NCBI RefSeq assembly: GCF_030052815.1
Contig: NC_079496.1
Location: forward strand, 81,953,652 to 82,017,651
Length of the DNA: 64,000 nt
Reading direction: 5' to 3'
From: Hevea brasiliensis
Taxonomy: Eukaryota > Streptophyta > Magnoliopsida > Malpighiales > Euphorbiaceae
The translations under genes and the position numbers were made by a program. Position 1 is the first letter of the stretch, and each line of letters opens with the position of its first letter. Below, one piece after another: positions 1 to 64,000 of this stretch. The notes below the pieces were generated by a model that saw only the letters and a program-made list of their open reading frames with translations, did no database searches and had not been told where the DNA came from.

Positions 1-821
1 TACCATGCACTAGAATCTCTCTATTACAAAATCCCAACTCAAGCTGGAGTCATGGTTTATGTCAAACTCCATTTGCTATGAATATTATGTTCTCTTTTAA
101 TTCCAGTTCTTGATTCAAAAGATTTTTCTCATCAGAAACTCTTTTCTGAATAAATCTATCTGTCCTGGCCAGGAACTTGAAACATCAAGAACAATTAAAT
201 GAACATAGGATTTTATCTCTATTTACTTAGAGGAACAAATTCCATCTTGATCAACACCTACCTCCATATATAACTAGCAGGAGCCAACACATGCCCATAT
301 ACCCATACATAGTACAAGTATGAAAGCAGTATAAAACTCAAACTACCTATATACAAGATAACTATGCTATCTCAGGTCTAAAGATTATATGCTCTGATAT
401 GATTTATGACAAAACATTGACAAGAGTAAACTCCATGTGCTTGTCATAAGTGTCACTGGTTCGGCCTACTTATCATTTATAAGTGCCTATCATGTTTGTT
501 ATATGGCATGAGACTCACCATTCCATCTTATTTATATCTCATATAAACAACTTGGGAACAAACATGAATACAATCTTTCTGGATAAGTCATGTCCTTATT
601 ATGAAGTATCCTCGATTGTGAACCTATTTATGATACTTTGTGCTAGAAATATTGTCACTCATATTCTTAACAACTTAAGAATAATATTTCTAACAAAATA
701 TCAATGGGCCTTTTCTATTACACATAAATATATTATGTAAACGGAAAAGTAGAAATGCCTTTTAATAAAATTATGTACAAGATATATACTAAATGATATG
801 CTCTAGGGCATACTACTAACA
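1..821 (-). repeat. Element A 3' LTR, partial
   Basis: This stretch matches 18474-19288 (A's own 5' LTR) almost base for base and ends in the same CA-type terminus (...TACTAACA on the plus strand, TGTTAGTAG on the element strand). About 1.28 kb of this LTR lies left of the window. An 85-codon open frame at 483-740 is antisense to the LTR and is not a gene. No coding content. Confidence 0.93.
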
Positions 822-833
822 ATCTCCCACTAG
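822..833 (-). other. Polypurine tract of element A
   Basis: On the element strand the purine-rich run CTAGTGGGAGAT lies directly before the LTR start TGTTAGTAG. This is where plus-strand DNA synthesis is primed. The same sequence stands before B's 3' LTR at 26520-26531. Confidence 0.8.
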
Positions 834-834
834 C

Positions 835-1387
835 ACTAGAGCCATTCATTATAATATCTTAGACCTATCTTCTCAAGATGTCGGTCTAACCGAGTCTGTG
901 ACATAGGCTTAGTGAATGGATCAGCTGATTTTTAGCTGATGTTATATTTTCTGCATGGCTATATCGCCTTGCCCAACTATATCCCTGATAATATGGTAGT
1001 GCCTTTCTATGTGTTTGGATTTTGGTGAGACCTTAGTTCCTTAGTCTGTATGACTGCTCCATTATTGTCACAGTGTAGTGGAATTGCTGACTTAATGGAA
1101 GGAACTACTATAAGTTCTATCACGAACTTTTTTATCCAAACAGCGTCCTTTTGCAAGATTCGATGCAAAGAATATACTCGACCTCGATGAGTGGAATCTG
1201 CAATGCGTGCTCGCTTGGAACTCTTCCAACTGACTGCACCTCCATTACAAATGAACACATATCCAGAGGTAGACTTTCTATCATTGATATTTGATTGGAA
1301 ATCAGAATCAGTATAACCATCCAATTGCAAGTCTCCACCTTCATAAATCAAGAATAAATCCTTAGTTTTTCTCAAGTACTTAAGAAT
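835..1387 (-). pseudogene. Copia RNase H domain of element A
   Basis: Degrades the RNA strand of the RNA-DNA hybrid during reverse transcription. The readable frame (1007-1375, 122 residues) has the DGYTDSDF block with the first catalytic Asp, KSTSGYVF, and CDNNGA with a later Asp. The stretch that should hold the catalytic Glu (normally EAEY-like) reads out of frame after a small deletion. The C-terminal block (KHIERHYH, then ADPFTKP) continues in another frame to about position 835, just before the polypurine tract. At least two frameshifts separate it from the RT upstream, so it is a dead remnant. Confidence 0.85.
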
Positions 1388-1399
1388 ATTCTTGATAGC

Positions 1400-2145
1400 T
1401 TATCCAAAGGTTCCAAACTGATTGGATTGATACCTGCTAGTCAAACTAACAGCATATGCGATATCCGGCCTAGTACACAACATTGCATACATTAAACTTC
1501 CAATAGACGAAGCATATGGAATCCTAGCCATCTTATCTCTTTCTTTAGGTGTCTTTGGAGACATCTCTTTAGAAAGATGGATACCATGTCTCACTGGTAA
1601 CAATCCTCTCTTGGAATCAAGCATGTTAAACCTCTTTAACACCTTTTCCAAGTATAGACTTTGGGATAAACCAATTATTCTTTTCGCTCTATCTCTATAG
1701 ATGCGAATCCCAAGAATATAGGTTGCCTCCCCTAAGTCTTTCATGGAGAATGTATTTGACAACCATACCTTTATAGTCATCAACATACCTGTGTCATTAC
1801 CTATCAACAGTATGTCATCCACATATAAGACAAGGAAAGTGATAGCTCTGTCACTAACCTTCTTATATACACATGGCTCATCCTCATTTTTGATAAAACC
1901 AAAGGATTTAATGGCTTCATCAAAACGGATGTTCCAACTCCTCGAAGCTTGTTTCAACCCATAAATGGATCGCTTTAGCTTGCATACCTTGGAACCATCT
2001 TGGGATTCAAATCCCTTAGGTTGTTCCATGAAAATGTTTTCTTCAATGTATCGATTGAGAAAAGCTGTTTTGACATCCATCTGCCAAATCTCATAATCAT
2101 AATATGCAGCTATTGCTAATAAAATCCTAATTGATTTAAGCATGG
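1400..2145 (-). pseudogene. Copia reverse transcriptase of element A, 3' part
   Basis: RT domain of the RVT_2 type, about 245 residues. Visible blocks are QMDVKTAFLNRY, KRSIYGLKQASRSW, the catalytic YVDD box (residues 112-115 of the open frame that starts at 2158) and the conserved LMYAMLCTRPDIAYAV. The domain begins on the far side of element D (13173 and rightwards, ...RQGIDYEETFSPV) and D's 5-bp TSD CAACA marks the cut. Apart from D the frame is intact until a small deletion near 1400, so RT was broken mainly by D. Confidence 0.9.
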
Positions 2146-2150
2146 CAACA
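2146..2150. repeat. Target-site duplication of element D (CAACA)
   Basis: CAACA stands at 2146-2150 and again at 13168-13172, flanking D exactly. The uninterrupted site in element B (about 25210) contains the sequence once (reverse complement TGTTG in CCTGTTGCC). This proves a single integrase-mediated insertion. Confidence 0.97.
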
Positions 2151-3786
2151 TGTGACACCCCTTACCCGTGTACAGTATACCCGAGTAAGTAATGCCACCT
2201 GGTGTACCGGCACACTCTAATATTCCTCAATTAATTTAGACAATGCTTTTGCATATAATTTATGAAATACAATTTATTTAAACCATTTATCAAAAGTATC
2301 ATTCATTTAACGTTCCGAAAATTTTAAAGAAAATCCGGCGGAGTACCGGCTAAAAATGGAGAAAACCGTTCTTCGGAACCTGTTAAAAACACTTCCAATA
2401 TACAATTTCATTCATTCTCAACTCCAATATCATCACAAAACTCAATATCAAGATATCAACAATTTTTCAATTTCAGGTCTCAACAACCTTTTCATTGCTC
2501 AAAACATCCCTTTCTCAGGGTTCTCATATATAAACAACCATTAAATACTCAAATTAATACCATACATGACCATAAATCTTTATTATTTACAATAAGCTCA
2601 AAATACATTACATAAATCCCAAATACATATGAGAAATAAAAATTTAATTACAAAATGACAAAATGACATCTAGTGTCCTACCAATGCACTGCAGGTGACG
2701 AGGTGACACGGACATCGAAAGAATCGCCGGATGGACTCACCCACCTGTGGTCTACTGGTCTCGCGATCGAGATCTCCAGTACCTTTGCGTGGCAATAGCA
2801 ACGCGATAATCACTTATGCTTAGTGGTGCAATAATATAATAAAATAAAATAGCTAGAAAATAAATGTGTATAGTTTGTGTATGCTTTCTTTGTTTTGTAT
2901 TGTTATATTCATTGTTTCATTTACGTTGTTCACTTTTATTCATTTGGTTGCCCCAAGTAACCTACACTAGATGACTGGATCGATAACGGGTAACCGCATC
3001 GGGTACCTAGTACCTCGGCCGTCACACCATCGGTCACATACGTATCTCCCAGGCAAATGCAACTAACAATGTCAGAATAATATCCGCACAAGGCCAAGTC
3101 TCAATACAAAGTCGAATGGCTAAAAGCCATGAAATCACAGAATGGCATTTTTGCCATGTGCGATCGCTAATCGAACCCTATTGGCATGCCAAACTATCCA
3201 AACCAATCTTGTTAGGTATACTAGGGCATTTGAAACTCTTAAATTTGTCAATTTGTGAATTTCAACTTTTTTGGTGTCACTATTCATCATTGGTCAACAA
3301 AAATGTTGACTTTTAGAATAAAAATGTGTACATCAACTTTGGCACTCCCAACATACCACATTTGGTGTTTAAAACTTGTTGGCATTAAGTGTTTTTGCCA
3401 TTCCAAAGTGTAACTCAACACAAACAGATTTTTCAATTTTGGTGAGTCAACTTCACTGTTCCATTGGACACTGTTACTGTTGGAATTTGAGGAAATGTAA
3501 AACATGAAAGTTGTTCCTTCTTTTGTCTAGTTGAATTTCCTTTTTTCAATCACTCCATTTGGAGTTTTGTAGCTCCAGATATGGCTCAAAATCCCAAGCT
3601 GTCCGGATATGCATTCTGCAGAAATTTACCATATCTACAGTGCATGAACAGTAACTTGAGTCACTTGGTTGAATGGGTTCTGGCCATAATTTGGGGTAGG
3701 TTCCTTCATGAAAATTGTTTGTCTATGTCTTAACTTGTTTCTGTAAAAATTTCAGGCCAATTGACCAAATCTACAGTGAGTTATGG

Positions 3787-3813
3787 CCAAATGAACAGTT
3801 ACTGTTCATTTGG
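3787..3813. repeat. 27-bp palindrome in D/F LTRs
   Basis: Arms CCAAATGAACAGT and ACTGTTCATTTGG are perfect reverse complements around a single T. It occurs again at 11673-11699 and 57685-57711, and with one mismatch at 33653-33679. It could fold as a hairpin in the transcript. Function unknown. Confidence 0.85.
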
Positions 3814-3987
3814 CAAATTCTGCAGAATTCAGTGCAGGGCATCCGGATTGTGGCTGAGTTTTGACCCTTTGCTTTGGTCTTTTGGGCATGGTTTCTTCAG
3901 CAAAAATGTGCCATTATAAGCCTAGTTTCATGTCCAATTGGCCAAACTTCAATTGGACTACCACTGCCCAAGTTATGGCAGTGCAAA

Positions 3988-4007
3988 GGGACTGAAATTT
4001 CAGTCCC
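3988..4007. repeat. 20-bp perfect palindrome in D LTRs
   Basis: GGGACTGAAATTTCAGTCCC is self-complementary over all 20 bases, and recurs at 11875-11894. It is followed by CCCTATG...CATAGGG (7-bp arms) and preceded by CACTGCC...GGCAGTG (7-bp arms), giving a cluster of consecutive potential hairpins. Confidence 0.8.
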
Positions 4008-5282
4008 TATGCTGCTGTCCATAGGGCAGCCTGCAACCTCACCTTGCCATAGTGTTTTTCAGTCCCATTTATGGTCAACACATCTAAAATGGTCACTAAT
4101 TGACCATTACAATGTGCCCTAACAATTTCCTAAGCCAAGTCACACTTTCACCTTTCCAAACCCTAATTTCCATATGAATTTTTACAACATGCTTTAATTA
4201 ACTATCTCATTCCATAATCACATGCATACATGGTTTAATCTTGATCTCTAGTCCACTTTAAGTCCATCAAAACACTCATTCCTTTTTATTCAATAGGGCT
4301 GCCAAAACCTAGGGCATGGATAGACATAGATTTCATTCATTTTAGTCACAAATTCCTACTTATTCCAAGTCTCTAACATAGAATTTAAAAAGCTTTAGAT
4401 GTATATATGCACTAACCTTGTTTGGGCAGAATTTTCCCAAGCAATTCCTTCACTTTCTTGGCTTTTCTTGGCTGCCAAAGGCTTTAGCAAGGTGCTAGGG
4501 CAAGTTTTAGTGAAGCTAGGTTAGGATTTTATGGTGAGACAAGGTAGGAAATCAAGCTTGCTTGGTTGAGCTCCAATGGAGGGTGGAAGGGAAGGGTTCA
4601 CGTTTTGGTGGAGAAGAAGGAGAAGAAGAGCAGCTGGTTTTTAATTCCTTTAGCCCATTTTTAGTCTCTTTTATTGGTTAACTAATTGGTTATTTTATTG
4701 TGATTGGAGGAAATTTTTAAATGACATCATAATTTGTCATAATTTGCTTTTTATTTCATTTTTCTTTTCTTTTCTTTTCTACCACATTTCAATTTAATTT
4801 TTAGCAATATTTATTCATATTTTGAGTCATAATAATTATTTACTTAACTGGACAAGTCGGCCAAAATTCACCTCTGAAGGCGAAATGACCAAAATGCCCT
4901 CCGTTTGGCTTAACGGGTCAAAATTGGTGCATCTGATTGAAAATTTTTTCTAGGTATTTTCTTGGCATTCTAATGCCATGGGAACCTCAATTACCCTTCT
5001 CTGGAGTCCCAAAAATTATTTTATAATTTTTCCCCCGGGTCTAGGGCTCCTCGTTGCGAGAACCGCAACTTCCCTCCGGTTACCCATCGCTAGGGCACCG
5101 GCTCGTTTAACTTGATTGTATTTTATTTCTAAAATTTTTACTAAATTTTTCTTGTTAATATTTGAGTTAATTATGGTTCCTGACTTTAGTTTGAATATTT
5201 TTCCGGACATTCTAGCTGTCTGGACTGACACCGGTCACCGAAACAGTAGGATGTACGGAGTGGTTATCGGGAGGGTGTTACA

Positions 5283-5295
5283 ACTCTTCCCCTCT
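5283..5295 (-). other. Polypurine tract of element D
   Basis: Element-strand AGAGGGGAAGAGT directly precedes the 3' LTR start TGTAACACCC. The same tract stands at 35144-35156 in F. Confidence 0.85.
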
Positions 5296-5830
5296 AATTT
5301 AAATTTCGTCCTCGAAATTTACCTGATGCAAACAGTTGAGGGAACTGTTGCCTCATCGTCTCTTCACTTTCCCAAGTTGCCTCCTCGGTGTTGTGGTGCC
5401 TCCATAGCACTTTCACCAATGGAATTTGCTTGTTTCTCAACTCTCTCACTTCCCGAGCCAAGATCCGTAGAGGTTCTTCTTCATATGTCAAATCCGGCTG
5501 TATTTCAATTTCTTCTCTGGAGATGACATGTGAAGGATCTGAGCGGTATCTTCTGAGCATGGACACGTGGAACACATTATGGATCTTGTCCAGCTTTGGT
5601 GGTAAAGCTAGCCTATAGGCCACTGGACCCACACGTTCAATGACTTCATAGGGGCCAATGAACCTAGGGCTCAACTTACCTTTTCTTCCAAACCTCAACA
5701 CTTTCTTCCATGGTGACACCTTGAGGAACACTTTGTCGCCAACCACATATTCTATTTCTTTTCTCCTCAGGTCGGCATAAGATTTCTGTCTGTCTGAGGC
5801 AATCTTTAAGTTGGCTTTGATTGATTTCAC
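5294..5830 (-). pseudogene. Gypsy integrase C-terminus with chromodomain (element D)
   Basis: Open frame of 178 residues forming the end of pol. The first part is the integrase C-terminal region with the GPY/F-type block ([20 protein letters not shown]). It is followed by the linker [13 protein letters not shown] and then a chromodomain ([19 protein letters not shown], then QQFPQLF). The chromodomain binds histone marks and directs integration into heterochromatin in chromoviruses. This block is the main reason for the Tekay/Del assignment. The frame itself is open, but the upstream integrase is shifted out of frame at about 5830-5870, at a site where F has an intact CAG/CTG-containing sequence, so no complete integrase can be made. 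Confidence 0.9.
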
Positions 5831-6574
5831 CTTCTCCTCACTGTTTCACTGTGCGGCCCTACCAGTTTGTCTTCGCCCAATTCAGTCCAGCATACTGGAG
5901 TTCTACATTTTCTCCCATACAGTGCTTCATACGGGGCCATTTGAATACTAGCTTGGTAGCTATTGTTGTATGCAAATTCTACCAGTGGGAGGTATCTATC
6001 GACTTCCTCAAACTCAATGACACAACTCATCAGCATATCCTCTAGGACCTGATAAGTATTTCACGTTATTGTTATCATTTCAATTCAAGATTTGTATCAA
6101 TTTCATTGGTTTCAATTGTTTACCTGGATTACTCTTTCAGATTGCCCATCCGTCTGAGGATGGAAAGCTGTGCTGAAATGGAGTTGTGTACCCAAGGACT
6201 CATGAAACTTCTTCCAAAATCTCGATGTAAACCTTGGGTCTCGATCAGATATGATGGAAAGTGGAATTCCATGCGATCTAACTATCTCACTAATATACAA
6301 TCGCTAACCTCTCTAGTGAGTAGTCGGTCCTAATCGCGAGAAAGTGTCTTGACTTTGTCAATCTATCAACTATCACCCATGCCGCATCATGTTTCTTCCG
6401 GTGAGAGGTAGACCACTTACAAAATCCATGGTGACCGATCCCATTTCCATTCGGTATGCGATAGGTCAGTAGCAAACCCGATGGAACTTGGTGTTCTGCC
6501 TTGACTTGCCGACATGTCAAGCATTTAGTCACATAGTCGCCTATGTCCTTTTCATACTGTGCCACCAATATCAA
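5827..6574 (-). pseudogene. Gypsy integrase zinc finger and catalytic core (element D)
   Basis: Integrase inserts the cDNA into the host chromosome. Visible pieces are the C-X2-C half of the HHCC finger (CLTCRQVKAEHQ, about 6500), the catalytic block [14 protein letters not shown] with its Asp and SERV with the catalytic Glu (6112-6300), and [12 protein letters not shown] (5827-6036). The pieces lie in different frames. At 6049-6123 a 75-bp insertion absent from F and G interrupts the reading frame just after ...SERVIQ and brings an in-frame stop. Compared with F, several one- or two-base losses fall at CAG/CTG sites. Confidence 0.88.
6049..6123 (-). other. 75-bp GT-AG intron-like insertion in D integrase
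   Basis: On the element strand the segment begins GTAAAC after ...TCCAG and ends TTATCAG before GTCC. Removing it restores the uninterrupted sequence seen at the same site in F (about 35913-35930). The insertion is AT-rich, and CAGGT stands at both joints, as expected if a 70-bp sequence inserted with a 5-bp duplication. The length and borders match a minimal plant intron, but splicing is not shown. It may instead be a small unclassified insertion. Confidence 0.75.
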
Positions 6575-6875
6575 GCTTCAGATCATGATACATCTTTGTA
6601 CTTCCCGGTGCATAGCATATACACCGGTGTGTGCCTCTTTCGAATCATCGCCTTCAATTCCCCATTATCCGTACACACGCCTTCCTTTGAAATACAGACA
6701 CCCATCCGACTTCGCCTCATAGTCGCTTGCTTTTCCTCCGAGATCTTGCTCATAATAGCCATTAACTTCTCATCCGCTTTTGCCCATCTAATATCTCAGA
6801 AAGGTGTTTGGCCACACTTGCAACTCAGCCAAAATAGCTCCATCTCGAACCAAGGATAGACGGCATTCAATGATC

Positions 6876-7363
6876 TCAAAGTCGTGATGGACTTTCGCTC
6901 AAAGCATCAAGAACTACATTTGCCTTCCTGTGATGGTAGTTAATTACACAGTCATAATCCTTCAGGAACTCAATCCATCGCCTCTGTCTAAGGTTGAGCT
7001 CCTTCTGGGTTGGCAAATATTTCAGGCTTTTGTGGTCTGTGTAAATATAGCACTTTTCACCATACAAGTAATGCCTCCATATCTTCAGTGCGAAGATAAT
7101 TGCCGCGAGCTCTAGATCATGGGTAGGGTAGTTCTATTCATGTGGCCTTAATCGCTCGGAAGCATAGGCGACCACCTTCCCTCTTGCATCAATACACACC
7201 CTAGCCCATTATGTGAGGCATCACTATAGACCACAAAGTCCTTTCCGAACACTGGCTGTGTTAACACTGGTGCCTCTGTCAACATAGCCTTCAATTTCTC
7301 AAAACTAGTCTGACACTTGTCATTCCAGTCAAATCTAACATTCTTGTGTAACAACTTGGTCAT
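6876..7363 (-). pseudogene. Gypsy RNase H domain (element D)
   Basis: RNase H of Ty3/gypsy type, in two frames. The upstream piece (7148-7363) shows the thumb/RNase H entry LTQPVFGKDFVVYSDASHNG, where SDAS supplies the first catalytic Asp. The downstream piece (6876-7067) shows [22 protein letters not shown] and the end block [14 protein letters not shown] (normally HPGKANVVADALSR). The central part with the catalytic Glu is frameshifted around 7070-7150. Non-functional. Confidence 0.85.
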
Positions 7364-7369
7364 TGGAGC

Positions 7370-8225
7370 AACTATTAGGAAAATCCTTCACAAATCTTCA
7401 GTAATACCCAGCTAGCCCCAAGAAGCTTCGACCTCGCTTGTATTTCTCGGGAGGCTTCCATTCCATCATCGCTTCTATTTTCTTGGGATCCACCCTAATC
7501 CCATCACCGACACTATGTGTCCAAGGAATGCAATCTCATTCACCAAAAGTCACACTTGGACAACTTAGCATACGACTTCTTTTCCCGCAGGTTTGCGTAA
7601 CAATCCTCAAATGTTCATCATGTTCTTCCTCGGTGTTGGAGTACACCGTAATGTCATCAATAAAACCACTACGAACCGATCTAGGTATGGATGGAAGATA
7701 CGGTTCATAAGGTCCATGAACGCCTTGGTGCATTTGTTAGGCCAAAGGGCATCACCGTAAACTCATAATGCCCATACCGGGTCTTGAATGCGCCTTGGGC
7801 ACATCTACATCTTTCACCTCACCGATGATACCCGATCCGAGATCAATCTTAGAAAATACTCCTGCTTCCCTTCACTGATCAAACAGATCATCAATTCTAG
7901 GCAACGGATACTTGTTCTTCATACTCACTTTATTCAATCGCCAAGAATCAATGCATAGCCTCAAAGTCCCATCCTTCTTTTTCAAAAATAGCACTGGAGC
8001 TCCCCATTGTGACACAATGGGGCTTATGAACCCCTTATCTAAAAACTCTTGCAACTGAGTTTTCAACTCCCTTAATTCAGGGGGTGCCATCCTATAAGGA
8101 GCAATGGAAATGGGTGCTGTACCCGGCAGTGTCTCAATAGCAAATTCGACTTCCCTTTCTGGTGGCAAACCAGGCAACTCTTTAGGAAATACTGGGAAGT
8201 CTCTCACCGTGGGTATGTCACTCAA
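7370..8225 (-). pseudogene. Gypsy reverse transcriptase (element D)
   Basis: RVT_1-type RT in several frames. The N-terminal piece (7872-8225) reads [13 protein letters not shown], then [42 protein letters not shown] and [13 protein letters not shown]. The palm with the catalytic box is at 7536-7733 and reads FIDDITVYSNTEEEHDEHL (usual form FIDDILVYS). Between them the sequence is shifted around 7735-7870. Compared with F and G the domain is complete in length but not translatable. Confidence 0.87.
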
Positions 8226-8665
8226 GTTTGGCTTAGCCGCCTAGTATCCACCACATGTGCTAGGTAGGCTTCACACCTTTTCTCATCATTCTTCTTGCAA
8301 CATGGTCGAGATGACATTGACAGAAATCGCCTTTCCCCTACAATCGTGATCTCATTACCCTCGTGGGTTTTCAAAGAAATTCTCTTCAATTTGCGATCAA
8401 CTATTGCCGATGACGTGACAACCACCCATTCCCAAAATCACGCCAAACTCATGGAAGGGTAACTCAATCAAGTCCGCCAAGAATTCATACCTGAATCCTT
8501 AAAGGGCAACTCTTGTATACCTTATTCACTACCACATCGTGACCCAATGGATTAGTGACCGAATGTCTTGGTCACTCTCCCTACCAAGATCCCCTTTCTA
8601 CGGGTAGATTGATGCAGATGTATGAATGAGTGGATCCCGGATCCACCAATGCATGCACAGGAGTA
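8226..8665 (-). pseudogene. Gypsy aspartic protease region (element D)
   Basis: The stretch encodes the retropepsin region that would cut the Gag-Pol polyprotein. Reverse-complement reading around 8615-8655 gives the active-site neighbourhood (VDPGSTHSYI-like), as in F at 50398-50592. The C-terminal tail, with KLKRISLKTHEGNEITIVGE and CEAYLAHVVDT, is open at 8222-8425. Small deletions between the blocks, for instance in the GMDWL-like segment near 8430-8460, break the frame. Confidence 0.75.
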
Positions 8666-8699
8666 GTGTAGAGGAGAACGCACTCGATGACGCCCGGCA

Positions 8700-9905
8700 T
8701 CTTGCTCCTCCCGAGCTCTCAAGGCATAATTTCTCGGCGTGGTCCGTTATCCGGTCTCTCCGCCGCGGATGTAGGCCTCTGTGATGGTCCCATCACAACC
8801 GCTGCGATTTTCTACCTCTCGTGGTGCAGAGCAGTGTCTTTCTCGCTTGTGTTGGAGCAACAGTAGTAGTTCTGCGTGATGCCTTTAATCGATGCTCGTT
8901 GACCCACACCTCAAGCAGCACCGCCACTCTCAACACTCCTTTATGCCATTTCTCGGCGGTGTGGACACGCAGAAAATGCCGGGCTGGTCCTCGAACCCCA
9001 TCCTCGGAGAGCTGCCCACCGATGGTGTGGACTAACCTCTCCTAGGGATGAATCGTGGCTCGCCCCGAGATCGACTGCCCCGTGGTCGAGCTGAACTTTG
9101 TACAGAGGACCCTTAAACTTCTTCCCAAATCCAGTGGGTGGAACTAGACCGACTGGTCCCCTTCTCGCTCTCTCCTTCTCGGTCCGCTCATTGATTCTCA
9201 CTTTTTCAACCCTTATTGCGCCTTCCACTAGCTTGCTAAATTCTGTGATTCCTAAGGCGGTGAGTCAGTATCTTGATATTGTCATTCAGTCCCTCTTCAA
9301 ATCTCTTGCACCTTTCACTTCAAGTAGGGACTATTTCCTTCCATAGCGGCTTAACCGAACAAACTCCTTCTTATACTCTACCACCGATAACCTGTCTCGC
9401 TCAGTTAATGAATTCCTTATTCTCTCTTCCGTATACAAGCACTACATATTTCTTCTTGAACTCAGAGAGGAAGAAGTCCTGTTACGCCTTCGGCCGCACT
9501 TCATCGACACCGTGTCCCACCATCCGTAGGCATCGCCTTGTAACAAGGATATAGCAGCCTTCTAAGTTCTCGCCTGGGTGCAGTGAAGTTGTTTTAAGAC
9601 TCGCTGCTCGCTTCAACCAATTCTACCGCAATGCAGTCATCTTCTCTCTTGCCATAGAAGTCCACACTCCAAACTTCCTTAGCCTTTCCAGTGTGATTTA
9701 CTGTGGAGCCGTGGTGGTGGTGGTGGTGCCGGCATTACCCGCCATTTGTTCAAGAAGTCGGCCATTTGTTGGAACATGGCTCGTGGAGGCCGAGGTGCTC
9801 GCTTGAGCCGGTGGAGCAGATTCTCTCATGCCCCGGCCTCACCGCTGCAGGTGGAGCATGACTCTCCACTTCCTCCTCAATGGCTCTCTGAGATGAAGGG
9901 TCCAT
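8700..9905 (-). pseudogene. Gypsy gag with zinc knuckle (element D)
   Basis: Gag forms the virus-like particle around the RNA. The start codon is at 9905 by comparison with F (MDPSSQ at 55906). The capsid part runs through about 9230-9700 and the basic stretch and zinc-knuckle region through 8700-9000, all broken into short frames by many one-base losses. Only pieces such as AIRVEKVRIN (in the frame 8941-9228) are readable. The long + frames over this region (8821-9045, 9273-9554) are antisense shadows. A leader of about 127 bp separates the start from the LTR. Confidence 0.8.
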
Positions 9906-10015
9906 ATCCTATTCAAAATAAGAAAGATAAACAGATCTGCATTAGTGTCACCTCGTCTCTTACAAATGCAATACATGGTATGGACTCAATCTAGGCCCAG
10001 AAACGCCTAAACCGT

Positions 10016-10027
10016 GCTCTGATACCA
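10016..10027 (-). other. Primer-binding site of element D
   Basis: Element-strand TGGTATCAGAGC, complementary to the 3' end of plant initiator Met-tRNA, lies 5 nt inside the 5' LTR. It primes minus-strand DNA synthesis. The same site with the same spacing occurs in F at 56017-56028. Confidence 0.92.
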
Positions 10028-10032
10028 CTAAA

Positions 10033-13000
10033 TGTGACACCCCTTACCCGTACAAGATACCCGAGTAAGTAATGCCACCGTGTACCAAGCACACTCTAAT
10101 ATTCCTCAATTAATTTAGACAATGCTTTTGCATATAATTTATGAAATACAATTTATTTAAACCATTTATCAAAAGTATCATTCATTTAAGGTTCCGAAAA
10201 TTTTAAAGAAAATCCGGCGGAGTACCGGCTAAAAATGGAGATAACCGTTCTTCGGAACCTGTTGAAAACACTTCCAATATACAATTTCATTCATTCTCAA
10301 CTCCAATATCATCACAAAACTCAATATCAAGATATCAACAATTTTTCAATTTCAGGTCTCAACAACCTTTTCATTGCTCAAAACATCCCTTTCTCAGGGT
10401 TCTCATATATAAACAACCATTAAATACTCAAATTAATACCATACATGACCATAAATCTTTATTATTTACAATAAGCTCAAAATACATTACATAAATCCCA
10501 AATACATATGAGAAATAAAAATTTAATTACAAAATGACAAAATGACATCTAGTGTCCTACCAATGCACTGTAGGTGACGAGGTGACACGGACACTGAGCA
10601 GAACTGCCGGATGGACTCACCTAGTCTGTGGTCTACTGGGCTCGCGATCGGGATCTCCAGTACCTACGCGTGGCAAAAGCAACGCGCTAAGCAATAATGC
10701 TTAGTGGTGCAATAATATAATAAAAGAAAATAGCAAGAAAATAAATGTGTATAGAATGTGTATGCTTTCTTTGTTTGGTATTGATATATTCATTGTTTCA
10801 TTTACGTTGTTCACTTTTATTCATTTGGTTGCCCCAAGTAACCTACACTAGATGATCGGATCGATAACGGGTAACCGCACCGGGTACCTAGTACCTCGGG
10901 CCACACACCTTCGGTCACATACGTATCTCGGTGTGCAACATAACGCCTAACAAGTCAGAATAATATCCGGCACAAGGCCAAGTCTCAATACAAAGTCAGA
11001 ATGGCTAAAAGCCATGAAATCACAGAATGGCATTTTTGCCATGTGCAGTACTGCTAACTGAACCCTATTGGCATGCCAAACTATCCAAACCAATCTTGTT
11101 AGGTATACTAGGGCATTTGAACTCTTAAATTTGTCAATTTGTGAATTTCAACTTTTTTGGTGTCACTATTCATCATTGGTCAACAAAAATGTTGACTTTT
11201 AGAATAAAAATGTGTACATCAACTTTGGCACTCCCAACATACCACATTTGGTGTTTAAAACTTGTTGGCATTAAGTGTTTTTGCCATTCCAAAGTGCAAC
11301 TCAACATAAACAGATTTTTCAATTTTGGTGAGTCAACTTCACTGTTCCATTGGACACTGTTACTGTTGGAATTTGAGGAAATGTAAAACATGAAAGTTGT
11401 TCCTTCTTTTGTCTAGTTGAATTTCCTTTTTTCAATCACTCCATTTGGAGTTTTGTAGCTCCAGATATGGCTCAAAAACCCAAGCTGTCCGGATATGCAT
11501 TCTGCAGAAATTTACCATATCTACAGTGCATGAACAGTAACTTGAGTCACTTGGTTGAATGGGTTCTGGCCATAATTTGGGGTAGGTTCCTTCATGAAAA
11601 TTGTTTGTCTATGTCTTAACTTGTTTCTGTAAAAATTTCAGGCCAATTGACCAATTATACAGTGAGTTATGGCCAAATGAACAGTTACTGTTCATTTGGC
11701 AAATTCTGCAGAATTCAGTGCAGGGCATCCGGATTGTGGCTGAGTTTTGACCCTTTTGCTTTGGTCTTTTGGGCATGGTTTCTTCAGCAAAAATGTGCCA
11801 TTATAAGCCTAGTTTCATGTCCAATTGGCCAAACTTCAATTGGACTACCACTGCCCAAGTTATGGCAGTGCAAAGGGACTGAAATTTCAGTCCCTATGCT
11901 GCTGTCCATAGGGCAGCCTGCAACCTCACCTTGCCATAGTGTTTTTCAGTCCCATTTATGGTCAACACATCTAAAATGGTCACTAATTGACCATTACAAT
12001 GTGCCCTAACAATTTCCTAAGCCAAGTCACACTTTCACCTTTCCAAACCCTAATTTCCATATGAATTTTTACAACATGCTTTAATTAACTATCTCATTCC
12101 ATAATCACATGCATACATGGTTTAATCTTGATCTCTAGTCCACTTTAAGTCCATCAAAACACTCATTCCTTTTTATTCAATAGGGCTGCCGAAACCTAGG
12201 GCATGGATAGACATAGATTTCATTCATTTTAGTCACAAATTCCTACTTATTCCAAGTCTCTAACATAGAATTTAAAAAGCTTTAGATGTATATATGCACT
12301 AACCTTGTTAGGGCAGAATTTTCCCAAGCAATTCCTTCACTTTCTTGGCTTTTCTTGGCTGCCAAAGGCTTTAGCAAGGTGCTAGGGCAAGTTTTAGTGA
12401 AGCTAGGTTAGGATTTTATGGTGAGACAAGGTAGGAAATCAAGCTTGCTTGGTTGAGCTCCAATGGAGGGTGGAAGGGAAGGGTTCACGTTTTGGTGGAG
12501 AAGAAGGAGAAGAAGAGCAGCTGGTTTTTAATTCCTTTAGCCCATTTTTAGTCTCTTTTATTGGTTAACTAATTGGTTATTTTATTGTGATTGGAGGAAA
12601 TTTTTAAATGACATCATAATTTGTCATAATTTGCTTTTTATTTCATTTTTCTTTTCTTTTCTTTTCTACCACATTTCATTTTAATTTTTAGCAATATTTA
12701 TTCATATTTTGAGTCATAATAATTATTTACTTAACTGGACAAGTCGGCCAAAATTCACCTCTGAAGGCGAAATGACCAAAATGCCCTCCGTTTGGCTTAA
12801 CGGGTCAAAATTGGTATCTGATTGAAAATTTTTTCTAGGTATTTTCTTGGCATTCTAATGCCATGGGAACCTCAATTACCCTTCTCTGGAGTCCCAAAAA
12901 TTATTTTATAATTTTTCCCCCGGGTCTAGGGCTCCTCGTTGCGAGAACCGCAACTTCCCTCCGGTTACCCATCGCTAGGGCACCGGCTCGTTTAACTTGA

Positions 13001-13167
13001 TTGTATTTTATTTCTAAAATTTTTACTAAATTTTTCTTGTTAATATTTGAGTTAATTATGGTTCCTGACTTTAGTTTGAATATTTTTCCGGACATTCTAG
13101 CTGTCCGGACCGACATCGGTCACCGGAACAGTAGGATGTACGGAGTGGTTATCGGGAGGGTGTTACA
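10033..13167 (-). repeat. Element D 5' LTR
   Basis: 3,135 bp, near-identical partner of 2151-5282 and the likely promoter-bearing copy for D. Single-base differences from the left LTR are few. The main clusters of difference are at CAG/CTG positions (for example 11043-11061 against 3160-3178). The open frame 11647-12009 on + runs antisense through the palindrome cluster and has no recognisable domain. Ends at GGGTGTTACA followed by the TSD CAACA. Confidence 0.96.
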
Positions 13168-13172
13168 CAACA

Positions 13173-14341
13173 GGCGAAAAAGTCTCCTCATAGTCTATTC
13201 CTTGCCTTTGGCGAAACCCTTTCGCCACTAGCCTTGCCTTATAGGTCTCTAACTTTCCATCAGAACCAATTTTCTTCTTGAAAACCCATTTGTTCCCTAT
13301 GGGTACAATACCTTCAGGTGGGTCAACAAGATCCCAAACTTGATTCTTATACATGGAATCAATCTCGGATTTCATAGCATCAATCCATTTTGAAGAGTCT
13401 ATATCTGATATAGCTTCTTCATAGGTAAGTGGATCATCTCCATGATCTACTTCTTCATGAGTAGACAACTCTTGTTCTTCTTCATGAAGAAAACCATATC
13501 TCACTGGTGGGTGAGATACCCTGGTTGTTCTACGAGGAACAACTGTAGATGTTTCATCAATGGGTATAGGTTGACTAGATGGATTTATATCCATCTGATC
13601 TGTTGGTTGGTCAGAATTCTCCAATTCTAACTTTATTTGCCTTCCTTTACCTCCTTCTTGAACAAATTGTTGTTCAAGAAATGTGGCATCTCTACTTATC
13701 ACAACCTTTTGTGAAGTAGGCAAATAAAAATAATATCCAAAACTATCTTTTGGATATCCAACAAATTGACCTTTTTCTGATCTGGTCTCTAATTTATCAG
13801 TGTTCAGCTTTTTGATATTAGCTGGACAACCCCAAATCTTAACATGCTTTAGACTTGGTTTTCTTCCATGCCATATCTCATAAGGTGTGGAAGAAACTGA
13901 TTTTGATGGAATCCTATTCAGAATATACAAAGCTGATTCAAATGCAAATCCCCAAAAGAAGATTAGCATATCAGTATAGCTCATCATACTACGTACCATA
14001 TCCAATAGGGTACGATTTCTCCTTTCAGATACACCATTCAGCTGTGGCGTTCCTGGAGGAGTCAGCTGAGAAACAATGCCATGCTCTCTCAAGTATTCAT
14101 CAAATTCAATACTCAAATATTCACCTCCACGATCTGATCGAGGAGCTTTAATATTCTTTCCTGTTTGATTTTCTACTTCAGATTTAAATTCTTTGAACTT
14201 TTCAAAAGATTCATGTTTGTATTTCATCAAATACAAATACCCAAACCTTGATTTATCATCAGTAAAGGTAATAAAATAATGAAAGCCCCCTCTAGCCATT
14301 TCTTTAAATGGACCACATACATCACTATGTATTAGCTCCAA
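13173..14341 (-). pseudogene. Copia integrase core and RT start (element A)
   Basis: Open frame of about 390 residues. The rve integrase core shows catalytic Asp7 in IHSDVCGPF, Asp70 in SDRGGEY and Glu106 in SERRNR, the expected D,D-35-E spacing. Then come IWGCPA, a Lys/Glu-rich linker, and the RT start (SKWIDAMKSEIDSM, then VFKKKIGSDG and RQGIDYEETFSP) until element D cuts it. The catalytic residues are intact, but the frame is shifted relative to GAG-pre at about 14335-14370 and severed by D, so no complete polyprotein results. Confidence 0.92.
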
Positions 14342-14553
14342 AATATTTTCACTCTCTTAGCCTGTCCAACAAAGGGTGATCTAGTCATTTTGCCCTGAAG
14401 GCAAGATTCACAAGTTGGAGTAGGCTCAGAGTCCAATAAGGATAGAATCCCCATTTTCTCCAATTTTGTAATCCTATCTTCTGCAACATGACATAACCTT
14501 AAGTGCCACAAACATATTTTGAACTTGAGTTGGTTTTCACCACGGCATTGCAT
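14332..14553 (-). pseudogene. GAG-pre/integrase zinc finger (element A)
   Basis: Encodes the HHCC zinc finger before the copia integrase: WHLRLCH gives the two His residues and CESCLQGK the two Cys. In other copia elements this block is separated from the gag zinc knuckle by a protease of about 150-200 residues. Here only about 30 codons separate them. The frame is offset from gag and from the integrase core. Confidence 0.85.
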
Positions 14554-14565
14554 TCATTTAGATTG

Positions 14566-15406
14566 CTATACTCTGGCCAGTGGAAACACTTTCTTACTGG
14601 CAATGGAAACACTTTCCTGTTGGCAGTGGAAACACTTTCCTTTGCCTTTATCAGCTTTAGTCTTCCTTTTCTGTTTAGCTATTTTCTTAGAAGGACCAGG
14701 AATCTGAGGTTTCTTTTTCTTATTGCCCTTCTTCTTGTTGGACTTTCCAGTAGAAGAAGATGCAACCAAAGCTACCTCTTTTCCTTTATTGCCTGGCATA
14801 TTCTTTTGGGCAATAACCAGCATGTTGAGTAAACCAGCTAAGGTGCATTCCTGTCTAGTCATATGGAAATTTTTCACAAAATTCCCAAAAGACTCAGGAA
14901 GGGACTGAAGGATCAAATCCGTTTGTAGTTGGAAATCCATGTTGAAGTCAAGATGTTCCAACTGCTCAATCAGTCGAATCATCTTGTGGACATGATCCCC
15001 AACATTCTGTCCCTCAGACATCCTCATACGGAATAGCTGTCTAGATATCTCATACCTAGCGTTCCATTTGTGCTCACCATACAACTCTTGTAGGTGAAGG
15101 AGGATCTCACTCGCACTCTGCATGTTCTCATGTTGCTTCTGTAACTCATTACTCATGGAAGCAAGCATGTAACACTTAGCTCTCATATCATGCTCCTTCC
15201 ACTTGTCCAAAGTTTCATGTTCCTCTTGTGTGGCCTCTGGAGGTAAGGGACCAGGAACATTTGAATATAGAACATATCCTATATCTTCAAGGTTCAGGAC
15301 AAGTTTCAAATTTCTTAGCCAATCAGACAGATTAGGTCCTGTCAACCTGTTTGTGATCAAGTATGCTTGCAAGGATATTGGATGGTGGTGGTTGTTTTGT
15401 GCTCAT
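14566..15406 (-). pseudogene. Copia gag with truncated zinc knuckle (element A)
   Basis: Copia Gag capsid (gag-polypeptide family). The true start is the ATG at 15406 (MSTKQPPPSN), but one extra A near 15352 shifts it from the main frame, which stays open over 268 residues to 14566. Visible blocks: LTGPNLSDWLRNLKLVL, DKWKEHDMRAKCYML, LHLQELYGEH and LILQSLPESF, then a Lys-rich tail. It ends GKGKCFHCQ, only the first half of a CCHC knuckle, followed by copies of the same short repeat and a stop. No protease follows. Confidence 0.88.
14576..14641 (-). repeat. Triplicated zinc-knuckle fragment (element A)
   Basis: Three tandem copies of a 22-25 bp unit whose core on the element strand is GGAAAGTGTTTCCA, itself an inverted repeat (GGAAA-GTG-TTTCC; the third copy begins AGAAA). 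The unit encodes the Cys-X2-Cys half of the zinc knuckle. It sits exactly where the rest of the knuckle and the protease are missing, and the same arrangement is present in B at 23791-23855. Confidence 0.88.
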
Positions 15407-17170
15407 TTTTATCAGAAAATTAACTGTAGAAAATAACCAGATTAATTAGTAAATGTATCATGTAATTAACCAAAATGATTATGGTCTTTTAATCAAATTG
15501 GTCCTCCCACTAACTTAGCGAATCCTACACTTCCAGAGTAGAAAACGGAAATCCTAGTTGGATGGATTTCTAGTGGGTGACTGAATTCTTATAATTCTAT
15601 TGATCATCCTCAGGTACATCCATTATTGGAATTACAATAAACTATAAGTGAGCAACTCCTTGCCATCACATCTCATGTGAGGTTCAATCCTTTACCTAGC
15701 CCCTAATGCTCAAAATCTCAGGTACATCCATTATTGACTTATCTTGCATTAGTTAAGTTGATCCCATTGAGTTAGTAATTATGCAAATAATTTTAATGTC
15801 CTCAGGTACATCCAATATTGGCCACCAAACCATTTACATATTTACAACATCTCATGCTTAACAATTATTCTTAAGAAAATCTCTTAAATTAATTGCATCT
15901 CATGCAACTATTTAAAATTTCTTAAAATAATTGCCCCAATGGAGGGCTTATGTTATAACTACTTTAATTATAGCATTTCCAACTTAATCATTTGTTTGGA
16001 AGATTTTATAGCCATCCTTATTACTATTAAGGTCTCACTTTGCACATTATCCATTTAGCATGCATATATCATATAATTGCATACATTCCCATACATCTCA
16101 TGCATTCATGGATAAGCAGTAAATATGATATGATCATGGACTTTCTAAGGGATTCAATTCTGAGCCACCAAGAATTGAATCAGGGCATTCCTAGGTGCAT
16201 TTCATTCATTCATTTTATAAGAGTTGCTGAAGGAGTACATAATCAACACTTGATATTGAATTCCTCCCACTGGTCCCACCAATGCTCTTGACCTCCTTGA
16301 ACTTCTTGCAATCCAATATTACATAGTAATCCTTGGCATACCAAGGCGAATTTACAAGAACTTAAATAAATGAAATTACAACCCAAAAATATTACAAACT
16401 TAATAATACATGCCCAAAATAAATTAAAATAAATTAATTAATTTACAATCCCAAAGAAACATAAAAGAAATAAATCCAATCACATTGGTCTTTTATAGTC
16501 CATGATCATCCATCATGCATATCACTATTTAACAATTAAATAAAACATACATACTTAAATTAAATTGAATATCTCATATTCAACTTAAAAATCCAGATTT
16601 GAATATGATTCAAATAAATTTAAAAATTCAGATTTGAATCTCATTCAAACAAATTTAAAAATTCAGATTTGAATCACATTCAAACAACTTCAAAAATTCA
16701 GATTTGAATCACATTCAAACATTTTTAAAAATCAGATTTGAATCACATTCAAATATTTTTAAAAATCAGATCTGAATTTTATTGAATCAATTTTAAAAAT
16801 CAGATTTAAATATGATTCAAACAACTTTAAAAATTCAGATTTGAATCACATTCAAACAACTTTTAAAATTCAGATTTGAATCACATTCAAACAATTTTTA
16901 AAATTCTGATTTGAATCATAATTTAATTGTGTGGTTAAAACTACTAATTAAACACTTTAATTAGTCAAAGAACAGGCCTTAGATCATACAACAATTGCAG
17001 AATTAAAAGCCAAACCTTGAACCACCCATGGAACCATTGTTGCCGCCACCAATGGTGGCTTCACCATGTGTGCCGCCACACCTCTTGATCCAACCAGCAA
17101 TGAATCAATCATCTCATGATCAAATCACACATTTAAATCATATAATCAACAATCTAAATGGCAAATATAG
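15407..17170 (-). other. Long untranslated leader of element A
   Basis: About 1.76 kb between primer site and gag, with no coding frame. It contains three copies of a roughly 20-bp motif (core GGATGTACCTGAG on the element strand; at about 15611, 15719 and 15801), a perfect 11-bp-arm hairpin (GATTCAATTCT...AGAATTGAATC, 16151-16181) and an AT-rich tandem array (16591-16925). Packaging, dimerisation or translation control are possible roles; none is shown. Confidence 0.8.
16591..16925 (-). repeat. 35-36 bp tandem repeat array in copia leader (A)
   Basis: About nine to ten degenerate units with period near 35 bp. Each carries TTTGAAT-GTG-ATTCAAA or a variant, a 7-bp inverted repeat with a 3-nt loop. 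The corresponding array in B is at 21513-21850. No CRISPR-like spacers: units abut and vary by substitution. Confidence 0.85.
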
Positions 17171-17184
17171 TGGCTCTGATACCA
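17171..17184 (-). other. Primer-binding site of element A
   Basis: Element-strand TGGTATCAGAGCCA, complementary to the initiator Met-tRNA 3' end, 2 nt from the LTR. Confidence 0.93.
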
Positions 17185-17186
17185 AT

Positions 17187-19288
17187 TGAAGGAACGGAAG
17201 CGTGAAAAACACAAGATTATACCATTTAATTCAAAAAAAATTCGCCTAGGGTCACATGCACCATGCAAGATTTATTTTTATCTATTTGATTTCAATGATA
17301 AACAATATATTAAAACTCTTTTAATATGTTTTTGGATCTGTATTTGCCATTTAAGATTTTAAAATTAATCAGATTAATTTTAGAACCCTAGATTAAATCA
17401 AGAACGATTACACTAACCTCTTGATGCACTGCAGCGTGTCTGCGCCTTTGAGATTCGTCTTCAGGACACCAGATGTTGTCCCTCTAGCTTGTCCACACCA
17501 AGAACACCTATGGAAGCCCTTGAACAGCCTCTAAAGCTTTTTCTATTAATTAGAAATTCAAGTTCTGCCTTTTAAGAGATTAGAGATGTAAACAGGACAC
17601 TAGAAACAATTTCTAGTGTTCTTAATTCAAGAGATTGATGGCTAATCTCTTTGAATTGATGAGAGATGAAGAGAAATAGCTGGAGAGACTCAAAGTGGCG
17701 TGACAAATGAGAGGAGAGGCTGCTGGTTATTTTTTCTTTTCATAACCACACTTAAATAGCTAGGTTAACACATTAAACCCTAGCCACATGTCACCTTTTG
17801 ATTAGCTCTAGGTTTAAGTGACCCAATCACATTGTGCCAATTGTCAAACCTATATTTAATCTTGATTTTAATCATGTTACATGATTAAAAAACATTTGGC
17901 AAGCTTATGTGTAATCCCATGTGTCACCATCTCATGGTGCCACGTGTCACTTAATGAAATGACCAAAATGCCCCTGTGTCCTAATTTTGAGTTCTTAACC
18001 CAAAATAATTATTTTCTTCTTCTAATTAATTTATATCAAATATAAATTAATTAATCAATCTCTATTAATTAATTTCTCATCAATTAAATTTATATTTAAA
18101 CACTTTAAATATAAATTTAATTTATACTACACATCCAATAATCTAGATTTGGTTTCAAGTCATACTAGGGACTTTGCAATTTAATTGCAAACCAAACCTA
18201 TTTAATTAATCAATTAAACTCTTTAATTAATTAATTAAATCATATTTAAATAGGTGATAACTTGTGTATGTGTGTGACTTACTAGGCTCATCACTAATTG
18301 GCAATGAGACATGATATCAACTCTTAATATCATCAGAACTCTTTCTTACCATAAATGATTTCTCTAAATCATTTTATGAACCTCATAAACCATGGTTAAC
18401 ACCTAGCATAGCATGCCATGGCCACCCAATTAGTAATAAGATTTACCTTAAATGAACCTATAATCATATGTTACCATGCACTAGAATCTCTCTGTTACAA
18501 AATCCCAACTCAATCTGGAGTCATGGTTTATGTCAAACTCCATTTGCTATGAATATTATGTTCTCTTTTAATTCCAGTTCTTGATTAAAAGATTTTTCTA
18601 ATCAGAAACTATTTTATGAATAAATCTATACATCTGGCCAGAACTTGAAACATCAAGAACAATTAAATGAACATAGGATTTTATCTCTATTTACTTAGAG
18701 GAACAGATTCCATCTTGATCAACACCTACCTCCATATATAACTAGCAGGAGCCAACACATGCCCATATACCCATACATAGTACAAGTATGAAAGCAGTAT
18801 CAAACTCAAACTACCTATATACAAGATAACTATGCTATCTCAGGTCTAAAGATTATATGCACTGATATGATTTATGACAAAACATTGACAAGAGTAAACT
18901 CCATGTGCTTGTCATAAGTGTCACTGGTTCGGCCTACTTATCATTTATAAGTGCCTATCATGTTTGTTATATGGCATGAGACTCACCATTCCATCTTATT
19001 TATATCTCATATAAACAACTTGGGAACAAACATGAATACAATCTTTCTGGATAAGTCATGTCCTTATTATGAAGTATCCTCGATTGTGAACCTATTTATG
19101 ATACTTTGTGCTAGAAATATTGTCACTCATATTCTTAACAACTTAGAATAATATTTCTAACAAAATATCAATGGACCTTTTCTATTACACATAAATATAT
19201 TATGTAAACGGAAAAGTGGAAATGCCTTTTAATAAAATTATGTACAAGATATATACTAAATGATATGCTCTAGGGCATACTACTAACA
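17187..19288 (-). repeat. Element A 5' LTR
   Basis: 2,102 bp, TGAAGGAACGG...TACTAACA on the plus strand. No gene inside. It holds the shared GGGGCATTTTGGTCATTT motif (element strand, 17957-17974) and a hairpin ACACTAGAAA-CAA-TTTCTAGTGT (17597-17619) in the transcribed 3' part. It abuts B's LTR head to head at 19288/19289. Confidence 0.94.
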
Positions 19289-20678
19289 TTAAGTTGTTAA
19301 GAATATGAGTGACAATATTTCTAGCACGAAGTATCATAAATAGGTTCAAAATCGAGGATACTTCATAATAAGGACATGACTTATCCAGAAAGATTGTATT
19401 CATGTTTATTCCCAAGTTATTTATATGAGATATAAATAAGATGGAATGGTGAGTCTCATGCCATATAAGAAACATGATAGGCACTTATAAATGATAAGTA
19501 GGCCGAACCAGTGACACTTATGACAAGCACATGGAGTTTACTCTTGTCAATGTTTTGTCATAAATCATATCAGTGCATATAATCTTTAGACCTGAGATAG
19601 CACAGTAATCTTGTATATAGGTAGTTTGAGTTTGATACTGCTTTCATACTTGTACTATGTATGGGTATATGGGCATGTGTTGGCTCCTACTAGTTATATA
19701 TAGAGGTAGGTGTTGATCAAGATGAAATCTGTTCCTCTAAGTAAATAGAGATAAAATCCTATGTTCATTTAATTGTTCTTGATGTTTCAAGTTCCTGGCC
19801 AGGACAGATAGATTTATTCAGAAAAGAGTTTCTGATGAGAAAATCTTTTAATCAAGAACTGGAATTAAAAGAGAACATAATATTCATAGCAAATGGAGTT
19901 TGACATAAACCATGACTCCAACTTGAGTTGGGATTTTGTAACAGAGAGATTCTAGTGCATGGTAATATATGATTATAGGTTCATTTAAGGTAAACCTTAT
20001 TACTAATTGGGTGGCCATGGCATGCTATGCTAGGTGTTAACCATGGTCTATGAGATTCATAAAATGATTTAGAGAAATCATTTATGGTAAGAAAGAGTTC
20101 TGATGATATTAAGAGTTGATATCATTTCTCATTGCCAATTAGTGATGAGCCTAGTAAGTCACACACATACACAAGTTATCACCTATTTAAACATGATTTA
20201 ATTAATTAATTAAAGAGTTTAATTGATTAATTAAATAGGTTTGGTTTGCAATTAGATTGCAAAGTCCCTAGCATGACTTGAAACCAAATCTAAATTATTG
20301 GATGTATAATATAAGTTAAATTTATATTTAAAGTGTTTAAATATGAATTTAATTAATGAGAAATTAATTAATAGAGATTAATTAATTAATTTATATTTGA
20401 TATAAATTAATTAGAAGAAGAAAAATAATTATTTTGGGTTCAGAACTCAAAATTAAGACACAAGGGCATTTTGGTCATTCCACAGTGTGACATGTGGCAC
20501 CATGAGATGGTGACACATGGGATTACACATAAGCTTGCCAAATGTTTTTTTAATCATGTAAGATGATTAAAATCAAGATTAAATATAGGTTTGACACTTG
20601 GCACAATGTGATTGGGTCACTTAAACCTAGAGCTAATCAAAGGGTGACATGTGGCAAGGGTTTAATGTGTTAACCTAG

Positions 20679-20687
20679 CTATTTAAG
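20679..20687 (+). promoter_or_regulatory. Possible TATA box of copia LTR
   Basis: CTATTTAAG lies about 210 bp downstream of the shared GGGCATTTTGGTCATT motif and about 560 bp before the LTR end. A CT-rich run (about 20750-20775) follows. The same order exists in the 3' LTR near 28070. Position and sequence suit a core promoter, but no start site can be proved from sequence. Confidence 0.4.
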
Positions 20688-20781
20688 TGTTGTTATGAGA
20701 AAATAAAACACAACCAGCAGCCACACTCCTTTGTCACGCCACTTTGAGGGTTTTCTTCTCTTCTTCTTCATCTCTCATCAA

Positions 20782-20840
20782 TTCAAAGAGATTAGCCATC
20801 AATCTCTTGAATTAAGAACACTAGAAATTGTTTCTAGTGT
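20782..20840 (+). repeat. Paired hairpins near 3' end of copia LTR
   Basis: Hairpin 1: TTCAAAGAGATT...AATCTCTTGAA (one bulge). Hairpin 2: ACACTAGAAA-TTG-TTTCTAGTGT, perfect 10-bp arms, 3-nt loop. Both recur in A's 5' LTR (17597-17665) and B's 3' LTR (about 28170-28229). Confidence 0.8.
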
Positions 20841-21249
20841 CCTGTTTACATCTTTAATCTCTTAAAAGGCAGAACTTGATTTTCTAATTAATAGAAAAAG
20901 CTTTAGAAGCTATTCAAGGGCTGCCATAGGTGTTCTTGGTGTGGACAAGCTAGAGAGACAACATTTGGTGTCCTGAAGACAAATCTCAAAGGCGCGACAC
21001 TGCGATTGCATCAAGAGGTTAGTGTAATCGTTCTTGATTTAATCTAGGGTTCTAAAATTAATCTGATTAATTTTAAAATCTCAAATGGCAAATACAGATC
21101 CAAAAACATATTAAAAGAGTTTTAATATGTTGTTTATCATTGAAATTAAATAGATAAAAATAAATCTTGCATGATGCATGTGACCCTAGGTGAAAATTTT
21201 TGAATTCAATGGTATAAACTTGTGTTTTTCACGCTTCCGTTCCTTCAAT

Positions 21250-21263
21250 TGGTATCAGAGCCA
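21250..21263 (+). other. Primer-binding site of element B
   Basis: TGGTATCAGAGCCA, 2 nt after the LTR end TCCTTCA. Matches the initiator Met-tRNA 3' end. Confidence 0.94.
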
Positions 21264-23035
21264 CTATATTTGCCATTTAGATTGATGTTTATATTATTTA
21301 ATTGTGTGTTTGATCATGAGATCAAGAGTTTATTGCTGGTTGCAAAGTCAAAGTGGCGGCACAAATGATGAACACCATGGTGTGCATGGTTGATGCATCA
21401 CAATGGTGTGCAAAGGTAAATGGATGGTGAATGTGCAATTGTTGTATGATTTAAGATCCATTTTATGTCTAATTAAATTGTTTAATTAGAATTTTTATCA
21501 CACAATTAAATTATGATTCAAATCAGAATTTTAAAAATTGTTTGAATGTGATTCAAATCTGAATTTTTGAAGTTGTTTGAATGTGATTCAAATCTGAATT
21601 TTTAAAGTTGTTTGAATCATATTTAAATCTGATTTTTTAAAATTGATTGAATAAAATTCAGATCTGATTTTTTAAAAAATGTTTGAATGTGATTCAAATC
21701 TGATTTTTTAAAAAATGTTTGAATGTGATTCAAATCTGAATTTTTGAAGTTGTTTGAATGTGATTCAAATCTGAATTTTTAAATTTGTTTGAATGAGATT
21801 CAAATCTGAATTTTTAAATTTATTTGAATCATATTCAAATCTGGATTTTTAAGTTGAATATGAGATATTCAATTTAATTTAAGTATGTATGTTTTATTTA
21901 ATTGTTAAATAGTGATATGCATGATGGATGATCATGGACTATAAAAGACCAATGTGATTGGATTTATTTCTTTTATGTTTCTTTGGGATTGTAAATTAAT
22001 TAATTTATTTTAATTTATTTTGGGCATGTATTATTAAGTTTGTAATAATATTTTGGGTTGTAATTTCATTTATTTAAGTTCTTGTAAATTCACCTTGGTA
22101 TGCCAAGGATTACTATGTAATATTGGATTGCAAGAAGTTCAAGGAGGTCAAGAGCATTGGTGGGACCAGTGGGAGGAATTCAAGATCAAGTGTTGATTAT
22201 GTACTCCTTCAGCAACTCTTGTAAAATGAATGAATGAAATGCACCTAGGAATGCCCTGATTCAATTCTTGGTGGCTCAGAATTGAATCCCTTAGAAAGTC
22301 CATGATCATACCATATTTACTGCTTATCCATGAATGCATGAGATGTATGGGAATGTATGCAATTATATGATATATATGCATGCTAAATGGATAATGTGCA
22401 AAGTGAGACCTTAATAGTAATTAGGATGGCTATAAAATCTTCCAAACAAATGATTAAGTTGGAAATGCTATAATTAAAGTAATTATAACATAAGCCCTCC
22501 ATTGGGGCAATTATTTTAAGAAATTTTAAATAGTTGCATGAGATGCAATTAATTTAAGAGATTTTCTTAAGAATAATTGTTAAGCATGAGATGTTGTAAA
22601 TATGTAAATGGTTTGGTGGCCAATATTGGATGTACCTGAGGACATTAAAATTATTTGCATAATTACTGGCTCAATGGGATCAACTTAACTAATGCAAGAT
22701 AAGTCAATAATGGATGTACCTGAGATTTTGAGCATTAGGGGCTAGGTAAAGGATTGAACCTCACATGAGATGTGATGGGCAAGGAGTTGCTCACTTATTG
22801 TTTATTGTAATTCCAATAATGGATGTACCTGAGGATGATCAATAGAATTATAAGAATTCAATTACCCACTAGAAATCCATCCAACTAGGATTTTCATTTT
22901 CTACTTTGGAAGTGTAGGATTCGCTAAGTTAGTGGGAGGACCAATTTGATTAAAAGACCATAATCATTTTGGTTAATTACATGATACATTTACTAATTAA
23001 TCTGGTTATTTTCTGCGATTAATTTTACGATAAAA
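21264..23035 (+). other. Long untranslated leader of element B
   Basis: About 1.77 kb with no gene. In order: the 35-bp array (21513-21850), the 11-bp-arm hairpin GATTCAATTCT-TGGTGGCTC-AGAATTGAATC (22258-22288), and three copies of a motif with core GGATGTACCTGAG (22620-22641, 22705-22724, 22813-22834). The open frame 22148-22381 is antisense. Confidence 0.82.
21513..21850 (+). repeat. 35-36 bp tandem repeat array in copia leader (B)
   Basis: Nine to ten units built on TTGTTTGAATGTGATTCAAA followed by a T/A-rich part. Each unit can fold into TTTGAAT-GTG-ATTCAAA. Counterpart of the A array at 16591-16925. Confidence 0.86.
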
Positions 23036-23510
23036 ATGAGCACAAAACAACCACTACCATCCAATATCCTTGCAAGCATACTTGATCACAATAGGTTGAC
23101 AGGACCTAATCATGCGATTGGCTAAGAAATTTGAAACTTGTCTGAACCTTGAACATATAGGATATGTTCTAGATTCAAATGTTCTGGTCCCTTACCTCCA
23201 GAGGCCACACAAGAGGAACATGAAACTTTGGACAAGTGGAAGGAGCATGATATGAGAGCTAAGTGTTACATGCTTGCTTCCATGAGTAATGAGTTCTGAA
23301 GCAACATGAGAACATGCAGTGCGAGTGAGATCCTCCTTCACCTACAAGAGTTGTATGGTGAGCACAGCAGAATGCTAGGTATGAGATATCTAGGCGGTAT
23401 TCGCATGAGGATGTCCGAGGGACGAGAATGTTGGGGATCATGTCCACAAGATGATTCGGTGATTGAGCGGTTGGAACATCTTGACTTCAACATGGATTTC
23501 CAACTATAGA
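23036..23510 (+). pseudogene. Copia gag N-terminal part (element B)
   Basis: Start ATG at 23036 (MSTKQPLPSN). The capsid region matches A's gag but is shredded by indels around 23100-23480. The readable piece at 23306-23509 shows ASEILLHLQELYGEH and EHLDFNMDFQL. Several differences from A are CAG or CTG turned into CGG-like sequence, for example GAGCAGTTGG in A against GAGCGGTTGG in B at about 23465. Not translatable as a whole. Confidence 0.83.
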
Positions 23511-23541
23511 CGGATTTGATCCTTGATCCTTCACAGGTCTT

Positions 23542-24210
23542 TTGGGAAATTTTGTGACAAATTTCCATATGACTAAACAGGAATGCACCTTAGCTGGTTT
23601 ACTCAACATGCTGGTTATTGCCCAAAACAATATGCCAGGCAATAAAGGAAAAGAGGTAGCTTTGGTTGCATCTTCTTCTGCTGGAAAGTCCAACAAGAAG
23701 AAGGGCAATAAGAAAAAGAAACTTCAGATTCCTGGTCCTTCCAAGAAAATAGCTAAACAGAAAGGGAAGACCAAAGCTGACAAAGGCAAAGGAAAGTGTT
23801 TCCACTGCCAAAGGAAAGTGTTTCCATTGCCAGTAAGAAAGTGTTTCCACTGGCTAGAGTATAGCAATCTAAAAGAATACAATGCCATGGTGAAAACCAA
23901 CTCAAGTTCAAAATATATTTGGCACTTAAGGTTATGTCATGTTGCAGAAGATAGGATTGCAAAATTGGAGAAAATGGGGATTCTATCCTCATTGGGCTCT
24001 GAGCCTACTCCAACTTGTGAATCTTGCTTTCAAGGCAAAATGACTAGATCACCCTTTGTTGGACAAGGGCTAAGAGCTGAAAATATTTTGGAACTAATAC
24101 ATAGTGATTTATGTGGTCCATTTAAAGAAATGGCTAGAGGGGGTTTTCATTATTTTATTACCTTTACTGATGATAAATTAAGGTTTGGGTATTTGTATTT
24201 GATGAAGTAG
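23542..24210 (+). pseudogene. Copia gag C-terminus fused to GAG-pre and integrase start, protease missing (element B)
   Basis: One open frame of 222 residues running from the end of the gag capsid (GNFVTNFHMTKQECTLAGL) through a Lys-rich tail to the half zinc knuckle GKCFHCQ. It then crosses the triplicated short repeat directly into GAG-pre (IWHLRLCHVAEDRI, CESCFQGK) and the integrase start (LIHSDLCGPF, with the first catalytic Asp). A normal copia element would carry an aspartic protease (DSGA-type active site) here; none is present. The frame stops at 24210 after a 46-bp deletion relative to A (between TTGATGA and AGTAGAAAATC). Confidence 0.9.
23791..23855 (+). repeat. Triplicated zinc-knuckle fragment (element B)
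   Basis: Three tandem copies of a unit with core GGAAAGTGTTTCCA (first base A in the third copy), as in A at 14576-14641. B lacks one base relative to A (CCAAAGG against CCAACAGG), which keeps gag and GAG-pre in one frame here. Confidence 0.88.
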
Positions 24211-25916
24211 AAAATCAAACAGGAAAAAGTATTAAAGCTCTTCGATCAGATCGTGGAGGCGAATATTTGAGTACTGAATTTGATGAATACTTAAGAGAGC
24301 ATGGCATTGTTTCTCAGCTGACTCCTCCAGGAACGCCACAGCTGAATGGTGTATCTGAAAGGAGAAATCGTACCCTATTGGATATGGTACGTAGTATGAT
24401 GAGCTATACTGATATGTCAATCTTCTTTTGGGGATTTGCATTAGAATCAGCTTTGTATATTCTGAATAGGATTCCATCAAAATCAGTTTTTTCCACACCT
24501 TATGAGATATGGCATGGAAGAAAACCAAGTCTTAAGCATGTTAAGATTTGGGGTTGTCCAGCTTATATCAAAAAGCTGAACACTGATAAATTGGAGACCA
24601 GATCAGAAAAGGGTCGATTTGTTGGATATCCAAAAGATAGTTTTGGATATTATTTTTATTTGCCTACTTCACAAAAGGTTGTGATAAGTAGAGATGCCAC
24701 ATTTCTTGAACAACAGTTTGTTCAAGAAGGAGGCAAAGGAAGGCAAATAGAGTTAGAATTGGAGAATTTTGACCAACCAACATATCAGATGGATATAGAT
24801 CCATCTAGTCAACCTATACCCGTTGATGAAACATCTACAGCTGTTCCTCGTAGAACAACCAGGGTATCTCGCCCACCAGTGAGATATGGTTTTCTTCATG
24901 AAGAAGAACAAGAGTTGTCTACTCATGAAGAAGTAGATCATGGAGATGATCCACTTACCTATGAAGAAGCTATATCAGATATAGACTCTTCAAAATGGAT
25001 TGATGCTATGAAATCCGAGATTGATTCCATGTATAAGAATCAAGTTTGGGATCTTGTTGACCCACCTGAAGGTATTGTACCTATAGGGAACAAATGGGTT
25101 TTCAAGAAGAAAATTGGTTCTGATGGAAAGGTAGAGACCTATAAGGCAAGGCTAGTAGCGAAAGGGTTTCGCCAAAGGCAAGGAATCGACTATGAGGAGA
25201 CTTTCTCACCTGTTGCCTTGCTTAAATCAATTAGGATTTTACTAGCAATAGCTGCATACTATGATTATGAGATTTAGCAGATGGATGTCAAAACAGCTTT
25301 TCTCAATGGATACATTGAAGAAAACATTTTCATGGAACAACCTAGGGGATTTGAATCCCAAGATGGTTCCAAGGTATGCAAGCTAAAGCGATCCATTTAT
25401 GGGTTGAAACAAGCTTCGAGGAGTTGGAACATCCGTTTTGATGAAGCCATTAAATCCTTTGGTTTTATAAAAAATGAGGATGAGCCATGTGTATATAAGA
25501 AGGTTAGTGACAGTGCTATCACTTTCCTTGTCTTACATGTGGATGACATACTGTTGATAGGTAATGACACAGGTATGTTGACAACTATAAATGTATGGTT
25601 GTCAAATACATTTTCCATGAAAGACTTAGGGGAGGCAACCTATATTCTTGGGATTCGCATCTATAGAGATAGAGCGAAAAGAATAATTGGTTTATCCCAA
25701 AGTTTATACTTGGAAAAGGTGTTAAAGAGGTTTAACATGCTTGATTCCAAGAGAGGATTGTTACCAGTGAGACATGGTATCCATCTTTCTAAAGAGATGT
25801 CTCCAAAGACACCTGAAGAAAGAGATAAGATGGCCAGGATTCCATATGCTTCGGCTATTGGAAGTTTAATGTATGCAATGTTGTGTACTAGGCCGGATAT
25901 CGCATATCTTTATTAG
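24204..25916 (+). pseudogene. Copia integrase core and reverse transcriptase (element B)
   Basis: Nearly continuous frame of about 570 codons. Integrase: SDRGGEY (second Asp) and SERRNR (Glu), IWGCPAY and RFVGYPKDSFGYYFY. RT: VFKKKIGSDG, QRQGIDYEETFSP, DVKTAFLNGYIEENI, YGLKQASRSW and the catalytic box as HVDDILLIGND (usual YVDD). One nonsense codon, TAG at 25278-25280 in place of A's TGG (YEIWQMDVK), splits it. The first integrase Asp lies upstream in a different frame because of the 46-bp deletion. Longest copia coding stretch in the window. Confidence 0.92.
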
Positions 25917-26515
25917 TTTGACTAGCGGTATCAATCCAATCAGGTTTGGAACACTAGATAGTGTCAAGAATATCCTTAAGTACTTAAGAAGAACTAAGGA
26001 TTTATTCTTGATTTATGGAGTGGAGACTTGCAATTGGATGGTTATCGATTACGATTTCCAATCGGATATCGATGATAGAAAGTCTACATCAGGATATGTG
26101 TTCTTTTATAATGGAGGTGCGATCGGTTGGAAGAGTTCCAAGCGAGCACATTGCAGATTCCACTACTAGGTCGAGTATATTCTTTGCATCGAGATCTTTG
26201 CAAAGGAAGTCTATTTGGATAAAGAAGTTCGTGAGAACTTACAGTAGTTCCTTCCATTGAGTCAGCGGTTCCACTACTGCGTGACAATAATGGAGCGATC
26301 ATACTGAGCTAAGGAACCAAGGTCTCACTAGAAATCCAAACACATAGAAAGGCGCTACCACATTATCAGAGAAATAGTTGGGCGAGGCGATGTAGCCATG
26401 CAGAAAATAGCATTAGCTGAAAATCCAGCTGATCCATTCACTAAGCCTATGTCACAGTCTCAGTTAGACCGACATCTTGAGAAGATAGGTCAAAGATATT
26501 GTAATGAATGGCTCT
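25873..26515 (+). pseudogene. Copia RNase H domain (element B)
   Basis: Blocks KNILKYLRRTKDLFLIYG, FQSDIDDRKSTSGYVFFYNGGAIGWKSSK and, after frameshifts, the region for CDNNGA and ADPFTKP are recognisable up to the polypurine tract. The catalytic positions are spread over three frames, so the domain is inactive. Confidence 0.85.
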
Positions 26516-26519
26516 AGTG

Positions 26520-26531
26520 CTAGTGGGAGAT
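26520..26531 (+). other. Polypurine tract of element B
   Basis: CTAGTGGGAGAT immediately before the LTR start TGTTAGTAG; identical to element A's tract. Confidence 0.85.
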
Positions 26532-28638
26532 TGTTAGTAGTATGCCCTAGAGCATATCATTTAGTATATATCTTGTACATATTTTTATTAATAAAGGCAT
26601 TTCCACTTTTCCGTTTACATAATATATTTATGTGTAATAGAAAAGGTCCATTGATATTTTGTTAGAAATATTATTCTTAAGTTGTTAAGAATATGAGTGA
26701 CAATATTTCTAACACGAAGTATCATAAATAGGTTCACAATCGAGGATACTTCATAATAAGGACATGACTTATCCAGAAAGATTGTATTCATGTTTGTTCC
26801 CAAGTTATTTATATGAGATATAAATAAGATGGAATGGTGAGTCTCATGCCATATAACAAACATGATAGGCACTTATAAATGATAAGTAGGCCGAACCAGT
26901 GACACTTATGACAAGCACATGGAGTTTACTCTTGTCAATATTTTGTCATAAATCATATCAGTGCATATAATCTTTAGACTTGAGATAGCACAGTTATCTT
27001 GTATATAGGTAGTTTGAGTTTGATACTGCTTTCATACTTGTACTGTGTATGGGTATATGGGCATGTGTTGGCTCCTACTAGTTATATATAGAGGTAGGTG
27101 TTGATCAAGATGAAATCTGTTCCTCTAAGTAAATAGAGATAAAATCCTATGTTCATTTAATTGTTCTTGATGTTTCAAGTTCCTGGCCAGGACAGATAGA
27201 TTTATTCGAGAAAAGAGTTTACGATGAGAAAATCTTTTAATCAAGAACTGGAATTAAAAGAGAACATAATATTCATAGCAAATGGAGTTTGACATAAACC
27301 ATGACTCCAGCTTGAGTTGGGATTTTGTAACAGAGAGATTCTAGTGCATGGTAACATATGATTATAGGTTCATTTAAGGTAAACCTTATTACTAATTGGG
27401 TGGCCATGGCATGCTATGCTAGGTGTTAACCATGGTCTATGAGATTCATAAAATGATTTAGAGAAATCATTTATGGTAAGAAAGAGTTCTGATGATATTA
27501 AGAGTTGATATCATTTCTCATTGCCAATTAGTGATGAGCCTAGTAAGTCACACACATACACAAGTTATCACCTATTTAAACATGATTTAATTAATTAATT
27601 AAAGAGTTTAATTGATTAATTAAATAGGTTTGGTTTGCAATTAGATTGCAAAGTCCCTAGCATGACTTGAAACCAAATCTAGATTATTGGATGTATAATA
27701 TAAGTTAAATTTATATTTAAAGTGTTTAAATATGAATTTAATTAATGAGAAATTAATTAATAGAGATTAATTAATTAATTTATATTTGATATAAATTAAT
27801 TAGAAGAAGAAAAATAATTATTTTGGGTTCAGAACTCAAAATTAAGACACAAGGGCATTTTGGTCATTCCACAGTGTGACATGTGGCACCATGAGATGGT
27901 GACACATGGGATTACACATAAGCTTGCCAAATGTTTTTTTAATCATGTAAGATGATTAAAATCAAGATTAAATATAGGTTTGACACTTGGCACAATGTGA
28001 TTGGGTCACTTAAACCTAGAGCTAATCAAAGGGTGACATGTGGCAAGGGTTTAATGTGTTAACCTAGCTATTTAAGTGTTGTTATGAGAAAATAAAACAC
28101 AACCAGCAGCCACACTCCTTTGTCACGCTACTTTGAGGGTTTTCTTCTCTTCTTCTTTATCTCTTATCAATTCAAAGAGATTAGCCATCAATCTCTTGAA
28201 TTAAGAACACTAGAAATTGTTTCTAGTGTCCTGTTTACATCTTTAATCTCTTAAAAGGCAGAACTTGATTTTCTAATTAATAGAAAAAGCTTTAGAAGCT
28301 ATTCAAGGGCTGCTATAGGTGTTCCCGGTGTGGACAAGCTAGAGGGACAACATTTGGTGTCCTGAAGACAAATCTCAAAGGTGTAGACACGCTGCAGTGC
28401 ATCAAGAGGTTAGTGTAATCGTTCTTGATTTAATCTAGGGTTCTAAAATTAATCTGATTAATTTTAAAATCTTAAATGGTAAATATAGATCCAAAAACAT
28501 ATTAAAAGAGTTTTAATATGTTGTTTATCATTGAAATCAAATAGATAAAAATAAATCTTGCATGATGCATGTGACCCTAGGTGAAAATTTTTGAATTCAA
28601 TGGTATAAACTTGTGTTTTTCACGCTTCCGTTCCTTCA
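26532..28638 (+). repeat. Element B 3' LTR
   Basis: 2,107 bp, TGTTAGTAG...TCCTTCA. Complete reference copy for this copia family in the window. Shared motif at 27853-27868, hairpin at 28207-28229. The flanking ATTAG at 28639-28643 is the expected right TSD; its partner lies outside the window. Confidence 0.95.
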
Positions 28639-29480
28639 ATTAGGTCCTATCAACCTATTGCGATCAAGTATGCTTGCAAGGATATTGGATGGTGGTGGTT
28701 GTTCTGTGCTCATTATTATCAGAAAATTAACTGCAGAAAATAACTAGATTAATTAGTAAATGTATTAAGTAATTAACCAAAATGATTATGGTCTTTTAAT
28801 CAAATTGGTCATCCCACTAACTTAGAGAATCCTACACTTCCAAAGTAGGAAACGGAAATCCTAGTTGGATAAATTTATAGTGGGTGATTGAATTCTTATA
28901 ATTCTATTGATCATCCTCGGGTACATCCATTATTGGAATTACAAAAAACTATAAGTGAGCAGCTCCTTACCCATCACATCTCATGTGAGGTTCAATCCTT
29001 TACCTAGCCCCTAATGCTCAAAATATCAGGTACATCCATTATTGACTTATCTTGCATCAGTTAAGTTGATCCCATTGAGTCAGTAATTATGCAAATAATT
29101 TTAATGTCCTCAGGTACATCCAATATTGGCCACCAAACCATTTACATATTTACAACATCTCTTGCTTAACAATTATTCTTAAGAAAATCTCTTAAATTAA
29201 TTGCATCTTATGCAACTATTTAAAATTTCTTAAAATAATTGTCCCAATGGAGGGCCTATGTTGTAATTACTTTAATTATAGCATTTCCAACTTAATCATT
29301 TGTTTGGAAGATTTTATGGTCATCCTAATTACTATTAAGTCTCACTTTGCACATTATCCATTTAGCATGCATATATCATATACTTGCATACATTCCCATA
29401 TATCTCATGCATTCATGGATAAGCAGTAAATATGGTATGATCATGGACTTTCTAAGGGATTCAATTCTGAGCCACCAAGA
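28639..29480 (-). pseudogene. Inverted gag start and leader of element C
   Basis: On the minus strand the sequence reads leader, then gag start (ATG near 28711, MSTEQPPPSN-like) up to about codon 24, where B inserted. The leader part carries the three GGATGTACCTGAG motifs (about 28918, 29030, 29112) and ends inside the 11-bp-arm hairpin at GATTCAATTCT-GAGCCACCA (29458-29477). It contains no other gene. Confidence 0.85.
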
Positions 29481-29943
29481 AAATCAAACAGGAAAGAGTA
29501 TTAAAGCTCTTCGATCAGATCGTGGAGGTGCATATTTGAGTACTGAATTTGATAAATACTTAAGAGAGCATGGCATTGTTTCCCAGCTGACTCCTCCAGG
29601 AACGCCACAGCTGAATGGTGTATCTAAAATGAGAAATCGTTCCCTATTGGATATGGTACATAGTATGATGTGCTATACTGATATGCCAATCTCCTTTTGG
29701 GGATTTGCGTTAGAATCAACTTTGTATATTCTGAATAGGATTCCATCAAAATCAGTTTCTTCCACACCTTATGAGATAAGGCATGGAAGAAAACCAAGTC
29801 TTAAGCATGTTAAGATTTGGGGTTGTCCAGCTTATGTAACAAAGCTGAACACTGATAAATTAGAAACCAGATCAGAAAAAGGTCGATTTGTTGGATATCC
29901 AAAAGATAGTTTTGGATATTATTTTTATTTGCCTACTTCATAA
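29481..29943 (+). pseudogene. Copia integrase fragment with lost catalytic Glu (element C)
   Basis: Begins inside the integrase core at ENQTGKSIKAL and is fused in frame to about 45 codons of leader sequence from 29347. SDRGGAY keeps the second catalytic Asp, but the block that should read SERRNR reads SKMRNR, so the catalytic Glu is Lys. IWGCPAYV and RFVGYPKDSFGYYFYLPTS follow. A TAA at 29941-29943 replaces the CAA (Gln) codon found in A and B. Inactive by truncation, by active-site loss and by nonsense. Confidence 0.9.
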
Positions 29944-29949
29944 AAGGTT

Positions 29950-31378
29950 GTGATAAGTAGAGATGTCACATTTCTTGAACAACAGTTTGTTCAAGAAGGA
30001 GGCAAAGGAAGGCAAATAGAATTAGAATTGGAGAATTCTAACCAACCAACAGATCAGATGGATATAGATCCATCTAGTCAACCTACACTCGTTGATGAAA
30101 CATCAACAGCTGTTCCTCGTAGAACAACCAGGATATCTCACCCACTAGGGAGATATGGTTTTCTTCATGAGGAAGAATAAGAGTTGTCTACTCATGAAGA
30201 AGTAGATCATGGAGATGATCCACTCACCTATAAAGAAGCTATATCAGATATAGACTCTTCAAAATGGTTTGATGCTATGAAATCCGAGATTGATTCCATG
30301 TATAAGAATCAAGTTTGGGATCTTGTTGACCCACCTGAAGGTATTGTACCTATAGGGAACAAATGGGTTTTCAAAAAGAAAATTGGTTCTAATGGAAAGG
30401 TAGAGACCTATAAGGCAAGGCTAATAGCGAAAGGGTTTCGCCAAAGGCAAGGAATCGACTATGAGGAGACTTTCTCCCCTGTTGCCATGCTTAAATCAAT
30501 TAGGATTCTATTAGCAATAGCTGCATACTATGATTATGAGATTAGGCAGATGGATGTCAAAACAGCTTTTCTCAATGGATATATTGAAGAAAACATTTTC
30601 ATGGAACAACCTAGGGGTTTTGAATCCCAAGATGGTTCCAAGGTATGCAAGCTAAAACGATCCATTTATGGGTTGAAACAAGCTTCGAGGAGTTGGAACA
30701 TTTGTTTTGATGAAGCCCTTAAATCCTTTAGTTTTATCAAAAATGAGGATGAGCCATGTGTATACAAGAAGGTTCGTGACAGTACTATCACTTTCCTTGT
30801 CTTATATGTGGATGGCATACTGTTGATGGGTAATGACATAGGTATGTTGACAACTGTAAAGGTATGGTTGTCAAATACATTCTCCATGAACGACTTAGGG
30901 GAGGCCACCTATATTCTTGGGATTCAAATCTATAAAGATAGAGCGAAAAGAATAATTGGTTTATCCCAAAGTCTATTATTGGAAAAGGTGTTAAAGAGGT
31001 TTAACATGCTTGATTCCAAGAGAGGATTGTTACCAGTGAGACATGGTATCCACCTTTCTAAAGAGATGCCTCTAAAGACACCTGAAGAAAGAGATAAGAT
31101 AGCCAGGATTCCATATACTTCGGCTATTGGAAGTTTAATGTATGCAATGTTGTGTACTAGGTCGGATATCGCATATGCGGTTAGTTTGACTAGCAGGTAT
31201 CAATCCAATCCAGGTTTGGAACATTGGATAGCTGTCAAGAATATCCTTAAGTACTTGAGAAGAACTAAGGATTTATTCTTGATATATGGAGGTGGAGACT
31301 TGCAATTGGATGGTTATACTGATTCTGATTTCCAATCAGATATCAATGATAGAAAGTCTACCTTTGGATTTGTGTTCA
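29950..31378 (+). pseudogene. Copia linker, reverse transcriptase and RNase H start (element C)
   Basis: Open from 29950 except for TAA at 30178-30180 (CAA in B). RT blocks: WVFKKKIGSNG, RQGIDYEETFSPVAML, DVKTAFLNGYIEENI and YGLKQASRSW. The catalytic box reads YVDGILLMGND, so the second catalytic Asp is Gly. The RNase H start (DGYTDSDFQSDINDRKST) follows and is cut by E's LTR at 31379. This is a decayed copy whose frame nevertheless stayed long. Confidence 0.92.
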
Positions 31379-31529
31379 TGTAACACCCCAAACCTCCGAG
31401 TTATGAATAGTACCATTTTTGGTCTGTGACTAATACTATTCAAAGATACCTTGAGGACCAAAAATAAATAGAAATTAATTGAGATAGACACAATAAAAAT
31501 TCTAGTGAACAAAAAAAAAAAACTAAGGA

Positions 31530-31570
31530 CTCATCGGGTATTATAAAAAGAAGGATTATGACCCGATGAG
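31530..31570 (+). repeat. Hairpin in element E LTR
   Basis: Perfect 10-bp arms CTCATCGGGT and ACCCGATGAG with a 21-nt loop; the second arm overlaps the shared GGGGCATTTTAGTCA motif by its last G. Confidence 0.75.
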
Positions 31571-31901
31571 GGGCATTTTAGTCAATTCACCTTAAGAGTT
31601 GACTTTTGACCAAAATGTCAATTAAATTAAATAAAATTAATGAATTGAATTATGGGGTAAAAATTGAAGAAAAATTCAAGTAAAAATATGTGAGGAAAAA
31701 TTTAAGAAATGAAAACTTAAACTTTCATTTCCATTATGACAAAATTAAAATGAAAGACTTATGGGCTTTTGATAGTTAAATTTAATTATTTAATTAAAAG
31801 GAAAAATTAAGTAAAAAAAAAAGGGGAATAAAAATTTAAGTTTAATTATCCTTATGGCACAATTAAAATTTATAATTTTAATAAGCTAATTTTGGGGATA
31901 A

Positions 31902-31909
31902 ATATATAC

Positions 31910-31958
<49 letters not shown>
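31902..31958 (+). repeat. (TACA)n(TA)n microsatellite, possible TATA region
   Basis: About 57 bp of TACA then TA repeats. Followed within 50 bp by the F insertion, and then (after F) by a CT-rich run at 59175-59235. TA-rich then CT-rich order resembles a plant core promoter and 5' leader; this is inference. Confidence 0.6.
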
Positions 31959-31960
<2 letters not shown>

Positions 31961-32006
31961 AAGATAAATGTCTTCTTCATTTCTTTTTTTCATAAGAGGC
32001 CACCAC

Positions 32007-35000
32007 TGTGACACCCCTTACCCGTGTACAGTATACCTGAGTAAGTAATGCCACACGGTGTACCGGCACACTCTAATATTCCTCAATTAATTTATATCAT
32101 GCTTTTGTATATAATTTATGAAATACAATTTATTTAAGCCATTTATCAAAAGTATTATTCATTTAAGGTTCTGAAAATTTTAAAGAAAATTCGGCAGAGT
32201 ACCGGCTAAAAATGGAGAAAACCGTTCTTCGGAACCTGTGAAAACACTTCCAAATAATTTTCAAACAAACCCAACTTCAATTCATCAACAGAGTCTCAAT
32301 ATCAAAAACTCAACAATATTTCTCAATTTCAGTTCTCAATAGCCTTTTCATTTCTCAAACATCCATTTCTCAGGGTTCTCATATATATAAATAACAATTA
32401 AAAGCTCAAATTACTTCCATACATAACCATAAATCTTTATTATTTACATGAACCTCAAAATACATTACATAATCCCAAATACAAATGAGAAAATAAAAAT
32501 TTAATTACAAAATGACAAAATGACACCTAGTGCCCTACCAATGCACTGCAGGTGACGAGGTGACGAGGACACAGTGCAGAACTGCAGAACAGACTCACCC
32601 AGTCTGTGGTCTACTGGGCTCACGATCAGGATCTCCAGTACCTACGCGTGGCAAAAGCAACGCGCTAAGCAATAATGCTTAGTGGTGCAATAATATAATA
32701 AAAGAAAATAGCAAGAAAATAAATGTGTATAGAATGTGTATGCTTTCTTTGTTTGGTATTGGTATATTCATTATTTCATTAACTTTGTTCACTTTTATTC
32801 ATTTGGTTGCCCCAAGTAACCTACACTAGGCATTTGGATGGATAACGGATGGCACCTTTGGGTACCTAGTACCTCGGGCCGTCACACCATCGGTCACATA
32901 TGCATCTCCCGGTGTGCAACAGAACAGCTAACAAGCTGTAAATAATATCAGGCACAAGGCCAAGTCTCAATACAAAGTCAGAATGGCTAAAAGCCATGAA
33001 ATCACAGAATGGCATATTGCCATGTGCGATCGCTAATCGAACCCTATTGGCATGCCAAACTATCCAAACCAATCTTGTTAGGTATACTAGGGCATTTGAA
33101 ACTTTTAAATTCTTCAATTTGTAAATTTCATGTTTTGGTGTTACTATTCACCTCATTGGTCAACAAAAATGTTGACTTTTGGATAGAAAATATGTTCATT
33201 GACTTTGGCACTCCCAACATACCACATTTGGTGTATAAAACTTGTTGGCATTAAGTGTTAATACCATTTCAAAGTGTAACCCAACACAAACAGAATTTTC
33301 AGTTTTGGTGAGTCAACTTCACTGTTCCATTGGACACTGTTACTATGGGAATTTGAAGAAATGTAAAACATGAAAGTTGTTCCTTATTTTGTCTAGTTGA
33401 ATTTCCTTTTTTGAATCACTCCATTTGGAGTTTTTTAGCTCCAGATATGGTCCAAAAACCACAGCTGGCCGGATTCCCATTCTGCAGAAAATACCATATC
33501 TACAGTAACAGGAACAGTAAATTCCACTACCATTTGGGTTAGGTTCTGGCCATAATTTGGGGTAGGTTCCTTCATGAAAGTTGTTTGTCTATGTCTTAAC
33601 TTATTGCTGTAAATATTTCAGGTCAATTGACCATATCTACAGTGAGTTATGGCCAAATGAACAGTTACTATTCATTTGGTCAATTCTGCAGAACCAGTTG
33701 CAGGGTATCCGGATTGGGGCCAAGTTTTGGTCTTCTTGCTTTGGTCTTTTAGGCATGGTTTCTTCAGAAAAAATGTGCCATTATAAGCCTAGTTTCATGT
33801 CCAATTGGCCAAACACCAATTGGACTAACACAGCCCAAGTTATGGCAGTGCAAATGGACTGAATTTTCAGTCCTATCTTTCTTGTCCTAGGGCAGCCTGC
33901 AACCTCATTTTGGAATCCTATTTTTCAGTCCATTTGTTGGTCAAATTACCTAAAATGGTCACTAATTGACCATTAAAATTTTCTCTAACAATTTCCTAAG
34001 CCAAGTCACATTTTCACCTTTCCAAACCCTAATGTCCAACTAAATTTACTCATAACCTTAATTAACATACTTAGTTTAATGTCCATGTATATTAATACCT
34101 TAACCATTATTTCTAGCCACTCTAATTTTATTAAAACAATCAACCTCATACTTCCATAGGGCTGCCAAAAATTTAAGGTACCATAACACATGTAATTTAC
34201 TTCAATTCCTTAAAATTTCTTAGCTCAAAATGATGTTCTAACTAGGATTAAAAGAAGGAGAATGAAATTGTAGCACTAACCTTGAGTGGCAGAATTTTCC
34301 AAGTTAAATCTTCACTTTCCTTCACTTTCTAGGCAGCCAAACACTTTCCCAAGAGGTGTGGTTAGGTTTTAATGAAAGGGTTTAGAGTTTAATGGAGTAA
34401 AATCAATGAGAATTGAAGAAAGAGATGAAAAAAAAATTTTCATGGGAGAGGGAGACTTGATTTCGGCTATGGAGAAGTGAAATGAAGAAGATGGCTATTT
34501 TTATTTTGTTTTTATCTCATTTTAGTTCATTTTTATCTCTTTTATTAATTTGTCAAATTGTGATTGGTGGAGCTTTTTAAATTGCATCACCATATGTCAT
34601 AAATGGGCATTTTTATGGATTTTTCTTTTCTTTTCATCACTACTCAATTTCAATTTAATTTCTAGTAATGTTTATTCATATTTTATGTTATATTAATTAT
34701 TTACTCAACTGGACAAGTCGGCCAAAAATCACCTCGGAAGGCGAAATGACCAAAATGCCCTCCGTTTGGCTTAACGGGTCAAAATTGTCTATACCGATTG
34801 AAAAATTTTTCTAGGTATTTTCTTAGCATTCTAATGCCATAGGAACCTCAATGACCCTTCTCTGGAGTCCCAAAAATTATTTTACAATTTTTCCCTCGGG
34901 TCTAGGGCTCCTCTTTGCGAGAACCGCAACTTTCCTCTGGTTACCCATCGTTAGGGCACCGACTCGTTTAACTTGGTTGTATTTTATTTCTAAAATTTTT

Positions 35001-35143
35001 ACTAAATTTTTCTTATTAATATTTGAGTTAATTATGGTTCCTGACTTAAGTTTAATTATTTTTCCGGACGTTCTAGCTGTCCGCACCGACACCGGTCACC
35101 GGAACAGTAGAATATACGGAATGATTACCGGGAGGGTGTTACA
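32007..35143 (-). repeat. Element F 3' LTR
   Basis: 3,137 bp, TGTGACACCCC...GGGTGTTACA on the plus strand, near-identical to 56034-59169 and clearly diverged from D's LTRs. Contains the palindrome of the D/F family (33653-33679, one mismatch) and the shared motif at 34744-34761. Open frames here are antisense or random. Confidence 0.95.
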
Positions 35144-35156
35144 ACTCTTCCCCTCT
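35144..35156 (-). other. Polypurine tract of element F
   Basis: Element-strand AGAGGGGAAGAGT just before the 3' LTR, identical to that of D. Confidence 0.85.
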
Positions 35157-35805
35157 AATTTAAATTTCGTCCTAGAAATTTACCTGATGCAAACAGTTGA
35201 GGGAACTGTTGCCTCATCATCTCTTCACTTTCCCAAGTTGCCTCCTCGGTGTTGTGGTGCCTCCAAAGCACTTTCACCAGTGGAATCTGTTTGTTCCTCA
35301 ACTCTTTCACTTCCCGAGCCAAGATCCGTAGAGGTTCTTCTTCATATGTCAAATCCGGTTGTATTTCAATTTCTTCTCTGGAGATGACATGTAAAGGATC
35401 TGAGCGGTATCTTCTGAGCATGGATACGTGAAACACATTGTGAATCTTGTCCAGCTCTGGTGGCAAAGCTAGCCTATAGGCCACTGGACCCACACGTTCA
35501 ATGACTTCATATGGGCCAATGAACCTAGGGCTCAACTTACCTTTTCTTCCAAACCTCAACACTTTCTTCCATGGTGACACCTTGAGGAACACTTTGTCGC
35601 CAACCACATATTCTATTTCTTTTCTCTTCAAGTCGGCATAGGATTTCTGTCTGTCTGAGGCAACCTTGAGATTGGCTTTGATTACTTTTACTTTGTCCTC
35701 AGTCTGTTTCACCAGGTCTGGGCCCACTAATTTGTCTTCGCCCAATTCAGTCCAGCACACTGGAGTTCTACATTTTCTTCCATACAGTGCTTCATATGGG
35801 GCCAT
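35155..35805 (-). pseudogene. Gypsy integrase C-terminus with chromodomain (element F)
   Basis: 216-residue open frame. It begins [18 protein letters not shown], the conserved end of the integrase core. It continues with [14 protein letters not shown], the SH3-like GPY/F block ([20 protein letters not shown]), [10 protein letters not shown], and a chromodomain ([26 protein letters not shown]). In frame upstream a single nonsense codon (TAG for CAG, just before MAPYE) separates it from the catalytic core. Best-preserved chromodomain region in the window. Confidence 0.92.
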
Positions 35806-36592
35806 CTAGATACTAGCTTGGTAGCTATTGTTGTATGCAAATTCTGCCAGTGGGAGGTATCTATCCCAACTTCCCTCAAACTCAATGACACAACTCCTCA
35901 GCATATCCTCAAGGACCTGGATTACTCTTTCAGATTGCCCATCCGTCTGAGGATGGAAAGCTGTGCTGAAATGAAGTTGTGTACCTAAGGACTCATGCAA
36001 CTTCTTCCAAAATCTCGATGTAAACCTTGGGTCTCGATCAGATATGATGGAAAGTGGAATTCCATGCAGTCTAACTATCTCACTGATATACAATTCTGCT
36101 AACCTCTCTAGTGAGTAGTCAGTCCTAAGCGGCGAGAAAATGTGCTGACTTTGTCAATCTATCAACTATCACCCATGCTGCATCATGTTTCTTCCGGGTG
36201 AGAGGTAGACCACTTACAAAATCCATGGTGACCCGATCCCATTTCCATTCAGGTATGCGTATAGGCTGTAGCAAACCCGATGGAACTTGATGTTCTGCCT
36301 TGACTTGCTGACATGTCAAGCATTTAGTCACATAGTCAGCTATGTCTCTCTTCATACCAAGCCACCAATACTGAAGCTTCAGATCATGATACATCTTTGT
36401 ACTTCCTGGGTGCATAGCATATACATTGGTGTGTGCCTCTTTTAGAATGCTAGCCTTTAACTCCCCATCATCTGGTACACACAGTCTTCCTTTGTAATAC
36501 AGACACCCATTTGCTTTCACCTCAAAGTCAGTTGCTTTTCCTTCTGGGATTTTGCTCATAATGGTATTAATTTTCCATCGCCAATTGCCCAT
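35806..36592 (-). pseudogene. Gypsy integrase zinc finger and catalytic core (element F)
   Basis: 36125-36592 holds the HHCC finger (HTNVYAMHPG with two His, CLTCQQVKAEHQ with two Cys) and the first catalytic Asp in MDFVSGLPLT. 35806-36093 holds [18 protein letters not shown] with the second Asp and [19 protein letters not shown] with the catalytic Glu. All key residues are present. A frameshift at about 36095-36125 and the TAG at 35806-35808 break the product. The sequence GTAATCCAGGTCC at about 35920 is the empty site for the 75-bp insertion in D. Confidence 0.9.
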
Positions 36593-37150
36593 CCAAAATC
36601 TGTATGTGAGTTTGGCCTCACTTGCAACTCGGCCAAAATAGCTCCATCTCGAATCAAGGTTAGACGGGCATTCGATGATCTCAAAGCTGTGATGGACTTT
36701 CTGCTCAAAGCATCAGCAACTACATTTGCCTTCCCAGGATGGTAGTCAATTACACAGTCATAATCCTTCAGGAACTCAATCCATCGCCTGCATGCAGGTT
36801 GAGCTCCTACGGGTTGGCAAATATTTGAGGCTTTTGTGGTACGTGTAAATGTAGCACATTTCACCATACAAGTAATGCCTCCATATCTTGATGCGAAGAT
36901 AATTGCTGCAAGTTCTAGATCATGGGTAGGGTAGTTACTGTTCATGTGGTCTTAGGTATGCGGAAGCATAAGCGACCACCTTCCCCTCTTGCATCAATAC
37001 ACACCTAACCCATTATGAGAGGCATCACGTAGACCACGAAGTCCTTTCCCGACACTGGCTGTGTTAACACTGGTGCCTCTGTCAACATAGCCTTCAACTT
37101 CTCAAAGCTGATCTGACACTTGTCATTCCAGTCAAATCTAACATTCTTGT
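36556..37150 (-). pseudogene. Gypsy RNase H domain (element F)
   Basis: 36556-36945 reads [15 protein letters not shown], then [30 protein letters not shown], the RNase H end block. The central YTDHKSLKY block is shifted (reads FTRTTKAS). The N-terminal YSDAS part lies near 37010-37060 in another frame. Inactive. Confidence 0.85.
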
Positions 37151-37661
37151 GTAATAACTTGGTCATTGGAGCAGCTATTAGGAAAATCCCTTCACAAATC
37201 TTACGTAATACCAGCTAGCCCCAAGAAGCTTGACCTCGGTTGTATTCACAGGAGCCTTCCATTCCAAAGATCGCTTCTATTTTCTTGGGATCCACCCTAA
37301 TCCCATCAGCTGACACTACGTGTCCAAGGAATGCAATCTCATTCAGCCAAAAGTCACACTTGGACAACTTAGCATACAGTTTCTTTTCTCACAGGGTTTG
37401 CAGAACAATCCTCAAATGCTCATCATGTTCTTCCTTGGTCTTGGAATACACCAGAATATCATCAATAAAGACCACTACGAACCGATCTAAGTGTGGATGA
37501 AAGATACGGTTCATAAGGTCCATGAATGCATTGGTGCATTTGTTAGGCCAAAGGGCATCACTAGGAACTCATAATGCCCATACCGGGTCCTGAATGCAGT
37601 CTTGGGCACATCTACATCCTTTACCCTCAACTGATGATACCCTGATCTGAGATCAATCTTA
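37150..37661 (-). pseudogene. Gypsy reverse transcriptase, C-terminal part (element F)
   Basis: Minus-strand palm and thumb region in several frames: the [15 protein letters not shown] catalytic box lies around 37440-37475, and [10 protein letters not shown] begins at the cut next to G's TSD (37662-37666). The N-terminal half continues at 49775 beyond G. The + frame at 37240-37500 is an antisense shadow. Confidence 0.83.
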
Positions 37662-37666
37662 GAAAA
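37662..37666. repeat. Target-site duplication of element G (GAAAA)
   Basis: GAAAA at 37662-37666 and 49770-49774. Joining the flanks rebuilds F's RT between GVFS and [10 protein letters not shown]. Confidence 0.96.
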
Positions 37667-40600
37667 TGTCACACCTTACCCCTCTGTAAGGCATAACATG
37701 ATCCCGTAGTATACCTAATGAATTACCAACTCCGTCTACTGATAACCCATTAAATACACTACAAGGGATTTTAAAAACTTTTCTTACTTCTTTTCTGATG
37801 GTGAGCACTATTTACAGGTGTTAAAAACTTTGGTGAACTGAGGTGAAACAACTAACTCATTTGATTTATTTGGAATTTCTGTAAAAATTTTGGCAAGGTG
37901 CCATCTGTATTTTAGATAAAACAGTTCTTCAGAAAACCTATAAAAGCACTTCTATAATTTTCCAAATCTCAACTTCAATACATTTCTCAACACAACAATT
38001 CATCAACTCAATTCCATAGAAATTTTTCAAAGTCTGAGATAAGGAAATATAATACAACTTTTACAATCCAAAACACTCATAATTAATTTACAACTTCAAG
38101 TACAATTTAATTTAATTTACAATGCTCAAAACCAAATACAATATGTACATACTGATGTCATACATTCTGATTACAAAAGCAAAAGCGGTATACTCAATAT
38201 ACCGAGTAATCCCTCATTTGGATGTATATGCGGCCTAGTCTGATACTGTCTATTTCTCTACTGCGGCGGCAATAAAAGCTATCATTTGAGACAATGTCTC
38301 GATGGTGCACAACATTAACCAAATACAATTTAAATCACAATTCATAAATCATGTAAATAGTGGATACTTAAAATCATAATTAAATTCAAGACAATAATTG
38401 TCAATAAGAATTTAAACTCCATTTCTCAATATCACAATAATTTTCCATAAGTCAGATCAGGTTTGAATTCAAAAGACAGTATATGTCAATGAGAGTTTAA
38501 AATCCATTTCACAATCTCACAATACACATCAGTAAATCACACAGCTTAATCATGATCCATAATTCAATTCATCCCAAAAGCCGATGGCTAATGAGGTATT
38601 CAATTCATCCCAAAAGTCGATGACTAATGAGGAATAACATGGCTAGCTAGCAAAAATATAAGTACTCATTCTATTCGTCCTCAACAGGCACACACCTCAA
38701 CACTTGACCAGAGAGAATTCAATTCATCCCACTAGACAAGCTAGAGAGGAATACAATCAATATACATGATAGCTGTGGTTTCAAACCATTTCTAATGCTT
38801 TTTAATCAATAAGTATCCATCAATGTCATTCAAACCATTTTTCACAGTTTCAAACTATTCACAATATTTTTCAATCAATAAATATTCCTCAAACACATTT
38901 CCACAATTTAAAATAATGATATACAAATAATCAATATTTATTTACATTGAAAATAATTCAAAAGAAAGCAGTTGTTGTGCACAAACCTCGATATTTGTCT
39001 CTGGTCTTGACTCGATATTTCTTTCCCTTTTCTTTGAGTCCTTGTTAGCGAGAAACACAATTTGAAGTGTTTGATTACCAAATTAAACTATATCTATCGA
39101 TGTGGTTTGGTAAATAATGCACTTTACTCAATTATTCGCTTAATCACCTAATATACCGACCCTCGATGCGTTTTAGGTAAATTAGGTTTTAGTGTCGTTA
39201 ATATGTCACACTCGATAGGGTTTTAGGTTTGGTATGTTTTACCAAAGTCATTTCCTCGCTTAGTGCATTTTAATGCAAATTCTTTGGATCGGAACACTGG
39301 TTTGACCTAACCGGACGATCTAGTTCCCTCGGTTTTGGTCTCGGTCGAAACTACAAACTTGTAGATCTAGGTCTTATTGCACGCGATTGCAAAATTTCAG
39401 GTCAATCCGAGTTAAGTAGACCAAGTTATGGTCATTACACTATTGCTGGTCAAGTGGTACCATTTTAGGTCAATTTTAGGTCAAATTGGTCAATTCTGGT
39501 TCGGCCAGTTTTGGACCCGAACTTGTGCAAGTTGTTTGACTTGCTTATGGTCATTTCTGGGCTTTGGTGTCTTCATAAGACTTGTAGGTATGGGTCTTAA
39601 CTATTCTTGGTCAAAATTTCAGGTAAATTGGACCTGGTTTGAGTGAGTTATGGCCTAAACACTCACTGCTGCCCAATTGGTCATTTTCAGGTCCTAATTG
39701 CATCTAATCCGAATTGGTCAAATTTTTAGGTCACCTTGCAAGCAGAATTTTGGCATGGTTTCTCAATGAAAGTTGGCACATTTTGTGCCTAGTTTCACCC
39801 AAATTGGTCTCATACCAATTGAGGTTACACATTCAAGGTTATAGGCCAAAATATACACTGCCCTCAATATGCATTTCACACCCCAACTTCAAACACATTA
39901 TTTACCTTGCAAGGTTTACTTCCATACCCTACCAAACTGTTTTGGCACATTACCAACAACATTTACTACATTACATTAGCCTTATTTTGGGCCGATTCAA
40001 TCACCAACAACACACCAATAAACAATCACAATAACAATTATAAGTACCATTACAATTACACCTAAACACTACAAACATTACATACACTTTACAACTTTAA
40101 TTTACATACTTAACATCAATCCTTCTAGGTCAATATGCTGCCCACACTTCCTTCAATATACACCCTTTCTCAAGTGTCCACAAGCTGCCACAAATCACTC
40201 ATCAACATCACATTGCCGTACCATAAGTTAATTTCCATCAAAGTGCATAATTCACCATATATACATGCATTAAATCACTAGGTTACTAAATCACCATGAA
40301 CAACATTATTTCTCAACAATTATATGCACAATTTCCTCATCAAAAACGTGACCATGGCTGTCCAAAATGACAACAACAATAACCCATCAAACTCAAAATT
40401 TTCCTTCACCAAACTAATACCCATAACATGCACATAAACTTTAACAAAGAAATTCTCAAAATTATGAACTTACCTTATGCTTGGAGCTTGTTAAACCTTG
40501 CTTAAACTTCCCAAAATTGGTATCAATATCTTCCTTGTGGTGTGTAGACCATTTTTCATGAAAGAAGCTAAGTGAATGGAGTTGAAAATGGAGGGTGGAT

Positions 40601-41328
40601 TAAGCTTGCATGCAAGCGCCCATGGAGTTCTTTGTGTTCTTCAATTCGGCCATTTTTGAGAGAATATGAGGAAGATGGATTTCAGATGGTGAGTGGACCA
40701 TATCAGCCATAATTCAATGATAAATTAATCCCTTAGTGCTCCACTAAGTAAAATAATTCATATTATAAACTTAACTTTCCCATAATCCACATTTAACCCA
40801 TTATTTCCACTATTTATTTTAGGTACCACCAAATTAATTTTTCATTTCATTTTCTAAGTGTAATACTATTTATTTTTAATGGACATTTAGGTCAAAAGAC
40901 ACTTGGGATGTCGAATGACCATAATGCCCCTGAGAGTGGTTTTCCGATTTTTAGGTAACACCGTATTTTATGCATTTTCGATTTCTCACTTTTCTTTGTA
41001 CTAATTATTTAATTTTTCTTTGATCTTTCTAATGATATTTACTCTTCAACAATGGTCTATTTAAGTCCTAAAAATGTTTCCCGGGGTTCCCATGATCCGG
41101 AGCTAGTCAACGGTCCACGTAGTGACTTCAGTCTGATCACCATCGCTAGGTTTCAGCTCACTTACTCGGTTACATTTCTTTGCTATGATTTTCCTTTGTT
41201 TTTCTTTTCTTGTATTTCATTATTTTATGTCTCCTCACTCATATTGAAATGCGGTTCTAGGCATCCTAGCTGTCCAGGACAACAGTCACCGGATGATAGA
41301 GCGCCCTCTAGAACTTAGGGGTGTTACA
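37667..41328 (-). repeat. Element G 3' LTR
   Basis: 3,662 bp, TGTCACACCTTACC...GGGGTGTTACA on the plus strand; partner 46104-49769. Shared motif at 40914-40930 (GGGGCATTATGGTCATT on the element strand). No gene; the frames 39428-39646 and 39714-40034 are repeated in the other LTR simply as copies. Confidence 0.95.
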
Positions 41329-41340
41329 ATTCTCCCCCTT
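41329..41340 (-). other. Polypurine tract of element G
   Basis: Element-strand AAGGGGGAGAAT directly before TGTAACACCCC. Confidence 0.85.
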
Positions 41341-41349
41341 AAATAAATT

Positions 41350-42500
41350 TCGTCTCGAAATTTTTACACAGCATTAGTCTCTGAATAGCTGTGGGTGTTG
41401 TCTCCTCATATCCTCTTCACGTTCCCAAGTTGCTTCTGGCACTGAATGATGGTTCCTGACACTTTAACCGGTGTATCTGTTTGTTCCTCATTGTTTCACC
41501 TCATAAGCGAGAATTTTTATGGGTTCTTCCTCATATGAGAGGTCTGGATTTACTTCAATCTCTTCAGTGATAGTACATGAGATGGAGTGCGATCTGTACC
41601 TCCTTAACATGGACACATGGAAGACACTGTGTATCCTTGCTAGCTCTGGAGGTAATGCCAACCGGTATGCTAAGGGACCCACTCTTTCGAACTTCATATG
41701 GTCAGATGAACGAGGACTTAGTTTCCCCTTTACGCCAAATCTCATAATCCTCTTCCAAGGAGAAACTTTGAGAATACCTTATCACCCACTTGCATACTCA
41801 ATATCTCTTCTCTTGAGATCAACATAGGACTTTTGAGTCGATGCAGCCTTGAGTCTATCTCGATCAATCGATCTTTTCCTCTGTCTGTGGACAATTTACG
41901 GTCCAATCATCTTCCTTTCACCTACTTCATCCCAACATAAGGAGTTCTACAATTTCTGCCATACAAATCTTCATATGGAGTCATCCCTATGCTTGATTGG
42001 TATCTGTTGTTATAAGCAAACTCAATCAAAGGCAAGTGTGTATCCCAACTACCTTCAAATTCAATCACACAAGCCCGTAGCATATCCTCCAATATCTGAA
42101 TAACCCTCTCGGTGGCCATGCATGCGTGGGTGGAATCTTTGTCTTTGAAGTTCAATCTAGTTCCTAGGGCTCTCTGAAGACTACCCAGAATCTAGAAGTG
42201 AACCTAGGATCTCTGTCGGACACAATTGATCACGGCACTCCATGCAATTTTACAATCTCATATATGTACAATCGGCCCAATCTTTCCGGGCTATAGTCCA
42301 TCGAGCGGCAAAAAGTGAGCGGACTTAGTCAATCATCAACTATAACCCATCTTGCATCATGACTACTCTGTGTCCTTGGAAGTCTGTAACAAAATCCATA
42401 GTTATCCGTTCCCATTTCCACTGCAGTGCTTGACAAAGGATGTAACAAACCAGGTGGAACTTGATGTTACGCCTTTACTTGCGACAAGTTAGGCATTTGG
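41350..42500 (-). pseudogene. Gypsy integrase and chromodomain (element G)
   Basis: Fragments from right to left: finger Cys pair near 42480-42500, the [16 protein letters not shown] block near 42180-42230, ERVIQILEDMLRACVIEFEG and EFAYNNRYQSSIGMTPYE (41922-42155). Then come the GPY/F-type region with [14 protein letters not shown] and [12 protein letters not shown] (41488-41745), and in another frame a chromodomain (EATWEREEDMRRQHPQLF, 41380-41470). Many small indels; no catalytic product possible. The chromodomain places G with Tekay/Del-like chromoviruses. Confidence 0.85.
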
Positions 42501-42879
42501 AAACGAATTCGGCTATATCTCTTTTCATGCCCATCCACGGTAATGCTCTTTGACCCTCTGTACATTTTAGTTCCACGAGTGCATAGCAAATGGAGACTCA
42601 TGTGCTTCCTTCATAATGATCTGTCTCAATTCCACATCACTAGGAGCACATTACGCACTGATGTAGCAATAAACCATCATCTCTCACGAGAAAATTCGGG
42701 TTTCTTGCCTGTGAACTTCTTTCGGTAACCACGATATTTTCATCACTCTGTGCGACCATTACGATCGATCAATCAACATTGGTGTACATGCCATGCAACT
42801 CTTATGCATCCCTCATCATCAACCTCTAAAGCGGCATCTTTGTGCTTTCAATTCATATACCATGGACAAAGGAGAAACT

Positions 42880-43340
42880 GCGAGACTTGCCATAGTCTTG
42901 CGACTTAAGGCGTCGGCCACCACATTTGCTTTCACTGGTGATAGTCTATTAAGCAATCATAATCTTTAATGAGTTCTAACCATCTCCTACGCCTCAAATT
43001 CAATTCCTTACGGGTGCCTAAGTACTTCAAGCTCTTGTGATCTGTGAAAATGTAGCATTTCTCTCCATACGGATAGTGTCTCGGATCTTTAGAGCAAAAA
43101 CAATAGCTGCTAACTCCGGATCATGTGTTGGGTAGTTCCTCTCATGCGGTTTGGTGGCGTGATGCATAAGCAATGACATTCGATCTTGCATCGATTACGG
43201 CCTAACCCATTGTGAAGCATCACTATAAAGCGTGTATTCTTTACGGAGTAGGTAAAGTGAGAAGCTGGAGCTTGATTAAGCACCTCTTCAACTCATCAAA
43301 ACTCTGTGACATTTATCGTCCTTTGAAATTTTACATCTTT
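42880..43340 (-). pseudogene. Gypsy RNase H domain (element G)
   Basis: Reverse-strand reading in mixed frames shows the [14 protein letters not shown] block near 43030-43060, a RRW-E-KDYDC-like block near 42950-42990, and the ADALSRK-like end near 42900. Indels every 50-100 bp. Between 42500 and 42880 lies the degenerate linker to the integrase, without a readable frame. Confidence 0.75.
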
Positions 43341-43399
43341 CGAAGCGGCTTAGTGGTGGAGAAGATAACATAGAGAATCCCTTCACAAACCAAGCGGTA

Positions 43400-44160
43400 A
43401 TATCCGGCTAAGCCCGAGCTGCGAATTTACGTGATGTTCTGGCGGTTTCCAATTAAGGATAGCTTCTACCTTCTGGAATCTACCTTGATCCCTTGGTGAC
43501 ACAACATGTCCCAAAAGGAGATTTCCTTGACCAAAATTCACATTTCGACAATTTGGCGTCTGGTGTTTCTCCCTTAAAGTCTGCGTACAATCATGAGATG
43601 TCTATCATGCTCCTCTGCACTCCTCGAGTATATCAAAATGTCATCAATAAACACCACCACAAATTGATCAAGATATGGTGCGAAGATAGTGTTCATCGGA
43701 TCCATAAGCGGTGGAGCATTTGTTAACCGAATGGCATTACTAGAAACTCATAGTGGCCATACCGAGTTACGGCGATTTTGGGATACTCTGCTCTTGCACC
43801 TTCAGCGATGATAACGGATCGCAAATCAATTTTGGAGAATCTTTTTGCACCCTTCAGCGATCGAGCGGATCATCAATGCGAGGCAATGGATATCTGTTCT
43901 TTATTGTCATCCTATTCAGCTGCACTGTAGTCAATGCATAGCGGAGAGTACCATCCTTCTTCTTAACAAACAACACTTTGGTGCTCCCAAGGTGACACAC
44001 TAGGGCGGATGAAGCCCTTTTCAAGTAATTCTTGTAGCTGTATCTTGACTCCTTCAACTCTGCTGGTGCCATTACGTATGGCGTTATGGAGATTGGATCC
44101 ACACGAGCGAACATTAATTTCAAGCTGCACTTCTCTTTCGGAGGTAATCACGGCAATTCA
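43400..44160 (-). pseudogene. Gypsy reverse transcriptase (element G)
   Basis: The N-terminal piece (43854-44123) reads [11 protein letters not shown], then [35 protein letters not shown], matching F's RT. The catalytic box [11 protein letters not shown] can be read around 43615-43660. At least four frameshifts. The + frames 43493-43726 and 44009-44293 are antisense. Confidence 0.83.
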
Positions 44161-44330
44161 TCGGAAACACATGCGGAAAGTCATGTCTTGTAGGGATGTC
44201 CTTCAATCTTTGGACTCCCCACTTGGGTGTCTACCACATGTGCCAAGTATGCTTCACACCCTTTTACGATCATTTTTACGGCTAGTGCGGTGAAATGATG
44301 TTGGATGGCAATATTTGCCTCTCCCATGTA

Positions 44331-44690
44331 TCACCACATCAGCATCTTGAGGAGACCAAAAGTGGTATCTTGACCTCTACAGTCAATCATGGCATGATGC
44401 CTAGCTAACCAATCCATGCCAAAGATGATATCATAATCTCTGAAGGGCATTTTATTGAGATCAGACAGGAAAGTGTGTACTTTGATCAACAAAGGACAAT
44501 CTCTATACATTCTATTAACCCTGACCTCCTGTCCTAGCGAACTTGTTACTAGCACCTCAAAGTCCATTTTTGTACATGGAGCGACAATGCAATCAATGAT
44601 GCTAGCACTCACATAAGATTGGGTAGAACCGGGATCAAATAGCAAATATACAGTCTGGTTAAAAGTTGAGAAGGTACCAGCCACTTCATC
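44331..44690 (-). pseudogene. Gypsy aspartic protease region (element G)
   Basis: 117-residue frame with the retropepsin active-site block LLFDPGSTQSYVSAS (catalytic Asp17), then VLVTSSLGQEVRVNRMYRDCP, the second core block DYDIIFGMDWLARHHAMIDC, and a frameshift at its end. Best-preserved G domain and close to E's protease (63430-63739). It would mature the Gag-Pol polyprotein; here it has no intact upstream or downstream frame. Confidence 0.88.
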
Positions 44691-44799
44691 AGATGTCTCT
44701 GCATCTTCTCTCTGTCTCTTGGCATAGACTCATTGGAGCCTTGTCTTGTTACATTTGTTTCTTGTGCCTTGGTACTCTTTGGTTACCTCTACCCCTGCC

Positions 44800-45914
44800 T
44801 CTACCTCTGCTAGGTGGTTGTGAGCTTACGGTGACGGGGCTCAGGCCCGACCCTTCTGCGATAGTAGGAGGTGGTCCAACTCTGCGACTCTGAGTGCAGT
44901 CCTTGGCAAAGTGTCAGGTGCCTCCACAGTTATAACGAGCTCCAATAGCCTTGTAGCAGATTCCACCATGATTCTTTCCACAAGTTTCACATTGGCGGGA
45001 GGTAGGAACTTACGGTACTCTGTGACGGATAGGGAGGTCTCTGTCTGAATGTCTTCCCCTACAGATTTCTTGCCACCTCTGCCATGTCCCCATAGTTCTT
45101 CCTCTTTCGGTATGACCACTGGAACTACGATCTCTTGATTTTCCCTCTTTCTCTGTCTTCTCGACCTCTTCTTCTCGGGAAGCGGTCTCAAACTCAACTC
45201 TTTCCAACTCTAGGGCTTGAGAAACAAGTTGAGAGAAGTTAGTGTGTTTGAAGCCAGAGCACTTGTACTCTAATCTTGGGCTTCAAGCCGGTTTCAAACC
45301 TCTTGCATCTCTCCTATTTGGTAGAGAGTAGACTCCTTTGCATAATGGCTAAGGCGGGAAAATTCTCTTTCATACTCGACCATTGATCGCCCCTTTGTTT
45401 CAAACTTAAGAATTCTTGTAGCCACGGTCTACATAAGCATCGAGGATGTATTTACTGCGAATTCCACGAGGAAGTCATTCCAGTCGACCTTGCGAGTTCT
45501 ACGGTGTGGGGAATGGTTTTCCACGATCATAAGCATCCCCTTGTAGTAAGGATCACGAGTATTCAAGTCGAGCTCCTCTGTACAATGAAGTTTCTTGAAC
45601 ACCCTATCCATCCTCTCTAACCACTGTTAAACGGCTTCTATAGGATCTCTGTCCCTTGAACTCTGTAGCCCCATACTTCATCAATTAATCATACTGTCTC
45701 GTATGAGACGGTGGTTGTACAACTGGTGTATGAATTGGGACTTGAGTAGGTGCATTACCAGCCATTTGTAGGAATATTGCGACCATCTCTTTGGCGAAGC
45801 GAGGAGGCTGCGATGCTGCGGTAGTCTTCTTTGAACCAACGACATTTTATGCAGTGGGGCATCCCCTTGCACCTCGACCTCAATAGGTGATCATTGAGCG
45901 ATCACCCTCTTCCA
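44800..45914 (-). pseudogene. Gypsy gag with zinc knuckle (element G)
   Basis: Start ATG at 45914 (MEEGD, as in E at 62161). The capsid region (about 45250-45650) includes MDRVFKKLHCTEELDLNT in the frame 45429-45611, as in E. A basic Glu/Lys/Arg-rich stretch follows (45010-45207). A zinc knuckle is readable as YNCGG...HFAKDC around 44890-44940, with one codon damaged. Multiple frameshifts. The + frame 44666-44893 is antisense. Confidence 0.8.
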
Positions 45915-46083
45915 TATTCAATGCGAGGATCTTAGCTTTCCTGAACGATAACACAAGAATATTCACTCTCGTTAGTGCATATTTATACTGTAATGTACTG
46001 TATGTATCAAACAATGATATTGAGCAGTTGTACTATGAAGAAAGGACATTCAAATAACAGGTGAAAACAGAATTTAAAACTTT

Positions 46084-46095
46084 GCTCTGATACCA
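46084..46095 (-). other. Primer-binding site of element G
   Basis: Element-strand TGGTATCAGAGC, 8 nt from the LTR, complementary to initiator Met-tRNA. The leader between it and gag (45915-46083) has no gene. Confidence 0.92.
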
Positions 46096-46103
46096 CTAAA
46101 ACA

Positions 46104-49100
46104 TGTCACACCTTACCCCTCTGTAAGGCATAACATGATCCCGTAGTATACCTAATGAATTACCAACTCCGTCTACTGATAACCCATTAAATACACTACA
46201 AGGGATTTTAAAAACTTTTCTTACTTCTTTTACAGTGGTGAGCACTATTTACAGGTGTTAAAAACTTTGGTGAACTGAGGTGAAACAACTAACTCATTTG
46301 ATTTATTTGGAATTTCTGTAAAAATTTTGGCAAGGTGCCATCTGTATTTTAGATAAAACAGTTCTTCAGAAAACCTGTAAAAGCACTTCTATAATTTTCC
46401 AAATCTCAACTTCAATACATTTCTCAACACAACAATTCATCAACTCAATTCCATAGAAATTTTTCAAAGTCTGAGATAAGGAAATATAATACAACTTTTA
46501 CAATCCAAAACACTCATAATTAATTTACAACTTCAAGTACAATTTAATTTAATTTACAACTGCTCAAAACCAAATACAATATGTACATACAGTGTCATAC
46601 ATTCTGATTACAAAAGCAAAAGCGGTATACTCAATATACCGGGTAATCCCTCATTTGGATGTATATGCGGCCTAGTCTGTATACTGTCTATCTCTCTACT
46701 GCGGCGACAATAAAAGCTATCATTTGAGACAATGTCTCAGTGGTGCACAACATTAACCAAATACAATTTAAATCACAATTCATAAATCATGTAAATAGTG
46801 GATACTTAAAATCATAGTTAAATCCAAGACAATAATTGTCAACAAGAATTTAAATTCCATTTCTCAATATTACAATAATTTTCCATAAGTCAGATCAGTT
46901 TGAATTCAAAAGGCAGTATATGTCAATGAGAGTTTAAATCCATTTCACAATCTCACAATACACATCAATAAATCACACTGACTTAATCATGATCCATAAT
47001 TCAATTCATCCCAAAAGCCGATGGCTAATGAGGTATTCAATTCATCCCAAAAGTCGATGACTAATGAGGAATAACATGGCTAGCTAGCAAAAATATGAGT
47101 ACTCATTCTATTCGTCCTCAACAGGCACACACCTCAACACTTGACGGAGAGGGAATTCAATTCATCCCACTAGACAAGCTAGAGAGAATACAATCAATAT
47201 ACATGATATTTGTGGTTTCAAACCATTTCTAATGCTTTTAATCAATAAGTATCCATCAATGTCATTCAAACCATTTTCCTGATTTCAAACTATTCACAAT
47301 ATTTTTCAATCAATAAATATTCCTCAAACACATTTTCACAATTTAAAATAATGATATACAAATAATCAATATTTATTTCCATTGAAAATAATTCAAAAGA
47401 AAGCAGTTGTTGTGCACAAACCTCGATATTTGTCTCTGGTCTTGACTCGGTATTTCTTTCCCTTTTCTTTGAGTCCTTGTTAGCTGAGAAACACAATTTG
47501 AAGTGTTTGATTACCAAATTAAACTATCTCTATCGATGGGGTTTGGTAAATAATGCCTGAACTCAATTATTCGCTTAATCACCTAATATACCGACCCTCG
47601 ATGCGTTTTAGGTAAATTAGGTTTTAGTGTCGTTAATATGTCACACTCGATAGGGTTTTAGGTTTGGTATGTTTTACCAAAGTCATTTCCTCGCTTAGTG
47701 CATTTTAATGCAAATTCTTTGGATTCCGGAACCTGGTTTGACCTAACCGGACGATCTAGTTCCCTCGGTTTTGGGTCTCGGTCGAAACTACAAACTTGTA
47801 GATCTAGGTCTTATTGCAGCGGTGCAAAATTTCAGGTCAATCCGAGTTAAGTAGACCAAGTTATGGTCATTACACTATTGCTGGTCAAGTGGTACCATTT
47901 TAGGTCAATTTTAGGTCAAATTGGTCAATTCTGGTTCGGCCAGTTTTGGACCCGAACTTGTGCAAGTTGTTTGACTTGCTTATGGTCATTTCTGGGCTTT
48001 GGTGTCTTCATAAGACTTGTAGGTATGGGTCTTAACTATTCTTGGTCAAAATTTCAGGTCAATTGGACCTGGTTTGAGTGAGTTATGGCCTAAACACTCA
48101 CTGCTGCCCAATTGGTCATTTTCAGGTCCTAATTGCATCTAATCCGAATTGGTCAAATTTTTAGGTCACCTTGCAAGCACAATTTTGGCATGGTTTCTCA
48201 ATGAAAGTTGGCACATTTTGTGCCTAGTTTCACGCCAAATTCGTCTCATACCAATTGAGGTTACACATTCAAGGTTATAGGCCAAAATATACACTGCCCT
48301 CAATATGCATTTCACACCCCAACTTCAAACACATTATTTACCTTGCAAGGTTTACTTCCATACCCTACCAAACTGTTTTGGCACATTACCAACAACATTT
48401 ACTACATTACATTAGCATTATTTTGGGCAGATTCAATCACCATCAACACACCAATTATCATTCACAATCACAATTCTAAGTACCATTACAATTACACCTA
48501 AACACTACAAACATTACATACACTTTACAACTTTAATTTACATACTTAACATCAATCCTTCTAGGTCAATATGCTGCCCACACTTCCTTCAATATACACC
48601 CTTTCTCAAGTGTCCACAAGCTGCCACAAATCACTCATCAACATCACATTGCCGTACCATAAGTTAATTTCCATCAAAGTGCATAATTCACCATATATAC
48701 ATGCATTAAATCACTAGGTTACTAAATCACCATGAACAACATTATTTCTCAACAATTATATGCACAATTTCCTCATCAAAAACGTGACCATGGCTGTCCA
48801 AAATGACAACAACAATAACCCATCAAACTCAAAATTTTCCTTCACCAAACTAATACCCATAACATGCACATAAACTTTAACAAAGAAATTCTCAAAATTA
48901 TGAACTTACCTTATGCTTGGAGCTTGTTAAACCTTGCTTAAACTTCCCAAAATTGGTATCAATATCTTCCTTGTGGTGTGTAGACCATTTTTCATGAAAG
49001 AAGCTAAGTGAATGGAGTTGAAAATGGAGGGTGGATTAAGCTTGCATGCAAACGCCCATGGAGTTCTTTGTGTTCTTCAATTCGGCCATTTATGAGAGAA

Positions 49101-49769
49101 TATGAGGAAGATGGATTTCAGATGGTGAGTGGACCATATCAGCCATAATTCAATGATAAATTAATCCCTTAGTGCTCCACTAAGTAAAATAAATCATATT
49201 ATAAACTTAACTTTCCCATAATCCACATTTAACCCATTATTTCCACTATTTATTTTAGGTACCACCAAATTAATTTTTCATTTCATTTTCTAAGTGTAAT
49301 ACTATTTATTTTTAATGGACATTTAGGTCAAAAGAGACTTGGGATGTCGAATGACCATAATGCCTGTTAGAGTAGTTTTCAGATTTTTAGGTAACACCGT
49401 ATTTTTTCTGTTTTTCGATTTCTAACTTTTCTTTGTAATAATTATTTAATTTTTATTTGATATTTCTAATGATATTTACTCTTCAACAATGGTCTATTTA
49501 AGACATAAAAATGTTTCCCGGGGTTCCATGATCCGAGCTAGTCAACGGTCCTGTAGTGACTTCCGTCTGATCACCCATCGCTAGGTTTCCCGGCTCACTT
49601 ACTCGGTTACATTTCTTTGCTATGATTTTTCCTTTGTTTTTCTTTTCTTGTATTTCATTATTTTATGTCTCCTCACTCATATTGAAGTACGGTTCTAGGC
49701 ATCCTAGCTGTCCGGACAACACTGGTCACCGGAGCAGTAGAACGCCCTACCGAACTTTGGGGTGTTACA
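46104..49769 (-). repeat. Element G 5' LTR
   Basis: 3,666 bp, nearly identical to 37667-41328. Differences concentrate at CAG/CTG sites, for example CTCAGTGG at about 46738 against CTCGATGG at about 38299, and GTTAGCTGAGAA at about 47481 against GTTAGCGAGAA at about 39047. Confidence 0.95.
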
Positions 49770-49774
49770 GAAAA

Positions 49775-50070
49775 TACTCCTGCTCCCTTCAACTGATCAA
49801 ACAGATCATCAATTCTAGGCAGCGGATATTTGTTCTTCACTGTCACTTTATTCAACTGCCGGTAATCAATGCATAGCCTCAAAGTCCCATCCTTCTTCTT
49901 CACAAACAGCACTGGAGCTCCCCATGGTGACACACTGGGGCGTATGAACCCCTTATCCAGCAACTCTTGCAACTGAGTTTTCAACTCCCTCAATTCAGTG
50001 GGTGCCATCCTATAAAGAGCAATGGAAATGGGTGCTGTACCCGGCAGTGTCTCAATAGCAAACTCGACTT
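49775..50070 (-). pseudogene. Gypsy reverse transcriptase, N-terminal part (element F)
   Basis: Open frame to 50008: [53 protein letters not shown] and [19 protein letters not shown], then cut at GVFS by G. Upstream in the same strand the link to the protease carries a nonsense codon (TAA in ELPGLPP-*-REVEF, near 50075). Confidence 0.9.
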
Positions 50071-50074
50071 CCCT

Positions 50075-50600
50075 TTATGGTGGCAAACCAGGCAACTCTT
50101 CAGGAAATACCTCTGGGAAGTCTCTCACTGTGGGTATATCAATCAGGTTTGGCTTAGCCTGCCTAGTATCCACCACATGTGCTAGGTAGGCTTCACAGCC
50201 TTTTCTCATCATTCTTCTTGCAACTGTGGCTGAGATGACATTGGACAAGAAATCTGTCCTTTCCCCCACAACTGTGATTTCATTACCCTCTGGAGTTTTC
50301 AGAGAAATCCTCTTCAATTTGCAATCAACTATTGCCTGATGACGTGACAACCAATCCATTCCCAAAATTACGTCAAACTCGTGGAAGGGCAACTCAATCA
50401 GGTCTGCCAAGAATTATACCCTTGAATCCTTAACGGGCAACCTTTGTATACCTTGTTCACCACTACACTGTGGCCCAATGGATTAGTGACCAGAATGTCT
50501 TGGTCACTCTCCCCTACTAGTATCCCCCTTTCTACGGGTAGGTTGATGCAAATATAGGAATGAGTGGATCCTGGATCCACCAATGCATGCACAGGAGTAT
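50075..50600 (-). pseudogene. Gypsy aspartic protease and linker (element F)
   Basis: 50398-50592 holds the active-site block MHALVDPGSTHSYIC and ILVTNPLGHSVVVNKVYKGCP. 50075-50410 holds FHEFDVILGMDWLSRHQAIVDC, KLKRISLKTPEGNEITVVGE, RRMMRKGCEAYLAHVVDT and the RT entry [21 protein letters not shown]. One frameshift at about 50400 and one nonsense codon at the end. Otherwise a full-length retropepsin region. Confidence 0.9.
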
Positions 50601-50699
50601 TGTAGAGGGAGAACGTACCCCTGATGACGTCCGGGGCATCTTGCTCCTCCTGAGCTCTCAGGGCATAATTTATGGCAGGTGGTCTGTTATCTGGCCTCT

Positions 50700-51653
50700 C
50701 TGCTGGCTCAGATGCTGGCCTCTGTGATGGTCCAACGGCCGACTTGCGATTTTCTACCTCTACGTAGTGCGGGAGCGGTGCATGCTTGTGTTAGAGCAGT
50801 TGTAGTAGTTCTGCGTGGACACTTTCTTAGCTGATGCTCTGTCGACCCACATCTCAAACAGGCACCAGTTACTCTCCAACACTCCCCCTTGTGCCATTTA
50901 AGGCAGTGTGGACATGCAGAAGATGTTGGGGCTGGTCCCCTGAACCCCATCCACGGAGGCGCCCACCGATGGTGTGGGTGACCTCTCCTAGGGTGAACTA
51001 TGGCTGGGCCCCGAGACGACCTTGGCCTTGTAGTTGAGTGAACTCGTGCGGGAGGACCCTTGAACTTCTTCCCAAATGCGGGAGCTGAGCTAGACCGACG
51101 GGTCCCCTCTTCTGCTGTCTCTCCCTTCTGGTCTGCTCACTGATTCTCACTTTTTCAACCCTTATTGCCGCTTCCACTAGCTTGCTAAATTCTGTGATTC
51201 CCAAGGCAGTGAGCTGTATCTTGATATTGTCATTCAGTCCCTCCTCAAATCTCTTGCACCTTTTAGCTTCATTAGGGACTATCTCCCTTCTGTAGCGGCT
51301 TAATCGGACAAATTCCTTCTCGTATTGACCCACCACCGCGCCTCGCCTCAGATTAATGAACTCTCTCCTTCTCTCTTCCAGGTATACAGTACCCACATAC
51401 TTCTTCTTGAATTCGGAGAGGAAAAAGTCCCAAGTTACAGCTTCTGGCTGCACTTCACTGGACACAGTGTCCCACCATTCGTAGCCATCGTCTTGTAACA
51501 AGGATACAGCAGCTTCTAAGTTCTGCTCTGGGGTGCAGTGAAGTTGTTTTAAGACTCTGCCTGTTCTGTTCAACCAATTCTCGGCTGCCACCGAGTCATC
51601 TTCTCTCTTGCCATAGAAATCCACCGCCCCAAACTTTCTTAGCCTTTCCAGGT
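50700..51653 (-). pseudogene. Gypsy gag capsid and zinc knuckles (element F)
   Basis: Capsid piece 50998-51624 (208 residues): AENWLNRTGRVLKQLHC, YEWWDTVSSEV, TWDFFLSEFKKKYVG, EFVRLSRYRRE and KRCKRFEEGL, typical of the Retrotrans_gag family, then a basic coiled stretch (AAIRVEKVRISEQ). 50708-50950 has a Cys-rich motif CPHCLKWHKGEC and a CCHC knuckle C-LRC-GSTEH-QLRKC for RNA binding. The gag N-terminus lies beyond H at 55695-55906. Frameshift around 50950-51000. Confidence 0.9.
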
Positions 51654-51658
51654 GTGAT

Positions 51659-54600
51659 TGTCACACCCTACCCCTCTGTAAGATGTAACATGATCCCGTA
51701 GTATACCTAATGAATTATCAACTCCGTCTACTGATAACCCATTAAATACACTACAAGGGATTTTAAAAACTTTTCTTACTTCTTTTACAGTGGTGAGCAC
51801 TATTTACAGGTGTTAAAAACCTTTTTGAACTGAAGTGATAGAACTACCACATTTAAATGATTTGGAATTTCTGTAAAAATTTTGGCAGAGTGCCATCTGT
51901 ATTTTGGATAAAACAGTTTTTCAGAAAACCTGTAAAAAGCACTTCAATATGTATTTGCAAATCTCAACTCCAACATATTTTTCAACACAACATATTTCTC
52001 AACTCAAATCCATAGTGATTCTTCAAAGACTGAGATACAAGAAATATAATACAAAACTATTCAAGTAAATGAAATCTCAAATTTACATTCACGATAATTT
52101 ACATTTAATTACATACCAAAATATTTTACAAGAGTTTTTATACAACTGCTCAAATAATTTACATACATATTATTACATGCTTACATCAAAACCTATGTAC
52201 ATGGGTATACCTATGATATACCTGGAGCTGATCTGAAAGTGTCCTCAAAGAAACTTACTCACTGCTCTATGCTCTTCTTACCTACGACAGCATGCAAAGC
52301 TATCGCTGAGTGGTGAACTCAGTGGTGCACAACTATAATTTAAAACATAATACAATATACATTGACAAATTTACAGTAAATAATTTGGAAATCTGAATAC
52401 TCATCAAATTCCAAAACTCAAAATATTCATTGCCAATAATATGAATCATTTGTATAAAATGACTTCGATCATGAAATTCAATTTATCAAATCATAACTAA
52501 CCATTTAGGTAATCCCAGCAAAATCAATTATACATAAGTCATAATTGAAATCACAATTCTTTATCATTCAAAAGTCATTCTGTATCTCAAAAATCAATAT
52601 GTATCTCAAAAATCATGTTGTATCTCAAAAATCATGTTGTATCTCAAAAATCAATCTTTATCTCACTAACTATGCAAGACTAATCCGAAAGGGCCATATT
52701 CGATGTGATTCTAACTCCCTATGGTCGGGGAGGTCGAATCATTGTGCACAGTACCATCACAATAATGAATCTTCCGCAAGGGCCATAATGATAAAATAAA
52801 CTTAGATCTAACCTCAAATCAGAGGAAAATCTAAGCCTGTGCATGTACCATGGTAATCAAAACACAACTAACTCCATTGTCTTCTCAACAAATGAGAGAG
52901 ACGGGTAATAACCTAGTCAAGCATCTATAGTGAGATATAAAACAATATCACAATCCTTTTAGTGAGCATAAATCACAATATAATTCAATTCAAATTCAAT
53001 TCCAATATCCGATAATTTTTATGCTCATCATAATTCAAATCATAAATTTGCATTTTTCCATGAAAATTACCATCACAATTCAAAACATGTTCTATCACAA
53101 TTTTCCAAAACATAATTTATTCAATCCATAACAATGCTTAATACTTGTGGTAATACCATTTCACAAAGCAAAATTCATACATACTATAACAATTTCAATA
53201 ATCATTGAATTAAATCCAATGCCTGTTAAACATAGTTCATAAGAAAATATGTCATTTAATCACATAAAATATTCAGAACAAAATCAGTTAAAAACTAGTT
53301 GTGCACAAACCTCTGATGACTGTCTCCTGGTCTGGACTCAGTGTTTCCTTCCCTTTTCCTGAGTCCTTGCTAACTGAGAAACACAATTTGAAGTGTTTCA
53401 ATACTAATTTAAATTGTCTCTAACGATAATGTTCGATAAGTAATTCACTGAAAGCTATTATTTGCTTAATCACCTAATATACCAACCCTCGATGCGTTTT
53501 AGGTAAATTAGGTTTTAGTGTCATTAATATGTCACATTCAATAGGGTTTTAGGGTTGGTACGTTTTATCAAACTCATTTCCTTGTTTAGTGCATTTTAAG
53601 GAAACTTGCTGGATTCCGGTATACTAGTTTGACCTAGCCGGACGACCTAGTTCCCTCGATTTTCGGGTTTCGGTCAAAACTACAAACTTGTAGATCTATG
53701 TCTTATGGAACGCGGGGCAAAATTTTAGGTCATTCCGAGTTAAGTAGACCAAGTTATGGTCATTATACTATTTCTGGTCAAATGGCATCAATTTAGGTCA
53801 ATTTTAGGTCAATTTGGGCAACTTTGGTTCGGCCAGTTTTTGGACCCGAACTTGTGCAAGCTGTTTGACTTTCTTATGGTCATTTCTGGGTTTTGGTGTC
53901 TTCATAAGACTTGTAGGTATGGGTCTTAACTATTCATGGTTAAAATTTCAGGTCAATTGGACCTGTTTTGAGTGAGTTATGGCCTAAACACTAACTGCTG
54001 CCCAATTGGTCAGTTTTCAGGTTTCACTTGCACTTAATCCGAATTGGTCATTTTTCATGCTACCTTGCAAGCAGACTTTTGGTATGCTTTCTTAATGAAA
54101 GTTGGCATATTTTGTGCCTAGTTTTACCTCCAATTGGTCTCATACCAATTGGAGCCACACACTTAAGGTTCTAGGCCAAAATGCACACTGCCCTATTGCA
54201 CTTCCTTCATTTCTCATCAAAGGTCACTTTTAGCATTTACCAAACTCTACATTCATGCCAATTTTGGTTTGTACCATAACCTAAACATATTTTACAACAT
54301 ATTATTGATCATTTTGGCAGCCTATAATCACACTCAATATGCACCATTTAGTGCAAAATTTTTTTCAAGCTCAATTACAACAATTCAATCACCTAACCAT
54401 AACAAATAACTTCCATCCTCAATCATACAAACTGCCCCTACATCATCACCACCAGAATTCATCAATAAGTTTCATGATATCATACATAATTTCTTGGGTT
54501 TAAAGGCTGCCCAAAAATGGCAGTTTGCTAAGGTATTAAATTCCCCTTTTAAACCCTAAAATCAAATGCTCAATAACACATACATGGAGATTAATTTACT

Positions 54601-55689
54601 AACAATTCAAATTGACTTATTCAACACTAATTTCCATTAATTACATGTAGGAAAAACTCAAGCAACTCACCTTCCATGGCTGCCAAAAATGGACAGTCCC
54701 ATAACTCAACCATTTCTTCAAATTTCTTCACCCAAAATACTACCCACAACCTCAATACAAGTTTTAATTAAGCAAGGGAAGAAAATGGACACTTACCCCT
54801 TGTTGGACTTCCTTAAAACTCCACTAAATCTCTTCTTTCTTCTTCCCAAAATGTTGCCCAAGGTGTGTGTGCAAGCTTTATTGAAGAAACTATGGTGAAA
54901 TGAGGGCTTGAAGATGGTTGCATGGTGGTTGAAGTGAGGTTGGCCACGGAGCTTCCATGGGAGTTTTGGGAGAAAGTTGAATTCGGTTTGGAAGAAGAAT
55001 GAAGAAGATGAAGCTTACTTAGTGGAGAAATCTGTCCACTAATGTTATATTTTAATGTCCATTTAGCTCACTTAGTGGAGCACTAAGTTTAGTTAATGAA
55101 TAATTAATCCAAAGTTTCAAAATTTGCAATTTTGTCATCAAACTGCCACTATTTGTATTATGTACCATATTTCTTATTTTTCATGACATTTTCCAAGTGT
55201 ATTATCATTTATTTTTAATGGACATTTAGGTCAAAAGATAACTCTAGGTGTCAAATGACCACAATGCCCCTGTTCGGATTGCATTCCTGATTTTTCGGTA
55301 ACACCGGGTTTTGTCCGTTTTTCGATTTCTCACTTTTCTTTGTACTAATTAATTAATTTTTCTTTGATATTTCTAATGGTATTTATACTTCAATAGGTGT
55401 CTATTTAAGTCCTAAAAATATTTTTCAGGGTTCCCCACGGTCTAGGGCTAGTCAACGGTCCACGCCGTGACTTCGATCTGATCACCCATCGCTGTGGTTC
55501 TCGCCGCTTAACTTGGTTACATTTCTTTGCTATTATTTTTCCTTTGTTTTTCTTGTATTTTCTTTTCTTGTATTTCATTATTCTATATCTCCTCACTCAT
55601 ATCGAAGTGTAATTCTAGGCATCCTAATTGTCCGAACAGCACTGGCCACCAGAACAGTAGAACGCATTACCGAACTTAGGGGTGTTACA
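51659..55689 (-). mobile_element. Element H: solo LTR related to G
   Basis: 4,031 bp with LTR termini TGTCACACCC...GGGGTGTTACA and the 5-bp TSD GTGAT (51654-51658 and 55690-55694). There is no primer site, polypurine tract or coding domain, so it is one LTR left by recombination between the two LTRs of a full element. It aligns with G's LTR along most of its length with clear divergence (end regions, the GACCAAGTTATGG region, the shared motif at 55253-55270), so it represents an older or sister subfamily. It interrupts F's gag. Confidence 0.93.
52581..52665. repeat. Minisatellite of 18-19 bp in solo LTR H
   Basis: Four tandem copies of a unit with core GTATCTCAAAAATCA; the fourth ends in TCTTTATCTCAC. 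Not seen in G's LTRs, so it expanded after the families split. Confidence 0.8.
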
Positions 55690-55694
55690 GTGAT

Positions 55695-55906
55695 TTTGGT
55701 TGTGGAGCTGGTGGTGGTGGTGGTGCTGGCATTACTCCGGCCATTTGTCTAAAAAAGTCGACCATTTGTTGAAACATGGCCTGTGGAGGCTGAGCAGGCT
55801 CTGCTTGAGCTGGCGGAGTAGGTTCTCCCCTACCCCGGTCTCTTTGCTGCAGTGGAGCATGACTCTCCACTTCCTCCTCAACGGCCCTCTGAGATGAAGG
55901 GTCCAT
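55695..55906 (-). pseudogene. Gypsy gag N-terminus (element F)
   Basis: Start ATG at 55906, reading MDPSSQRAVEEEVESHAPL, a Pro/Gln-rich segment, FQQMVDFFRQMAGVMP and a poly-Pro run, then cut by solo LTR H in the region before the capsid. The frame is intact up to H. Confidence 0.88.
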
Positions 55907-56016
55907 ATCCTATTCAAAATAAGAAAAACAAACAGATCTGCATTAGTGTCACCTCGACTCTTACAAATGCAATGCATGGTATGGACTCGATCTAGGACCA
56001 GAAACGCCTAAACCGT

Positions 56017-56028
56017 GCTCTGATACCA
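56017..56028 (-). other. Primer-binding site of element F
   Basis: Element-strand TGGTATCAGAGC, 5 nt from the LTR. The leader 55907-56016 contains no gene. Confidence 0.93.
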
Positions 56029-56033
56029 CTAAA

Positions 56034-59000
56034 TGTGACACCCCTTACCCGTGTCTGATATGCAGAGTAAGTAATGCCACACGGTGTACCGACACACTCT
56101 AATATTCCTCAATTAATTTATATCACGCTTTTGCATATAATTTATGAAATATAATTTATTTAAGCCATTTATCAAAAGTATTATTCATTTAAGGTTCCGA
56201 AAATTTTAAAGAAAATCTGGCGGAGTACCGGCTAAAAATGGAGAAAACCGTTCTTCAGAACCTGTGAAAACACTTCCAAATAATTTTCAAACAAACCCAA
56301 CTTCAATTCATCAATAGAGTCTCAATATCAAAAACTCAACAATATTTCTCAATTTCAGTTCTCAATAGCCTTTTCATTTCTCAAATATCCATTTCTCAGG
56401 GTTCTCATATATATAAATAAGAATTAAAAGCTCAAATTACTTCCATACATAACCATAAATCTTTATTATTTACATGAACCTCAAAATACATTACATAATC
56501 CTAAATACATATGAGAAAATAAAAATTTAATTACAAAATGACAAAATGACACCTAGTGCCCTACCAATGCACTGCAGGTGACGAGGTGACGAGGACACAG
56601 TGCAGAACTGCAGAACAGACTCACCCAGTCTGTGGTCTACTGGGCTCACGATCAGGATCTCCAGTACCTACGCGTGGCAAAAGCAACGCGCTAAGCAATA
56701 ATGCTTAGTGGTGCAATAATATAATAAAAGAAAATAGCAAGAAAATAAATGTGTATAGAATGTGTATGCTTTCTTTGTTTGGTATTGGTATATTCATTAT
56801 TTCATTAACTTTGTTCACTTTTATTCATTTGGTTGCCCCCAAGTAACCTACACTAGACGACTGGACTGGATAACGGGTAAACTGGCACTGGGTACCTAGT
56901 ACCTCGGGCCGTCACACCATCGGTCACATATGCATCTCCCGGTGTGCAACAGAACAGCTAACAAGCTGTAAATAATATCAGGCACAAGGCCAAGTCTCAA
57001 TACAAAGTCAGAATGGCTAAAAGCCATGAAATCACAAAATGGCATATTGCCATGTGCAGTACTGCTAATTGAACCCTATTGGCATGCCAAACTATCCAAA
57101 CTAATCTTGTTAGGTATACTAGGGCATTTGAAACTTTTAAATTCTTCAATTTGTAAATTTCATGTTTTGGTGTTACTATTCACCTCATTGGTCAACAAAA
57201 ATGTTGACTTTTGGATAGAAAATATGTTCATTGACTTTGGCACTCCCAACATACCACATTTGGTGTTTAAAACTTGTTGGCATTAAGTGTTAATACCATT
57301 TCAAAGTGTAACCCAACACAAACAGAATTTTCAGTTTTGGTGAGTCAACTTCACTGTTCCATTGGACACTGTTACTGTGGGAATTTGAAGAAATGTAAAA
57401 CATGAAAGTTGTTCCTCATTTTGTCTAGTTGAATTTCATTTTTTGAATGACTCCATTTGGAGTTTTGTAGCTCTAGATATGGTCCAAAAACCACAGCTGG
57501 CCGGATTCCCATTCTGCAGAAAATACCATATCTACAGTAACAGGAACAGTAACTTCCACTACCATTTGGGTTAGGTTCTGGCCATAATTTGGGGTAGGTT
57601 CCTTCATGAAAGTTGTTTTTCTATGTCTTAAATTGTTGCTGTAAAAATTTCAGGTCAATTGACCATATCTACAGTGAGTTATGGCCAAATGAACAGTTAC
57701 TGTTCATTTGGTCAATTCTGCAGAACCAGTTGCAGGGTATCCGGATTGGGGCCAAGTTTTGGTCCTCTTGCTTTGGTCTTTTGGGCATGGTTTCTTCAGC
57801 AAAAATGTGCCATTATAAGCCTAGTTTCATGTCCAATTGGCCAAACACCAATTGGACTAACACAGCCCAAGTTATGGCAGTGCAAATGGACTAAATTTTC
57901 AGTCCCTATGCTGCTGTCCTAGGGCAGCCTGCAACCTCATTTTGGAATCCTATTTTTCAGTCCATTTGTTGGTCAAATTACCTAAAATGGTCACTAATTG
58001 ACCATTAAAATGTTCTCTAACAATTTCCTAAGCCAAGTCACATTTTCACCCTTCCAAACCCTAATGTCCAACTAAATTTACTCATAACCTTAATTAACAT
58101 ACTTAGTTTAATGTCCATGTATATTAATACCTTAACCATCATTTCTAGCCACTCTAATTTTATTAAAACAATCAACCTCATACTTCCATAGGGCTGCCAA
58201 AAATTTAAGGTACCATAACACATGTAATTTACTTCAATTCCTTAAAATTTCTTAGCTCAAAATGATGTTCTAACTAGGATTAAAAGAAGGAGAATGAAAT
58301 TGTAGCACTAACCTTGAGTGGCAGAATTTTTCAAGTTAAATCTTCACTTTCCTTCACTTTCTAGGCAGCCAAACACTTTCCCAAGCGGTGTGGTTAGGTT
58401 TTAATGAAAGGGTTTAGAGTTTAATGGAGTAAAATCAATGAGAATTGAAGAAAGAGATGAAAAAAAATTTTTCATGGGAGAGTGAGACTTGATTTCGGCC
58501 ATGGAGAAGTGAAATGAAGAAGATGGCTGTTTTTATTTTGTTTTTATCTCATTTTAGTTCATTTTTATCTCTTTTATTAATTTGTCAAATTGTGATTGGT
58601 GGAGCTTTTTAAATTGCATCACCATATGTCATAAATGGGCATTTTTATGGATTTTTCTTTTCTTTTCATCACTACTCAATTTCAATTTAATTTCTAGTAA
58701 TGTTTATTCATATTTTATGTTATATTAATTATTTACTCAACTGGACAAGTCGGCCAAAAATCACCTCGGAAGGCGAAATGACCAAAATGCCCTCCGTTTG
58801 GCTTAACGGGTCAAAATTATGCATCTGATTGAAAAATTTTTCTAGGTATTTTCTTGGCATTCTAATGCCATAGGAACCTCAATGACCCTTCTCTGGAGTC
58901 CCAAAAATTATTTTACAATTTTTCCCCCGGGTCTAGGGCTCCTCGTTGCGAGAACCGCAACTTTCCTCTGGTTACCCATCGCTAGGGCACCGGCTCGTTT

Positions 59001-59169
59001 AACTTGGTTGTATTTTATTTCTAAAATTTTTACTAAATTTTTCTTATTAATATTTGAGTTAATTATAGTTCCTGACTTAAGTTTAATTATTTTTCCGGAC
59101 GTTCTGGACCGACCGTCTGCGATCTTGGAGCAGTAGAATGTACGGAATGATTACCGGGAGGGTGTTACA
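56034..59169 (-). repeat. Element F 5' LTR
   Basis: 3,136 bp, near-identical partner of 32007-35143. Contains the perfect 27-bp palindrome (57685-57711) and the shared motif (58776-58793). At 57055-57070 it keeps GCAGTACTGCTAATTG, where the partner LTR reads GCGATCGCTAATCG. No gene. Confidence 0.95.
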
Positions 59170-59174
59170 ACCAC

Positions 59175-61971
59175 TCTCTCCTCTCCCTTTCTCTCTCTCT
59201 CTTTTTCTCTTCTTCTTCCACTTCTTCCCCTCATTGATTTCCCCTCCAAAGTTTTAATTCCCTTAAATTCCCTTCATAAATTCCATAGCCCACTAAAAGA
59301 AAACATCAAAGAGATCTTTGATTGAGAGATTAAAAGCAAGGAGAACAAGAATTGGAGGAAAAGTGAAGTTAGAAAGAAATCAACAAGAGGTAATTTTCTT
59401 TTCATTTTAGATTAGTTGTATAAGCTTTTAATGAAGTTAATTTATGATGAAATTTCATAGGAAAATGAAAGAAAACATATATGGAACCTAAGCTAGGGTT
59501 TTGGCCAAATGGGAGAAAAATTAGGGTTTTGAACATTAGGGTTTAGAGACCAAAAATGTGAAGAAGTGCTAAATAATATCTTTGGCATAGTTTAAGGAAA
59601 GAAATGGCAATTTGTGACCTAATTAAGTGTGTGAGAAGTGTTTAAATCAAAGCCAAATTCGGATTGGGTATGAAGCATAACCAAAAGTCAACTTTGAGGG
59701 ACCAAAAATGAAATTTTACAAGTGCAATTGGTATGGGACCAATTGGGACTGAAAATAGGCACTAAATGACACAATTTTCATTTAGGAAGCATGCCTAAAA
59801 AGTGACCAAAACCTAGTGAACAAACTGACCAAACTTGAAAAATTGCAGTATGAACAGTACACATGAACAATAATCGTTTTTGGATCATAACTCGAGCTAG
59901 GAAGGTCAAAATGACCTGAAATTTTACTAGTAGTTAGATGAGATATAGACCTAAAACTTTCAGAAGAACACAAACCTAAATTATGCCATTAACCTAATCA
60001 AATTATTGAGCAAATTTGAGTTACTGAATCTGTAAAACTACAGAATTGCCAAATGAACAGTAAACTTTGCAAGGCTATAACTCTCTCTAGAAAACTCCAA
60101 TTTAGGCGATTCTTAAACCGATGAAAACCTAAGACATAGTAGAATATTTCATATGCAGAATGTTAGGCCAAATTATGAACTTAACTAAATCAAATTGCGA
60201 AAAGAAGTTGGGTCACCGAATCTGCCAGAATCTGGGCACCTAAAATTGACCAAATGAACAGTAAACTTTGCAAGGCTATAACTCTGTCTAGAAAACTCCA
60301 ATTTAGGCGATTCTTAAACCGATGGAAACCTAAGACATAGTAGAACATTTCATATGCAGAACATTAGACCAAATTATGGACTTAACTTGGTCAAATTGTT
60401 GAACGAAGTTGGATCGATAAATCTGCCAGAACAAAATCTGCAGCATGAACAGTGACGTGAACAGCAATGGTGTTTTGGGCATAACTTGAGCTACACAGCT
60501 CCGAGTTAGGCGATTCAAAAAGGAAAATAAAGTTAAGACCGAAATGAACAATTTTCATGAAGAACACCTCACCAAATTATGATCGAAACTAGGTAAAAAT
60601 TGGGTTCAAAGATTGGGGCACCAAGCTGTCCCAAAACTAAAATATTCTAAAATTTTCAAAGCTAACTTGGGATGCATTAGACATGCATATAATGAGTTCT
60701 TGGCAGCAATTGAGATTGGTATTGAGGTATTCTATTTGTGTATTTTCAGTAGAAAAAGAAGTTGGAACGGACAAGGAGAAGTGGGTAACAATAAAGGAGA
60801 GCATTGAAGGTTTGTGCACAACTAACATTTTCTTCGTTTTTAAATTTGTAAATTGCTTGGAATGTGTTAAATTGAATGAGTTTGATTTGAACAAGTTTAC
60901 TTTGACTGAAATATGATTTTTCTCTTGCATTTAAGAAATTTAGGTGTTGCTACCTTTATTTGGATATTATGATGAATTTAAATGTGTTTATTGGTTTATA
61001 AATGTAATTGTTGAATGGAAAAATTTTTGGAAATTGTTTTGAAACCACAGTTAGCATGACAGTCCCTTTCAGAACTCCCCAGTAGTAACGGATACTTAGG
61101 GTTGGTAATTGATATTGATTATATCTCCCATTAATAACGGTTAGTGGGGTAAGACTATATGAGTACTCATTAGCTAGCTAACCCTTCACTCATTAATAAC
61201 GGTTAGTGAGGTTGAGATTGCTTTGTCGTGGTGTACAACACGGCACTGATCGTGAAATTTTGTGTCATGGCCTGAACTGTGTGTTGATGTTGGCAACACT
61301 AATGCTTTGTGAATTGTGATTTATGAAGTGTGATTTCTCATTTGAAATGTTATTCTAATAAATGGCTCTTATGAACTTAGAACTATTGTGAAGTTTTCAT
61401 GCTTAAGAAAAAATGTGATTTATTATGCTTTGACAAATTATGTTTTACTTTAAGTTTTAAAGTTATTAGTTGTGCACTACTGAGTGATATACTCAGCGAT
61501 AGCTTCTTTATGCTATCGCAAGTAAGGGAAAGGAGAAGGCTGCCGAGTGAGAGACTTGGAAGCAGCATTTTGGTATTGTTTGTGTGTATATATTGTAGTC
61601 ATACCCCTGTAATTTCCTTTTGATGTATTTTGTACCTATATGCATGGATGTACGGACATTGAGCAATTTGTATTTAAAAACATTGCATTGCTATCACATT
61701 TTGAGTTTGTAATTATTTTGTATTTTACTTTGAGACTTATGAAAATGTAACTTTTGCAATATTTAGTCTATCATTATTTCCAATGAATGTTTGCATGGAA
61801 TTTTAACTATTCTCATACAGTTTTCCGCAAAAGAATTGATAAGATAAAAAGCTATGGTTTGTTTTAAAATCCTTTGTAGCATAACTAATGGGTTATCGGT
61901 AGGTGGAGTTCGGTGATTCAATAGGCATGCTACGGGAACATGTCATGCCTTACAAGGGATAAGGTGTGACA
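59175..61971 (+). repeat. Element E 5' LTR, remaining 2.8 kb
   Basis: Continues the LTR after F. Opens with a CT-rich run (59175-59235), holds diverged repeats of about 200 bp (59850-60610), and ends TACAAGGGATAAGGTGTGACA, an end shared with G. No recognisable gene; the frames at 60613-60930 and 61383-61623 lack any known domain. Confidence 0.9.
59850..60610 (+). repeat. Diverged ~200-bp tandem repeats in E LTR
   Basis: Two close copies start at 60051 and 60252 (AAATGAACAGTAAACTTTGC), period 201 bp. More diverged copies flank them near 59855 and 60440. Each contains CATAACTC, then a pair of blocks like TTTCATATGCAGAA or TTTTCATGAAGAA and CCAAATTATG. The same block order is seen in reverse in the LTRs of D and F (about 3680-3800). 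Confidence 0.82.
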
Positions 61972-61979
61972 TGTTTTAG

Positions 61980-61991
61980 TGGTATCAGATC
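61980..61991 (+). other. Primer-binding site of element E, slightly mutated
   Basis: TGGTATCAGATC, one base off the usual TGGTATCAGAGC, 8 nt after the LTR. The leader to 62160 has no gene. Confidence 0.85.
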
Positions 61992-62160
61992 TTTGGTTTT
62001 TATACAAGTTTTGAAATTGCATGTTTGAAAATTTTTTATAAGTACAACTGCTCAATTGTCATTATTGATACATATAGTGCATTACATCATAAATATGGAC
62101 TAATGGAAGGAAATCTCCTTGTGTTGGTTGCTCAAGGAGTAGAATTCCTTGTGATTCAAT

Positions 62161-62887
62161 ATGGAAGAGGGTGATCACACAGTAGAGCAATCAGTAGCAG
62201 CTGAGGTACAAGGGGAAGCCCCAGCTCCTCAGAATACCAGTGGATCGGCTGCACCCATCCCACCCATGCAATTTCCTGCTCAGTTCGCTCAGCAGATGGC
62301 TGCACTATTTTAGCAAATGGCTGGCAATATACCAGTCCAAGCTCCTGTGCAAGCACCTCCAGTGCAACCACCATCCCCAGCCAGACAATATGACAAGTTA
62401 ATGAAGTATGGGGCAACAGAGTTCAAGGGTACAGTGGACCCATTGGAAGCTGAGCAAAGAATGGATGGAGAGGGTCTTCAAGAAATTGCACTGCACAGAT
62501 GAGTTGAAGTTTGAATATTCAATTTCCTTGCTGCATGGAGATGCATATGAGTGGTGGAAGACCATTCCCCACAGTTTGGCTGAGCCGCCAGTGCTGACAT
62601 GGGATGACTTTCTAAGGGAGTTTAGACAAAAGTATGTTCTTGATGCCTATGTGGATATGAAGCTACAGGAGTTTCTTAGTTTGAAGCAAGGGAACAAGAC
62701 TGTAACCGAGTATGAGAGAGACTTTTCTCGCCTCAGCCACTATGCTGGAAGCCTACTCACTACCAGTAAAGACAGATGCAAACGGTTTGAGGCCGGTTTG
62801 AGGCCTAGTTTGAGATTACAAGTGGTTGGGTTTCGACATGACAACTTCTCTAGGTTGATATCAAGGCCCTTGAATTGGAAAGGATAA
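62161..62887 (+). pseudogene. Gypsy gag capsid (element E)
   Basis: ATG at 62161 (MEEGDHTVEQS). The frame has a TAG at 62311-62313, codon 51, where CAG would give Gln (F-Q-Q-M-A). It continues as MAGNIPVQAPVQAPP and DKLMKYGATEFKGTVDPLEAE, shifts at about 62460, and continues as EWMERVFKKLHC, YEWWKTIPHS, TWDDFLREFRQKYV, YERDFSRLSHYAGS and DRCKRFEAGLRPSL, the Retrotrans_gag capsid core. A second shift near 62870 leads to the basic region. It would form the particle core if intact. Confidence 0.9.
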
Positions 62888-63450
62888 AACTGGAAGGGGC
62901 ATTTGAGAAGGTAATCACCGAAAAAGAGAAAAGCAGTCAGCCTACAGGTGAAAGTCCAAGTAACAATTCAGGTAAGAGGAAGAGCTTTGGGGGGCCAAGT
63001 AACATAGGATCTAGTAGGGGAAGATTCTCAGGGCAGAGGCCACCTAGATTCGGACAGCAGACATCTAGGGGTTCCTTTCCTACCCGTGCTTGTGAAACTT
63101 GTGGCAGGACTCATGGAGGAGTATGTTATAAGGCCATAGGAGCCTGTTACAACTGTGGTGGAAGTGGGCATTTTGCTAGAGATTGCACTAGTGCCCGCAG
63201 ATCTGGACCACCTACTACCAGTCAGGGATCTGTTCAAGGTTCTGCTTCTAGAGGACAACATACAACTAGTAGAGGCAGAGGCAGGGGTAGAGGTAACACT
63301 TCTGGTAGTCAGGGCACAATGAGCCAACCAGAGCAGAGTGGTGCACCAGTCAGGGTGTACACCATGTGCCAGAGGGATGAAGCTGAGACATCAGATGTTG
63401 TGGCTGGTACTTTCTCCATTTTTGATAGAGATGTATATGTCTTTGTTTGA
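62875..63450 (+). pseudogene. Gypsy gag nucleocapsid with zinc knuckle (element E)
   Basis: 191-residue frame: basic and Ser/Gly/Arg-rich region, Cys motif CETCGRTHGGVC, then a perfect CCHC knuckle C-YNC-GGSGH-FARDC. An RG-rich tail follows (SRGRGRGRGN). It runs toward the protease and is shifted by one extra T near 63440. Confidence 0.9.
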
Positions 63451-63739
63451 CCACAGTTCTACACATTCTTATGCTAGTGCCAGTATTGCATGCTCTATTG
63501 CTATTCCTTATGTGAAATTGGATTATGATGTGCTAGTGACTAGTCCTTTAGGACAAGAGGTTAGGGTGAACAAATTGTATAAGGATTGTCCTTTGGTGAT
63601 CCAAGGACATACATTCCTATCAAACTTAATTGACATGCCCTTCCGAGATTATGATATCATCTTAGGCATGGATTGGTTAGCCAGGCATCACGCCATGATT
63701 GACTGTAGACTGAAGACAGTCACTTTTGGTCTTCCCTAG
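63428..63739 (+). pseudogene. Gypsy aspartic protease with altered active site (element E)
   Basis: Frame with SLFDHSSTHSYASASI, where G has LFDPGSTQSY: the catalytic Asp remains, but the Gly of the D-x-G active-site triplet is Ser. Then come VLVTSPLGQEVRVNKLYKDCP and DYDIILGMDWLARHHAMIDC. Stops at TAG 63737-63739 (probably from CAG), after which the same frame continues. Confidence 0.9.
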
Positions 63740-64000
63740 TATGCAGATGTAGTGATACACGGGGAGAGGCAGTTATTGCCATCCAACATCATTTCAGCTG
63801 CACTTGCTAGAAAGATGATTAGAAAGGGATGTGAAGCTTATCTAGCTCATGTGATAGACACCCAGGTGGGGAGTCCAGAACTTAAAGATATTCCTACAGT
63901 ATGGGATTTTTCGGATGTTTTTTCGGAAGAATTACCGGGATTGCCTCCGGAAAGAGAGGTGCAGTTTGAAATTGAGACTATGCCTGGTGTGGAGCCAATC
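63740..64000 (+). pseudogene. Gypsy pol linker and RT start (element E), cut by window edge
   Basis: In frame with the protease after its [56 protein letters not shown] and FEIETMPGVEPI, the conserved entry to RT. Open to the window end. Confidence 0.9.

What the first reader, a model, noticed from the sequence alone, without database searches (positions are those of the whole stretch)
14554..24000. Copia lineage that lost its protease and was copied in that state
In A (14554-14645) and B (23790-23930) the half zinc knuckle (GKCFHC) is followed within about 30 codons by the GAG-pre block (WHLRLCH). The rest of the knuckle and the whole aspartic protease are absent. Both copies carry the same three-fold repeat of a 22-25 bp unit at the breakpoint. 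A and B are separate insertions in opposite orientation, so the deletion predates both. Known copia elements need protease to mature Gag-Pol, so this family was probably mobilised with protease supplied by another element, or matured without it. In B, gag, GAG-pre and the integrase start even form one frame.
Basis: partly seen in the sequence, partly recalled or inferred. Interest (0 to 1): 0.78.

Follow-up and report, generated by a model that had tools for sequence, protein, structure and literature searches.

The report
Jumping gene thriving without its protease
In the rubber-tree genome a copia-type jumping gene that lost its protease gene is still present at thousands of places, most likely because it used the protease made by intact members of the same family; this is an unusually clear case of a known kind of partnership between complete and incomplete elements.

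Summary
A and B both lack the second half of the zinc knuckle and the whole protease and share a 22-23 bp repeat at the breakpoint. They are separate integrations with their own 5-bp target duplications (TTAAG, ATTAG). In the window's own genome (Hevea brasiliensis by protein records) the deletion junction has 5,846 sites. Of 20 sampled copies, 13 have comparable LTR pairs, 1.44-3.14% diverged. Protease-bearing members with the same linker and leader lie in the same genome: leader-to-linker spacing is bimodal, 26 short and 19 long of 46, and 128 of the 150 best knuckle-protease matches have no stop. The 9,142 intact-knuckle sites overstate this partner, since only 12 of 32 checked have the exact linker. 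So this is a high-copy, protease-less sub-family beside a protease-bearing one; supply of protease in trans is the simplest reading but was not shown.

The parts
14566..15372 (-). A: gag ORF ending in the half knuckle and array
   Evidence: PF14223 E 5.3e-26; ORF
14573..14641 (-). A: three-unit 23-bp array at the deletion
   Evidence: TRF score 101; alignment
14565..14570 (-). A: protease deletion point (between 14567 and 14568)
14347..14544 (-). A: GAG-pre-integrase block
   Evidence: tblastn of P0130, P0025
13163..14341 (-). A: integrase, SH3 and start of RT, open
   Evidence: rve, SH3_retrovirus, RVT_2
1400..2158 (-). A: rest of RT, separated from the first part by an inserted element
   Evidence: RVT_2 E 6.1e-47; self-BLAST
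17187..19288 (-). A: 5' LTR (about 2.1 kb), inserted in B's 5' LTR
19289..19293 (.). A: target site duplication TTAAG (partner copy lies left of the window)
1..821 (-). A: 3' LTR, first 821 bp; continues left of the window
2150..13167 (.). Another LTR element (LTRs 2150-5282 and 10032-13167) nested in A
19289..21247 (+). B: 5' LTR, whose first ~150 bp lie on the far side of A
21250..21261 (+). B: primer-binding site, start of the leader pattern counted genome-wide
23542..24210 (+). B: gag C-terminus, array, linker, GAG-pre and integrase start in one frame
   Evidence: PF13976 E 3.6e-12, no PF22936, no zf-CCHC
23787..23852 (+). B: three-unit 22-23 bp array
   Evidence: TRF score 102
23860..23865 (+). 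B: protease deletion point (between 23862 and 23863)
24267..25277 (+). B: integrase end, SH3 and RT start
   Evidence: SH3_retrovirus, RVT_2
25281..25916 (+). B: RT core
   Evidence: RVT_2 E 8.1e-38
26532..28638 (+). B: 3' LTR
28639..28643 (.). B: target site duplication ATTAG
28639..31379 (.). C: rearranged copy of the same family into which B inserted (gag/leader on minus to 29481, INT-RT on plus from 29478)

Best explanation
A and B belong to a protease-less sub-family of a Ty1/Copia family in Hevea brasiliensis. Shown: against a protease-bearing stretch of the same family the copies lack about 30 bp of the zinc knuckle and 462 bp (154 codons) holding the protease, both multiples of three; a 23-bp piece of the remaining knuckle is present in 1 to 5 tandem units; the deletion junction has 5,846 sites, and sampled copies are LTR elements, many with 5-bp target duplications; protease-bearing members with the same leader and linker and open protease frames lie in the same genome. 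Inferred: one ancestral loss, then copying in that state; transcripts of the protease-less copies enter virus-like particles built with Gag and Gag-Pol of the family, protease from co-expressed protease-bearing members matures the particle in trans, and family RT and integrase copy and insert the protease-less RNA. They are thus semi-autonomous passengers of their own family.
For: Sites within 3 mismatches, reversed-pattern controls 0: deletion junction 2,919 + 2,927, linker 15,555, intact knuckle 9,142, leader 15,780. Of 69 listed exact linkers on contig 1, 46 have an exact leader upstream: 26 at 2,536-2,697 bp, 19 at 2,998-3,083 bp, 1 at 4,641 bp; the gap fits the lost segment. Of the best 40 junction matches scored (1,893 first-look candidates), 39 span the whole 525-bp query at 98-100% and one spans 8-525. 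20 copies sampled as every fifth of the 100 listed exact junctions, all on contig 1: 13 LTR pairs at 1.44-3.14% (median 1.81%), 8 of 13 with identical 5-bp TSDs; at 3.89e-9 per site per year (PMC7353026, figure legend passage) about 1.9-4.0 My. Protease-bearing side: the 150 scored matches to one open knuckle-protease stretch (itself included; best of 22,851 first-look candidates) are 95-100% identical, 128 of 150 without stops. Copies whose Gag-Pol frame is broken at the array or linker are 10 of the 20 sampled and 7 of 7 nearest relatives of B, which fits enzymes supplied in trans. Shared variants in gag and the first INT-RT piece are no more synonymous than singletons (p 1.0 and 0.86), as expected if these were not needed in cis.
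Against: No transcript, particle or protease activity was observed; trans supply is inferred. The intact-knuckle count includes sister sub-families: of 32 listed exact knuckles 12 have the exact linker and 12 the exact leader, 7 having both. The RT piece does show depletion of amino-acid changes among shared variants (18 syn/12 non against 30/74 singletons, p 0.0025), and A-B differences in INT-RT are richer in synonymous changes than random placement (14 of 30, P 0.026), though A-C and B-C are not (P 0.18, 0.23); this fits own RT being used, or recombination with protease-bearing members. One of the two protease-bearing stretches read out has a broken protease frame. The 150 matches were ranked by likeness to an open query and so favour open copies.
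Confidence: 0.75

Rival explanations
1. Protease independence: the in-frame protease-less Gag-Pol (arrays of 1 or 4 units) works unprocessed or is cut by a host protease, so the sub-family spreads on its own.
For: The protease loss (462 bp), the knuckle loss (about 30 bp by inspection) and arrays of 1 or 4 units keep the Gag-Pol frame; 10 of 20 sampled copies are open and in frame across the junction. A pattern for four or more units has 3,003 sites. RT shared variants look constrained.
Against: The other 10 of 20 sampled copies and 7 of 7 nearest relatives of B are out of frame. A protease-bearing partner is present in number, so independence is not needed. Half the zinc knuckle is also gone.
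Confidence: 0.07
2. The deletion spread mainly by recombination (template switching in particles or gene conversion between copies) into many backgrounds, rather than by descent of one lineage.
For: A-B divergence is mosaic: 0.5-1.5% per 200 bp at 21651-22850, about 25% at 21251-21450, 3-9.5% over most of gag and pol; LTR patches disagree (A5-A3 5.6% at columns 601-800, B5-B3 7.6% at 1801-2000); array length does not follow the copy tree.
Against: Protease-less copies (22) form one clade against 17 of the 20 older protease-bearing loci, three being dropped for missing columns (UFBoot 93 as read after mid-point rooting); the closest protease-bearing sub-family could not be placed. TSDs show ordinary insertions in this state.
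Confidence: 0.14
3. A and B share the deletion only because one is a duplicate of the other or was converted by it.
For: A and B form a 12-kb near-palindrome (13168-25215, 93.8%).
Against: Distinct TSDs with A inserted in B's LTR; A-B divergence of 3.0% and 5.0% in the two 200-bp windows at the junction lies within the range of neighbouring gag and pol; the junction has 5,846 sites.
Confidence: 0.01
4. The protease segment was lost as an intron in a spliced RNA that was then reverse-transcribed.
For: Plant Ty1/Copia elements make a spliced short GAG RNA (PMC8892269, passages).
Against: Against the one open protease-bearing stretch read, the lost segment does not begin GT or end AG and its ends cannot be slid (inspection of letters). 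The knuckle loss is a second event.
Confidence: 0.03

Closest known systems
BARE2 of barley (gag disrupted, presumably using BARE1 Gag), as described in PMC9744471 (passages)
   Same: Copia sub-family with one essential function lost, other genes kept, helped by a relative
   Different: There Gag is lost; here Gag, INT and RT stay and protease plus half of the knuckle are lost
Tos17 of rice (no gag; PMC3977881, abstract and passages)
   Same: Copia element that moves without one gene
   [quoted passage not shown] here the junction has thousands of sites
[quoted passage not shown]
   Different: Angela's non-autonomous members have a wholly degenerate coding part; here the fixed loss is the protease and half knuckle
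RLG_Sabrina_SA of wheat (semi-autonomous, GAG plus protease only; PMC9744471, passages)
   Same: Partial gene set, high copy number
   Different: Gypsy, and the reverse choice: protease kept, full polyprotein lost

Membership tests
Ty1/Copia LTR retrotransposons | Integrase ahead of reverse transcriptase, GAG-pre block, SH3 domain | tested here: met
   Pfam order in A and B ORFs
Ty1/Copia LTR retrotransposons | LTRs with TG...CA ends, tRNA primer site, 5-bp TSD | tested here: met
   (tRNA-Met assignment of the primer site is recalled)
Ty1/Copia LTR retrotransposons | Aspartic protease between gag and GAG-pre | tested here: not met
   protease-bearing member for contrast
Ty1/Copia LTR retrotransposons | Complete CCHC knuckle in gag | tested here: not met
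   no zf-CCHC
Non-autonomous (semi-autonomous) derivative of a Copia family | Many insertions with TSDs in the defective state | tested here: met
   A and B; 8 of 13 LTR pairs among 20 sampled copies
Non-autonomous (semi-autonomous) derivative of a Copia family | Partner with the missing gene in the same genome | tested here: met
Non-autonomous (semi-autonomous) derivative of a Copia family | Partner shares LTR ends, leader and time of activity | tested here: inconclusive
   7 of 12 exact knuckles with an exact linker also have the exact leader; LTRs and ages of partners not read
Non-autonomous (semi-autonomous) derivative of a Copia family | Missing function supplied in trans | not testable with these tools
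   needs protein evidence
TRIM / LARD / TR-GAG | No coding capacity, or gag only | tested here: not met
   gag, INT and RT all present

The most novel reading that the evidence does not exclude
The protease-less Gag-Pol of in-frame copies is a working protein: an LTR retrotransposon sub-family replicates without any aspartic protease of its own, with the 23-bp array acting as a length switch between fused Gag-Pol (1 or 4 units) and Gag only (2, 3, 5 units).
Probability: 0.06. Interest if true: 0.88.

Novelty: new variant of a known kind. Interest (0 to 1): 0.52.

Why it matters
The incomplete Copia elements described in the papers seen here lack Gag or have a wholly degenerate coding part. A sub-family missing only the protease and half of the nucleic-acid-binding knuckle, in numbers comparable to its protease-bearing relatives, is a natural deletion experiment. 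It asks how much protease a particle needs, whether protease can be a shared good within a family, and whether a full knuckle is needed for packaging. The variable 23-bp array gives natural in-frame and out-of-frame sets for the same question.

Tried and rejected
Viral contigs, prokaryote genome contigs, plasmids and complete E. coli genomes gave no match at the sensitivity used (records of this genome may be left out there). Segmental duplication or A-B conversion as the cause of sharing was rejected on TSDs and copy number. A spliced-RNA origin was rejected on the ends of the lost segment. Purifying selection over the whole protease-less lineage was sought and not found for gag and the first INT-RT piece, but appeared in the RT piece. 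Stops shared by several copies were considered as proof of trans-mobilisation; the commonest (4 of 22, CAA to TAA) falls in copies that do not cluster, so they were not used. The unit count by motif misses mutated units; lengths were used instead. Genome-wide counts of exactly 3-unit and 1-unit arrays were not obtained. My statement that a protease-only loss was not met in print rests on the searches and on passages of PMC7353026 (no occurrence of 'protease' in its main text); most subscription papers are not in that library.
Full report
Setting. The window lies in a 1.88-Gb genome at G000:C4:81953652-82017651. Protein records with contig lengths equal to contigs of this genome (100,867,429; 101,662,298; 91,651,135) are named Hevea brasiliensis, so the genome is taken as rubber tree.

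Observation. A (minus strand) and B (plus strand) carry gag up to the first half of the zinc knuckle, then three head-to-tail units of 22-23 bp, then a linker and the GAG-pre block, integrase and RT. tblastn of 12 relatives, eight with part or all of the protease, finds no protease match in A or B at E < 0.01. In 47 of 266 fetched relatives that have both a full knuckle and GAG-pre, the distance is 172-192 aa in 45, 147 in one and 64 in one; in B it is about 42 codons.

Separate insertions. Window and flank read, from outside in: C, another copy of the family; B, inserted into gag of C with ATTAG on both sides; A, inserted into B's 5' LTR with TTAAG on both sides; and another LTR element (2150-13167) inserted in A. 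The 12-kb near-palindrome 13168-25215 is therefore a by-product of nesting in opposite orientation. In 200-bp windows A and B differ by 3-9.5% over most of gag and pol (0.5% at 24851-25050), by 0.5-1.5% at 21651-22850 and by about 25% at 21251-21450. Their own LTR pairs differ by 2.2% (817 bp of A) and 1.78% (B), both including patches that look converted. The two windows at the junction differ by 3.0% and 5.0%, so recent conversion there is unlikely and the shared deletion predates both insertions.

How common. The deletion-junction pattern has 5,846 sites. A 525-bp query over B's junction had 1,893 first-look candidates, of which the best 40 were scored; 39 match the whole query at 98-100% identity and one matches 8-525. 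I took every fifth of the 100 listed exact sites, all on contig 1 (20 copies, L029-L048). In 13 of 20 both LTRs could be compared: 1.44-3.14%, median 1.81%. Eight of these 13 have identical 5-bp target duplications, one matches at 4 of 5, one does not match, and three could not be judged. With 3.89e-9 per site per year, the rate used for Hevea in PMC7353026 (passages seen), this is about 1.9-4.0 million years.

The partner. The intact-knuckle pattern has 9,142 sites, the linker 15,555 and the leader at the primer site 15,780. These are sites within 3 mismatches, not complete elements. Of the 100 listed exact linkers, 20 have an exact deletion junction 32-33 bp upstream, 19 an exact knuckle 525-533 bp upstream and 61 neither exactly. 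Of 30 exact junctions in the range checked, 20 have an exact leader upstream; of 32 exact intact knuckles, 12 have the exact leader and 12 the exact linker, 7 both. The intact-knuckle count therefore includes sister sub-families. Independently of knuckle letters, leader-to-linker spacing falls into two groups, 26 short and 19 long, with one outlier, in 46 of 69 linkers that have an exact leader; the gap between groups fits the lost segment, and I assign the short group to the protease-less state by length alone. Two protease-bearing stretches were read: one has an open knuckle-protease-linker frame, the other is broken. B's 44-nt linker differs from these by 2 and 3 positions and from the 20 older protease-bearing loci by 8-14. 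With the open stretch as a protein query, the 150 scored of 22,851 candidates are 95-100% identical and 128 of 150 have no stop (the query's own locus is among them, and the ranking favours open copies). Pfam names PF22936 and zf-CCHC in it.

How the loss happened. By inspection of protease-bearing loci, the knuckle lost about 30 bp between short direct repeats. The protease segment measures 462 bp against the open stretch and has no GT-AG ends (inspection). Both sizes are multiples of three. A 23-bp piece of the remaining knuckle is present in 1, 2, 3, 4 or 5 units. Among the 20 sampled copies ten have 4 units (one of them a base short), five have 3 (one irregular), two have 2, two have 1 and one has 5. 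The two 1-unit and eight of the ten 4-unit copies are open and in frame from gag to GAG-pre; the other ten copies are not. A pattern for four or more units has 3,003 sites. B has three units and is in frame only through a length change that its seven nearest fetched relatives do not have. P0002, from a 592-bp contig labelled Escherichia coli, reads as a four-unit copy (by inspection). Whether one unit or several is ancestral is not settled; the two 1-unit copies group together but are not basal in the tree.

Selection. In the 20 copies (18, 20 and 18 usable per piece), variants shared by two or more copies are as often amino-acid-changing or nonsense as singletons in gag (16 syn/26 other against 42/69, p 1.0) and in the first INT-RT piece (14/37 against 48/139, p 0.86), but not in the RT piece (18/12 against 30/74, p 0.0025). 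A-B differences in INT-RT are 14 synonymous of 30, against 8.8 expected by random placement (P 0.026); A-C and B-C show no significant excess (P 0.18 and 0.23). The copy tree has long tips and short inner branches. I read this as weak or no constraint on gag and integrase in the protease-less lineage, with RT either used in cis or exchanged by recombination.

Reading. The simplest account is a semi-autonomous sub-family that gave up protease and relies on protease-bearing members of its own family in shared particles. What is shown is structure, number of sites, separate insertion and coexistence; co-packaging and trans maturation are inferred. Wheat Angela, barley BARE2 and rice Tos17 are the closest described cases (PMC9744471 and PMC3977881, passages); none loses only the protease in the passages seen.

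Noticed in passing
28639-31379: C is rearranged: gag/leader on the minus strand joined head-on to INT-RT on the plus strand at 29478-29481, as would follow from a central deletion of two head-to-head copies or from self-integration.
   Followed up: partly
16585-16918 and 21514-21852: A 35-bp tandem array of about 9.6 copies lies in the leader of both A and B; next to it (21251-21450) A and B differ by about 25% although 21651-22850 differs by 0.5-1.5%.
   Followed up: partly
18489-18688 (A 5' LTR, alignment columns 601-800): A's two LTRs differ by 5.6% here while A's 3' LTR and B differ by 0.5-1.0%, a likely conversion patch; B's LTR pair has a similar patch at columns 1801-2000 (7.6%).
   Followed up: partly
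P0002: A 592-bp contig filed under Escherichia coli encodes gag of this plant family with the array, so it is probably plant contamination; the cluster has 8 member sequences.
   Followed up: no
P0007, P0030, P0147, P0150 and eight others: 12 of 266 fetched relatives end exactly at the third knuckle ligand, as if a stop or splice site sat at the next codon; three of them (P0007, P0030, P0150) are named Hevea. Some may simply be cut by contig ends.
   Followed up: partly
32007-59171: A further element with 3.1-kb LTRs (32007-35145, 56034-59171) encloses other repeats; a chromodomain-type integrase end at 35155-35805 and a Ty3-type gag at 50998-51624 lie in this stretch.
   Followed up: no
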